Assembly: GCA_963680875.1 (NCBI GenBank)
Contig: OY804588.1
Coordinates: 56,432,369 to 56,496,368, forward strand
Direction: 5' to 3'
Length of the DNA stretch: 64,000 nt
Source: Bathymodiolus brooksi
Taxonomy: Eukaryota > Mollusca > Bivalvia > Mytilida > Modiolidae
Position numbers and translations under genes: made by a program
The notes under the pieces: generated by a model
What the model was told of the DNA's origin: nothing
What the model saw: only the letters and a program-made list of their open reading frames with translations
Database searches by the model: none
Shown: positions 1 to 64,000 of the stretch, in pieces
Layout of the letters: the number at the start of each line of letters is the position of its first letter
Position numbering within the stretch: position 1 is the first letter of the stretch

Positions 1-32
1 CAATGACGTAGGTCCCGGCCCCCGTATCCACT

Positions 33-130
33 TCACGTTTAACAGTTTCACCAATATTTCAGTCATATGCTGGCGATCAGTTGTATTGGTTGAGGCAAAC
101 CGAAGTATTCGGAGAAAATCACCGACTTAT
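33..130 (-). repeat. SINE-1 fragment (diverged)
   Basis: It shows the reversed SINE-1 core: ttcaccaatatttcagtcat, then a diverged 'attggttgaggcaaaccg' and 'ggagaaaatcaccgac'. The mirror copy is at 43105-43200. Confidence 0.6.
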
Positions 131-319
131 TGAAAGTCAATAAAAAACAAACTTATCACATGAAGTTGTATCGAGGTCGTTTCATCATGGGCGGGAATCG
201 AACTCACAACTAAACCCACTAATTAAGTAAGTAAATGCAATACGCATGCACATATTTTTTTAATATGTTGGAATGTACATTATATCCAAGATAATTAACC
301 AAGGTGGTGTTATTGCTAA

Positions 320-655
320 TGGGCTATGCTCCAGTGGTAACGATCGTGGGTTCTATTTCAGATCGAATAAAACCTCAAATATATTTGCTGCTTTTCCGGT
401 AAGCTTTTATCATTAAGGAATGAAAGCAAAGACTGGTCCGATGTTATCAGGATACAACACGTCTACTTGCGGGTTGGAACTGTTCTCCCGGTAAGCTAGT
501 ACTTTAAAAGCCCATCTCGGTGTGTTGATCTTCTACAATGCAGATATAATCACCTCGTCAAAAAGTAACTTGTACTCGCCAAGATGTAGCTGAGGTGTTG
601 CTGACTTGGAGCTAGACAACAATCAATCGCTCACTCGCTATCGCTCACAAAAATG
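320..655 (+). repeat. SINE-2, old diverged copy
   Basis: The order of blocks matches SINE-2: a tRNA-like head (ccagtggtaacgatcgtggg), cattaaggaatgaaagcaaa, gactggt, a gctagtac block and a tail ending in acaacaatcaatcgctcact. It lies upstream of the peptide gene and is preserved in B (about 42590-42945) and D (about 50380-50705), so it predates the duplication. Confidence 0.6.
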
Positions 656-723
656 ACGACTAACATTATTTGTTATATTTCTTTTACAGATACAAAGACA
701 AAGTTATACTACGACAAGAAAAA

Positions 724-1662
724 ATGAAATCAACACAAATAAAGTTGGCTTTCTTCATATTTACCTTCATTGCCATTGTAAGTATAACTTAAATATATTT
801 GTTTCGTCAGTGTAAGAGATTATGAGGTTTAACGCCACTTACAGCAATATTTAAGTTATATCAGTTTTATTGGTGGAGTACCCGGAGAAAACTACTAACC
901 TACAGCAAGTTACTGACAAACTTTATAGCATAATGTTGTATCGAGTTGTTTCACCAGAGACTATCTTTTGTCGTGACTTCTAGCTTCGAATATATAGACA
1001 ATATTGTACATTGTCGACAATTATAACATTTATTTAGAAACAGGACCAAAAGTGAGCCTCTGTACACAACAATGTATATATATTGTTATTCATGTTGCAA
1101 TGTCATGAAATATCAGAACAACATCGGTGGCGTAATGGTTAGCGTGATCGCCTCGAGTGTAGTAGGTCGTGGGGTTCGAACCCATGTCAGGTCAAAGCAA
1201 AGGCTATTAAATTGATATACATGTATGTTGCTTCTCCGCTGAACTTACAACATTAAGGAGCAAAAACAAAGACTTGTTGGCTCGAATTCTGATAATTTGA
1301 CCAGATGGGACGACATGTTTACCCGCGGACTGTTGTTTCAGTGATCTAGCACTATCAAAGCCAAAGTAAAGGTGTTGGTTTAGTACACAACACTCCATAA
1401 TTTCATCGAATATAAGTTGTTCTCTCCATGATATAGCTGAACAATTGCTCATTATCCTTGTTATATAAAATATTTTGTCTTTCAGCAATTGTGTTCAAAT
1501 AGTCCGCCATTAGCAGAAGGTCGACTTAAGTGGATCTGGAAGGGATTAAAAGCTGTTTTTAAACCAACGTGTGCTGGATGCGCAGGGATATGTGAACGTA
1601 AAGTTCCTGGAAAATGCCGATGTAGAGTTGATCAGGCGTGTATGAGAAATTGGGGACGTTAA
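724..1662 (+). CDS. Secreted cationic cysteine-rich peptide, copy A (candidate antimicrobial peptide)
   Basis: The model is two coding exons, 724-777 and 1486-1662, giving 76 residues. Exon 1 sits behind an acceptor (ttttacag, ending 689), starts ATG AAA TCA and ends at a GTAAGT donor. It encodes a typical signal peptide (MKSTQ start, then Phe/Ile-rich). Exon 2 follows tctttcag in phase 0. The mature region begins around NSPPLAEG, continues with a Lys/Trp-rich stretch (RLKWIWKGLKAVFKP) that can form an amphipathic helix, and then has six cysteines spaced C-x2-C-x3-C-x7-C-x-C-x5-C. I count about 12 Lys/Arg against 3 Asp/Glu. It ends NWGR-stop, a Gly-Arg amidation signal. It does not match the mussel defensins, mytilins, myticins or big defensins as I know them. 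The intron carries two SINEs. Secretion and cationic character are seen; antimicrobial function is inferred. Confidence 0.75.
820..955 (-). repeat. SINE-1 fragment in the peptide-gene intron
   Basis: It runs from gtttaacgccacttacagca through attggtggagtacccggaga to ttgtatcgagt on the plus strand, which is the SINE-1 body in reverse. It is shared with B and D. Confidence 0.75.
1120..1470 (+). repeat. SINE-2, full tRNA-like head and body, in the intron
   Basis: The head 'cggtggcgtaatggttagcg' plus 'ggttcgaaccc' gives A-box and B-box-like RNA polymerase III signals. The body has cattaaggagcaaaaacaaa, ggcucg-like 'ttggctcg' and gatatagctgaacaattgct. The same insertion is in B and D. Confidence 0.85.
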
Positions 1663-1713
1663 AAATGCCGATGTAGAGTTGATCAGGCGTGTATGAGAAA
1701 CAGAGGACGTTAA
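1663..1713 (+). repeat. 51-bp in-frame tandem duplicate of the peptide-gene 3' end
   Basis: The last 51 bases of the coding exon (Lys-Cys-Arg-Cys to the stop) are repeated immediately after the stop, in the same frame, with the final residues changed from Asn-Trp-Gly-Arg to Asn-Arg-Gly-Arg. Copy D has it; copy B has only one unit. It is untranslated unless the first stop is read through. Confidence 0.9.
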
Positions 1714-1767
1714 CCTAATACATTGTTTGTACATAGACTTTTATATGATTTTTTTTTATTTTTGTAG

Positions 1768-1773
1768 AATAAA
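1768..1773 (+). promoter_or_regulatory. Polyadenylation signal AATAAA of the copy A peptide gene
   Basis: AATAAA lies about 105 bases after the stop and is conserved in D (51831-51836) and B (41520-41525 on the minus strand). Confidence 0.7.
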
Positions 1774-2249
1774 ATGGTAAAGCTTATTATCATTTTTCTT
1801 ACATTTATTTAAAATATCCTCTTTGGATGAAAACAAACGAAGTGGGTTTTTTTTGTTTTTTTAAACAAATTGACAATTCCATTTCCCCCCGCAATGGAGA
1901 CAACTGCATAAGTCGTCTGCAAAGCTTCAACAATGGCCGTCTCGCCTGATCAATAGACAGTGGGGGAAACATTCAGAATCGCTAGGTAGAGTGGTATTAG
2001 CTATTAGATGAAAAAAACAAAATTTAGTATTAGCCTGCTATTTAAAAATAAATGTGGAAGTGAACGTCAGACTGGTAATGTGTGTTGTGGTTGATGTCAT
2101 AGCCTATAGGCATAGAAATGATGCGAAAAAATATGAGCTGCAGGCTCTAGGGGTGTTGTATTGTCCAGTAAATGGGTTGATTCACCAGTAAATGGGTTGA
2201 TTCATACAAGATATGTTTTGTTACTGTGGAAAAAAGTAATTAAAACAGC

Positions 2250-2377
2250 ATGGCCTTCATCTAAGGTAGATATTCAAATTTGTTAACCCTAGACAAGTTG
2301 TTTTCCACGAGAGCGCTCGGTTAGACAACCTCTCTTTGAGTTGACAAATCTGAATGTCTACCTCAGATGAAGGCCAT
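2250..2377. repeat. Foldback (inverted-repeat) element
   Basis: ATGGCCTTCATCT at the left and AGATGAAGGCCAT at the right open two arms of about 40 bp that pair imperfectly around a 45-bp loop. Copies lie at 40935-41062 and 52212-52339 at the same place in B and D. Confidence 0.8.
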
Positions 2378-2907
2378 AATTATTGTATATTGATTACATA
2401 TACCGATATTCAGACATACTCCGTTTTATAGATCTTGTTGTTTGTTCAATAATAACATGTCTATGGTCTATTCTATTCAATGATGTGTGTTTATTATATA
2501 TAATAAGTAAATAGTTCCGCTAAACCTTAATGAGAATAAGGGTAATAACAAAATTACCGAACTCCGAACAATCTTACAAAGGGAAAGTCAATACTCATAA
2601 TTATATAAACAGACAAAATCAGTCAACAACCGGAAAACTGTGAAAACCGTAATGACCCTGACTTGGTATAGGCATTTCTAAAGAAATGGTGGGTTGAATC
2701 AGATTTTAAAGCGCCAAACCTCCCGCTTTCATTACGGCTCAAAGTTTCCGGCTGAGAACGTTACAACTACCAAATCGATCTTTAAAAATGGCATTGAAAA
2801 TTTTGATGAATGAGAAATAAATCTTAAATCTTAAAAGTCGGGCACAACGATATATGTTTACGTATTAAATTGTAAATTCGCAGGTTCTTGAGCTGTAGGG
2901 TTAGGGT

Positions 2908-3035
2908 TATGGTGTTTAACGCCACTTTCAACAACAATTCAGTTACATCGTGGCGGCAAGTTTTATTGGTGGAGGAAACCGGAGTACTAGGAGAAAACCA
3001 CCGACCTGTCGCAAGTCACTGATAAGCTTGATCAC
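2908..3035 (-). repeat. SINE-1 fragment
   Basis: Reversed SINE-1: gtttaacgccactttcaaca, attggtggaggaaaccggag, accgacctgtcgcaagtcac. The 2.1-kb TIR element is inserted at its end. Confidence 0.85.
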
Positions 3036-3040
3036 ATAAA

Positions 3041-5140
3041 CACTGTCGTCAAAGAGCTCCGGTCGAAAATGTTCTGTCATCTTCCGGTACAAGTCAATTA
3101 GGCATATTTGACATACAGGGGACGACAAAAAGTAAGTATTATGATCACATAGTATTATTATATCTTGAATCCAGAAGATGTCGTTATCGGTCGATTATTT
3201 TTGTTTGTTTTTACCTATATGTTTCTGTGGTTAACTTAATAGATTACTCAGATATAGATAAAATGATGGACATAAACAATGAAAAATGCTAATAATGAGA
3301 TTGGAATCATCAAATAAAGCTATAAAAAGTAGTCTATATGTGTAATTAAAGTACACAAACCGTTTGTAATGCTTATATACGTGATAGTTTGCACTGGCGT
3401 GCCACCATGAATAGTTTTAGACTTACTACAGTGAAAAACACAATGCTTATTTACGTACATTCGTTCGGGCTCTGTCAGCCACTACTTTCCGGTTAAGTCC
3501 CAAAAATTGTGTTTCAGTAGAACCGGTTTTGTCTATGTAAAAAATTGAAAGAATAGCGAAAACAGCTCAATATCACAATTATGTTTCCTTTTTGTAATTT
3601 ATTTAAGGTTCATTATAACACTTGTCAATGGTATGTTCGACTTGCAAATTGATAAAAAGAAAAAAAAGAAACTTGTCTTAAATGAATAAAAGTTGTGGAA
3701 AAAAAACCCAGCACATAGTCAAAATATTTTACATGTGGATGTTTTGTATAACATTAAAGGAAAGAAATACAAAACGACTCCTCAACGGCTTTCATCTGTA
3801 AAGTAAATTTAATATATAGCAGATACTAGTAAGTGAATGTTGAATGTAAAGATACACAAACATCTGTATGGAGTTCACAATATAATATAAATGTAGCAAT
3901 CAAATTATCTGAAGCTGATACAAACAAAATGAAGGTAATCGCAAGATTGAAACATAAGATGTTTTAATAGTATTTCTTCGCTGCCCACTTAATGTTTGTT
4001 TTATCCTTCACTTGTTCTATTCGAGTAGTCACATTGTATTGCCCGGATATTTTTAGTTATACATTTGTATTTGGTTTCTGACCAAGATATCTTTTCTGGG
4101 ACCTGATTCCTGTTGAGCGACGGTAAGAAACTGTAACAGCATGTATGCTTATAAGCTTAAACCTATAAGCGCGGACTTCACAGAGGACACAATCAAAAAT
4201 GATAAGAACAACACTTGTTTCTGCTCTTTTTAGACAATTTGACAGTTTCTTTGGGATTTATTTGTAATGTTAATGTAAACATTATACTGTGAAGAAATTT
4301 AGATATCGTATCCACGAAGTTATTTCCACAGAGTGACTTACTTCGTTATCAACGAGTATAAAATTAAAATATTGTGTTATAAAAAGAATCTCCCACTACT
4401 CAATTGATGCGACTTAAAGTGATGCCTGTGCCACAAAAAGCATAAAAAAATCAAGTGTTCGCGACAGCAGCAATTTAACATAGAAATAACGATTTTGTAT
4501 TGTACAAAGTAGCTGAAATTAGCAGCCATAGCGAATATTCATACTATGAATCAGTATTTATCGCTTTTGAGATATTTCCAAATCATAACTATTGTTAAAT
4601 TGCATTATAATGCTCAATAACAATAAGATCAGTGGTATTTACATACTGACAAACCCGGTTTCTTATAAATGACACAACCGGTTTATATACATGTTTACAT
4701 TTTGACCAAGCCGAATTTCAAAAACATGTGTTGAGATCATGTTTTAGGGTATAACTAGTTACTAATTGACTTTTCCTCAACAAAATAATATTTCTAAGTA
4801 AAATCAATCATTCATCAATATTTTTTTCTTTTTTGCTATCATTTAATTCATTCGCAAATGCAAGATATAGCGATATTTCAGTTGATTGTAATGATTTTGA
4901 TGCCGGATTCCTTATAACTTATAGAAAAATCTAATTTTACACTGCAAAAATAAATGATATTTGGACAAAAAATTAAATTAATAATAATAACAATCAGAGA
5001 GCATCACAATTCAAAATATTATATACACAGTATATTCATAAATACTTACGATAATTATCTGTGTCTTCTTTAAAAATACCGCTTTAAAATATCCCGGATG
5101 TTGACCAAACATTTTCGATCGGAGCTCTTTGACGACAGTG
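3041..5140. mobile_element. 2.1-kb non-coding TIR DNA transposon with ATAAA target duplication
   Basis: The ends are inverted repeats: CACTGTCGTCAAAGAGCTCC at the left, and GGAGCTCTTTGACGACAGTG at the right. It is flanked by ATAAA at 3036-3040 and 5141-5145. Copy D has the empty site with one ATAAA (52998-53002), which proves insertion. The interior is AT-rich with no long open reading frame, so it is non-autonomous. A 5-bp target duplication and a CACTGT start recall Transib/RAG-like transposons, but that assignment is tentative. Confidence 0.88.
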
Positions 5141-5179
5141 ATAAAGTAATAGCTTGCATTTAAATATATAGAGATTTTA

Positions 5180-5335
5180 CGTAGTAAGAGCAACAAGCTT
5201 CCTTGCTTGGAGTCGGGATAATGTGTCGAGTTGAGAGACATGTCAGTTTGTGGGCTTGTACTATGAAAATCCAACCAAGCGTGTTCAAGTTAGGTACATG
5301 ATCTTGCCATGATATAGCTGAAACATGGCTCACCT
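5180..5335 (+). repeat. SINE-2 fragment (diverged)
   Basis: It has SINE-2 body blocks (cgggataatgtgtcgagttg, acatgtcagt, aaaatccaac and gatatagctgaaacatggct). It is shared with B, C and D. Confidence 0.6.
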
Positions 5336-5337
5336 TC

Positions 5338-5585
5338 ACAGCATCTGAGTGCACCTACGTTTATTGTGGGGTTCATGTTTAACAATCTTTAATTTGCTAT
5401 GTAGTGTATTGTAGATCCCTACTTGTTCTTTTATCCATTTCATTTTGGCTATTGTATTATGAAAAGAATGTCTTAAACAGTGATGGTCATCAATTCTACC
5501 AATATCAACAAAACGAACAACCACCTCTCATCTATTGATTGCTCCTCTTCGATCTGCGACCCCTTGGAATCTTCAAACTTTGCTT
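5338..5585 (+). repeat. Diverged retroelement 3' tail
   Basis: Block order is catctgagtgcacc, tgtggggttcatg, tttgtagatc-like, tgttcttttatcc, ggctattgtatt, and ccccttggaatcttcaaact. This parallels the retroelement tails at 31790, 57240 and 62995. It is shared with B, C and D. Confidence 0.5.
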
Positions 5586-5639
5586 AGCGCTTACCAAAAT
5601 CCCCTCGCTCACTATAACTAGACATGTACTTATGTTCAT

Positions 5640-6005
5640 CATTGGTAATGTTGTGAGTTTGATTCTCGCCTGTAGGTAGCAAGGTGTACTCGATACAAGT
5701 TCATGTAAATTACAGTAATAAAGTGTGATAATTATTTGCGTCAGGTCGATGGTTTTCTCCATGGGTCTAAGTTTTAACAAAAACTTACCAATACGATAAA
5801 CACGTAACCATGGCCGTAGCGCAATGGAGGCAAATGAGGCAAATGCCTCACTTTTGAAACGGCAAGTGTAACCTTTTGAAAGCAAATACAATCTTTTTTT
5901 TCAAAATTTGTCTAAATTCACCTCCTTTGCCTCACTTTATTCAGACCCGTCCTACGGACGTGGTAACTGTAATATTGTTTAAAGTGGCGTCCAAGAGCAA
6001 TAATC
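5640..6005 (+). repeat. SINE-1, diverged, interrupted by a miniature transposon
   Basis: It begins gttgtgagtttgattctcgc, continues gtgtactcgata and aggtcgatggttttctccat, then is broken by the 5809-5962 insertion, and ends tgtaatattgtttaaagtgg-cgt. Confidence 0.6.
5809..5962. mobile_element. 154-bp MITE with GTAAC target duplication
   Basis: The element runs from CATGGCCGTAGCGCAATGG to CGTCCTACGGACGTG, with short inverted ends (CAyGkCCGTAG), and is flanked by GTAAC at 5804-5808 and 5963-5967. The same insertion is in B (37344-37498). C and D keep the empty site (cagttacgtg near 46970 in C). Confidence 0.85.
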
Positions 6006-6109
6006 CATATAATTATTTATTTTGTACACTCGAATGATTGCTAATAGGAAATTAAGTTTTCATAATAATTTGCAGCATTCTGTGTGTTTTCATGTATTTA
6101 TATATCCTG

Positions 6110-6375
6110 ATACTAAGGGGCCGTGATCAGGACCAGATTACCCTATGAGCTGCAGCCTAGGGCACCTCAAGGTGTAGGGATCCTGCTAAAACACTTTCAA
6201 ATCACTATTCTAGTTTATTTAAAGAAAGAATTTGCAATAAATTTACTTCAAGCTATGTCACGAGTAAAAAATATTCAAGACTGGTGCAGGTAGTTTATGG
6301 TGTAGCTCCGTCTGAGGGGAGGGGGGGTGGCACAATTGTGTTAGCCTCGAGGTCACAAAAGGTCATAACCCGGCC
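6110..6375. other. Duplicated non-coding stretch, no gene seen
   Basis: The segment from gggccgtgatcaggaccaga to cggccctggtcgtgttcgta is conserved in B, C and D. It contains a GA/GC-rich patch (ggggaggggggg). I see no convincing coding frame and no recognised element. Confidence 0.5.
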
Positions 6376-6377
6376 CT

Positions 6378-6603
6378 GGTCGTGTTCGTATGGTTGTTGG
6401 ATTTACAACAACCTGTACAATCAGTGCCTATCACCGCTAAAGTTGTGAGTTCAAATTCCGCTCATGGCGAAGTGTACTCGATACAACATTAAGTGATAAA
6501 GTTTGTAAGTGGTTTTCTCCGGGTACTCCGGTTTCCTCCACCAATAAAACTGATCGCCATGATGTAACTGAAATATTGTTGAAATCTGCGTTAAACACCA
6601 TAA
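6378..6603 (+). repeat. SINE-1, near full length
   Basis: The head is ggttgttggatttacaacaa and agttgtgagttcaaattccg; the body is gtgtactcgatacaacatta and ggtttcctccaccaataaaa; the tail is gttaaacaccataaccct. In C and D the same SINE has an internal deletion. Confidence 0.88.
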
Positions 6604-6617
6604 CCCTGTACATTATA

Positions 6618-6860
6618 ATCGGTTCTCATGTTGTAATACGGAAAGCTTGACCGTGGACCATAGTACGTATTTGGAGAGTTTAATTATCCCTGCACGTTAA
6701 AGGCATCCTTGTTAGATTTCGGGAAAATAATAGGCACATTGTGTCCGTTACAAAAGACAACATTTTCGTCCCTACCTAATTCTTCATACTTTTTTCGTGA
6801 CAGACAAAAGTCGTTGTCCCAGGGTGACCCATTCCTTCACTCATTCTCCTCCTGGTGCTG
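6618..6860 (+). repeat. Dispersed repeat, one of a pair with 12098-12325
   Basis: Both copies share tgt(t)ataatacggaaagc, tttggagagt, tttcggaaaata, acaaaaggcaa-like and cattcctt blocks in the same order. No coding potential was recognised. Confidence 0.6.
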
Positions 6861-6919
6861 TCGTGGTCATGATCGTATGGACGTTACGCACGCTATTGGT
6901 GATACTTTGATTAAATAGA

Positions 6920-8480
6920 ACATGAAATAAGTAAAACGAATATAGATTTTTTTTTAGATTGATGGATTTTTATTTCCGATACATGCTTGTATAGGGAATT
7001 ATACGAATAATTGTTTTATTATATTAGATTAGGTTTATTTTTACTTTTGAAAACGAATTTATTGGAAGAAAACGTCGTTAACGCACATTTTTCTCATGTA
7101 ACGCGTTACAAAATATCCGTATGTCTTTTACATTTTTCTCAGTAAAAACCTAAAAATACGTTTTTCGGACCATTTTTTTGTGGGACTGGAAACAGAGTCA
7201 TCAGTGCTTTATGACCCCATTAACGATTTCTGATTAAAGCAATGCTTGAAGGAAAAAATCGGTAAGTTCATGGAAAGAAGGGAAAACATCTGCATGCCAA
7301 ATAACAAGCTTTATTTCAGCTATGTTTTACAAAATTTTCACAAAAAAAAGTATACATATCAAATGTTATTATCTTCAAAAACGAAAAAGTCTTTTTAAAA
7401 ATGATTTTTTTAAAGCAAGTTAAAAAATATTCCTAAAGGAGTAAGGTCAACAAAATGTCCAGTTGCAACTTGACGTAAAAAAAAAACACGAAGTATAAAA
7501 CTTTACACATTCGAACTATATTTTTCGCTCATAATTTTCGTGCTAAATCCAAATAACAAAAAATGTTCATTTTCAGTGGCAGAGATAAAAATTACGATTT
7601 CTACGTAAAATTGTAGAACGTTACCCAATTTGTCCAGTAAACGTTTTTTCTTATCGACGGAAAAATAACGTCGCGCTACTTCTATATTTTTCTATAGTTT
7701 TCTATTAAGATTAAAACAAATAAACAACAACTAAAAAAAAAAGCGAAGCTAAAGACAAACAAACGATATCAAAACTTGAAAAACAACAAACAAAAGAGCG
7801 AAAACAAAATACAAAAATATACCAAACCTGAAAAAATAACGATGTGTTTCCGCTTACTCAAGCGACCCTAATTAAAAATGAATTCATGACCTTAATTTTT
7901 GTGTGTGTCATTTTTGAACAAGCATTGCAAAAAAGAATGTGTGCATTGTAGAAACTATAATTATATAATAGTTAAAAAAAATCGCGAATATAATTGATTT
8001 ATATGAAAATTAAAAATGTGAACTGAATTATTTTAATTATAATTTCACTAGATTATACATAAGATATTACGAGAAATTTTCAAGAATACAAGTATACAAT
8101 CAATCAATAAACAAACAGAATGTGATCATATACTTTCAAAGAAAAAATAATAAAGTACAGTCACATAACATAAACAATAAATAAATACAAAAAGGGAATA
8201 CAAACGAAATAAATAAGCAAACAAACAAACAAACATTGAAATAAACACCTAAAGGAAAACACCAACAACACAAATATATACAAGCAAGCCAAAATAAAAT
8301 AAAAATTAATAAAAGCAAAAAGTGAAGTTCCGAAATAAAGAACAATACATCAAAACACCCCCACACCACCTCCATCCTAACCAAACCCACGGTATACAAA
8401 CACAAATAAGGAAGAAAAAAATGAAAAAGAAGACGCGAAACGTTCTTTTCAATGTTAAAATTATGTGTAACCAACATCGC
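6920..8480. other. AT-rich stretch without a recognisable gene
   Basis: This is A/T-rich non-coding DNA with A-runs, ending in an A/C-rich low-complexity tract that includes a (CAAA)n run at about 8215-8236. The reverse-strand reading frame here is Phe/Cys/Leu-rich and is an artefact of that composition. Confidence 0.6.
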
Positions 8481-8489
8481 GCGTAACGT

Positions 8490-8785
8490 CATCATGGTAG
8501 TTGGATTTACAACTACTTGTGCAATCAGTGCCAATCACCACTAAAGTTGTGAGTTCGAACCCCGTTCATGGCGAGGTGTACTCGATACAACACTATGTGA
8601 TAAAGTTCATCCGTATAAATTGCGACAGGTCGGTGATTTCCTCCACCAATAAAACTGACCGCCACGATATAACTGAAATATTGTTGAAAGTGGAGTTAAA
8701 CAACACACCGGCCTCGTGTTCTCGTCCTGGACATAGCTGAAATACTGCTCGCTGGGCGTTAAGCAACAATCAGTCAAACAATTAT
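8490..8785 (+). repeat. SINE-1 followed by a SINE-2 tail
   Basis: 8490-8705 has the SINE-1 head (gtagttggatttacaactac, agttgtgagttcgaaccccg) and tail (gaaatattgttgaaagtgga). 8723-8785 is a separate SINE-2 3' end (acatagctgaaatactgctc, gggcgttaagcaacaatcag). Confidence 0.85.
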
Positions 8786-9155
8786 GAAAGCTAGTTATAA
8801 CTAAAGGGAGATAATCTCTCCTTATCATGAAGTTCAACAAGGCGCAATTTTTCATTTCTATTCTAGAATTTTTTTACTCTGTAATTACAATGTCTTAAAA
8901 TATCTCACCGCATGCTGTCACTGACAATTAGACATCTTTAGTAATGCCATTGTTGATTTTTTTTTGTTTTTTGTCAAAAGATTCGTGTATATGTTTATCA
9001 GAACAAGGAAAATCAAGAGATATTTTCGGAGATGTTTGTTTGAATTATTTTGCAGTGTCTGTGGAATTCTTCGACCTCTCTCTCATGCAAATTATGGGTA
9101 AATGGAGTCAACGTGTGCTAATTTGTTTTATGGCATTTTTTGATTGCACTTCCCG

Positions 9156-9161
9156 TTTATT
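9156..9161 (-). promoter_or_regulatory. Polyadenylation signal of the fucosyltransferase-like gene
   Basis: AATAAA on the minus strand lies about 60 bases past the stop at 9221. Confidence 0.6.
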
Positions 9162-9220
9162 TCACACAATGAATAACATTTAAATTATTCACATTACATG
9201 TATAAGCATTCAACCATCAG

Positions 9221-10182
9221 TTATTCCATTGGAATCCATCCAGGATAAAAATGGTCAGAATAATTTGAATATAATCTTGAAATTGGCGATCCCGGTTTAT
9301 CCGGGTATTTGTAATACACAGTTGTCCCCCTTGTCACCCATGATACCATCCATCCATATGTTCCAACAGTCATTAGTGTATGATTTGTCAGTGTTAGCAA
9401 TGCCATATCTAATATCCCAGAATTCCCTTCTACTATAAAAATGTCTTCTGATTTTGGCAAGATCTCTTTCGCCCATGAAATATCATTCGCACAAACTATG
9501 AAGAAACAATTCGTAAAGCGACTTCTATAATAGTCCATTCCTTCTATTAAATAACTTTTGGGAGCAAATTGTTTACCAAAAACATTTGTTTCGTATGATG
9601 AAAACTTTCTTATATGTACGCCAATGAATGTTTTCTTTATACCGGAAGTGACGTTTCTCGATAACACAATCTGGTGCAATTGTTGTTGGGCTTCATTTAA
9701 AATGTGCGGTTTTATTTGAAATATCTTTCTCAATTCTGATTCATATTTTTGCCAATACCTCCAAGATTGGAAATATCCATGAAATGATAAATCTCTATCG
9801 TCTGGTAAATTTTCAAATTTATAATCGTAACCACAATGGTATCGGTCGTCAATATATTTCCAGAAACACCAGCAACTGAATCTATTATAACCATATAAAC
9901 TCCATGTGTTTGGCCTTATGTTAAAATATCGAGTCAACATATTGCCTTCCGGTATTATTAACTGTAAGTTCTTTTCCCGCCCTTTACTGTATGCGAAAGC
10001 ATAGTGGAAAAACTGGTTCCCTATTCCACCGTGGAAGGACATGCATACCATTTTATTCCGTTGATGTCCATTTTGTAAAAGAGGTGTACATATAAATAAA
10101 TACGTGAAAATGTATAGCAGAATGAAAATACAAGCTAAGAGAAATAGAAACTTCAAAAATATCTTCAAAAGTAATAATTTTC
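9221..10182 (-). CDS. Alpha-1,2-fucosyltransferase-like protein (GT11), last exon
   Basis: This is a single long 3'-terminal exon of about 320 codons. GT11 enzymes transfer fucose from GDP-fucose to galactose in the Golgi. The protein reads as type II: a hydrophobic anchor in the first 27 residues, a short stem, then GGIGNQFFHYAF (the N-terminal GGLGNQ-type motif), a GVHIRKFSSY segment at the nucleotide-binding HxRR position, a CANDISWAKE segment, and DMALLTLTNHTLMTVGTYGW near the C-terminus. Possible N-glycosylation sites include NVTS, NHTL and NYSD. No ATG precedes the hydrophobic segment. Instead the frame opens at a strong acceptor (pyrimidine tract plus CAG, ending 10183), so the start codon must lie in an unseen upstream exon. 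Oddity: the usual HxRRxD reads His-Ile-Arg-Lys-Phe-Ser here. The family call is firm; activity is uncertain. Confidence 0.88.
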
Positions 10183-11400
10183 CTGAAAAAAGAAGAAGAA
10201 AATATTAGACTAAGTCGTAAATATTGGAATGCAATTATGTACATTTTTGGTCAAGGACATTTTCAAATCATGTTGTAAAGTTTGCATGTAATGTTTGCTT
10301 GATTGTTTGGTTGGTTGTTTGTTTGTTAATTTCACGTATTAAATGTTGGATTTGCTGACGATTCCTGGACAAATATTTAATGTATTTTGTTTTGTCTCTC
10401 GACTCTATGTTCGCATTGTTGCTTTTTCCTGATCGGCCATGCATCAATAAATCTCTAGTGATTGAGGTACTGCACGTTCATTATCATAAAAAATGGTTGT
10501 GATTACATGCCGGTCACTTCCTATAAAGGTATAATACAGACGTGCCGTTGGAAGGGGTTCGAAATATTTCAGCCTTCAAATACATGACTGGATCGTAAAT
10601 TCTACTTCAATATATGGATGCTGAATTTTGAGCTGCAATATATCAATGTATGGACTGAGGGCAATAATTTACCCCCCTCCCCCCCCCCCCTCCAACACAC
10701 ACACCTTTATTGGCTAAATTTAAGAAAAACTTAATAACTCCCATTATAGCTAAAATAAAACAGAGAAAACAATTGGTATAGATTATAAGAGTATAGATGC
10801 AAGAGCTAACTAATCTTATTTTTTTATTGCTTGTCAGATTTGAAACTAGCAACCCTCATTTCTCGGTCCACTCCAAAAACTTGCATCCCCCTTTCCACAA
10901 ACTTTTCGGTCCACACCGTCTCCTTTACAATGGGTCTTATGCGAGTTTTGGCATTTCACACACATGTGGAAAGCAAATGCATGACCGCATCATTTCACTA
11001 AGAGAAGAGGGTTGACCCATATACTAGTTTAAACCCGCCACTTTTTTCATTGAAGTGCTGGAACCAAGCCAGGAAAGTGAGCGGTCATGTATTTGTGTGT
11101 TTGTGGTATCAATTTTTTCTCTGTCTACGATTTTTACATTTGATTTTGGAATTGTTCCCAGTGGGTGATATATTTTTTTTTCATGTTATATATTAATGGA
11201 TTAACAACAACAACAACTGAAAAATATTAGAATGAGTCTCGTTTTCAAACAGCAAACATATAAATTAAGTGGGGTTTCATGCTGAATAAATATATACATC
11301 GGAATGTTTTTCAATCCCTATAGCTGCAACCTTGTACCTAATTCTACCTACAATGACCCTCTGTGTGGGATTATTAACGATTATTAACGATATTGATGAC
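10183..11400. other. Non-coding stretch upstream of the fucosyltransferase-like exon
   Basis: This should hold the 5' exon or exons and promoter of the minus-strand gene, but I cannot place them. It contains a poly-C/CA tract at about 10673-10705 and a loosely conserved repeat (10520-10660) resembling 17290-17480. Confidence 0.5.
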
Positions 11401-11411
11401 CTGGGCCATTA

Positions 11412-11618
11412 GAACACGCCGTCGTTGAAGATGATATACATTATTTTCTGGAATGTCCTTTATACCTGAACGAAAGAAGAACACTTCTGAGTAATTGCGA
11501 CGATATCAATATCAATATTGAAACTTTGCTCTTTGGGAACGATAAGTATAGTTATGACGTCAACTCCAAAATATTTGGAAAAGTTCGAACTTTTATAAAT
11601 CAATCAAAAATATTTTAG
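11412..11618 (+). pseudogene. LINE reverse-transcriptase ORF, C-terminal fragment
   Basis: The last 68 codons of a non-LTR retrotransposon ORF2 remain open to TAG. The residues EDDIHYFLECPLY followed by NERRTLL are the C-terminal His/Cys motif common to CR1/jockey-type LINEs. A 3' UTR-like tail runs to about 11826 and includes an AATAAA signal. Everything 5' of the fragment is missing or decayed (5' truncation). Confidence 0.75.
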
Positions 11619-11999
11619 GGCTAATGTCAGCAATTTTTCACTTTTTCACTTTTTCACTTGTACTTCTTGCTTTCTTCCTGTGTCTAAATTTTAAATGTCT
11701 ATTGTCTGTGTTTTGTTTTGCTGTCATTAATTCATGTGTATAATTTGTAAGGAGAGGACTTCATATAAGTTGGTATAACTTGCTGTCCAATCCTATTGTT
11801 TATGTACAATAAAATATTATTAAACTAACACGCCGTCCATTCATGGTCAGTATGTTTGTATAATAAAGGATCACTATCAAAGTATTGACATTTGTTGTTT
11901 ACAATTGTCGTGGAAATGTTTATTTTGGTGTCTTAGTTAAAATGATATGATATTGATTCAAATATTACTGTTTTCATAGTACTCTGATACGATAACATT

Positions 12000-12325
12000 T
12001 GTCTGGGGGTACTGGTGACGGTTCCCACGGCTTAAACCCGCAAAGCTGCCCAGCTCGTACCCAGGTGGCGGTTAGGGGAACCCTCTAGATGGGGGTGTCA
12101 TGTTATAATACGGAAAGCCTGAGTGTGAAGTATAGCGGGTAACGTGTTTGGAGAGTGCCACGCTGACTGCATGTTACAGACCTCGTTTGTATATTTCGGA
12201 AAATACTAGGCGCAGTGTAGCCATACAAAAGGCAAATGTTGTTGTCTCTACTTTTATCTCCACACCTTTTCAGTGGCAGTTAAGTCGTTTTTCCGGTTGA
12301 TCAATTCCTTCTCTCATTTCTATAT
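12000..12325 (+). repeat. Dispersed repeat, pair of 6618-6860, with a GC-richer leader
   Basis: 12000-12095 is a leader (gtacccaggtggcggttagg). 12098-12325 aligns block by block with 6618-6860. Confidence 0.55.
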
Positions 12326-12334
12326 AGTTTATTT

Positions 12335-12479
12335 AAGGAATATTTTGAATTTTTGAACAGATTAAACGATATAACCTGCTTTGGGAGGTTTACGCTTAAT
12401 GAATCGCGAAGCTGTTAATGAAAAGCGTATATTGTTCCAAACCAGGTTATAACTTGTTCAAAAATTGAAAATATTCCTT
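12335..12479. repeat. Foldback element, 145 bp
   Basis: The outer arms are aaggaatattttgaattttt and aaaattgaaaatattcctt. An inner pair, ataacctgctttgg and ccaaaccaggttat, also folds. One long imperfect hairpin is predicted. Confidence 0.8.
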
Positions 12480-12699
12480 ATAATTTAATTTTTGCAACAA
12501 AATTTAATGATCCCTCGATTTTAATTACGATTATTCCATGGGACTATGTGAATTAGTCATTTGTGCATGATTACATTGGCGGCGTCACCATACCAACCCA
12601 TGTTTACAAGTATAACCAATGTTGGTACAGGCGGATCAGCCAATCAGATTGCAGTATTCACGGCAAATTAAATTATATATTATTGAACTTGTTCTTTTC

Positions 12700-12740
12700 T
12701 TGAATATAGTTTAAATACTGCTCGCTGGACGCTAAACAAT

Positions 12741-12771
<31 letters not shown>

Positions 12772-12925
12772 CCACAACATGTGGCTGGCGATATTACTAG
12801 TATATTTTGTGGTTTTTACATGCATATAGTTGTTATATGTTGTTGAACTTGTTCTCGTCCTGAATATAGCTGAGATACTGTTCTCTGGACGTTAAGCAAT
12901 AGTCAATCAATCAAACCATAACATG
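12700..12925 (+). repeat. Two SINE-2 3' tails with (AATC)n
   Basis: Tail blocks (ctgctcgctggacgctaaac, then (aatc)n at about 12742-12770; and ctgttctctggacgttaagc at about 12880) occur twice, each followed by a copy of 'ccacaacatgtggctggcga' or a close variant. This looks like a roughly 120-bp tandem duplication. Confidence 0.65.
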
Positions 12926-12939
12926 TGGCTGGCGATATT

Positions 12940-13165
12940 ACTAATAGGAAGAAGAATTTGAAGATATACCAAAGGGGTAATCAGAATCCGTATATCGAAG
13001 AAGAACAGACAACACAATGGTCAAAAGAAAAAGTACAAAAGGACAAACAACGATCTACAAAACAATCACATAAAACTATATATCGAGTAACACGAACCCC
13101 ACTAAAAACCGGGGGTGAACTCAGATGCTCCGGAAGGGTAAGCAGTTCCTGCTCCATTAGTATAT
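12940..13165 (-). repeat. Retroelement 3' tail, reversed
   Basis: It reads the reverse of 57240-57455: gaagataccaaaggggtaat, atatcgaagaagaacagaca, cgggggtgaactcagatgct, ccggaagggtaagcagttcc. Confidence 0.75.
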
Positions 13166-13368
13166 TTATTGTACTTACGATTTTTATATACATCATATAG
13201 TTTTCTGATATTTGTATGGATAATCCTCATATTTCCTATAAAAATAAAAATAAATGTGATAAAAAGTTCCATGGGAACCTAATTAGGAAATGAGTCGTCC
13301 GCGTATCCAAATGTTTTTAATTTAATTCATTATTTATTTAACGAGGATTACTAACAGCCAACGGCTAC

Positions 13369-14889
13369 CAGGGGCGGATCCAGGATTTCAAGTTAGGGGT
13401 GGCGTACTTAAAAAAATTGCGCCGAGCGGAGGGTATTTCGTGTGAGAATTCGCGATTTTACGCCAAAAAAGCAGATTACAGAATCTCTCTCCTACCCCTA
13501 ACCTCCAATTCTAAAAATAAAACCGTGATGAGCAAACTACATTGTATGTCAAATTTGTAGTTTAAGTTTCACTTCAATCCATTGAGTGGTTATTTAGGAG
13601 TTGCGGGTTGCAGAATCCTCCTCTTACCCCCTCCACCCGACCTTCAATGAAAATTCTAAAAAACATTGTGCACAACTACAATGTATTTCAAGTACATTAT
13701 ATAGTTTAAGTCAATCAATTGCGTGGTTACAGTCAGGGGAGTTGCGGATTGCAGAAATCTTACAGACGGACGGACGAACGGACGGAGATCAAGTGTTTGA
13801 GCAACGGGCGTAAAAACCTCATTACACTAAAAGGTCAAACAACAAAAATGTATCAAAGTTCTCGAGAAATATGCTTACGGAAATCAGGTGTGAGATGTGC
13901 ATAAACCATTTTGTCGAGATTATTTTCACACTTTCATGTGCAGTTGTAGATATTAATTTATTACAAATAAATTGTAGTCAGAATGTTTTGTTAAAAATGT
14001 GTAAAAAAATTGTCCAGACATCCATTGGTAGATATAAATAATATAAACGTATACGGACAAAGGATTTGTACACACTTTCTTGTGCAGATACCTCGGGCAG
14101 ATGCAGAGATTGTTACAAATAAATTGCCGCTATTTTTTTTATTTTTTTTTATTAATATGTTACTTTTGTATTTTAATGTACAATATACCAACGCGTAATT
14201 TTACTGATCTTTACTTGAAAAGTAAAAGGCAACATTTTCGGGTATTTATATACAAATCAAATTTATATTTTTTTTCATATGAAATTGCAGAATTTCGAAT
14301 TCAAGACCTATTTGAACCATTATTTAAAGAGAAGTGACCATTTTCTTGGGACACTCAAGTTTCTACACACTATCTCAGTTTCATCATCTGATTCTCTCGT
14401 TATAGGTTTTCGTTGTATGTTTTATAAATGAGATCAATTGTTAAATTAATTATTCGAAGTATTGATTGAATTTACTTTTTAGTTTACCGTTGACTTTTCT
14501 CCTCTCGTCGAGGAATAAGAAATGTATCCAATCTTGCTTGTTTTCTTGGCCTAGAATTTTCGTCCATTTTATAATTTCTAAATAGCACGTGTACATGTAG
14601 TTGTAAAATTGACTGCAGAAATAATGTTTAGTTAGCGTGAGAAAATAGTTGATGTCTGGTACCTCGGAACCAATCAGAATGGAATAATCTTTGAACTACT
14701 GACGGCGAATACATATATGAATCAGCGAACACATCCAACGTGTATTTACAATGTGTAAGAATATTTTACAACAGGTCACGAGTTAACCATTCATGAAAAA
14801 GTTATTTATTGAACTGCTTAATTAACGTTGTATAACATATGCTTTGCGAATTTTAGGGGGGGCGCACGCCCCCTCTAAATCCGCCACTG
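13369..14889 (+). mobile_element. CAGGGGCGGATCC-family TIR element, 1521 bp, GCTAC target duplication
   Basis: The left end is CAGGGGCGGATCCAGGATTT, the right end is AAATCCGCCACTG, and it is flanked by GCTAC at 13364-13368 and 14890-14894. The body has no transposase frame and is shared with 33934-35457 and 43261-45229, so this is a non-autonomous family. Confidence 0.88.
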
Positions 14890-15120
14890 GCTACAAGTAG
14901 CTCTCCTAAACATATACAGATTATACACAATAATGATAAATATGATGAAATAACATTAGACGAACGACAATATATACAGAATAAGGCACACAAACATACA
15001 CATTTTTATACAGATGCTCTCACTGACACACACGCACTCAAAAACAGACATGTCAGGAAGTGTGTAAGGTTGTGATGAAAGTGATATGATAATGAGACAA
15101 TAGTTTCTTCCTATTATACA

Positions 15121-15372
15121 GGGGCCGTCGTGGTCGTATGGTATTTGGATTGAGAACTACCTGTGCAATCAATGCCTATCACCACTAGAGTTGTGAGTTC
15201 GAACACCGTTCATGGTGAGGTGTACTCGATACAACATTATGTGATAAAGTTTGTCAGTGACTTGCGACAGGTCGGTGGTTTTCTCCGGGTACTCCAGTTT
15301 CCTCCACCAATAAAACTGACCACCACGATATAACTGAAATATTGTTGAAAGTGGCGTTAAACAACATCAACT
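15121..15372 (+). repeat. SINE-1, full length
   Basis: It runs from ggggccgtcgtggtcgtatg through agttgtgagttcgaacaccg, ggtcggtggttttctccggg and ggtttcctcc-like 'agtttcctccaccaataaaa' to gttgaaagtggcgttaaaca. Confidence 0.92.
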
Positions 15373-15727
15373 AATTTCTTACTATTGTACAATTCAACAA
15401 TGTTAATCATGAATTTTGAAATCGAATTCGTCCAGTAGATTTGATAAATTGGAATACACAATTAAAGAGTTCGAGGTTATACCTACTGATGCACAATCAT
15501 TACTTCCTTCTAATACAATTTGACAGAGATAGATATTAACATTTAATTCAGTCTAGTCTTGTATTGGCTATCGGATCAAACTCATGGTCAGTATATATCT
15601 ATTTGTATAGTAAAGGAGCCCTATGAAGTTATTGACATTCTCTGTTTACAATTGTCGTGGAAATGTTTATCTAGGAGTCTTATGTCAAATGATATTATGT
15701 ACAGAAATGTATTGGTTCACATATTAC
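15373..15727. other. Unique-looking stretch, no gene seen
   Basis: AT-rich sequence between two SINEs. The segment from about 15575 resembles 11845-11990 (both contain catggtcagtatat/tttgta and acaattgtcgtggaaatgtt), so it is part of an unnamed dispersed repeat. Confidence 0.5.
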
Positions 15728-16085
15728 TAAACCACATCGGTAGTGTAACGGTCAGCGTGTTCGCCTCGAGTGTAGTAGGTCGTGGATTATAGCCCTTGTC
15801 GAGTCAAACCAAAGACGATGAAATTGGTATTTGTTGCTTCTCCGCTAGGTACGCAGCATTAAGGAGTATGAACAAAGATTAGTTGGTTCGGAATCAGGAT
15901 AATGTGTCTACAGTGGAGCAACATGTCTACCCCCAGATTATTTTTTCAGCGACCTAGTACTATAAAGATTCAATTGTGCGTGTTGGCTTAGTACAAAGCG
16001 GACATTATTATCATCATTTCATCATGTTGTTCTCGCTATGATATTCACTGAAAAAATTGCTGAATTGGCGTTAAACAACAATCAC
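15728..16085 (+). repeat. SINE-2, full length
   Basis: Head 'cggtagtgtaacggtcagcg' and 'gcctcgagtgtagtaggtcg'; body cagcattaaggagtatgaac and ggttcggaatcaggataatg; tail aattggcgttaaacaacaat. Confidence 0.92.
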
Positions 16086-16124
16086 TCACTCTATCAGATC
16101 AAGATATAGTATACAATAGGTACA

Positions 16125-16385
16125 TGCTGCTTCTCTGATAAGCACCCAGCTTTAAGGAGTATGAACAAAGACTGGCTTGTTCGGAATCAGGATAATGCGT
16201 CCGAGTGAAGCGATATGTCTACCCGTCGACTGTCATTACAGTGAGCTAGCACTATAAATATCCAATTGTGCATGTTGGTGTAGTTCAAAGCAGACCTCAT
16301 CATTATCGTCATTTCATTATGTTGCTCTCGCCATGATATTCACTGAAAATAGCTCATTTGGCGTTAAACAACAATCACTCACTCA
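16125..16385 (+). repeat. Second SINE-2 body, headless, in tandem
   Basis: It repeats the body and tail of the previous SINE (agctttaaggagtatgaaca to gcgttaaacaacaatcactc) without the tRNA-like head. Confidence 0.88.
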
Positions 16386-16689
16386 ATGTTATGGAAACTA
16401 TGTCTACTAACTGGCGAAGAACAAGATCTTTTGAACATAGACAATGTATAAAAGATTAATAAAAACACATTTATTTTCGCCTGAACATTGCATTTTATTC
16501 TGCGGAGTATATTTGGTTATTGATGTATATTCTCCGTATCTTCGATTTTTAAGAAATAAAAACGTAGATATCAAATCTAGTGAGAACAACATATTTCTGG
16601 AATAACCATCATCAGGTACACTCAAAGGCAAAATATTTGAAAGCCAAAGAATTTAAAAGTCTTTGGGAGCAAGAAAACAAAAGGCCCTC

Positions 16690-16765
16690 ATCATTGATTG
16701 ATTGATTGATTGATTGATTGGTGTTTAACGCCAACTTTAGCAATATTTCAGCTATATCGTGCCCT
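16690..16765 (-). repeat. SINE-2 tail, reversed, with (ATTG)n
   Basis: (attg)n is followed by ggtgtttaacgccaacttta and caatatttcagctatatcgt. Confidence 0.8.
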
Positions 16766-17484
16766 AATCAGAATAGCCAAGAAACATGAATATTTCCTCG
16801 TATATATATTATATAACCCTTACCTGGTTAAAATCGGTTACAAAAATATGTAATTTAGGTCTATTATAAGGCGCATGCATGAATGACGTCAATCAAAACA
16901 AGATTTACTGCTTACATGAAGTATTGTATAATTATTGTTATGTAATATCTGTTTTCCTTATACAATACATGGTATTTTGTAAAGTTTCATTAAGCTTTCA
17001 ATCAGTGTTTGTAAACATTGAGTGTTTTGAAACGTTTTCATCGGTTAAATTCAAATAGCAATTACTAATGTTCAAAAGATAGGCCAAACCAACGATACAC
17101 ATATTTTTAAAACAAATCTTTTTGATACGCACATGTTCAAGGACAAGTATATCGTGCTATTTATTTATATATATTTTTTTTTTTTTAAAACAGAATTGTG
17201 TGTCTCACTGAGGAATATAATTTCTATTGTACAAAAATGTCATATTGTGTTTCTCTGTGTGATTGAAATAATGATATCATACGAACAATAATATAATAAC
17301 ACGGGTGGGGTGGGATGGGGAGGGGGAGGACGTGCGTCACAACCTTAATATAGGTATAAAGACGTGCCTCTGAAATGGGTAAACTTTTTCATCTTTCAGG
17401 TATATGATTGTGATGCAATTTTTCCAATTTAATATGTAAATGGGTGGGTATTTTTCAGCTATGATATATCAATGGGTCATATTT
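16766..17484. other. No gene seen
   Basis: AT-rich sequence with T-runs, a G-rich tract at about 17302-17332 and the repeat-like segment 17340-17480 resembling 10520-10660. Confidence 0.5.
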
Positions 17485-17568
17485 CAGGGGCGGATCCAGG
17501 ATTTCAAGTTAGGGGGGGGGGGGCGCACTTAAAAAAATTGCTGGGGTATTTCGTGTGATCCGCCCCTG
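17485..17568. mobile_element. 84-bp miniature CAGGGGCGGATCC element, TATTT target duplication
   Basis: The ends are CAGGGGCGGATCC and GGATCCGCCCCTG-like (gatccgcccctg), flanked by TATTT at 17480-17484 and 17569-17573. Only the two ends and a short middle with a G-run remain. Confidence 0.88.
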
Positions 17569-17702
17569 TATTTCTGCAAGCCAATCCCCTCCCATCTTTT
17601 AACAGCAACACAGCTTTGATAAAAAAAATATTGTTCTTACAATATTGTATCTCTACCCACTTATTTTGTTTTCTGAATTATCTATTGTGTGTATATACAT
17701 AT

Positions 17703-18070
17703 AGAGTGAGTGAGTGAGTGAGTGTTGTTTAACGCCAACTCAGCAATTTTTCAGTTATATCATGGCGAGAACAAGTTAATTATCAATGAGATGATGATGC
17801 GGTCCGCTTTATTCTAGACCAACAGGCTGAGTTGGATTGTTATAGTGCTAGCTCAATGAAACAACAGTCCGCGGATAGACATGTCGCCCCACTCGGACAC
17901 ATTATTCTGATTCCGAGCCAACCAATCTTTGCTCTTACTCCTTAATGCTGCGTGCTTAGCGGAGAAGCAACAAATGCCAATTTTATAGTCTTTGGTTTAA
18001 ACCGACGGGGCTCGAACCCACGATCTACCGCACTCGAGGCGAGCATGCTAACCATTACACCACCGATGCT
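17703..18070 (-). repeat. SINE-2, full length, reversed, with (GAGT)n
   Basis: (gtga)n, then ttgtttaacgccaactcagc, ttatatcatggcgagaacaa, ggctcgaacccacgatctac and accattacaccaccgatgc. Confidence 0.92.
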
Positions 18071-18375
18071 GTTATATATTTATATATTATCCTGCAATCA
18101 GTACATTTGCTGTACAAATATGCTATACGAATACATTTTTGCTTTATTCGTACTAGACGCATAAACTTTTCAGCCTACGAATAAACTTTCCTGGTACTCT
18201 GTAGCTATGTACAGCGGAGGGCGCAGACAAGTATGAAACTGGTACTAATGTAACGCGGACTACGAAGAAGACACCCTTGACAACATTTATGAAAGGCGAG
18301 GAATGACGCTTGTTTCTGTCCTTTTTGCTTAAATCTGACAAGTTTTCCGACTTTTTTGACATTGCAGGATAAACA

Positions 18376-18523
18376 CAATATACGTACATTGTCGTCAAAT
18401 ATAAAATTCATTTGTACTCGCTGCGAAACAGGCCTGAAAAGCTCGACGAAGGCTCGCTATTCTGCCTGTTTCTAAAGCTCGTACAAATAAATTTTATATT
18501 TACCGACAATGTACGTATATTGT
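18376..18523. repeat. Inverted repeat 1 of a double foldback region
   Basis: Arms 18376-18420 (caatatacgtacattgtcg...) and 18479-18523 (...cgacaatgtacgtatattg) pair over about 40 bp around a GC-richer loop that itself contains aaacaggc/gcctgttt. Confidence 0.85.
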
Positions 18524-18529
18524 ATATAT

Positions 18530-18693
18530 AATGTTGTGTTAGCAATGACTATGCCAATATAGTGGTCAGGGTTGAAGACATAGTGCACGACCCGAAGGGG
18601 AGTGCACTATGTCTTCAACCCTGACCACTATATGGAGTGCACTATGTCTTCATCCCTGACCACTATATGGCATAGTCATTGCTAACACAACAT
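18530..18693. repeat. Inverted repeat 2 with one arm partly tripled
   Basis: aatgttgtgttagcaatgac at the left pairs with gtcattgctaacacaacatt at the right. The inner segment gtgcactatgtcttca...ccactatatgg occurs twice on the right arm and once, reversed, on the left. Confidence 0.88.
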
Positions 18694-18699
18694 TATTAT

Positions 18700-18960
18700 T
18701 ATTATTATGCTGACTGTTATATGTAGACAAAATATATTGAGAACTATTACAATAAAGGAGGTCCTGATATTGGTGACTAATATATTGGATCAGATAGTCT
18801 TGAAAGTGTGAGAATATTCTTTGTTTCATTTAAGGCTTTAAGAATACAAAGATTTTTGAAGTTTGAAATTTAATTAACAACAATAAAAAGTATTAAAAAA
18901 CGTTTAGACGACTATGATAGATTGACAGATTGGATCCGCCCCCTTGCACGTGGACTAGCT
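18700..18960. other. No gene seen
   Basis: AT-rich sequence with a short 'ggatccgccccctt' near 18932 that looks like an orphan end of the CAGGGGCGGATCC family. Confidence 0.4.
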
Positions 18961-19034
18961 ATACTGTATATAGCTTGACAGACAGCTGAAAACCGACCTT
19001 CCCCGCGTGAAACTGGCATAGTAGATGTACTTTC

Positions 19035-19400
19035 GCATTGTATATCTGTGACGGAACAGAAGTTCCTCTATAAAATTTATTCCTAAGAAAATTTATTATG
19101 CAATAAAAGTTCCTAAAGGAATTTATTTTATGTATTACATGTTCCACTGACATAATAAAAATACCATCACAATTTATTTTATGTAATACATGTTCCACTG
19201 ACATAATAAAAATACCAGTACAATGGTATTTTTATTATGTCAGTGGAACATGTAATACATAAAATAAAATCCTTTAGGAACTTTTATTACATTATAAATT
19301 TTCTTAGTAATAAATATTCGGAACTTTTATTATATAATAAATTTTCTTAGAAACAAATATTTTAAGGAACAAATAAGTTTAAAATGAAAAGAATATTACA
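19035..19400. repeat. AT-rich palindromic region
   Basis: The core arms are about 19173-19216 and 19224-19268 (acatgttccactgacataat and attatgtcagtggaacatgt). An extra direct copy of the left arm lies at about 19131-19166. The outer segments (gttcctctataaaatttatt; aaattttcttagaaacaaat) also pair loosely. Confidence 0.8.
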
Positions 19401-19479
19401 TAAAATATGTTCCGATCCAGAAATAAATTTTCTGAGGAACAAACATTGTGGAAGGTTAAGAGTGTTAGTCATATAAAAC

Positions 19480-20710
19480 CTTGAAAATTATGAAAATTAT
19501 CTTTTCTTTATAAACTTGGCATTCGCAGAGACCATTATAACTAATTATTTAAATAAAATCACAAATTATTTAACAAAAACCCATTTAATAAATATTCAAA
19601 AAATATTTGTTTTGATTCTAGTAAAATCTATTCTTTCATTATACGATATTTATTTTGTTAGGTACAAGTATTATATAATATTTATTCTGGTACCCCGAAA
19701 AACTTCTTATTTCGATCAAACATGCAATGAATTCATCTCGGATTGAGTTGTTATGGCTTGTTTGGGACCAAAGCCGATCAAAGTATTATTTTTTTTTGGT
19801 CACACAAAAAAAAAAAAAAATCAAAAAAATCAAATCAAAGTATTATTTAAGGATGGAATTGATAAACCACAAAAGTGCCGAAACGTATGCTATCACCCAA
19901 CGCACCAGCAGCAAAGTGACTTTTTTAATTTTAGTGCTCTATGACTTTATTGTTCAGGATATTCTGTCTTCATTGTTATTGCTTTGTTATAACCTTATGA
20001 TTATGAATGATTATGAATAAATTATAAATACAGTTTTTATCCTTCATTCATCATATAATACTAATAAGACAGAAATGTAAACAATATATATTGAAATGGG
20101 ATACAGTTGGTTCAATACTGAAACAAACAAAAGGGAAACATCAATAAACAATAAAAACACGCATCAAATACGTCGATAAAAAATCTCCAGTTATGAGACC
20201 AAATCTCCAGCCAAAAATTTACAAATCTCCAGTTGTAGCATAGCAACGCTATCACATGTATGGCTAGGTATAAGTATTATATAATATTTAATCTGGTATG
20301 TACAAGTATTATATAATATAATATTTTATTCTGGTCATTAGATAAAACATTTCTATGATATGTATATAAAATCAATGAAGCATAACTAATCACCTGATAT
20401 TTAAGAACTTTTATTATATCATTTACCTATATTAAATGTACCTCTCAAAGGTGGAACAAATGTCATACAGGTGGAATAAATATTCCATAAGACTTGTTCC
20501 ATGGAATATATATTATTCAATTATTTTTTCCTTTTGGAACAAATATTATTAGGAACAAATATACGTTCACATATCAACGCTATATAATTCTTTGCCAAAA
20601 TATCGTATGAACTTATATTACAGAAGAAATTTACAGAAAGCATAATAAATATAAATATATAACCAATACTGCATAATATATGAATGGGTATGGTTTATAT
20701 ACTACGAATA
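19480..20710. other. AT-rich stretch without a recognisable gene
   Basis: It contains an A-run at about 19807-19820 and aaatctccag repeated three times at 20180-20240. No coding region was recognised. Confidence 0.5.
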
Positions 20711-20712
20711 AT

Positions 20713-21010
20713 ACCGCCATGATATAACTGAAATATTGTTAAAAATGGCGTTAAACACCATAACTCTACTACGAATAGATGAAAGTTTAGGGATTTCATA
20801 TTGAGAAAATAAATATATTTGGTTCGTGCCTCTGAAATTTTTTGTTGTCATCACAAAAATTATTAATATTATATGGTTATGGTAATGGTGTTTAACGCCA
20901 CATTCAACAATATTTCAGTCATATCGCGGCGGTCAGTTTTTTTGGTAGTGGAAAACGGAGTACCCGGAGAAAATCACCGACCTACCGCAAGTCACTGACA
21001 ATCTTTATCA
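20713..21010. repeat. SINE-1 tail (+) and SINE-1 body (-) in inverted order
   Basis: 20713-20765 is the SINE-1 3' end in plus orientation (gccatgatataactgaaata, gcgttaaacaccataactct). 20876-21010 is a longer minus-strand piece (tggtgtttaacgccacattc to aagtcactgacaatctttat). Confidence 0.85.
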
Positions 21011-21336
21011 TTAATATCATAATGATATTGTGTTCAGCGTAAACGAAATATCACGTTTAAGGCAAATATTATTTTAAAATGCTGGTTATATAGATTTTTA
21101 AATGCTTACCTCTGTTTCGTTCCGGTTTTTGTTCTCAACTGATAGAACTTGGACAACAGAACCACAACAAAATGTTCAAAAACTTAAAATATTCCACTTA
21201 ATGTTATCCCTATGTTTAAATACCCGTGGTCTACAAAAATACCAATTCAAGCGAGTCTCAAAGTCAAATAATGCTTTAATCTCAATATCTACACTAGTAA
21301 ACAAGAAGTGACACGAATTAAAATACTATACATGTA

Positions 21337-21530
21337 CAGGGGCGGATCCAGAGGGGGGCGCACCCGGCGCGCCCCCCCCCCCTCCCTAAAATTGGAAAAA
21401 ATAAGATTTTTTTTGCGTAAAATCGTGATTTTTCACACGAAATACCCCAAATATTTTCACGCCTCCCTCCGCTCGGCGCAAATTTTTTAAGTGCGCCCCC
21501 CGCTAACTTGAAATCCTGGATCCGCCCCTG
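21337..21530. mobile_element. 194-bp CAGGGGCGGATCC element, ATGTA target duplication
   Basis: CAGGGGCGGATCCAG at the left and CTGGATCCGCCCCTG at the right are perfect inverted ends. ATGTA flanks both sides (21332-21336 and 21531-21535). The middle reads cacacgaaataccccaaat, also found inside the larger relatives. Confidence 0.92.
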
Positions 21531-21535
21531 ATGTA

Positions 21536-21672
21536 CAGTAACACATACCCATGTGGTCAACTCTATTAAGCAGTCACATATATTAAAAGGTCACCTTTTT
21601 ATACATGTACAGTAAAACCTACCTTTGTGGTCACCTCTATAAAGCAGTCACCTGTATTAAAAGGTCACTTTT
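21536..21672 (+). repeat. Two tandem units of about 70 bp
   Basis: Both units read (c)agtaa(a)ac...ccc/cttt..gtggtca, tctattaagcagtcac or tctataaagcagtcac, then tattaaaaggtcac. A related sequence is on the other strand at 29790-29965. Confidence 0.75.
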
Positions 21673-21679
21673 TTCTTGT

Positions 21680-23880
21680 CCTGTGATAACCCGAATAATC
21701 CAGTTGTTATATTACTCTCCCGCTAGTCGCTGCATTAACGCCTGGATGCATTCATTGAAAAAATCCGTCAAACCGGAAATAGTAAATCGCTATGACTTAT
21801 GGGTATTACGACATAAAATAGGAGGAACTAAAGTGTTTGTAAATAATGTCCAATCAGTCGGGAAGCCACGCACAGATTCGTACCTCCAACAATGCAAAGT
21901 CAAATCCCGAAATCAAGGGACGTAACTCTAAATTTTTTAGACATGACGCTTTACAAGTGAGCGGCCATGCATTGTTTACGTCGACACCCCATGTGTTTTT
22001 ACTGAATATCTTCATAAATAAAACTGAAAGAAGTATTCATTTTTATTGAATCCATTTTTTAAATAAAATTGTAACGTGACTGACGCGTGAATACGTGTAT
22101 TTATGATATCGTTTGCTTGAAATCAACGTTGGAACTCGGGATACCGCTGCTGATGAAATGTTGTAAAAAAAAAATGGCGCTAACAATAGACTCTTTAACT
22201 AAGTGGAACAATTGCATCCCATTGGCTGTTTATTAATAAATTTGGTAAAAATAGCTAGAATCACGTATTAGAGTATGGATTATTTGCATATTTCCCCATC
22301 ATTCGTCACTAGAATTCCATATTTGGATGTAAACAAGAAGCACTATATTTCGAGATTCTAACCAAATATTTCTGGGTTTTTTCATAGATTGATCGATCTA
22401 TTAGGATGAAAATGTGACTGTTTCTGTTTAAACACGAAAGAACCACTTGACCAATCATAGTCACACATATATAGAGTCATTTTATTCCATTTTTAACAAC
22501 AAATCTTTCATTTTCGTTGACTCGTTCCATGCCCATGGCATTTATGGACATGTCAAAATATTGACATAATTAATAAATACATTTTAGAAATAAAAAGGTC
22601 TGCATTATAATGTATGATCTTGTCATGCAGAGAATGGTGAGAGATTTTGTTAAATTCACTCTAGATTAACATGGCATAGCATAAGGCTACATATTTAGTT
22701 CATGTCCAGCATTTACACCCCCCCCCCTTTTTTTTTTCATTTTCAGTCTGTTTTCCTGAAATACTTATTGATGTGTGTACATGCTACTTTTCAGTGCCAA
22801 TGGTATTGACAACCTCCAGTTTTAGTTAGTTTTAGATCATTGTAGGTAGATATATATATATATACAGACTGGACATGGGATGTTTATTTTTTTTTAACAA
22901 GAGTCTGAAGATACCAAAGGGGCAAAGTTACAGATTCTATTAAATAAAATGGATGTTTATTTTCTGTTAGTTTCAGATTCTATGAGTATAAATGCAAAGT
23001 TCCCTGTGATGTTTTATTGGTTGAATATTTGAATAAATAAAAATAAGAATATATGATAAGTCTTATATATATATTCATACAGGTTTGAAAATCAATATAT
23101 ATATATATATATGGTTTTTTTCTTCTAAAATATCCATGAAGTAAACAAAATGGACCAGCATTCCAATTATTTTTAAAGTACATCATCAAACAAATGCCAT
23201 GAGTTTTCAAGACACCTTGTGTCATAAATTATAATAAAGTCATTCAGAAAAGAACTTTTTGATTGTGTAATTTGTGTAATTTGTGAAACTTCATCTGAAA
23301 GTCAAAAGGTTTATTTCAATTTCAATTGAAAACCAGGACTTGTCTTAAACATTTCAAGAATGAATTGCATTTCTGTAAAGAATTTAGCTCAGAAGATAAA
23401 TTATATTGTGGTACATATTGTTATAACAGTTGCAACACATTTTCTAGGTCAGAAAGTGGAGCTGAAACAAGATCTCAAACTTTTCAATTTCTTATAGATA
23501 TATTGAACCAGAACCAAGTTGTTGAACAAGTTTCTACAGACATTTAGACCTGTATACACTCCAACATGTTGTTGAATTTGTTATTCATGCTTTTTTTTTT
23601 TAGATGAAAAGGTACTTATGTTGCCTGTTGTTTATGAGAAATATAATTATCTTTTATCTATGAATATTAATGCCGAAATTTATAAATTTTCTTTTACAGA
23701 AAAGAATTTTTCAAAATGTGCCCATTTATTAACTTTTTTCCAGTCATTGGAACAAATAAAATAATTTTTTTAACTTCAATTTTAAACAATATTAACCAAT
23801 ACTTGGTTATTTTGCCAACAGAAAACATATTCATTCTATTCTAAAAATTTACTTAGTGAAATTTGGAATTCTGGTTTGTC
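21680..23880. other. AT-rich stretch without a recognisable gene
   Basis: It contains a poly-C/poly-T tract (22718-22740), (TA)n at about 22850-22864 and 23093-23112, and a retroelement tail remnant gaagataccaaaggggcaaa at 22907. Reading frames here are short and unconvincing. Confidence 0.55.
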
Positions 23881-23884
23881 CTTT

Positions 23885-24195
23885 CATGTGAATGCAAGTA
23901 TTCTGTATGTGTCTTAAAATTATGTGAATGGTAGTCATTCAATATGCTCTTTTATGTGAATGCTAGTTATTCTGTATGTGTCTTTTATGTGAATGCTAGT
24001 CATTTTGTGTCTGTCTTTTATGTGAATGCTATAGTCATTCTGTTTGTGAATGTCACGGTGGAAAAATTATTGCAATCTAAGTATCCATATTTGTAAATGC
24101 TGGTAATTTTGTGAATGTCCTGGAGAAAGAATTATTGCAAACTAAGTACCCATATTTGTAAATGCTGGTCATTTTGTGAATGTCAAGGGGAAAGA
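23885..24195 (+). repeat. Degenerate tandem repeat
   Basis: The phrase 'ttttatgtgaatgctagtca' or a variant recurs at intervals of roughly 40-45 bp (23890, 23920, 23951, 23985, 24015). It is followed by two longer units containing gaattattgcaa and tttgtaaatgctgg (24060-24190). Confidence 0.7.
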
Positions 24196-24199
24196 ATTG

Positions 24200-25018
24200 T
24201 TACAACTTGACCACCCATATATGTTATAAAAGCTAGTTTGTAGTTGTGTCAAACACATGAATATTCCAAATACATTGATATTTACATTGTGAGATAAACA
24301 TGAAACTTGGTAGCTTTCATTCAGATAATAAAATTTCCTAATTTCAAGAAAAATATTTGCTTACACTGATTTATTTTTAATTTGCCTTGATATAATAGGA
24401 AGGGTTAAGATTTCTGAATACAATTTTTTATGCTCTTTTTTGTCTCAAGGTTTCACTTTTTTCTTAGATTTTAAAAAAATTATTAATTTTTTTACATGGT
24501 TTTTTTTATAATATTTTCATATTTTTTCAATTCGCTTAATTTTTGTTTACATGCTTTTATTTTTTCCACATATTTATTTCTTTCTATTTATCTTGTACCT
24601 GTTGTATTGAAATTAAATTAAATTGAAATTATTAATTGTTGTACATTCCCTGTGCAAGTCTAGTATCATAGATGTTTTTTTTTTAAATTTGAAGTGATAA
24701 TAAATAGTAATTCCCCAGTCTAAATTACAAAATGCACAATTTCTAAAACAATATTGCAATACAAATAATTCAATTAAACAGAAAAATACGGTATTAATAC
24801 AAGAAAATTAAAAAAAGACATAGACACCCCTTTCCCAAATGAAATATACTCTTTCGGATGTACGCTTAGGTGTCGTTTATTATTGATGTTAAGAAACACC
24901 ACCAATGTGTTCCGAAAGACAATGAATTTCGATGTTTGGCAAATGGTCAATCCAGGTGTTGACCGATTTTAACGAACGACAGGATATGAATTTTAGTCAT
25001 AAATAGAGCTCGGAAAAA
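24200..25018. other. No gene seen
   Basis: Very AT-rich (long T-runs 24420-24620). No open frame or repeat family recognised. Confidence 0.5.
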
Positions 25019-25019
25019 T

Positions 25020-25171
25020 AGTGAAAATTTAGATGTTGGGGTAATATAATATATATATAAGAGACTCTTATATATATATTATATTACCCCAACATAGTGA
25101 AAATTTAGATGTTGGGGTATTATAATATATATATAAGAGTCTCTTATATATATATTATATTACCCCAGCAT
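25020..25171. repeat. Two tandem 76-bp units, each carrying a 63-bp palindrome
   Basis: 25033-25095 and 25109-25171 each read atgttggggtaatataat out to the centre and back as its complement. The first is perfect with centre base A (25064). The second has centre base T (25140) and two mismatches. Confidence 0.95.
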
Positions 25172-25179
25172 CAAGGTGT

Positions 25180-26050
25180 GTGTAGGGCTAAGTGGAACAA
25201 TTGCATTCCACAAGACATTGACACTAGTTGTCGGTATGACAATGATCCTAGATGATTTCCTCAGGCAATGTATGTTACAGAAAGCCATCATATTGTTTTA
25301 ATTAAATTTTCTCTTTTAAATAGAACCACCTTGACATTTGTTTTGAAATTGAGTCCACTTCAAGTAGCAAAATTAGATGTTTGTACACAATATAAATAAA
25401 AACTGAAGTGATACAATACATTTCTATTTATCCATAGACATCTTCCGTATATTTTAATTGATTTCAAGCATAAATATTTATTGTAAACCGACGTATTTTA
25501 AGCGAAGGGTTAAACGTCATTTTTCATCAAAAATGAATCGAAAGTCACGTGACTGGGACTTGACTTTGGAGCTCTCCCGTCACGCTGGCTGTCCTACTGA
25601 ATGGAGCGATCAGATGATGTATTGTTGTATGCAATACACATATCCGGATAAATACAACCAAACATGAAATAAAACATAAATGAATAATTACTATTTTTTA
25701 AATATTAAAACATAATGATTTTTATTTCAAAGTTGGAAAGTAAATAAAAGCTTGAATTGAATTCACTCTTATAATGATTTTTTAAATTCATTTAAAATAA
25801 AGATTTAAAAAAAATGTATTTTATGATACTGATGGCTGATTAAAATTGTTTGTCATGCATTAGCTGTCAGTTGTAATATACAGGATGTAACTACTGTGAA
25901 GCCATCTATTTTGAGATGCCATTCAATGAAAATAACAACCTGACCATATTGTTACATAATAAGAATAAGAATTAGTTAAGAAATTAAAATTGATAGAAGG
26001 CAAGGATTTATATAATTAATACATTAAGTCACATTTCATTTATTTAGGCT
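25180..26050. other. No firm gene; one small frame at 25533-25667
   Basis: A 44-codon frame starts at ATG 25533 (MNRKSRDWDL...) and ends PDKYNQT. It has three Cys and several Trp/Tyr but no family I know. It could be a terminal exon or chance. The rest is AT-rich. Confidence 0.3.
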
Positions 26051-26052
26051 AA

Positions 26053-27822
26053 CTTGGATGTACAAAAAATAATTTCAAATGTCCAATTTGTCGAAGAATT
26101 GTGACACTGGGAGACTTAGAGAACAACATTGGCAAAAAGTTTACCACTAAATAATTTGATCGTCTTCGTGGTTGACAAGCAAGCAATGACAACATCTGAA
26201 AAACTCTGCGATCCCTGCCAATTTAATACAGAAAGCGTGAAAGCAATATCTTGGTGTTCAACATGTGAGGAGGGTTTGTGTAAGTCATGTGACAAATATC
26301 ATCGCTCGTTCAAAATTACTTTAAGCCACGTTATTGTACCGTTAGAAGAAATGAATTCTGATAAAATTTCCTTAGGTATCCGTGGGATCAATTATTGTAG
26401 TGAACATAACGGTAAAATAATCGAAGTGTACTGCGTGGATCATTCGAGACCCTGTTGTGCTCTATGCGGAACATTTTCACACCGAAAGTGTGAAAATGTA
26501 ATATCCATCGATACTACGGCTGCTGGGATAAAGCAATCAACGAAAGCGTGGACCTGTCCAATGAATTGCAACAAAAAAGTAAGCATATCGATGAAATGAT
26601 TGAAAACCGAAAAGAAAATATAGGTGTGATAGAAAAAAAAACTGGTGACATTTTAGCGAACATTGATGAAGTCAAGGATGCTGTTATAAAACATCTAAAT
26701 GAAGTCGCCGACAAAATGAAGGAAAAAGTTACTTCTTCAAAGAAAAATACTGTCATAACTTTATCTGATGAGGTCACAGAATTATCCAGTATTAAATGTA
26801 CCGTTGACAACTGGAAGGTTATTCTGGACACTTGTGTTCAACATGGCTCAGAGCAGCAATGTTTGGTTGAAATGGACAGAATAACCCGAAAGAACTTTGA
26901 TCTAGATAAGGAGATGAAAGAAGCGATTTTGCAACCGAGAAATCCGTTAGTGACCTTTGAAACCAATAAGTTTCTATGTGAATTTCAAGCAAATGTTGAA
27001 TCTTTCGGCGATTTAACACTCGATTCATATCTGAACACAAACGGAATTTTGGGGAAAGTGAATTTTGTATCCGGAAGTATAAAAATCCTCAAAACCATCG
27101 AAATTGATATAAATAAAGCTGGAACGAGACGAATAAATGGAATATTTGTCCTAAATGTCCTGATTTTGACCGATTCAATCAACAGACAAGTTATCAAGTA
27201 CAACGAGAATTATGTCTATATGTCAAGCCTGTCATTGCCAAAACAGGTGGCCGACATTACCAGCATGGGACAAGACGTAGTGGCGGTGGCGTCGTTAAGT
27301 TCTGATGATATTTACCTCATAAATATTAAGACAATGACTTTAACAAAGACAATAAAAGTATCCACCACTTTACATGGCTTACAGTACGTGGAGGGCGAAT
27401 TTATTGCTGTAAACAACGGTACGTTAACATGGTTATCTGCCGAGGGACTACAACTTAGAGAAAGCAAAAACCATACAAATCCTTGGTTTGTTCGTTCTCT
27501 TGATAAAAAAAGCCACATATGTGGAGACGGTATACATGCTATTTCCCACACCAAAGATGAAAGGAAACAATTTACATACTCCAGTCCGACGTTGAGCAAC
27601 CCTAGGGGAATTGATGTTGATGTGGAAGGAAACGTTTATATTGTAGGATACGGTTCTAATAATATCCATCAGATAACAAGCGAAGGAAAACATATCAGAA
27701 CGATTTCTACGACAAACTTTGGAATTTCGTCACCTTGGGCTTTACGTTTTAAACCAAAAAGTGCTGTTTTCCTTTTGACTTCTTATGAGACTGGAAAAGC
27801 TGTGATTTGTAAAATTGACTGA
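26053..27822 (+). pseudogene. TRIM-type protein (RING end, two B-boxes, coiled coil, NHL-like C-terminus) with two frameshifts
   Basis: Homology passes through three frames. 26053-26130 gives the end of a RING finger (GCTKNNFKCPICRR). A shifted frame from about 26129 (first ATG 26186) gives two B-boxes: CDPC, CSTC, CKSC then H; and CSEH, CVDH, CCALC, H. From about 26523 the first frame resumes (DKAINESVDLSNE) with a long coiled coil, then a beta-propeller-like region ending with a typical NHL phrase (NPRGIDVDVEGNVYIVGYGS) and TGA. TRIM proteins are ubiquitin E3 ligases, often expanded in bivalve immunity. One extra base near 26130 and one missing base near 26523 are needed; an in-frame TAA (26050) lies just before the RING piece, and its first half is missing. 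It is either a pseudogene or an assembly with two indel errors. Confidence 0.8.
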
Positions 27823-27971
27823 AAAACTATTAGATTTTCGGTCAGTAAACAGTATATTGGACATTTTCTGTTTCTTGTAGTAGTTAATCTAGCACACAGA
27901 AAGCAATACCATTTTATATGTCAAAAACATGGAAAACTTTAAACTATTCAGTTCTACAAATTGGGGTAGGG

Positions 27972-28130
27972 TCAACATGTTTAATGCCACTTTCAACAAC
28001 ATTTCAGTTATACTGTGACGGTCAGTTTTATTGGTGGAGGAAACCGGAGTACCCGGAGAAAATCACCGATCTGTCGCAAGTCACTGAAAAACTTTATCAC
28101 TTAATGTTGTATCGAGTACACCTCGCCTGA
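27972..28130 (-). repeat. SINE-1, reversed, headless
   Basis: atgtttaatgccactttcaa, attggtggaggaaaccggag, tacccggagaaaatcaccga, tgttgtatcgagtacacctc. Confidence 0.9.
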
Positions 28131-28339
28131 GCGTGGAAATTTTAATGACTTAGCTTATGTGACTATAAATGATCCAATACAAATCATTTATATACAGTGA
28201 GGTATAAAACAATATACAATTATTGCTTTCATATGAGGTGAACATCTAAAGTTGACAACCTCTCGAGGGTTGACAACTTTATGTTCAACTCATCTAAAGA
28301 AAATAGCTGTTCCTGGTTGTCGAGCATTGTAGACCTCGG

Positions 28340-28595
28340 TCCCCGGGCGATAACCTATTGTCTCCTTTCACATTATGTATGTTATGTCAATCTCGAGAGA
28401 TTGGTGACGAATTTCATTACGTATTACAGTGTCCAAACTTTGCAAGTGAAAGAAAAAAATCTAATTCCAAAATATTTTTTCAACAGGTCAAACGCATTAA
28501 AACTGTCATAATTATTTAACAAAAAGAAACCTGAAACTATTCGTAAATTATGTAAACTTATTGATATAATAAATAAGAAAATTAGTTCTCCTTGA
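28340..28595 (+). pseudogene. LINE ORF2 C-terminal fragment, frameshifted
   Basis: The frame reads ...PFTLCMLC, then IGDEFHYVLQCPNF and ERKK. This is the Cys/His knuckle at the end of a non-LTR reverse-transcriptase ORF. A shift in an A-run (about 28453) moves it to the frame with IPKYFFNRSNALKL. A later frame gives KPETIRKLCKLIDIINKKI before TGA (28593). It is non-functional. Confidence 0.72.
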
Positions 28596-28773
28596 ATAAA
28601 AATCCATCAGACCTCTGTTAGTATTAGTATCATTTGTATTTAATGTTTAAACATTCTTTTCATAATTTGTATTCAATGTACACCCATAATCTTGATAATT
28701 GATGTAATAATATGTATTTACTTTGTATTAATTTGAACTCTCTCACTCAGTAACCTTTGTACCACTGGTTTAG

Positions 28774-28850
28774 AGAATAAAGTTATAGTGGAGCGACATG
28801 TACTGTTGGTCTAGTACAAAGCGGACTTCATCATCGTCATCAACATTTTA
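28774..28850 (+). repeat. SINE-2 fragment with internal deletion
   Basis: gtggagcgacatgtac joins directly to tgttggtctagtacaaagcg, omitting about 50 bp of the family body. Confidence 0.7.
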
Positions 28851-28889
28851 TTGAATATTATACATTTATTGCATTCTGGTGAGGGAACT

Positions 28890-28975
28890 ATGAAAATTTA
28901 TCCACCCAAGAGTATCATATTCCCTGAGGGCACGCCCAAGGGCAATATGATACTCGTGGGTGAATAAATTTTCAT
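28890..28975. repeat. Foldback element, about 86 bp
   Basis: The arms atgaaaatttatccacccaa...gatactc and its complement (tgggtgaataaattttcat) surround a short GC-rich loop (gagggcacgcccaagg). Confidence 0.85.
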
Positions 28976-29357
28976 ATTTCCTGAACCCGCATGCTATAAA
29001 TGTAAAATTATGTTTTATTATACCGAATGAAACCAAGAAAACACATGCATGTAAAATATTGCTGGCAAGCATATTTTAAGTCCATTGGAACGTTGTCTCA
29101 GACATTTAAAAACCATATCCACAACAATTGTAACGGTCGCCTGCAAGTGATGCGTTCTGAGTGCCTCTGGCGTTTTCCTGTCAAAGAATGATAACTCTGG
29201 CGGGAAAACCCGCGAGGCTTCCGAGGGGGTGGAATATGATTTTTATTTCACGGAATATGATTTTTGTCCTGTGTGATCACGTGTTCTGATTTTTACCCAT
29301 TGTCCAATTAAATTAGTCTATTTATGGTAATTAATATATGAGGTATAATAAAACTTA

Positions 29358-29416
29358 TTCTCGCCATGATATAGCTAATAAATTGTTCATCTGGCGTTAA
29401 GCAGCAATCAATCACT
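29358..29416 (+). repeat. SINE-2 3' tail
   Basis: attctcgccatgatatagct followed by ctggcgttaagcagcaatca. Confidence 0.75.
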
Positions 29417-29789
29417 TACTCCAATTGTTGTTTACATTACACTGTAAACCTTGTAGTGATGTAATATGGCAAACGTAAATTGCCCATGGATATCTAATAA
29501 AATGTATGTACATCCCGATAATAGCGTCACCCATGGTGTTACTGTTAAACGACACGAACATCATCTGATATTGTAATCGTGTTGGACACCAGTATGTGTA
29601 AATAAATACAAATAACATAGATAAAACATGAACTCTGACAAAGCAAATATATAAAATGTATAAAAACAAAGATAAAAAACAACGCCTATTGATTTACGAT
29701 TATTCCCTCTCTTAGATAACACGAAGTAAGATGATGATCAGATCAAGATTTTGACAGCAGTTGTGTTTTCAGTGAAATATATGAATACA

Positions 29790-29965
29790 GTCACACCTGC
29801 CTTAAAGAACACCACTATATAGCAAATTACAGTCTATAAAGGGCAGTCCCATTTTCCCCATTAATGAATAGTGTAGATTATGTTTATCCTGTATATAAAG
29901 GTATGAAGGGCTTCTGCTCATAAAGGACACATTTTCAGGTTCTATTAAGTGACCTTTGTATACAG
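29790..29965 (-). repeat. Dispersed repeat related to 21536-21672
   Basis: Blocks such as aagaacaccactatatagca and ctataaagggcagtcc look like the complement of 'ggtcaccactataaag'-type units at 21.6 kb. Confidence 0.45.
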
Positions 29966-30024
29966 GTTTGACTGTTGTTGCAAATTTGCATAAATTTGAA
30001 TGTATTATCATTCTCATGGGAAAT

Positions 30025-30170
30025 ATTTCAAAAGGGTAATCAGAAGCCATAAATAGAAGGACAGACAATGCAATGGCCAAATGAAAGAGGCAAAGCAACA
30101 AACAATTATCTCAAAATACTACACAGAAAACAGATATTGAAACCCCGGTAGGTAACCAGTTCCTCTAGTA
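30025..30170 (-). repeat. Retroelement 3' tail, reversed
   Basis: aaaagggtaatcagaagcca, aaggacagacaatgcaatgg, and ccagttcctctagtagtatc match the tail family on the opposite strand. Confidence 0.65.
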
Positions 30171-30174
30171 GTAT

Positions 30175-30585
30175 CGTCGTGTTGCTCTTGTTACAATTCG
30201 GGGGATAAGCCATGAATGAAGGACGAACCGGTTTGTGATTATAACAAACGGAACATATTCGTAGCCATTTGTGACACAGATATTCCGTAACGGTTAATCA
30301 AACCATGGTGGAGACACTATAACTTTAGAAGTGATGACTTCAACTTAACCACTAGGCAGCCTTGGTACAGTGGCTTCTTACCTAGCAGCAACCCTCTATC
30401 AATAGAAATCGTGATCGCAGCCAGAAGCCCTGACATATCGTATCATCGAGATATGCACTACATATGCAGGTGCTGTTGGAATGTTGCTATATATACAACT
30501 GTAAATGAAAAGTTCACAATGGAAAACTGAAACCATCTCTTTTGTTTTAAAGTTTCATTCTTAGCCGGCACTCACTCAATTTCTA
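30175..30585. other. No gene seen
   Basis: Unremarkable mixed-composition sequence; no family or open frame recognised. Confidence 0.45.
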
Positions 30586-30587
30586 CC

Positions 30588-31062
30588 GCATCGATGGTGT
30601 AATGGTCATCATATTTGCCTCGAGTGCGGTAGATCGTAGGTTCGAGCCGAGGTCGGGTCAAACCAAAGACTATAAAATTGATATTTTGCTTTTTCCGCTA
30701 AACACGCAACATTAAGGAGAAAGATCAAATACTAGTTGGCTCGGAATCAGACTAATGTGTCCGAGTGGAGCGACATGTCTACCCACGGACTGTTGTTTCA
30801 GTGAGCTAGCAGTATAAAAATCCAACTCAGCATGTTGGTCTAGTACAAAATGGATCTCATCATCATCTCATTGAATATTGTTCCCGGCATGACATAGCTG
30901 AAAAAATTGCTGAATTGACGTTAAACAACACTCACGCACGCACTCACGCACGCCCGCCCGCCCGCCCGCCCACCCGCATTCCCTCCCTCCCTCACTCACT
31001 CACTCACTCACTCACTCACTCACTCACTCACTCACTCACTCACTCACTCACTCAATCAATCA
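30588..31062 (+). repeat. SINE-2, full length, with (CGCC)n and (CTCA)n tail
   Basis: Head 'gatggtgtaatggtcatcat' and 'gtaggttcgagcc'; body ggctcggaatcagactaatg and gtgagctagcagtataaaaa; tail aattgacgttaaacaacact followed by a (GCCC)n run (about 30947-30972) and (CTCA)n to about 31054. It is the longest simple tail of the family here. Confidence 0.93.
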
Positions 31063-31780
31063 ATTTCGAGATAAAGGTAACTGTTGAAGCAGATTTAGCT
31101 GCTGTTGTGCCATCCTTTATTGCAAGCTCAATGAGATTGGTGTAACCAACAAAGTGGCCACCCTAAGAGTTACTTAGTGAGGGTCATCATCTATTTGGAA
31201 AGTGAAATTAAAGGATTGGTATAGCTTCTTTTCGTTTTTCTTGAGAATCCACGGTATGAAGTCTGCCTTATACGAACAAAGGCACAAGTCGGCAATAATA
31301 GCACACACAATAGGTACCCATATGAATGTCGACTGTCTTTTGAAAAACATACCAACCAAACATAACAAATGTATGAATGTTGTCAATCTAAAACAAACAT
31401 TTTGATGATATCAGTTTCAGAGACCTTTTTGGTAGAATCAGAGTGGCTTTTTACAAAATAAGATTTGTCCCTTCTTAAGACAAGGTATTTGTAAGTACGT
31501 TGACCATCCTGTTTCACAAAATACAGTTCAATTTGTAGTCTTATGAGAGGCATAGTCGTGTAGAGAGTAGAGTCGAATGTTATAATGCTATTGCATGAGA
31601 AGGGGGACCTTGATTGTATGTACTCTTACATATATTTTGAGAATCTACAACTGATTCACACCACCCTTAAGTAGATAGTGTCATAGTAACTCTGAAGCCC
31701 AGTCTTATACCAGTTACATCATGGTCGTCAGTTATGCCACAATTATCTGACAAATCCGGACATTTCCACATTCACGACTT
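31063..31780. other. No gene seen
   Basis: No convincing coding frame. The part just upstream of the 31785 tail may be decayed retroelement sequence (ttccacattcacgacttatc, matching the corresponding place before the tail at 62955). Confidence 0.5.
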
Positions 31781-31784
31781 ATCA

Positions 31785-32020
31785 TCGAGTTTGTAACAAG
31801 ATTAACACGACGAGTACCAATTACGGAGCAGGAACTGAGTACCCTTCTGGAACACCCGAGTTCACCTTCACATATAGTGGGTTTGTGTTGCTCAATCTTT
31901 ATGTTGTGTTTTGTAGATCATTGTTTGTCCTTTCGTCGTTTATCTTTTAGCCATTGTATTCTCTGTCCGTTTTCGATTTACGGCTTCTGATTACCCCTTT
32001 CTTATCTTCAAATGTTATAT
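31785..32020 (+). repeat. Retroelement 3' tail
   Basis: It follows the block order of 62995-63215: taacaagattaacacgacga, ggagcaggaactgagtaccc, cacccgagttcacc, agccattgtattctctgtcc, ttctgattacccctttc. Confidence 0.8.
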
Positions 32021-32249
32021 ACATATGATCCACCACTTTCAACAATATTTCATTTATATCATAAAGATAAGATATATTAGTCGAGGAAATCAGTGGAGAA
32101 AACCAAAGATTTGCCACAATTTACTGACAAATTTCACTGCGATTTGCATATTTCAAATAATTCAACACTTATTCTCTTGAAATGAAAGAGTGAACGTTGT
32201 CTTCCTGTGATACCATTTTTACTACATATTTTATTTATTTAGCTAAATG

Positions 32250-32690
32250 GGGCCGTCGTGGTTGTTGATGTTGTGAGTTCGAATCTCGGCGAGGTGTACA
32301 GCATTATGTGATAAAGTTTGTCAGTGACTTGCGACAGGTCAGTGGTTTTCTCCACCAATAAAATTCACCGCCAAGATATAACTGAAATATTGTTTAAGGT
32401 GGCGTTAAGCATCATCAAACCAAACAACCAAAAGTGCCGCCCCATCCCCCTCTAGCTCCGTTAATGATCAGTGTATATCACCACTAAAGTTGTGAGTTCG
32501 AATACCGGTCAATGTCAGGTGTACTCGATACAGCCTTATGTGGTAAAGTTAACCCGTCTGTCAGTGACTTGCGGCAAGTCGGTGGTTCTCCTGGTACTCC
32601 GGTTTCATCCACCAATAAAACTAATCGCCATGAAATAACTGAAATATTGTTAAAAGTGGCGTTAAACATCAAAATCCCTAACCCTATCCC
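32250..32690 (+). repeat. Two SINE-1 copies in tandem orientation
   Basis: Copy one 32250-32415 (ttgtgagttcgaatctcggc to ggcgttaagcatcatcaaac) has an internal deletion. Copy two 32470-32690 (cactaaagttgtgagttcga to gcgttaaacatcaaaatccc) is fuller and ends 'taaccctatccctaacc'. Confidence 0.88.
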
Positions 32691-32694
32691 TAAC

Positions 32695-33235
32695 CAGCTT
32701 TACGGTGCTAAGCCAATCAATAAACTTATTAGAACATGACTTTTAATATAAAGAAAAAATAAGTTTGTAGTGGGCATGAATGTTCACAATCCCTCGGAAT
32801 ATACATTTATTAACCTTATCTTACTAAAAGTAGATGATAAATACCCAGCAGACAACAGCTATTTTTTGATTGGATTCTTGTTCGTAAATTCGACCAATCA
32901 AAGTCGAACATTCATTCACACTTCGGTTAGCTGCATTGTTGACATAAAAATATAAATGGAAGCAGAAAGTGGAGGATTCTGATTCAGTGCCGTCCGAACG
33001 CATGGACACGCTGGGCAGTTGCCCGGGTGCCCCACGAGCACAAAGGCCCCATGATGATATTCTTCGTATTTTGTCAAACCAAACCAAACCAAACCATCAC
33101 TATTTCAACTTTCGTTTCATAATGGATATTCTATTTAGGGTGACCTATCTCTAAATTTATTGTAAAGCGACATTTACATCTTGTATTAAGACTTTTATTC
33201 CACCGGCTGTCCCTCTCCCCCCTCCCATGATTACA
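32695..33235. other. No gene seen
   Basis: Contains a (ccaaa)n run at about 33075-33100 and a GC-richer phrase (gggcagttgcccgggtgccc). No gene. Confidence 0.45.
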
Positions 33236-33237
33236 AA

Positions 33238-33905
33238 TTACAAATAGAAGCAGCACGTAATGTTACTGTGTTAACTGAATATTCGAGTAGGGATTCTTTA
33301 TATCGAGAAACAGAATGGGGAAAATTATCCAGTAGATGGAACGCAGACAGTTATGCTTAATGTATCACATGTACCATGGACACGCCCCCATCTTATCTGT
33401 GTGGTTTATTACCCCCTCTGGTTCGTGATATATCATGTTACCAACTATCCTGTTCGAAACAGAAATGACTACAATGTTCCAAGATGTCGCTTATCGTTAT
33501 ATCAATCTCTGTTCATCCCGTCTGTCATAAATCTTTGGAACAGTCTAGACAACGAAACCAGAAATACCAGAACATTTGATACGTTTAAAATCAACCTTAA
33601 GAGAAAAATTGTACTGTCTAAAATTCCAGGAAATTTCTTAGTTTGGGATAGAAGATCCAATAATTGATATACAAGCTTACGTCGTAATTATAGCTCGCTA
33701 AAGTATTATCTGTTTCGATCTAGTATAATAACATATTCGAGATGTGTTTGTGGATTTATCAAGGAAGACTCTTTCCACTTTCTATTGAAATGCCGCTTAT
33801 ATAGCGAACAGAGGACAGTTCTCGATAATTTGTTACACCACCATAATTTTCGGAGAGATATTAGAACTGTATTATTTGGAGACTTTCAAAAGGACCAGAC
33901 TCGAA
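33238..33905 (+). pseudogene. LINE reverse-transcriptase C-terminal region, decayed
   Basis: A first frame gives QIEAARNVTVLTEYSS and DSLYRETEWGKLSSRWN. A second (33353-33666) gives FIPSVINLWNSLDNETRN and TFDTFKINLKRKI. After a stop a third run gives YLFRSSIITYSRCVCGF, KEDSFHFLLKCRLYSEQR and DIRTVLFGD. Together these are the thumb and Cys/His end of a CR1/jockey-like ORF2. It is cut off at the right by the 33934 transposon. Confidence 0.8.
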
Positions 33906-33933
33906 ATATATTGTTTCCAAAAGCAGTACAGAC

Positions 33934-35457
33934 CAGGGGCGGATCCAGGATTTCAAGTTAGGGGAGGCGCACTTTTTTTTTGGAGGGGAGGGGTATTTCA
34001 TGTGAAAATTCACGATTTTACGCCAAAAAAGCAGATTACAGAATCTCCCTCCTACCCCTATCCCCCAATTCTAAAAATAAAACCGTGGTGAGCAAACTAC
34101 AGTGTATTTCAATTTGTAGTTTAAGTTTCACTTCAATCCATTGAGTGGTTATTTAGGAGTTGCGGGTTGCAGAATCATCCTCCTACCCCCTCCACCCCGC
34201 CTTCAATGAAAAATCTAAAAACCATTGTGCACAACTACAATGTATTTCAAGTACATTATATAGCTTAACGTCAATCAATTGCGTGGTTACAGTCAGGGGA
34301 GTTGCAGATTGCAGACATCTTACAGAGGGACAGACGGATGGACGGACGGACATCAAGTGTTTGAGCAACGGGCGTAAATACCTCATTGCACTAAAAGATC
34401 AAACAAAAAAAATGTATCAAAGTTCTCGAGAAATATGTTTACGGAAATCAGGTGTGAGATATGCATAAACCATTTTGTCGAGATTATTTTCACACTTTCA
34501 TGTGCAGTTGTAGATATTAATTTATTACAAATAAATTGTAGTCACATTTTTTTTGTTAAAAATGTGTAAACGAATTGTACATCCATTCATTGGTAGATAT
34601 AAATAATATAAACGTACCCGGACAACGGATTTGTTCACACTTTCTTCTGCAGATACCTCGGGCAGATGCAGAGATTGTTACAAATTAATTGCCGCTAATT
34701 TTTTTTTTTATTAATATGTTACTTTTGTATTTTAATGTACAATATACCAACGCGTATTTTTACTGATCTTTACTTGAAAAGTAAAAGGCAACATTTTCGG
34801 GTATTTGTATACAAATCAAACTTATATTTTTTTTTTCATATGAAATTGCAGAATTTCGAATTCAAGAACTATTTGAACCATTATTTAAAGAGAAGTGACC
34901 ATTTTCTTGGGACACTCAAGTTTCTACACACTGTCTCAGTTTCATCATCTGATTCTCTCGTTATATGTTTTCGTTGTATGTTTTATAAATGAGATCAATT
35001 GTTAAATTAATTATTCGAAGTATTGATTGAATTTACTTTGTAGTTTACCTTTGACTTTTCTCGTCTCGTCGAGGAATCAGAAATGTATCCAATCTTGCTT
35101 GTTTTCTTGGCCTAGAATTTTCGGCCATTTTATAATTTCTAAATAGCACGTGTACATGTAATTGTAAAATTGACTGCAGAAATAATGTTTAATTAGCGTG
35201 AGAAAATAGTTGATGTCTGGTACCTCGGAACCAATCAGAATTGAATAATCTTTGAACTACTGACGGCGAATACATATATGAATCAGCGAACACATCCAAC
35301 GTGTATTTACAATGTGTAAGAATATTTTACTACAGGTCACGAGTTAACCATTCATGAAAAGTTATTTATTGAACTGCTTAATTAACTTTGTATAACATAT
35401 GCTATGCGAATTTTAGGGGGCGCACGCCCCGCACGCCCCCCTCTAAATCCGCCACTG
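33934..35457 (+). mobile_element. CAGGGGCGGATCC-family element, 1524 bp, mismatched flanks
   Basis: Left end CAGGGGCGGATCCAGGATTT and right end AAATCCGCCACTG, with a body nearly identical to 13369-14889. Its flanks are CAGAC and GCATA, so there is no target duplication. The right edge coincides with the start of duplicated segment B. Confidence 0.88.
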
Positions 35458-35782
35458 GCATATAATGCAAGGGAAGTAACACCAGTCCCCCTATAGCTAC
35501 CTTACGGCTATATATAGCTACATGGGATAACCCCAAATAATACATTTCTATGACGTTATTACAAATCAGACGGACCATAGGTGAACATTCGTTTTATTTT
35601 TGTTAATTGTTGTCTTATTTGGCTTTCTAAACATTAAAAGTGTAAACTTATAAAATGAAAACATTTTTGCAGATGGAAATGTATTATGTAAGAGAATATT
35701 TTAAGAATCTAAGGTTGGAGTGTATTCTCCATTGCGTAAAGGCGGGGATAGTGTGAAAATTTATCATGCGATTGGGTCTATA

Positions 35783-36236
35783 GGAGAATACCACTAAAGA
35801 ATTCTCCATAGACTTCTATGTTAAATAAAAAAATAATTAAGGTTTCATACAGGATTCATCTTAAGTTTAATCTAAGTGACACTCATATCTCATGGAAGGG
35901 GTACCTAATTGGAAGCTTAACTCCGAAAATTAACATGTATTTAATAGCATATAAGAAAAAACAGACAGTCCGAAGATGTCTACCGTCAAAAATCCTACTT
36001 TCACTTTCGATTTAACACAAATTCAGGTGGTTTCTTTCCAATGCAATCAATTTTCTATTTAAAACCACAAGGACATCAAATATGGGATTAATATTATCCT
36101 GAAATATGTAGGTTTCTGCTGACATTCAGTATTTTGCAGTATCTAATTAGGTTTATATTTTATCCAACAATGTAGGAATCCATTTTGTGTTTACGTACTA
36201 CTTTCGACTGTTACCCATGTTTAGTGGCAATACACC
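35783..36236. mobile_element. 454-bp MITE private to copy B, TA/TATA target duplication
   Basis: The ends ggagaataccactaaa and tttagtggcaatacacc form imperfect inverted repeats. TATA flanks both sides (35779-35782, 36237-36240), and C and D keep the uninterrupted 'gggtctataatgg'. No coding frame is convincing. Confidence 0.82.
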
Positions 36237-36715
36237 TATAACGGAACCGATCAGCTCAGATGTAATTTATTGGTGCTATATTTGTATAATTTTAAAATAT
36301 TGAAACTATATTAAAGGATTGGCCAAAAAGCATACTTACGTGTACAGTCATAGGAAACAAATACTTAGTAATTTAATCTTGTTATGCATTTTTTTTTATT
36401 CCCATCTCGACTCTTCCACTCCCCTTTTTTTTACAGTTTAAAATAGAAAGTGTCTAAAACATATATTTTGAAACATTTTGATACCAGACAGAAATGCTAT
36501 TTTACTGTCAATTATTTATCTCATAAATTTAATACGTAATGTTTTTATATGGATGTAAATACACAGAGTTCCGGATCGGAAAGTGTATTTCTGTCATTGC
36601 AAAAATACATTCCTACTGGAATTTAAAATCTATAATCTATATTGTTGAAACTTGTAATCGTCTTTCGATGTTACTAATATTTCATTACATCGGGAACATA
36701 TAAGGTTATTACGTT

Positions 36716-36935
36716 AATGGTGTTTAACGCCACTTTCAACAATATTTCAGTTATATCGTGGCAGTCAGTTTTATTGGTGGAGAAAACCGGAGAAAACCAC
36801 CGATATGTCGTAACTTTATTACATAATGTTGTATCGAGTACACATCGCCTGGGTGTGATTCGAACTCACAACTTTAGCGGTGATAGGCACTGATTGTACA
36901 GGTAGTTGTAAGTCCAACAACCATACGAACACGAC
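36716..36935 (-). repeat. SINE-1, near full length, reversed
   Basis: It is the mirror of 6378-6603: ggtgtttaacgccactttca to ggtagttgtaagtccaacaa. Confidence 0.88.
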
Positions 36936-37343
36936 CAGGGCCGGGTCATGAGCTTTTGTGACCTCGAGGCTAACGCAATTGTTCCACCCCCCCTCCCCTC
37001 AGACGAAGCTACACCATAAACCACCTGCACCAGTCTTGAATATTTTTTACTCGTGACATAGCTTGAAGTAAATTTATTGCAAATTCTTTCTTTAAATAAA
37101 CTAGAATAGTGATTTGAAAGTATTTTAGCAGGATCTTGAGGTGCCCTAGGCTGCAGTCTATAGGGTAATCTGGTCCAGATCACGGCCCCTCAGTATCATG
37201 ATATATAAATACATGAAAACATACAGAATGCTGCAAATTATTATGAAAACTTAATTTCCTATCAGCAATCATTCGAGTGTACAAAATAAATAATTATATG
37301 GAGTATTGCTCTTGGACGCCACTTTCAACAATATTACAGTTAC

Positions 37344-37498
37344 CACGGCCGTAGGACGGGTCTGAATAAAGTGAGGCAAAGGAGGTGAATTTAGACAAAT
37401 TTTGAAAAAAAAAGATTTTATTTGCTTTCAAAAGGTTACACTTGCCGTTTCAAAAGTGAGGCATTTGCCTCATTTGCCTCCATTGCGCTACGGCCATG
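37344..37498. mobile_element. 155-bp MITE, copy B, GTTAC target duplication
   Basis: It is the mirror of 5809-5962, flanked by GTTAC at 37339-37343 and 37499-37503. Its better-preserved left end (cacggccgtaggacgg) shows the inverted ends clearly. Confidence 0.85.
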
Positions 37499-38167
37499 GT
37501 TACGTGTTTATCGTATTGGTAAGTTTTTGTTAAAACTTAGACCCATGGAGAAAACCATCGACCTGACGCAAATAATGATCACACTTTATTACTGTAATTT
37601 ACATGAACTTGTATCGAGTACACCTTGCTACCTACAGGTGAGAATCAAACTCACAACATTACCAATGATGAGCATAATTACATGTCTAGTTATCGTGAGC
37701 GAGGGGATTTTTGGTAAGCGCTAAGCAAAGTTTGAAGATTCCAAGGGGTCGCAGATCGAAGAGGAGCAATCAATAGATGAGAGGTGGTTGTTCGTTTTGT
37801 TGATATTGGTAGAATTGATGACCATCACTGTTTAAGACATTCTTTTCATAATACAATAGCCAAAATAAAATGGATAAAAGAACAAGTAGTGATATACAAT
37901 ACACTACATAGCAAATTAAAGATTGTTAAACATGAACCCCACAATAAACGTAGGTGCACTCAGATGCTGTGAAGGTGAGCCATGTTTCAGCTATGTCATG
38001 GCAAGATCATGTACCTAACTTGAACACGCTTGGTTGGATTTTCATAGTACAATCCCACAAACTGACATGTCTCTCAACTCGACACATTATCCCGACTCCA
38101 AGCAAGGAAGCTTGTTGCTCTTACTACGTAAAATCTCTATATATTTAAATGCAAGCTATTACTTTAT

Positions 38168-40272
38168 CACTGTCGTCAAAGAGCTCCGATCGAAAATATT
38201 TGGTCAACATCCGGGATATTTTAAAGCGGTATTTTTAAAGAAGACACAGATAATTATCGTAAGTATTTATGAATATACTGTGTATATAATATTTTGAATT
38301 GTGATGCTCTCTGATTGTTATTATTATTAATTTAATTTTTTGTCCAAATATCATTTATTTTTGCAGTGTAAAATTAGATTTTTCTATAAGTTATAAGGAA
38401 TCCGGCATCAAAATCATTACAATCAACTGAAATATCGCTATATCTTGCATTTGCGAATGAATTAAATGATAGCAAATAAGAAAAAAATATTGATGAATGA
38501 TTGATTTTACTTAGAAATATTATTTTGTTGAGGAAAAGTCAATTAGTAACTAGTTATACCCTAAAACATGATCTCAACACATGTTTTTGAAATTCGGCTT
38601 GGTCAAAATGTAAACATGTATACAAACCGGTTGTGTCATTTATAAGAAACCGGGTTTGTCAGTATGTAAATACCACTGATCTTATTGTTATTGAGCATTA
38701 TATTGCAATTTAACAATAGTTATGATTTGGAAATATCTCAAAAGCGATAAATACTGATCCATTGTATGAATATTCGCTATGGCTGCTAATTTCAGCTACT
38801 TTGTATAATACAAAATCGTTATTTCTATGTTAAATTGCTGCTGTCGCGAACACTTGATTTTTTTATGCTTTTTGTGGCACAGGCATCACTTTAAGTCGCA
38901 TCAATTGAGTAGTGGGAGATTCTTTTTATAACACAATATTTTAATTGTATACTCGTTGATAACGAAGTAAGTCACTCTGTGGAAATAACTTCGTGGATAC
39001 GATATCTAAATTTCTTCATAGTATAATGTTTACATTAACATTACAAATAAATCCCAAAGAAACTGTCAAATTGTCTAAAAAGAGCAGAAACAAGCGTTGT
39101 TCTTATCATTTTTGATTGTGTCCTCTGTGAAGTCCGCGCTTATAGGTTTAAGCTTATAAGCATACATGCTGTTACAGTTTCTTACCGTCGCTCAACAGGA
39201 ATCATGTCCCAGAAAAGATATCTTGGTCAGAAACAAAATACAAATGTATAACTAAAAATATCCGGGCAATACAATGTGACTACTCGAATAGAACAAGTGA
39301 AGGATAAAAAAAACATTAAGTGGGCAGCGAAGAAATACTATTAAAACATCTTATGTTTCAATCTTGCGATTACCTTCATTTTGTTTGTATCAGCTTCAGA
39401 TAATTTGATTGCTACATTTATATTATATTGTGAACTCCATACAGATGTTTGTGTATCCTTACATTCAACATTCACTTACTAGTATCTGCTATATATTAAA
39501 TTTACTTTACAGATGAAAGCCGTTGAGGAGTCGTTTTGTATTTCTTTCCTTTAATGTTATACAAAACATCCACATGTAAAATATTTTGACTATGTGCTGG
39601 GGTTTTTTTCCACAACTTTTATTCATTTAAGACAAGTTTCTTTTTTTTTTTTTTTTTTTTATCAATTTGCAAGTCGAACATACCATTGACAAGTGTTATA
39701 ATGAACCTTAAATAAATTACAAAAAGGAAACATAATTGTGATATTGAGCTGTTTTCGCTATTCTTTCCATTTTTTACATAGACAAAACCGGTTCTACTGA
39801 AGCACAATTTTGGGACTTAACCGGAAAGTAGTGGCTGACAGAGCCCGAACGAATGTACGTAAATAAGCATTGTGTTTTTCACTGTAGTAAGTCTAAAACT
39901 ATTCATGGTGGCACGCCAGTGCAAACTATCACGTATATAAGCATTACAAAGGGTTTGTGTACTTTAATTACACATATAGACTACTTTTTATAGCTTTATT
40001 TGATGATTCCAATCTCATTATTAGCATTTTTCATTGTTTATGTCCATCATTTTATCTATATCTGAGTAATCTATTAAGTTAACCACAGAAACATATAGGT
40101 AAAAACAAACAAAAATAATCGACCGATAACGACATCTTCTGGATTCAAGATATAATAATACTATGTGATCATAATACTTGCTTTTTGTCGTCCCCTGTAT
40201 GTCAAACATGCCTAATTGACTTGTACCGGAAGATGACAGAACATTTTCGACCGGAGCTCTTTGACGACAGTA
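38168..40272. mobile_element. 2.1-kb TIR transposon, copy B, TTTAT target duplication
   Basis: Starts CACTGTCGTCAAAGAGCTCC and ends GAGCTCTTTGACGACAGTA, flanked by TTTAT at 38163-38167 and 40273-40277. It is the mirror of 3041-5140 at the orthologous site. It includes a 15+ T-run near 39642-39660. Confidence 0.88.
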
Positions 40273-40281
40273 TTTATGTGA

Positions 40282-40410
40282 TCAAGCTTATCAGTGACTT
40301 GCGACAGGTCGGTGGTTTTCTCCTAGTACTCCGGTTTCCTCCACCAATAAAACTTGCCGCCACGATGTAACTGAATTGTTGTTGAAAGTGGCGTTAAACA
40401 CCATAACCCT
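40282..40410 (+). repeat. SINE-1 fragment
   Basis: Mirror of 2908-3035: cagtgacttgcgacaggtcg to gcgttaaacaccataaccct, ending in two CCCTAA units. Confidence 0.85.
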
Positions 40411-40934
40411 AACCCTACAACTCAAGAACCTGCGAATTTACAATTTAATACGTAAACATATATCGTTGTGCCCGACTGTTAAGATTTAAGATTTATTTCT
40501 CATTCATCAAAATTTTCAATGCCATTTTTAAAGATCGATTTGGTGTTGTAACGTTCTCAGCCGGAAACTTTGAGCCGTAATGAAAGCGGGAGGTTTGGCG
40601 CTTTAAAATCTGATTCAACCCACCATTTCTTTAGAAATGCCTATACCAAGTCAGGGTCATTACGGTTTTCACAGTTTTCCGGCTGTTGACTGATTTTGTC
40701 TGTTTATATAATTATGAGTATTGACTTTCCCTTTGTAAGATTGTTCGGAGTTCGGTAATTTTGTTATTACCCTTATTCTCATTAAGGTTTAGCGGAACTC
40801 TTTACTTATTATATATAATAAACACACATCATTGAATAGAATAGACCATAGACATGTTATTATTGAACAAACAACAAGATCTATAAAACGGAGTATGTCT
40901 GAATACCGGTATAAGTAATCAATATACAATAATT

Positions 40935-41062
40935 ATGGCCTTCATCTGAGGTAGACATTCAGATTTGTCAACTCAAAGAGAGGTTGTCTAACCGAGCGCT
41001 CTCGTGGAAAACAACTTGTCTAGGGTTAACAAATTTGTATATCTACCTTAGATGAAGGCCAT
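40935..41062. repeat. Foldback element, copy B
   Basis: Mirror of 2250-2377, with the same arms (atggccttcatctgaggtag; ctaccttagatgaaggccat). Confidence 0.8.
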
Positions 41063-41789
41063 GCTGTTTTAATTACTTTTTTCCACAGTAACAAAACATA
41101 TCTTGTATGAATCAACCCATTTACTGGACAATACAACACCCCTAGAGCCTGCAGCTCATATTTTTTCGCATCATTTCTATGCCTATAGGCTATGACATCA
41201 ACCACAACACACATTACCAGTCTGACGTTCACTTCCACATTTATTTTTAAATAGCAGGCTAATACTATAACTTTGTTTTTTTCATCTAATATCTAATACC
41301 ACTCTACCTAGCGATTCTGAATGCTTCCCCCACTGTCTATTTAGCAGGCGAGACGGCCATTGTTGAAGCTTTGCAGACGACTTATGCAGTTGTCTCCCTT
41401 GCGGGGGGAAATGGAATTGTCAATTTGTTTAAAAAAACAAAAAAAACCCACTTCGTTTGTTTTCATCCAAAGAGGATATTTTAAATAAATGTAAGAAAAA
41501 TGATAATAAGCTTTACCATTTTATTCTACAAAAATAAAAAAAAAATCATATAAAAGTCTATGTACAAACAATGTATTAGGTTAACGTCCTCTATTTCTCA
41601 TACACGCCTGATCAACTCTACATCGGCATTTTCCAGGAACTTTACGTTCACATATCCCTGCGCATCCAGCACACGTTGGTTTAAAAGCAGCTTTTACTCC
41701 TTTCCAGATTCACTTAAGTCGACCTTCTGCTAATGGCGGACTATTTGAACACAATTGCTGAAAGACAAAATATTTTATATAACAAGGAT

Positions 41790-42125
41790 AATGAGCAATT
41801 GTTCAGCTATATCATGGAGAGAACAACTTATATTCGATGAAATTATGGAGTGTTGTGTACTAATCCAACACCTTTACTTTGGCTTTGATAGTGCTAGATC
41901 ACTGAAACAACAGTCCGCGGGTAAACATGTCGTCCCATCTGGTCAAATTATCAGAATTCGAGCCAACAAGTCTTTGTTTTTGCTCCTTAATGTTGTAAGT
42001 TCAGCGGAGAAGCAACATACATGTATATCAATTTCATAGCCTTTGCTTTGACCTGACATGGGTTCAAACCCACGACCTACTACACTCGAGGCGATCACGC
42101 TAACCATTACGCCACCGATGTTGTT
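41790..42125 (-). repeat. SINE-2 in the copy B intron
   Basis: Mirror of 1120-1470; the head reads cgatcacgctaaccattacg on the plus strand. Confidence 0.85.
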
Positions 42126-42289
42126 CTGATATTTCATGACATTGCAACATGAATAACAATATATATACATTGTTGTGTACAGAGGCTCACTTTTGGTCCT
42201 GTTTCTAAATAAATGTTATAATTGTCGACAATGTACAATATTGTCTATATATTCGAAGCTAGAAGTCACGACAAAAGATAGTCTCTGGT

Positions 42290-42425
42290 GAAACAACTCG
42301 ATACAACATTATGTTATAAAGTTTGTCAGTAACTTGCTGTAGGTTAGTGGTTTTCTCCGGGTACTCCACCAATAAAACTGATATAACTTAAATATTGCTG
42401 AAAGTGGCGTTAAACATCATAATCC
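42290..42425 (+). repeat. SINE-1 fragment in the copy B intron
   Basis: Mirror of 820-955: actcgatacaacattatgtt to gcgttaaacatcataatccc. Confidence 0.75.
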
Positions 42426-42589
42426 CTAACACTGACGAAACAAATATATTTAAGTTATACTTACAATGGCAATGAAGGTAAATATGAAGAAAGCCAACTT
42501 TATTTGTGTTGATTTCATTTTTTCTTGTCGTAGTATAACTTTGTCTTTGTATCTGCAAAAGAAATATAACAAATAATGTTAGTCGTCAT

Positions 42590-42945
42590 TTTTGTGAGCG
42601 ATAGCGAGTGAGCGATTGATTGTTGTCTAGCTCCAAGTCAGCAACACCTCAGCTACATCTTGGCGAGTACAAGTTACTTTTTGACGAGGTGATTATATCT
42701 GCATTGTAGAAGATCAACACACCGAGATGGGCTTTTAAAGTACTAGCTTACCAGGAGAACAGTGTCAACCCGCAAGTAGACGTGTTGTATCCTGATAACA
42801 TCGGACCAGTCTTTGCTTTCATTCCTTAATGATAAAAGCTTACCGGAAAAGCAGCAAATATATTTGAGGTTTTATTCGATCTGAAATAGAACCCACGATC
42901 GTTACCACTGGAGCATAGCCCATTAGCAATAACAACACCTTGGTT
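42590..42945 (-). repeat. SINE-2, old diverged copy
   Basis: Mirror of 320-655. Confidence 0.55.
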
Positions 42946-43104
42946 AATTATCTTGGATATAATGTACATTCCAACATAATAAAAAAATATGTGCATGCGT
43001 ATTGCATTTACTTACTTAATTAGTGGGTTTAGTTGTGAGTTCGATTCCCGCCCATGATGAAACGACCTCGATACAACTTCATGTGATAAGTTTGTTTTTT
43101 ATTG

Positions 43105-43200
43105 ACTTTCAATAAGTCGGTGATTTTCTCCGAATACTCCGGTTTGCCTCAACCAATACAACTGATCGCCAGCATATGACTGAAATATTGGTGAAACTGT
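43105..43200 (+). repeat. SINE-1 fragment (diverged)
   Basis: Mirror of 33-130 (aagtcggtgattttctccga, aaccaatacaactgatcgcc). Confidence 0.6.
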
Positions 43201-43202
43201 AA

Positions 43203-45345
43203 AACGTGAAGTGGATACGGGGGCCGGGACCTACGTTATTGGTATTATAATACTGTAACCAGGGGCGGATCCAGGATTTGGGATTAGGGGGGGCGTGCGG
43301 AGGAGAAGGATCTGGGGACCTCTTAAGGTCCCCAGCGGGTCCAGGGCAGAGCCCTAGTAGGGGGTCCAGGGGGACGAACCCCACCCCCGTAAGCTCTGGG
43401 GGTTTGAGGAATTACAGACATTTATTTGAACAATTTTGAACCAACCACACCATTTTTATCAGACCAAAAAAACTTTAATTTGAGTCTTAATTTTGTCGGA
43501 TAATTGTTAACAGTATGTTTTTGTCAGATTATAAGAACCTGAAGTAAAACTTTTTTTTTGAACAACCGTGACGTCGGACGCAGGGTGATGAAAAAACTTC
43601 GAATGATCCTTTGGACTAAGTGCATTAATTTCATAAATTAAGATAGGTCACCAAATTTTGTACAAAACTCCCGTTTGAAATTTCCGATTATCTTTTACGG
43701 AATAAAACTAATTGCGAAGTTTCGTTTTTCTAATTAAAAATCATTACTTTTAGTATGATGCTAACCTATCACAAATTTATGTGAGCGTAGGTCTAACTAA
43801 TACCCACAGCCCCTCGTATTTCCTCCATTCAGTGGAAGGACCTAAAAAAACACGGTGCATAAGTACAATGTATGTCATGTCTATTGTACAAGTTTCTCTT
43901 CAAACCATTCAGTGCATTATTGAGGAACCGCAGATTACAGAATCTCCCTCCTACCCCTAACCTCCAATTCTAAAAATAAAACCGTAGTGAGCAAACTACA
44001 TTGTATGTCAAATTTGTAGTTTAAGTTTCACTTCAATCCATTGAGTGGTTATTTAGGAGTTGCGGGTTGCAGAATCATCCTACTACCCCCTCCACCCGGC
44101 CTTCAATGCAAAATCTAAAAACCATTGTGCACAACTACAATGTATTTCAAGTACATTATATAGTTTAACGTCAATCAATTGCGTGGTTACAGTCAGGGGA
44201 GTTGCAGATTGCAGAAATCTTACAGACGGACGGACATCAAGTGTTTGAGCAACGAACGTAAAAACCTCATTACACTAAAAGATCAAACAAACAAAATGTA
44301 TCAAAGTTCTCGAGAAATATGCTTACCGAAATCAGGTGTGAGATATGCATAAACCATTTTGTCGAGATTATTTTCACACTTTCATGTGCAGTTGTAGATA
44401 TTAATTTATTACAAATAAATACCTCGGGCAGATGCAGAGATTGCTACAAATAAATTGCCGCTAATTTTTTTCTTTATTAATATGTTACTTTTGTATTTTA
44501 ATGTACAATATACCAACGCGTATTTTTACTGATCTTTACTTGAAAAGTAAAAGGCAACATTTTCGGGTATTTGTATACAAATCAAACTTATATATTTTTT
44601 TTCATATGAAATTGCAGAATTTCGAATTCAAGACCTATTTGAACCATTATTTAAAGAGAAGTGACCATTTTCTTGGGACACTCAAGTTTCTCCACACTAT
44701 CTCAGTTTCATCATCTGATTCTCTCGTCATAAGTTTTCGTTGTATGTTTTATAAATGAGATCAATTGTTAAATTAATTATTCGAAGTATTGATTGAATTT
44801 ACTTTTTTATTTAGTTTACCTTTGACTTTTCTCGTCTCGTCGAGAAATCAGAAATATATCCAATCTTGCTTGTTTTCTTGGCCTAGAATTTTCGTTCATT
44901 TTATAATTTCTAAATAGCACGTGTACATGTAGTTTTAAAATTGACTGAAGAAATAATGTTTAATTAGCGTGAGAAAATAGTTGATGTCTGGTACCTCTAA
45001 ACCAATCAGAATGGAATAATCTTTGAACTACTGACGGCGAATACATATATGAATCAGCGAACACACCCAACGTGTATTTACAATGTGTAAGAATATTTTA
45101 CTACAGGTCACGAGATAACCATTCATGAAAAAGTTATTTATTGAACTGCTTAATTAACGTTGTATAACATATGCTTTGCGAATTTAAGGGGGGCGCACGC
45201 CCCGCACGCCCCCCCTAAATCCGCCACTGGTAACACGTGAAGTGGATACGGGGGCCGGGACCTTCGTCATTGGTATTATAATACTGTAACACGTGTGAAG
45301 TGGATACGGGGGCCGGGACCTACGTCATTGGTATTATAATTGTGG
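43203..45345 (+). repeat. Tandem array, three units of about 58 bp, split by a transposon
   Basis: The unit reads acgtgaagtggatacggggg, ccgggacctacgtcattggt and attataatactgtaac. It occurs at 43203-43260, 45230-45287 and 45288-45345. The 1969-bp element sits between units one and two. The window's first bases are the same unit reversed. Confidence 0.9.
43261..45229 (+). mobile_element. CAGGGGCGGATCC-family element, 1969 bp, GTAAC target duplication
   Basis: Ends CAGGGGCGGATCCAGGATTT and AAATCCGCCACTG, flanked by GTAAC at 43256-43260 and 45230-45234. The third array unit shows the empty site (actgtaacacgtg). Its left part has about 500 bp absent from 13369-14889, including a ggggacc/ggtcccc hairpin near 43315. 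No transposase frame. Confidence 0.92.
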
Positions 45346-45387
45346 TCATAGGTTAAAGACTTTAACCGCTAGACCATACCTTCCGCT

Positions 45388-45640
45388 CAAATGATTTTAC
45401 AGTCGAACTATGTCTATGATGATTACATGTTAAGGGGCCCACCATTTCACTTGTCTCTGTCGCGCCAGACATTTTTATGACACAACACGTCAAAAATCAG
45501 ATTATTATTTTTTACACTACAAAAATTCTTCAAATTTTACAAACATTTCTTGTTGAAAAGTATAGGCTCAGATGATTTATTATTTTTTCTCATCTTTCAG
45601 GTCAATATACTCTTTTTTTCTATAAAATTTGGTAACACCA
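45388..45640 (+). repeat. Left arm of a 250-bp inverted repeat flanking segment C
   Basis: From tcaaatgattttacagtcga through ttaaggggcccaccattt and gtcgcgccagacatttttat to ctataaaatttggtaac. It is repeated in reverse at 49925-50190. Confidence 0.88.
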
Positions 45641-46409
45641 GTCCCCCTATAGCTACCTTACGGCTACATATAGCTACATGGGATAACCCCAAATAATACA
45701 TTTCTATGACGTTATTACAAATCAGACGGACCATAGGTGAACATTCGTTTTATTTTTGTTAATTGTTGTCTTATTTGGCTTTCTAAACATTAAAAGTGTA
45801 AACATATAAAATGAAAACACTTTTGCAGATGGAAATGTATTATGTAAGAGAATATTTTAAGAATCTAAGGTTGGAGTGTATTCTCCATTGCGTAATGGCG
45901 GGGATAGTGTGCAAATTTATCATGCGATTGGGTCTATAATGGAACCGATCAGCTTAGATGTAATTTATTTGTGCTACATTTGTATAATTTTAAAATATTG
46001 AAACTATATTAAAGGATTGGCCAAAAAACATACTTGTAAGTGTACAGTCATAGGAAACAAATACTTAGTAATTTAATCTTGTTATGCAATTTTTTTTTTC
46101 TTCCCATCTCGACTCTTCCACTCCCCCCCTTTTTTACAGTTTAAAATAGAAAGTGTCTAAAACATATATTTTGAAACATTTTGATACCAGACAGAAAAGC
46201 TATTTTACTATCAATTATTTATCTCATAAATTTAATACGTAATGTTTTAATATGGATGTAAATACACAGAGTTCCGGATCGGAAAGTATATTTCTGTCAT
46301 TTCAAAAATACATTCCTACTGGAATTTAAAAACTATTTTTTAAATTGTTGTAATCGTCTTTCGATGTTACTAATATTTCATTACATCGGGAACATATAAG
46401 GTTTTTACG

Positions 46410-46555
46410 TTAATGGTGTTTAACGACACTTTCAACAATATTTCAGTTATATCGTGGCAGTCAGTTTTATTGGTGGAGAAAACTGGAGAAAACCACCGAC
46501 CTGTCGTAAGTCCTGATTGTACAGGTAGTTGTAAATCCAACAACCATACGAACAC
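46410..46555 (-). repeat. SINE-1 with internal deletion (C/D type)
   Basis: accgacctgtcgtaag joins directly to tcctgattgtacaggtagtt, skipping about 80-90 bp present in A and B. D has the same junction at about 54125. Confidence 0.85.
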
Positions 46556-47647
46556 GACCAGGGCCGGGTCATGACCTTGTGTGGCCTCGAGGCTAACGCA
46601 ATTGTGCCACCCCCCTCCCCTCAGACGGAGCTACACCATAAACCACCTGCACCAGTCTTGAATATTTTTTACTCGTGACATAGCTTGAAGTAAATTTATT
46701 GCAAATTCTTTCTTTAAATAAACTAGAATAGTGATTTGAAAGTATTTTAGCAGGATCCCTACACCTTGAGGTGCCCTAGGCTGCAGCTCATAGGGTAATC
46801 CGGTCCTGATCACGACCCCTTAGTATCAGGATATATAAATACATGAAAACATACAGAATGCTGCAAATTATTATGAAAACTTAATTTCCTATTAGCAATC
46901 ATTCGAGTGTACAAAATAAATAATTATATGGATTATTGCTCTTGGACGCCACTTTCAACAATATTACAGTTACGTGTTTATCGTATTGGTAAGTTTTTGT
47001 TAAAATTTAGACCCATGGAGAAAACCATCGACCTGACGCAAATAATTATCACACTTTATTACTGTAAGTTACATGAACTTGTATCGAGTACACCTTGCTA
47101 CCTACAGGCGAGAATCAAACTCACAACATTACCAATGATGAGCATAATTACATGTCTAATTATCGTGAGCGAGGGGATTTTGGTAAGCGCTAAGCAAAGT
47201 TTGAAGATTCCAAGGGGGGTAATCAGAGGTCACAGATCGAAGAGGAGCAGTCAATAGATGAGAGGTGGTTGTTCGTTTTGTTGATATTGGTAGAATTGAT
47301 GACCATCACTGTTTAAGCATTCTTTTCATAATACAATAGCCAAAATAAAATGGATAAAAGAACAAGTAGTGATCTACAATACACTACATAGCAAATTAAA
47401 GATTGTTAAACATGAACTCCACAATAAACGTAGGTGCACTCAGATGCTGTGAAGGTGAGCCATGTTTCAGCTATATCATGGCAAGATCATGTACCTAACT
47501 TGAACACGCTTGGTTGGATTTTCATAGTACAAGCCCACAAACTGACATGTCTCTCAACTCGACACATTATCCCGACTCCAAGCAAGGAAGCTTGTTGCTC
47601 TTACTACGTAAAATCTCTATATATTTAAATGCAAGCTATTACTTTAT

Positions 47648-49749
47648 CACTGTCGTCAAAGAGCTCCGATCGAAAATGTTTGGTCAACATCCGGGATATT
47701 TTAAAGCGGTATTTTTAAAGAAGACACAGATAATTATCGTAAGTATTTATGAATATACTGTGTATATAATATTTTGAATTGTGATGCTCTCTGATTGTTA
47801 TTATTATTAATTTAATTTTTTGTCCAAATATCATTTATTTTTGCAGTGTAAAATTAGATTTTTCTATAAGTTATAAGGAATCCGGCATCAAAATCATTAC
47901 AATCAACTGAAATATCGCTATATCTTGCATTTGCGAATGAATTAAATGATAGCAAAAAAGAAAAAAATATTGATGAATGATTGATTTTACTTAGAAATAT
48001 TATTTTGTTGAGGAAAAGTCAATTAGTAACTAGTTATACCCTAAAACATGATCTCAACACATGTTTTTGAAATTCGGCTTGGTCAAAATGTAAACATGTA
48101 TACAAACCGGTTGTGTCATTTATAAGAAACCGGGTTTGTCAGTATGTAAATACCACTGATCTTATTGTTATTGAGCATTATATTGCAATTTAACAATAGT
48201 TATGATTTGGAAATATCTCAAAAGCGATAAATACTGATCCATAGTATGAATATTCGCTATGGCTGCTAATTTCAGCTACTTTGTACAATACAAAATCGTT
48301 ATTTCTATGTTAAATTGCTGCTGTCGCGAACACTTGATTTTTTTATGCTTTTTGTGGCACAGGCATCACTTTAAGTCGCATCAATTGAGTAGTGGGAGAT
48401 TCTTTTCATAACACAATATTTTAATTTTATACTCGTTGATAACGAAGTAAGTCACTCTGTGGAAATAACTTCGTGGATACGATATCTAAATTTCTTCACA
48501 GTATAATGTTTACATTAACATTACAAATAAATCCCAAAGAAACTGTCAAATTGTCTAAAAAGAGCAGAAACAAGCGTTGTTCTTATCATTTTTGATTGTG
48601 TCCTCTGTGAAGTCCGCGCTTATAGGTTTAAGCTTATAAGCATACATGCTGTTACAGTTTCTTACCGTCGCTCAACAGGAATCAGGTACCAGAAAAGATA
48701 TCTTGGTCAGAAACCAAATACAAATGTATAACTAAAAATATCCGGGCAATACAATGTGACTACTCGAATAGAACAAGTGAAGGATAAAAAAAAACATTAA
48801 GTGGGCAGCGAAGAAATACTATTAAAACATCTTATGTTTCAATCTTGCGATTACCTTCATTTTGTTTGTATCAGCTTCAGATAATTTGATTGCTACATTT
48901 ATATTATATTGTGAACCCCATACAGATGTTTGTGTATCTTTACATTCAACATTCACTTACTAGTATCTGCTATATATTAAATTTACTTTACAGATGAAAG
49001 CCGTTGAGGAGTCGTTTTGTATTTCTTTCCTTTAATGTAATACAAAACATCCACATGTAAAATATTTTGACTATGTGCTGGGGTTTTTTTCCACAACTTT
49101 TATTCATTTAAGACAAGTTTTTTTTTTTTTTTTTTTATCAATTTGCAAGTCGAACATACCATTGACAAGTGTTATAATGAACCTTAAATAAATTACAAAA
49201 AGGAAACATAATTGTGATATTGAGCTGTTTTCGCTATTCTTTCAATTTTTTACATAGACAAAACCGGTTCTACTGAAACACAATTTTTGGGACTTAACCG
49301 GAAAGTAGTGGCTGACAGAGCCCGAACGAATGTACGTAAATAAGCATTGTGTTTTTCACTGTAGTAAGTCTAAAACTATTCATGGTGGCACGCCAGTGCA
49401 AACTATCACGTATATAAGCATTACAAAGGGTTTGTGTACTTTAATTACACATATAGACTACTTTTTATAGCTTTATTTGATGATTCCAATCTCATTATTA
49501 GCATTTTTCATTGTTTATGTCCATCATTTTATCTATATCTGAGTAATCGATGAAGATAACTACAGTAATATATAGGTAAAAACAAACAAAAATAATCGAC
49601 CCATAACGACATCTTCTGGATTCAAGATATAATAATACTATATGATCATAATACTTACTTTTTGTCGTCGCCTTTATGTCAAACATGCGTAGTTGACTTG
49701 TACCGGAAGATGACAGATCATTTCCGATCGGATATCTTTGACGACAGTC
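47648..49749. mobile_element. 2.1-kb TIR transposon, copy C, one flank replaced
   Basis: The left side keeps TTTAT plus CACTGTCGTC. The right side ends gacgacagt (49741-49749) but is followed by ctagatggctatataaag instead of TTTAT. The same following sequence occurs at 55565. Confidence 0.85.
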
Positions 49750-49848
49750 TAGATGGCTATATAAAGAGTTGAAGGAGATTATGTTTATAACTTGCCATCA
49801 GAGACATCAGGTATGTACACATCTATGTGGCTATTTAAATCGAAAGAT
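49750..49848 (+). promoter_or_regulatory. Candidate TATA promoter and 5' leader, duplicated at 55563-55655
   Basis: TATATAA at 49759-49765 is followed about 45 bases later by a donor-like catcag|gtatgt (GT at 49811). The peptide gene in D lies downstream on the same strand, with its acceptor at 50752-50753. The pair could therefore provide the promoter and first untranslated exon of that gene. An equally good alternative is a copied promoter of the 55.9-kb gene. Confidence 0.45.
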
Positions 49849-49924
49849 TGAAATGTTTGATAAACTGGCGTAATTTTTACCCAATGTTAGTTAATTTGGC
49901 TTGACATTTCTATTTAGGGAAAGA

Positions 49925-50190
49925 TCACTTTACTTTTGTTACCAAATTTTATAAAAAAAAAAAGAGTATATTGACCTGAAAGATGAGAAAAAATAATAAA
50001 TCATCTGAGCCTACACTTTTCAACAAGAAATGTTTGTAAAATTTGAAGAATTTTTGTAGTGTAAAAAATAATAATCTGATTTTTGACGTGTTGTGTCATA
50101 AAAATGTCTGGCGCGACAGAGACGAGTTAAATGGTGGGCCCCTTAACATGTAATCATCATAGACATAGTTCGACTGTACAATCATTTGAC
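49925..50190 (-). repeat. Right arm of the inverted repeat flanking segment C
   Basis: Complement of 45388-45640: accaaattttataaaaa, ttgacctgaaagatgagaaa, gggccccttaacatgtaatc, cgactgtacaatcatttga. Confidence 0.88.
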
Positions 50191-50379
50191 TTATTGAAAG
50201 CCAATAAAAAACAAACTTATCACATGAAGTTGTATCGAGGTCGTTTCATCATGGGTGGGAATCGAACTCACAACTAAACCCACTAATTAAGTAAGTAAAT
50301 GCAATACGCATGCACATATTTTTTTAATATGTTGGAATGTACATTATATCCAAGATAATTAACCAAGGTGGTGTTATTG

Positions 50380-50705
50380 CTAATGGGCTATGCTCCAGTG
50401 GTAACGATCGTGGGTTCTATTTCAGATCGAATAAAACCTCAAATATATTTGCTGCTTTTCCGGTAAGCTTTTATCATTAAGGAATGAAAGCAAAGACTGG
50501 TCCGAAGTTATCAGGATACAACACGTCTACTTGCGGGTTGACACTGTTCTCCCGGTAAGCTAGTACTTTAAAAGCCCATCTCGGTGTGTTGATCTTCTAC
50601 AATGCAGATATAATCACCTCGTCAAAAAGTAACTTGTACTCGCCAAGATGTAGCTGAGGTGTTGCTGACTTGGAGCTAGACAACAATCAATCGCTCACTC
50701 GCTAT
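50380..50705 (+). repeat. SINE-2, old diverged copy
   Basis: Same insertion as 320-655. Confidence 0.55.
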
Positions 50706-50787
50706 CGCTCACAAAAATGACGACTAACATTATTTGTTATATTTCTTTTGCAGATACAAAGACAAAGTTATACTACGACAAGAAAAA

Positions 50788-51725
50788 ATGAAATCAACAC
50801 AAATAAAGTTGGCTTTCTTCATATTTACCTTCATTGCCAATGTAAGTATAACTTAAATATATTTGTTTCGTCAGTGTTAGGGATTATGATGTTTAACGCC
50901 ACTTTCAGCAATATTTAAGTTATATCAGTTTTATTGGTGGAGTACCCGGAGAAAACCACTAACCTACAGCAAGTTACTGACAAACTTTATAACATAATGT
51001 TGTATCGAGTTGTTTCACCAGAGACTATCTTTTGTCGTGACTTCTAGCTCGAATATATAGACAATATTGTACATTGTCGACAATTATAACATTTATTTAG
51101 AAACAGGACCAAAAGTTAGCATCTGTACACAACAATGTATATATATTGTTATTCATGTTGCAATGTCATGAAATATCAGAACAACATCGGTGGCGTAGTG
51201 GTTAGCGTGATCGCCTCGAGTGTAGTAGGTCGTGGGGTTCGAACCCATGTCGGGTCAAAGCAAAGGCTATGAAATTGATATACATGTATGTTGCTTCTCC
51301 GCTGAACTTACAACATTAAGGAGCAAAAACAAAGACTTGTTGGCTCGAATTCTGATAATTTGACCAGATGGGACGACATGTTTACCCGCGGACTGTTGTT
51401 TCAGTGAGCTAGCACTATCAAAGCCAAAGTAAAGGTGTTGGTCTAGTACACAACACTCCATAATTTCATCGAATGTAAGTTGTTCTCTCCATGATATAGC
51501 TGAACAATTGCTCATTATCCTTGTTATTTATAATATTTTGTCTTTCAGCAATTGTGTTCAAATAGTCCGCCATTAGCAGAAGGTCGACTTAAGTGGATCT
51601 GGAAGGGAATAAAGACTGTTTTTAAACCAACGTGTGCCGGATGCGCAGGGATATGTGAACGTAAAGTTCCTGGAAAATGCCGATGTAAAGTTGATCAGGC
51701 GTGTATGAGAAATTGGGGACGTTAA
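50788..51725 (+). CDS. Secreted cationic cysteine-rich peptide, copy D (candidate antimicrobial peptide)
   Basis: Coding exons 50788-50841 and 51549-51725 give 76 residues behind the acceptor ttttgcag (50746-50753). Compared with copy A it has Asn instead of Ile at residue 18 (end of exon 1, in the signal-peptide region), Leu-Lys-Ala to Ile-Lys-Thr in the helix, and Arg to Lys after the Cys-x-Cys. The cysteine spacing C-x2-C-x3-C-x7-C-x-C-x5-C and the NWGR end are unchanged. All changes are conservative apart from the signal-peptide Asn, which suggests retained function. The intron holds the same two SINEs as A. A TATA/leader candidate lies upstream at 49750-49848. Confidence 0.75.
50880..51510. 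repeat. SINE-1 (-) and SINE-2 (+) in the copy D intron
   Basis: 50880-51010 mirrors 820-955. 51175-51510 is the SINE-2 with head 'cggtggcgtagtggttagcg' and 'ggttcgaacccatg'. Confidence 0.85.
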
Positions 51726-51776
51726 AAATGCCGATGTAGAGTTGATCAGGCGTGTATGAGAAACAGAGGACGTTAA
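51726..51776 (+). repeat. 51-bp tandem duplicate of the copy D coding end
   Basis: It is the same as 1663-1713 and ends Asn-Arg-Gly-Arg-stop in frame after the real stop. The AATAAA at 51831-51836 follows. Confidence 0.88.
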
Positions 51777-52211
51777 CCTAATACATTGTTTGTACATAGA
51801 CTTTTATATGAATTTTATTTATTTTTGTAGAATAAAATGCTAAAGCTTATTATCATTCTTCTTACATTTATTTAAAATATCCTCATTGGATGAAAACAAA
51901 CGAAGAGTTTTTTTTTTTTTTTTTTTTTTTATACACAAATTGACAATTCCATTTCCCCCCGCATTAGATATTAGATGAAAAAAACAAAGTTATAGTATTA
52001 GCCTGTTATTTAAAAATAAATGTGGAAGTGAACGTCAGACTGGTAATGTGTGTTGTGGTTGATGACATAGCCTATAGACATAGAAATGATGCGAAAAAAT
52101 ATGAGCTGCAGGCTCTAGGGGTGTTTTATTGTCCAGTAAATGGGTTGATCCACCAGTAAATGGGTTGATTCATACAAGATTGTTACTATGGAAAAAAGTA
52201 ATTAAAACAGC

Positions 52212-52339
52212 ATGACCTTCATCTGAGGTAGATATTTAGATTTGTTAACCCTAGAAAAGTTGTTTTCCACGAGAGCCCTCGGTTAGACAACCTCTCTTTG
52301 AGTTGACAAATCTGAATGTCTACCTCAGATGAAGGCCAT
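52212..52339. repeat. Foldback element, copy D
   Basis: Same position as 2250-2377; arms catgaccttcatctgaggta and tacctcagatgaaggccata. Confidence 0.8.
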
Positions 52340-52871
52340 AATTATTGTATATTGATTACTTATACCGGTATTCAGACATACTCCGTTTTATAGATCTTGT
52401 TGTTTGTTCAATAATAACATGTCTATGGTCTATTCTATTCAATGATGTGTGTTTATTATATATACTAAGTAAATAGTTCCGCTAAACCTTAATGAGAATA
52501 AGGGTAATAACAAAATTACCGAACTCCGAACAATCTTACAAAGGGAAAGTCAGTACTCATAATTATATAAACAGACAAAATCAGTCAACAACCGGAAAAC
52601 TGTGAAAACCGTAATGACCCTGACTTGGTACAGGAATTTCTAAAGAAATGGTGGGTTGAATCAGATTTTAAAGCGCCAAACCTCCCGCTTTCATTACGGC
52701 TCAAAGTTTCCGGCTGAGAACGTTACAACTACCAAATCGATCTTTAAAAATGGCATTGAAAATTTTGATGAATGAGAAATAAATCTTAAATCTTAACAGT
52801 CGGGCACAACGATATATGTTTACGTATTAAATTGTAAATTCGCAGATTCTTGAGTTGTAGGGTTAGGTTTA

Positions 52872-53200
52872 TGGTGTTTAACGCCACTTTCAACAACAAT
52901 TCAGTTACATAGTGGCGGCAAGTTTTATTGGTGGAGAAAACCGGAGTACTAGGAGAAAACCACAGACCTGTCGCAAATCACTGATAAACTTGATCACATA
53001 AAGTAATAGCTTGCATTTAAATATTTAGAGATTTTACGTAGTAAGAGCAACAAGCTTCCTTGCTTGGAGTCGGGATAATGTGTCGAGTTGAGAGACATGT
53101 CAGTCTGTGGGCTTGTACTATGAAATTCCAACCAAGCGTGTTCAAGTTAGGTACATGATCTCGCCATGATATAGCTGAAACATGGCTCACCTTCACAGCA
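52872..53200. repeat. SINE-1 (-), transposon empty site, SINE-2 fragment (+)
   Basis: 52872-52997 mirrors 2908-3035. The single ATAAA at 52998-53002 is the empty site of the 2.1-kb element. 53040-53200 corresponds to the diverged SINE-2 piece 5180-5335. Confidence 0.82.
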
Positions 53201-54084
53201 TCTGAGTGAACCTACGTTTATTGTGGAGTTCATGTTTAACAATCTTTAATTTGCTATGTAGTGTATTGTATATCACTACTTGTTCTTTTATCCATTTTAT
53301 TTTGGCTATTGTATTATGAAAAGAATGTCTTAAACAGTGATGGTCATCAATTCTACCAATATCAACAAAACGAACAACCACCTCTCATCTATTGACTGCT
53401 CCTCTTCGATCTCTGACCTCTGATTACCCCCCTTGGAATCTTCAAACTTTGCTTAGCGCTTACCAAAATCCCCTCGCTCACGATAACTAGACATGTAATT
53501 ATGCTCATCATTGGTAATGTTGTGAGTTTGATTCTCGCCTGTAGGTAGCAAGGTGTACTCGATAAAAGTTCATGTAAATTACAGTAATAAAGTGTGATAA
53601 TTATTTGCGTCAGGTCGATGGTTTTCTCCATGGGTCTAAGTTTTAACAAAAACTTACCAATACGATAAACACATAGCTGTAATATTGTTGAAAGTGGCGT
53701 CCAAGAGCAATAATCCATATAATTTTTTATTTTGTACTCTCGAATGATTGCTAATAGGAAATTAAGTTTTCATAATAATTTGCAGCATTCTGTATGTTTT
53801 CATGTATTTATGTATCCTGATACTGAGGGGCCGTGATCTGGACCGGATTACCCTATAGACTGCAGCCTAGGGCACCTCAAGATCCTGCTAAAATACTTTC
53901 AAATCACTATTCTAGTTTACTTAAAGAAAGAATTTGCAATAAATTTACTTCAAGCTATGTCACGAGTAAAAAATATTCAAGACTGGTGCAGGTGGTTTAT
54001 GGTGTAGCTCCGTCTGAGGGGAGGGGTGGCACAATTGCGTTAGCCTCGAGGCCACAAAAGGTCATGACCCGGCCCTGGTCGTGT

Positions 54085-54228
54085 TCGTATGGTTGTTGGA
54101 TTTACAACTACCTGTACAATCAGTACTTACGACAGTTCGGTGGTTTTCTCCGGTTTTCTCCACCAATAAAACTGACTGCCACGATATAACTGAAATATTG
54201 TTGAAAGTGTCGTTAAACACCATTAACG
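54085..54228 (+). repeat. SINE-1 with internal deletion (C/D type)
   Basis: tacaatcag joins tacttacgacagttcggtgg, as in C; the tail is gttgaaagtgtcgttaaaca. Confidence 0.85.
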
Positions 54229-55035
54229 TAAAAACCTTATATGTTCCCGATGTAATGAAATATTAGTAACATCGAAAGACGATTACAACAATATAAAAAA
54301 TAGTTTTTAAATTCCAGTAGGAATGTATTTTTGAAATGACAGAAATATACTTTCCGATCCGGAACTCTGTGTATTTACATCCATATTAAAACATTACGTA
54401 TTAAATTTATGAGATAAATAATTGATAGTAAAATAGCTTTTCTGTCTGGTATCAAAATGTTTCAAAATATATGTTTTAGACACTTTCTATTTTAAACTGT
54501 AAAAAAAGAGGGGGAGTGGAAGAGTCGAGATGGGAAGAAAAAAATATTGCATAACAAGATTAAATTACTAAGTATTTGTTTCCTATGACTGTACACGTAC
54601 ACGTAAGTATGTTTTTTGGCCAATCCTTTAATATAGTTTCAATATTTTAAAATTATACAAATGTAGCACAAATAAATTACATCTAAGCTAATCGGTTCCA
54701 TTATAGACCCAATCGCATGATAAATTTGCACACTATCCCCGCCATTACGCAATGGAGAATACACTCCATCCTTAGATTCTTAAAATATTCTCTTACATAA
54801 TACATTTCCATCTGCAAAAGTGTTTTCATCTTATATGTTTACACTTTTAATGTTTAGAAAGCCAAATAAGACAACAATTAACAAAAATAAAACGAATGTT
54901 CACCTATGGTCCGTCTGATTTGTAATAACGTCATAGCAATGTATTATTTGGGGTTATCCCATGTAGCTATATGTAGCGTAAGGTAGCTATAGGGGGACTG
55001 GTGTTACTTCCCTTGCATTATATGTTACAGTGGAT

Positions 55036-55560
55036 ACAATGTATATAAGTATATGACTGCATTAAAGAACTAACTCACAGGCGGGTCCAGGGGGAGCGAT
55101 TTTTTATAGATTGGTAAAAACGTGTTTTAACAAAATATTCCCAATTACGCCCTTGTCATTTTTCTTTTTGTCATGTTTTGTAATTTTCACTTTGAATTAC
55201 GCATCGGTATCTTTTGATTTTTCTTTAAACAAATTGTTTTGAAATCCGATTTTTTCTTTCTTTGTTAAACTCATGTTGTTTTCTGCACCTGTGATATATT
55301 TATTGTATTTTGCTTTCTTTCAAATCACTGATAATGATTTTGCCCCTTGTGGACCCTCTGTAATTGGTAATCTTGAATTGTTTTTATGTAAATTAGCTAT
55401 GTACACGTGCATATTTGTAATAATATTTGTCAACCACAAATATATAAAAATATGGAAACTCCTATGCGATTCACGTACGAAGTGTTTTATTTTGTCTTTT
55501 CGAAGAAATTTGCGGTTGGGAATTCGAAGAAAGACCGATTTAGAACAAAACATTTCCATT
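55036..55560. other. No gene seen
   Basis: T-rich sequence. A phrase 'gcgggtccaggggga' near 55081 is also found in the 43261 element. No coding region recognised. Confidence 0.45.
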
Positions 55561-55562
55561 GC

Positions 55563-55655
55563 ATAGATGGCTATATAAAGAGTTGAAGGAGATTATGTTT
55601 ATAACTTGCCATCAGAGACATCAGGTATGTACACATCTATGTGGCTATTTAAAGG
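55563..55655 (+). promoter_or_regulatory. Candidate TATA promoter and leader exon
   Basis: TATATAA at 55572-55578 and a donor-like catcag|gtatgt (GT at 55625) lie 5' of the first coding exon at 55893. The 90-bp stretch is duplicated at 49750-49848. Confidence 0.5.
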
Positions 55656-55892
55656 GATATTGTCTACCAGCTGCGTAATTTTTTCATACCCAAAATTATT
55701 GTCGATTTCCGTACTGACCTTCATAAAATGAGGATTAAACACCGAATTATTGATGAATACGCTCCGAAACGTTGTTTTTCGACTAAAAAAGCTGAACATC
55801 GTTACCGGAAGCTAATTAATTATGCACTGATCTGGGCGAGGCCAACTCTATTTATTTATCTATTTTTATGCCAGTAGTCCGGATGCTGCAGC

Positions 55893-58865
55893 ATGGATAT
55901 TCAGGTAAGTTTCTATAAAAGTTGAGGAAAAAAGCTATTTGCGAACCGATATTGTATCTAAAAGACGTAGAGATAAATAATTTCTGTATCAGGAATAGAT
56001 CTGAAACATTTGAAAGAATGAAAACTACATGCCTTAACAGATTCAGTCGATATTTCCACGATAACTATTGAAAACATGCCAGGAGGCACCCCATGGGGGC
56101 AAATTGTTGAAGCAGCTACTAGAGTTATTTTCGATCGGACTTTTTTGCCGGCCTTAAAAATAACTAAATTAGTCTTTTTCCTCATATAAGTTATGAAGTT
56201 GTTCCCCGAGATGTTGATACACATGTTAAATTAATTTATTTTAGCAAGTTTTACCGACAATATGAAAACAGAGACATAGAACACAGTGAAATACATGTCT
56301 GATGAAAACGAATGACGTAGCCAGTGTTGTTTTATTTGTTGATTGACTGGAACGTTTTAGAGAAATTTGGGCTGGATTAGAAACGAAAGAGACCTTCTAA
56401 TTCCACAAGACAGTTGCTGGAAAATATTAATGGCAAATTATATGGTACTGACTATTGACTTTGAAGGGGGCTATGGTTTTTTTCAGACGCGACAAAAATC
56501 ATATTCTTTTACATTTGTATTTGCCGGAATGATTTTTTTTTTCTTCAAAATTTTGTATATGATTATACTGTGTCTGTGAAAATGGCAAGTATATGATTTT
56601 ATTGTGAAAATGGCAAGTCGGAATATTTTTTTTCTCTCCTGTCCTGTTGCAAGACCAAAATGGTTCTCCCATAAACAAAAAAAAAAACAAAAAAAACGAA
56701 ATAAAACTGGTCATCAGAAAATCTTTCCTTCCAAAATCTAAAATAAGACTTTCTTTATTTCTCTAAACTGAATTAGTGCAAACTATTTCACTTATATAAA
56801 TGAATTATTTAAAAACAAAATAGAGCTCATTTTTCTAGATGAATGTAAAATAAATTCTGAAAGTCCACAATTGTGTATATCTACATGTAATCAAAATTAC
56901 ATTTTTTCTTTATAGTATTCTGAAAGTTCTGTTTCAAAACACGATAGCAGTACATGTAGTGACAGTGATACACAGGCCCCAAGGGGTAGAGGAAGAGGCA
57001 GGGGGGAAAAGAGAACCAGGGGGAGTACAAGGAGACCATCAAGAAGAGGGGCAAGAGGAGGAAGAGGTTCCAGGGGAGGAAGACAGACTTGGGCACCAAA
57101 TAGGGCCGATATTGCTCTTCAGACGAGGCAAAGAAGAGATCAAGAACGTCAGGTATCAGATTGCTAAAAAAAATATAAAATAATACTTTCATAAGGCGAG
57201 GATGGTATCAGGAAACCACGCTTGTCAGTTGGATGATTATACTATATCAACACGACGGGTGCCACTAGTGGAGCAGGAACTGCTTACCCTTCCGGAGAAC
57301 CTGAGTTCACCCCCGGTTTTTAGTGGGGTTCGAGATACTCGATCTTTAGTTTTATATATATGTTTTGTCGATTGTTGTTTGTCCTTTTGGGCATTGTATT
57401 GTCTGCTCTACTTCGATATACGGTTTCTGATTGCCCCTTTGGTATCTTCAAACTCTTCTTAACCCTAGCATGTTAAAGACCCCTTTATAGGGTTCGATAA
57501 GAGTAGGCTCAGTAGGGCCGCTATGAAGGTGGTACTCGCACCCGCCACCTGGAGAGGGGGTTTCATCCAAGCCTTGGCTTATCCCCCAATGCACTATAAA
57601 TAAATGAGCTTAAACTAAACACTGCATTGAAAACCTAATTAAGTTTTTAATTTGTTTTTTATGTAATGCATTTTTTTTTGTACTTGAACTGTAAAGCACT
57701 CCCATTGAATTCATATTAATCATTAAAATGATTTATTTATTTATTTAAGGAGAGAATATCAAGACTAACCGAAGACCAGCTCAGGACCATTGTGAACGAG
57801 ATGGTAGTTAGGCATCCTGGGTACGTCTTTGACATCCTTGATAGTCAGAATACGACACCAAGTGGAGGACATCATCCACCAGAAGGCAGTACATCACCAG
57901 AGTGGTGTACCTGCTCCTACTGCAGGGATATGCCATCAGAAGCTGAGAGGCATTGCTGTGGCAGGAACCCAGAAAATTGCTACTCTCAAATAGCAGTATG
58001 TATAAATTTCTATATTTTTTTTTTACAATAAATGATTTTCCAAGTTTCATGTGCATTTAAAACCTGAAAGGGATGTATTTAGGACCATCTCAGATGGATG
58101 TTTGATATATGCAAGTATGAGCAGCAAAAGTGTATGCCAGTGTAAGTTCATTATTTACTAATTTTTTTAACAAGGTGTGCCTCTCAGCAAAGATCTTCCA
58201 GGAAGCACTATAAAAATCTCAATTTTTTAAGGCAACCAAACCTTCATACTTTTAATTGTCAATTTCAGTGGATCCCAATACCTACATGTATGAAATAAAA
58301 CTTGCAAATGTATTATGGGATCGACCATTTAACTTGCAGGTGGGAGGGCAAGTTTTTTATCCAAAAAATATTTTTATTCTGAATCTTGGGAAGAAAAAAA
58401 AAATTTGGCTGTTCAGGAGAAAAGAAAATATTCCGACTTGCAATTTTCACAGTATAATATGCATCAGAAAAAAAAAGAATATGATTTTTGTCGTGTATGA
58501 ATAAAAAAACATTACCCCCCTTCAATTTAAATGGTCGGTCTTGAATGGTTTATTACCATGTCTTTACTCTATTTTTATTAAATCTCTTGTCTTTATTGTA
58601 GGACTTTGATCTGATTGTCCTTGATGAGGCAGTGTTGGGGGTTGCCAGAATGTTTCGAGAGGAACTTTTAGTAATGCCCCATGACCAGGATTACAACAGA
58701 TCCAATAGGTATGCAGCCTACCGCCAGTATACCATTTGGGCATATGGCCGACTTGGAGCTGGGGTTAGACGTGTGATCCCAAGCTGTTGTACTTGGAGAA
58801 TTAGGGACAAGTATCCTGATCCATATGGACAATACAAGGGTTTCATTCCTGGACGATTTGATTAA
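55893..58865 (+). CDS. RG-rich protein with P2X7 intracellular (ballast) zinc domain, no channel
   Basis: I assemble four phase-0 exons: 55893-55904 (Met-Asp-Ile-Gln, donor GTAAGT), 56916-57152, 57750-57995 and 58602-58865, about 252 residues. Exon 2 encodes a Ser/Asp-rich start, then an RG/RGG-type basic segment ([21 protein letters not shown]). Exons 3-4 encode the C-terminal domain of P2X7 receptors: WCTCSYC, then HCC and NC as zinc ligands, then [30 protein letters not shown] and GQYKGF. In P2X7 this domain is cytoplasmic and binds zinc and guanine nucleotide. Here no transmembrane segment or extracellular domain exists, so it is presumably a soluble, nucleic-acid-associated protein (inference). 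Stand-alone ballast-domain proteins are common in invertebrates. The four-codon first exon is the least certain part. Intron 2 holds a retroelement tail. Confidence 0.85.
57240..57460 (+). repeat. Retroelement 3' tail inside intron 2 of the ballast-domain gene
   Basis: cgacgggtgccactagtgga, actgcttacccttccggaga, tagtggggttcgagatactc, ttctgattgcccctttggta. It is followed by a GC-richer segment to about 57610. Confidence 0.85.
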
Positions 58866-58984
58866 AACTTGTTCATGAAATATTTTGTATTTTATCCCAT
58901 ATACCCCAATGAGTTGTTAATTTCACAAGTTGGTCAGCTGGAATTGTAAATTTAATTTGAAAGTTTTGCCATCTTATTATTATT

Positions 58985-59345
58985 ATTAGTTCACCTGACC
59001 CGAAGGGTCACGAGAGCTATTGCTACCAGTGGGCGTCTGTCGTTAGCTTTTTGCATTTAAATCAACTCTAAAACCACTAGGCCAATTTGAACCAAACTTT
59101 GGTGGAATGGTCCTTGAGTGCTCCCCTTTCAGAATTGTGTCCGACAATCCCCCCGCCAACCAACATGGCTGCCATTACTAAAAATATAAAATTTTGCAAA
59201 AAATCACTTAAAAATTATCTTCTTTGAAACTGCTGGGCCAATTGGGCCCAAACTATGGTGGAATGGTCTTCAGATGGTCCTCTTTGATAATTGTGTCAAG
59301 ACAGACCTGCCCTCCATTCAAGATGGCTATTGTTACTAAAACTAG
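58985..59345 (+). repeat. Dispersed repeat of the 'ggccaatttgaaccaaactt' type
   Basis: Two loosely tandem units of about 165 bp each: ccactaggccaatttgaacc, tggtggaatggtccttgag, caacatggctgcc; then ctgggccaattgggcccaaa, tggtggaatggtcttcagat, caagatggctatt. It opens with a small hairpin (acctgacccgaagggtcacg). Confidence 0.75.
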
Positions 59346-59349
59346 AAAT

Positions 59350-60110
59350 TTGTTCAATTGTCCATTGCTGCTTTATTATAAATCTAAATGAGCTCAAATT
59401 TTTACTGCAGCTACATGGAATTTAGGTAGTTTAACATATTTTAGCGGGCTAGCTGGTGAAATATATCCCGCCGAGGATGCCAAAAATTATGTAGCGGCTA
59501 GCTGGTGAAATAAATAAACCACAAGTTATATTCTATCCCTTGATAGAATCCTCAAATATACCAAGATATAACTGATATAAAAATATTGACAAAGTGATTC
59601 TATGTGTCGCTTTACATGTATTGGTAAAGCAATACTATGTCTCGTGTACAGTACTAACTTTTAGTACTGGGTCATCTAAACTTCACTAATGTGAACGAAA
59701 AATATAAGGGAAAACATGGCAAAATTCATGGAATACTATATGATTTAATATATCATTTATTTTCTCAACTTATTCTCAATGTCACAGATAAAATCAAAAC
59801 AATTGAATATATTTGGATCCTGAGCTCTTACAGGATATGTGGATAAAATGCATTAATATATACAACAATCAAAATTACTTTGTCTCCAGATACATTGATT
59901 GATTAACTAATTACAGTAGTAATTACTAATTTACGCTACCGGGTATTTATCTACTTATGAAAATAGTTGTTATTGAACAAAGTTCTTTCAAATTGTAATC
60001 TGAACAGAATTTAACCAAACTTGGCAGAGATGTTTCTTGTGAGGTCCTAAAAAGTTGTCCTGGTTTGTACTAACTAGATCCTGACTTGGGTATTTTTCCT
60101 CTCTAAATGT
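59350..60110. other. No gene seen
   Basis: It includes a 40-bp direct repeat of 'agcgggctagctggtgaaat' (about 59442) and 'agcggctagctggtgaaata' (about 59493). Otherwise AT-rich and non-coding. Confidence 0.45.
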
Positions 60111-60119
60111 GCAGACCTT

Positions 60120-60560
60120 CTGTTAGACCAGCAAAGACTAGTATTACTGTGAGCACAGCTCACTAAGATATACCCCCCACATCTGTCCAACCTATTTCCA
60201 TAACCAAAACATTAATGATTGTTCCAACCAAAAATGAAAGGGATCCTCCTCTCTTCACTGGTAAGCTGCTGATACAATTTCAAAACATTCTGAGAAACAC
60301 TACTCAAGTTATCATACGACATAGGGTAAAAATTATATTTTCCATCATAACAAGTCCAATAACTCTGGAACAGCAAAAGTGCAAATCGTCAAAAATAAAA
60401 AGGATCCTCCTCTCTTCACCTGTAAACAGCTGATAAAATTTTAAAAGATTCTAAGAAACACAACTCAAGTTATTGTACGAAATAGGATTTGTCTAGAGAC
60501 GGACGGACATGGTGAAACCAGTATACCCCCCTACAACTTTGTTGCAGGGGGTATAACAAA
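60120..60560 (-). repeat. Dispersed repeat, opposite orientation, ending at a hairpin
   Basis: gtgagcacagctcact at the left; two tandem units containing ccaaaaatgaaagggatcct and aaaaataaaaaggatcctcc; it ends gacggacggacatggtg and a hairpin tataccccc...gggggtata. The family recurs at 61700-61960 and 63740-63965. Confidence 0.65.
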
Positions 60561-60579
60561 GTGACAATTAAAATTTATT

Positions 60580-63565
60580 TTATGGGATAATATAGTCAAT
60601 TGTTTTGTCTTGGTTTTCATATCTGGACTTATGAGATGCTACAATATCCCGAGTTGGAGGTGGTGGAATTGGTGCAAGATGGACAGAGATTCTTCTGGGA
60701 TCATCTACTTCCAACTGCACACGTTGATTCATTCCTTCATTATCCTGCAGTCTCATACAAATGATGGCCCTTAATAGTCTTGGAACATAAAAATATGACT
60801 TGTCAGTTTTAACAGGCTTCACAGACCATCTAGTTGTCTTTTTGTTGTAACTTCTCTGCCATCTGAAGTAGAAAAATACATACAATGTAATTCACAAGAA
60901 TAAAACATTAGAATTGAAATTATGATCTATGGAGACCTAACTTTCAATTCAAGATGAATATCTCGAATGTATAGTGAATGAGCAACTAAACATATCATTA
61001 CAGGTCCACTTTATGAAGGATTTGTAGACAGATTTTAGGTTGTGGTCATCCCTCAAGAAGTTCTACGGCAGGCATCACGAGCTGGTGAACAGCTGATTTG
61101 GGTAACAGGGTGTCTGTTACCCAAATCAGAACTGGTCTTCATTTGTTGTTGATGTCTTTCCCTTCATCGGACATGACTTCTAACGGAATTGACCATGGAC
61201 AACGCAGTGGGTGTATTGCAATAGGCAGGAACTGTTGACTCTTCCGGAGCATCTGAGTTACCCCCATTTCATCGGAGATCTGTGTTGTTCATGTTTTTTT
61301 GTTGTTGATGTGATTTATATTTTTGTGTGTTTTGGTTGTATGTTCCTGGGATGTTCATGTTATCGGATTTATGACTTTTGATTGACCCTTCTATTTTTCC
61401 CATACATACCTTGAAGAACCATCTTTGTTAGTCATTAAAGGTCTCTCTACATGGCCATTGTGGTACAGAGCTGCCAGTCTGTTCCTAACCCTGTACACTG
61501 GGGGGACTATATGAATGTCTCTTGGAGGCATAGGCAAGGATCAGATTTTGGAAATTTTCCAACTCTGCTGTGCTCCTAAAAATATAAAATCATTCATGAT
61601 AGTGTGTTATAGACAAATTAACAACTTTCTTTATTTGTGAAAAGGATCAAAACTTGCTACATGCAGATGTATATCCCACATAAATGCTACAAAAATCGCT
61701 ATAATACGACCATATGTATATCATGTATAAGAAACGTGTCCATTGGACAAAGATGCCGCAGCCCCCTAACTTGAAAACCCCTCATACCAGATATCCAAAA
61801 TTAGAACTTCGTTTGCGGATTACTGATATAAACAACATTTCCAAATTTTAAATAAATCAGTCGAGACATTCAGGAGTTATTGCATGGAAACCTATTTCAA
61901 GACGTACAGACGGACATACAGGGGTAACACTTCATGCCCCTGTCACTTATCAGTGGGGTCATGAAAGCCTGCAAAGTCAAATGGAAATAGACAAATTATT
62001 TGAGAGAAGTAGTGTTCACAACAGTTTGGGAGGAGTTGCACTTTACAAGGGAGATGGACAGTCTGATACGACATACAGACAGGGTGATCTCAATTGGTGT
62101 GGGATGAAGTAAAAATTAATAATAAAAAAATTTTAAGTTTTGTTATTTTTATGGAAATTATTTTTGTATATCTTACTCAAATGATAGAAGTTTTAAAATG
62201 TGTTGATTTCTGTTTTGCAAAAAATTCACTTTCCCACAGACAAAATGTGAAAAAGTTAATGGACGGATAACGGATGCCAAGTGATGGCAATACATCAAAT
62301 GGCCCTTTGGGCGAGGTGAGCTAGCAATACATAGTTGACATAAGTACCTGCAGTTAAGATAATAGTGAACTCTGTTGACCAGGTATTTGTCCATCACAAC
62401 TGATCGTAAACTGTTGTGTGCAGAAGAACCTTTTCTTAAATATGTCGTATCCTCCAAAGGTCCATGCTGGCAACCGCCAATGACAGAGGAATCCCCATAT
62501 GGGTCTGCATAAGGCACAGGCCATTCATGTTCATCAACCACATGATGGAGGACGCCATACCAAATATCCTGTAATTAGATTGTACTGACATTTAAAGATT
62601 GTGTTTTCCCATGATTTCAACAGAATAATTAATAATTTACGACAAAAGAGATGATTTCAATTTTCCCATTGTGAACTTTCCATTTATATGTAGCGATATT
62701 CCAGCAGCACCTGCATATGGAGTATTTATCTCTCAGATGATACGATATTCTAGAGCTTGTGGTTCCTATCAGAATTTCCTTGATAGAGGGTTGCTGCTAA
62801 CAAGGAAGCTACTGAACCAAGGGTTCCTTTGGGTAAAGTTGAAGACATCTCTACGAAAATTTTACGGTTGCATGACTTGGTTGACCGTTATGGAATATCT
62901 GTGTCACAAACGACCACGGATATGTTCCACTTGTCGTAAACACTTCCTGGTCCTTTCCTCATTCACGACTTATTATCGGGTTCGTAACTAGATTAACACG
63001 GGTGCCACTAGTGGAACAGGCACTGCTTACACTTCCGGAGCACCCGAGTTCACCCCCTGTTTTTAGTGGGGTTCGGGTTACTGGATCTTTGGTTTTATAT
63101 ATATGTTTTGTCGATCGTTTTTTGTACTTTTTCTTTTGGCCATTGTATTGTCTGTTCTACTTCGATATACGGTTTCAGATTGCCCCTTTGGTATCTTCAA
63201 ACTCTTTTTATTTAACTTGTTAATTCTCATTATCTTGTTTCCATTCCAGAAGAAATTTTAATACCACATTAACTATTTCTAACTATAAGGCCTATCACTC
63301 TTGACACTTGAATTTTATTTATTACCATAAAGGAAACACTTTGGGCTTTGGTTTCCAAGTTGATTTTTACAGATGTAAGATATGAGCCAATGAACCCATT
63401 ATAATACATATTTGCCAGTTCCTCCATGACAATTGTGATAACACCCATAGTTTTACTTACAAGAAATCTTTCTACTGTCTTTCCTACATCAGCAGTGTGC
63501 CAGTAATGGTTGACGATATCTTTCACCCACACGAGCAACTCCTTATTCTCTTTTTCCTGACCCAC
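60580..63565 (-). CDS. Transposase-like uncharacterised protein, C-terminal half
   Basis: Four exons with good splice sites: 63461-63565, 62348-62568, 61410-61575 and 60580-60862, about 257 residues. Recognisable blocks in order: WVKDIVNHYWHTAD; IWYGVLHHVVDEHEW; GGCQHGPLED; LRKGSSAHNSLRSVVMDKYL; STAELENFQNLILAYASKRH; YRVRNRLAALYHNGHVERP; KTDKSYFYVPRLLRAI. This block order belongs to a family common in cnidarians, molluscs and fish, usually annotated as uncharacterised. I suspect transposon origin (Kolobok-like) but cannot show it. In exon 61410-61575 a six-C run (about 61500-61505) is one base too long; removing one C restores the frame, and exon lengths then fit. The N-terminus is beyond the recognised exons. 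AATAAA overlaps the stop region (60574-60579). Confidence 0.72.
61205..61405 (+). repeat. Retroelement 3' tail in an intron of the transposase-like gene
   Basis: gcaggaactgttgactcttc, cggagcatctgagttacccc, tttatgacttttgattgacc; diverged from the other copies. Confidence 0.65.
61700..61965 (-). repeat. Dispersed repeat (same family as 60120-60560)
   Basis: agtcgagacattcaggagtt, gtacagacggacatacaggg, and a hairpin-like caggggtaac...gcccctg end. Confidence 0.5.
62689..62939 (+). pseudogene. Retroelement reverse-transcriptase C-terminal fragment, frameshifted
   Basis: The frame reads DIPAAPAYGVFISQMIRYSR, then DRGLLLTRKLLNQGF and SLRKFYG. It shifts by one base near 62868 to continue HDLVDRYGISVSQ to TAA (62939). 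This is the end of a reverse-transcriptase ORF found in many mussel retroelements, and the tail at 62995-63215 follows directly, so the two belong together. It lies in intron 1 of the minus-strand gene. The clade (Penelope-like or other) is not resolved. Confidence 0.75.
62990..63220 (+). repeat. Retroelement 3' tail, best-preserved copy
   Basis: It runs from taactagattaacacgggtg through cactgcttacacttccggag, cacccgagttcaccccctgt and tagtggggttcgggttactg to cccctttggtatcttcaaac. It defines the tail family used elsewhere in this annotation. Confidence 0.85.
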
Positions 63566-64000
63566 CTAAAAAAATAAAAATTTATACTACAAAAGGAAAT
63601 GATCGTGATAACAAGCCTAAGTTTAAAACTTGAATCAAACTGTATAAATTCATGCAGCTTGTATTTATAAAATGCAGCACTTTTGAATGTTTTATCATGT
63701 TATACAAATTCTGTGCTCAGTTAAAGTCATATAGTGCTTTATGGAGATAAACTACAGGCTCAGGTGAGCCTGTATCGCTCACCTGACATAAATAAGCCCT
63801 CTTAAGAATGTCTGCAAGTCAATATGCCAAAGTCATGTATCAAAAATAAAATCATTTCTTCCAGTAGCAGCTGAGACATCTTTAACGGAAGTGTGAACGG
63901 ACGGACAAACGGACGGACAAGGTGTTTGCAATATAACCCCTTCTCTACGAGTGGGGGTATAAAAATCAGGTATATGACCATCCAATGAACATTTCTGCCA
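63566..64000. repeat. Dispersed repeat; no further exon confirmed
   Basis: 63740-63965 contains aggctcaggtgagcctgtat (a perfect short palindrome core), gtgaacggacggacaaacgg and a ...taacccc...gggggtata end, as in 60120-60560. The final 30 bases could start another exon of the minus gene, but I cannot confirm it. Confidence 0.55.

What the first reader, a model, noticed from the sequence alone, without database searches (positions are those of the whole stretch)
724..1662. A new-looking secreted peptide: cationic helix joined to a six-cysteine module with an amidation end
Two spliced exons give a signal peptide, a Lys/Trp-rich amphipathic stretch (RLKWIWKGLKAVFKP), a six-cysteine block C-x2-C-x3-C-x7-C-x-C-x5-C and an NWGR-stop terminus. 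Known mussel peptides I can recall have different spacings. A membrane-active helix fused to a disulfide core and a possible C-terminal Trp-amide is an unusual design. Architecture is seen; antimicrobial role is inference.
Basis: partly seen in the sequence, partly recalled or inferred. Interest (0 to 1): 0.9.

Follow-up and report, generated by a model that had tools for sequence, protein, structure and literature searches.

The report
Two-part cysteine-core peptide of mussels
This stretch holds a small two-exon gene for a secreted peptide, a positively charged helix joined to a six-cysteine core, with relatives in mussels and in a hydrozoan jellyfish and no name in the catalogues searched; it looks like a defence peptide, but no activity has been tested.

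Summary
Exons 724-777 and 1486-1662 give a 76-residue precursor with good splice sites. The window holds three copies in segmental duplications: two open, one with a stop in the helix. A 96%-identical protein lies on contigs of at most 523 bases although the gene spans 939, which implies a spliced transcript (inference). The family has an invariant P-x-C-x-G-C-A-G-[I/L]-C-E core. It includes Mytilus galloprovincialis hypothetical proteins and, further off, proteins recorded from Clytia (Cnidaria) and Seison (Rotifera). Pfam, PDB sequence search, Foldseek and text searches of open papers gave no name for it. An amidation-type end (Gly plus 0-3 Lys/Arg) occurs in 12 of 15 members against about 4 expected; the Trp before it is not kept. 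Among the three copies the helix varies most. Best reading: a host-defence peptide with a membrane-active helix and a disulfide core. Activity, disulfides, amidation and tissue are untested. The two-part design has precedents (scorpine/beta-KTx, big defensins); the core appears undescribed.

The parts
678..689 (+). acceptor-like TTTCTTTTACAG, possible end of a 5' UTR intron
   Evidence: sequence; inference, no transcript seen
724..777 (+). coding exon 1, copy A: MKSTQIKLAFFIFTFIAI, signal-peptide core
   Evidence: hydrophobic stretch; no signal-peptide predictor was available
778..1485 (+). phase-0 intron, GTAAGT...TTTTGTCTTTCAG, holding a tRNA-like SINE-type repeat at about 1108-1449
1486..1662 (+). 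coding exon 2, copy A: end of leader, helix, six-Cys core, tail, stop
   Evidence: in P0014 and P0005 the homologous part starts at the same Gln behind unrelated sequence
1522..1566 (+). cationic amphipathic helix R31-P45 (RLKWIWKGLKAVFKP)
   Evidence: 13 residues: hydrophobic moment 0.70, shuffle p 0.003; helix in AF2 models, (pLDDT about 60)
1570..1641 (+). six-cysteine core C47-C70
1651..1662 (+). W-G-R-stop, amidation-type terminus
1611..1713 (+). 51-bp tandem duplication of the last 17 codons including the stop; second unit (ending NRGR) lies behind the stop
1768..1773 (+). AATAAA polyadenylation signal
42465..42518 (-). copy B exon 1
41581..41757 (-). copy B exon 2, TGA at codon 34, ends NRGR, no 51-bp duplication: probably a pseudogene
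50788..50841 (+). copy C exon 1 (I18N)
51549..51725 (+). copy C exon 2, open (helix ...KGIKTVFKP, CRCK, NWGR)

Best explanation
A small secreted host-defence peptide. Shown by sequence: a two-exon gene coding for a signal-peptide-like leader, a cationic helix, a six-cysteine core and a Gly-Arg end. Inferred: the leader is removed, a short stretch up to ...LAEG is trimmed, three disulfides lock the core, Arg76 and Gly75 are removed by carboxypeptidase and PAM to leave an amidated C-terminus, and the +4 Trp-rich helix binds and disturbs microbial membranes while the cationic core and tail (+5) stabilise the peptide or aim it at a target that has kept the core nearly fixed. Variation in the helix and repeated duplication of the gene fit an arms race.
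For: Spliced gene and three copies; spliced transcripts implied by P0001 (longest contig 523) and P0002 (582). Hydrophobic moment of the 13 residues before the core above composition shuffles at p<0.02 in 8 of 15 members: the window, P0001-P0005, P0014 (mussel-type by sequence) and Seison P0006. Charge +3 to +5 in that stretch in 13 of 15. Terminal G[KR]0-3 in 12 of 15 against 3.95 expected from shuffled tails. Acidic pro-regions (-7 to -14) before the cationic part in P0007, P0008, P0011, P0012, P0015, the layout reported for arminin-type antimicrobial precursors (passages of PMC11452194). Helix codons vary at 6 of 48 sites among the three copies against 18 of 706 intron sites (p 0.003) and 3 of 171 other coding sites (p 0.004). 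Segmental duplications, in keeping with the gene presence/absence variation reported for mussel defence peptides (abstract; passages).
Against: No activity, expression or mass-spectrometry data. In CRP-I, a mussel family of similar small cysteine-rich peptides, the one synthetic member tested led its authors to call antimicrobial action unlikely (abstract of PMC10138031). Hydrophobic moment is not above shuffles in 7 of 15 rows (P0007-P0012, P0015; p 0.09 to 0.99), which include both Clytia proteins. P0009 and P0010 are acidic and lack leader and amidation end; P0002 lacks the amidation end. The core is unusually well kept for an AMP (my judgement). The variability test was made after the differences had been seen, copy B is probably a pseudogene and supplies some of the changes, and nonsynonymous and synonymous counts are too few to show selection. 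AF2 confidence in the helix is low (about 60).
Confidence: 0.6

Rival explanations
1. A secreted signalling peptide or cytokine-like factor: the conserved core binds a conserved receptor, the helix and amidated end tune affinity.
For: Core 19 of 24 identical between the window peptide and Clytia P0008; amidation-type ends are usual in bioactive peptides.
Against: Strong positive charge, amphipathic and variable helix, multicopy gene with a broken copy: atypical of hormones.
Confidence: 0.17
2. An ion-channel blocker or protease inhibitor with a membrane-anchoring helix, as in two-domain arachnid peptides.
For: Two-domain precedents exist in scorpions and spiders (passages); a weak Bowman-Birk PDB hit for the core alone (E 0.91), no better than chance.
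Against: No significant Pfam, PDB-sequence or Foldseek match to a known inhibitor or channel-blocker fold.
Confidence: 0.13
3. A decaying gene cluster: the three copies are relics of duplication and only paralogues elsewhere are functional.
For: Copy B has a stop at codon 34; copy C has I18N in the leader; copies A and C carry a tail duplication.
Against: Copies A and C are open with intact splice sites; the near-identical P0001 is on transcript-sized contigs.
Confidence: 0.1

Closest known systems
Scorpine / beta-KTx (betaSPN) family
   Same: N-terminal helical domain plus C-terminal cysteine domain in one secreted peptide (passages of PMC5863496).
   Different: Theirs is a CS-alpha-beta domain; here AF2 places no helix at C-x3-C and no sequence match was found.
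Big defensins
   Same: Found in bivalves; N-terminal domain plus a C-terminal cysteine domain (passages of PMC7203481).
   Different: No Pfam match; intron here is phase 0 (18 codons before it), against the phase I intron described there.
Mussel CRP-I peptides
   Same: Short six-Cys mussel peptides in duplicated clusters; amidation assumed by the authors.
   Different: Array C(X3-6)C(X1-7)CC(X3-4)C(X3-5)C with a CC pair, absent here; no BLASTP alignment to sCRP-I H1.
Mytilins
   Same: Cationic mussel Cys-rich peptide with C-x3-C and C-x-C pairs.
   Different: Eight Cys, C-X3-C-X3-C-X4-C-X11-C-X-C-X-C-X2-C; no BLASTP alignment to Mcal mytilin 1.
Arminin-type precursors (Hydra, placozoans)
   Same: Clytia P0008 and P0015 and unnamed P0007, P0011, P0012 share the acidic pro-region, cationic end and C-terminal Gly layout.
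   Different: Arminins lack this cysteine core (recalled); mussel-type members lack the acidic pro-region.

Membership tests
CS-alpha-beta superfamily | C-x3-C paired with C-x-C (CSH motif) | tested here: inconclusive
   Spacing C50-x3-C54 and C62-x-C64 fits; role of these cysteines in the CSH motif read; pairing untested
CS-alpha-beta superfamily | alpha helix carrying C-x3-C followed by two strands | tested here: inconclusive
   AF2 gives no helix at C-x3-C, but two short strands then a C-terminal helix (core pLDDT about 82, pTM 0.32 and 0.37)
CS-alpha-beta superfamily | sequence or fold match to a known member | tested here: not met
   no such Pfam match (15, 27, 113), no PDB match for the peptide or profile at E<=10 (16, 50), no Foldseek match at E<=0.001 (83, 118)
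CRP-I | C(X3-6)C(X1-7)CC(X3-4)C(X3-5)C | tested here: not met
   no adjacent cysteines; array read
Mytilin | eight-cysteine array | tested here: not met
   six cysteines in the core; array read
Big defensin | beta-defensin-like domain / Pfam match | tested here: not met
   0 Pfam families at E<=10
Big defensin | phase I intron | tested here: not met
   54-nt coding exon 1, phase 0; feature read in a passage
Antimicrobial peptide (functional class) | kills or inhibits microbes | not testable with these tools
   charge and amphipathicity only
C-terminally amidated peptides | Gly followed by 0-3 basic residues at the C-terminus | tested here: met
   NWGR; 12 of 15 family rows; the modification itself is unseen

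The most novel reading that the evidence does not exclude
An unnamed animal peptide family, older than the split of cnidarians and bilaterians (or moved between marine animals), built from a near-invariant 24-residue six-cysteine core of a fold not yet solved, a fast-changing cationic helix and an amidated end. The core would act on a target met by all these hosts and the helix would be the diversifying weapon.
Probability: 0.35. Interest if true: 0.78.

Novelty: new variant of a known kind. Interest (0 to 1): 0.6.

Why it matters
A 24-residue core 19 of 24 identical between the window peptide and a hydrozoan protein is rare among small secreted cysteine-rich peptides (my judgement), so the family could show which part of a defence peptide is free to change and which is not. 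It also contradicts the database label 'Cnidarian restricted protein' on both Clytia members. A 2025 paper states that no bivalve AMP with an amphipathic alpha-helical structure had been described (PMC12294457, passage); this is a candidate, though the same paper predicts helical forms for some myticalins and a 2020 figure legend already lists an 'alpha helical mature peptide' among mussel AMP schemes (PMC7653742). The peptide is short enough to synthesise and test.

Tried and rejected
Chance ORF: rejected. CRP-I, mytilin, big defensin: rejected by array, Pfam or intron phase. CS-alpha-beta: spacing suggestive, not supported by AF2 or by sequence. Prokaryotic or viral origin: genome contigs had 7 pattern stretches and viral contigs 16, none confirmed as a relative; only P0009 was compared with plasmids, without match. 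The organisms of P0001, P0002, P0005, P0007 and P0009-P0012 are not named in the output; Seison P0006 lies on a 5,369-base contig, so contamination cannot be excluded. Weak Pfam hits below cut-off in relatives (P0008 RRN9 E 0.035; three for P0011, E 0.022-0.091; P0012 DUF5805 E 0.12) lie before the core and I read them as chance. Paper text searches for pieces of the core and for the spacing string found no description: 0 papers, and 9 that by title are unrelated and were not opened. Subscription journals, figures and supplements are not covered. PHROGs, NCBIfam and PADLOC were not searched. Codon counts (nonsynonymous/synonymous changes A-C 4/2, A-B 5/1, B-C 7/4, the stop included) are too few to read as selection. 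P0013 (E 3.9) has no core and was left out of the 15-row counts. P0014 differs from P0003 by one residue over the shared exon, so rows are not independent. P0009 and P0010 were found but not returned, although they were rows of its query.

Papers. PMC10138031: abstract, introduction, conclusions and passages. PMC7168163: abstract and passages. Passages only: PMC12294457, PMC5116183, PMC7653742, PMC7203481, PMC11452194, PMC5863496, PMC6832493. Others only in search listings.

Full report
WHAT IS THERE. Bases 724-777 and 1486-1662 on the + strand join in frame through a phase-0 intron (778-1485) with donor GTAAGT and acceptor TTTTGTCTTTCAG. They give MKSTQIKLAFFIFTFIAI|QLCSNSPPLAEG RLKWIWKGLKAVFKP T CAGCAGICERKVPGKCRCRVDQAC MRNWGR-stop, 76 residues. 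An acceptor-like site at 678-689 suggests an extra 5' UTR exon, and AATAAA lies at 1768. The cysteine spacing appears three times in the six-frame translation of the window, as many times as the gene has copies, and in 0 of 40 Markov windows.

COPIES. The window is folded with segmental duplications: 1-6601 returns inverted at 43241-36717 (96.8%), and arms 45632-47647 and 52998-55007 (97.4%) flank the third copy. Copy A (724-1662) and copy C (50788-51725) are open. Copy B (42518-41581, - strand) has TGA at codon 34 and is probably a pseudogene. A and C carry a 51-bp tandem duplication that repeats the last 17 codons and the stop. Copy B lacks it and ends NRGR, as does the untranslated second unit in A and C. 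The Trp before Gly-Arg is therefore a feature of some copies, while the Gly-Arg end is shared by all three.

FAMILY. A single-sequence search of 5.8 billion proteins gave 5 relatives: P0001 (96%), P0002 (84%), P0003 and P0004 (hypothetical proteins of Mytilus galloprovincialis, 65% and 63%) and P0005 (65% over 75% of the query). The longest contig of P0001 is 523 bases and that of P0002 582, both shorter than the 939-base gene with its 708-base intron, so these are most simply spliced transcripts; species and reads were not shown. A profile of these rows then reached P0006 (recorded as Seison nebaliae, E 1.9e-16), P0008 (recorded as Clytia hemisphaerica, E 6.8e-11) and unnamed P0007 and P0009-P0012; P0013 (E 3.9) has no core. 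A wider profile added P0014 (a M. galloprovincialis model in which an exon-2 sequence one residue different from P0003's follows other sequence) and P0015 (a second Clytia protein, E 2.3e-10), but did not return P0009 and P0010. The search needs shared 5-residue words, so more distant relatives may exist. In all 15 aligned rows the proline two before the first Cys, the six cysteines, and G, A, G, E of C-x-G-C-A-G-[IL]-C-E are invariant. The 24-residue core of the window peptide shares 21 residues with P0003, 18 with P0006 and 19 with Clytia P0008. This is homology, not only similar spacing. Both Clytia proteins bear the label 'Cnidarian restricted protein', which these mussel relatives contradict.

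ANATOMY ACROSS THE FAMILY. Of 15 rows with the core, 12 end in Gly followed by 0-3 Lys/Arg, against 3.95 expected when each tail is shuffled; exceptions are P0002, P0009 and P0010, and rows are not fully independent. Thirteen of 15 have a +3 to +5 stretch before the core; P0009 and P0010 do not. The hydrophobic moment of the 13 residues before the core exceeds composition shuffles at p<0.02 in 8 of 15 (window, P0001-P0006, P0014) and not in the other 7 (P0007-P0012, P0015). So the amphipathic helix is supported in the mussel-type rows and in Seison, and unsupported by this measure in Clytia and in the unnamed distant rows. Five members (P0007, P0008, P0011, P0012, P0015) carry an acidic pro-region of charge -7 to -14, like arminin-type precursors (passages).

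EVOLUTION. Among the three copies, helix codons 31-46 vary at 6 of 48 sites, the intron at 18 of 706 (p 0.003) and the rest of the coding sequence up to codon 73 at 3 of 171 (p 0.004). Nonsynonymous/synonymous counts (A-C 4/2, A-B 5/1, B-C 7/4) are too few to show selection. In the alignment of the window with P0001-P0005 the stretch before the core has one invariant column (P45), while most of the core columns are invariant.

READING. The most likely role is defence: a secreted, multi-copy, cationic, amphipathic, amidation-ready peptide with a variable helix and a rigid core. Against it: no activity data, and the CRP-I precedent, where authors judged antimicrobial action unlikely after testing one synthetic peptide. 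The design resembles scorpine/beta-KTx and big defensins (passages) without membership in either; CRP-I and mytilin membership fails on the array. A 2025 myticalin paper says no amphipathic-helical bivalve AMP had been described, though it predicts helical myticalins itself and a 2020 legend lists an alpha-helical mature peptide among mussel AMP schemes. Searches of the held open-access papers for pieces of the core and for its spacing found no description. Subscription papers, figures and supplements are not covered, so a prior description cannot be excluded.

LIMITS. The window's own genome could not be searched (14 unanswered calls), so total copy number is unknown. Species of the window is not shown by any search; the nearest named relatives are M. 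galloprovincialis proteins.

Noticed in passing
window 1108-1449: tRNA-like, SINE-type repeat inside the peptide gene's intron; about 72-75% similar copies at 17742-18081 (-; Rfam tRNA hit at 18004-18063), 30589-30911 and 15730-16061.
   Followed up: partly
window 1-6601, 13367-14891, 33932-43241, 45632-55007: Nested direct and inverted segmental duplications of about 93-98% identity, with a palindrome around copy C.
   Followed up: partly
window 9221-10204 (-): Open frame matching glycosyl transferase family 11 (PF01531, E 3.7e-27).
   Followed up: no
window 26120-27822 (+): Two overlapping open frames in different frames, B-box zinc finger then a beta-propeller-like end: a TRIM-like gene with an intron or a break where the frames meet.
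   Followed up: no
window 37-211, 827-946, 2897-3039 and elsewhere: Dispersed repeat (contains TTTTATTGGTGGAG) with many copies of about 67-90% identity across the window.
   Followed up: no
P0009, P0010: 46-residue proteins with the same core but acidic ends, no leader and no amidation signal, on contigs of 3.4 and 533 kb of unnamed source; no relative confirmed in prokaryote genomes. Possibly single exons.
   Followed up: partly
P0008, P0015: Two Clytia relatives labelled 'Cnidarian restricted protein' carry long acidic pro-regions before the cationic core peptide; P0015 also has an Arg-rich repeat stretch before it.
   Followed up: partly
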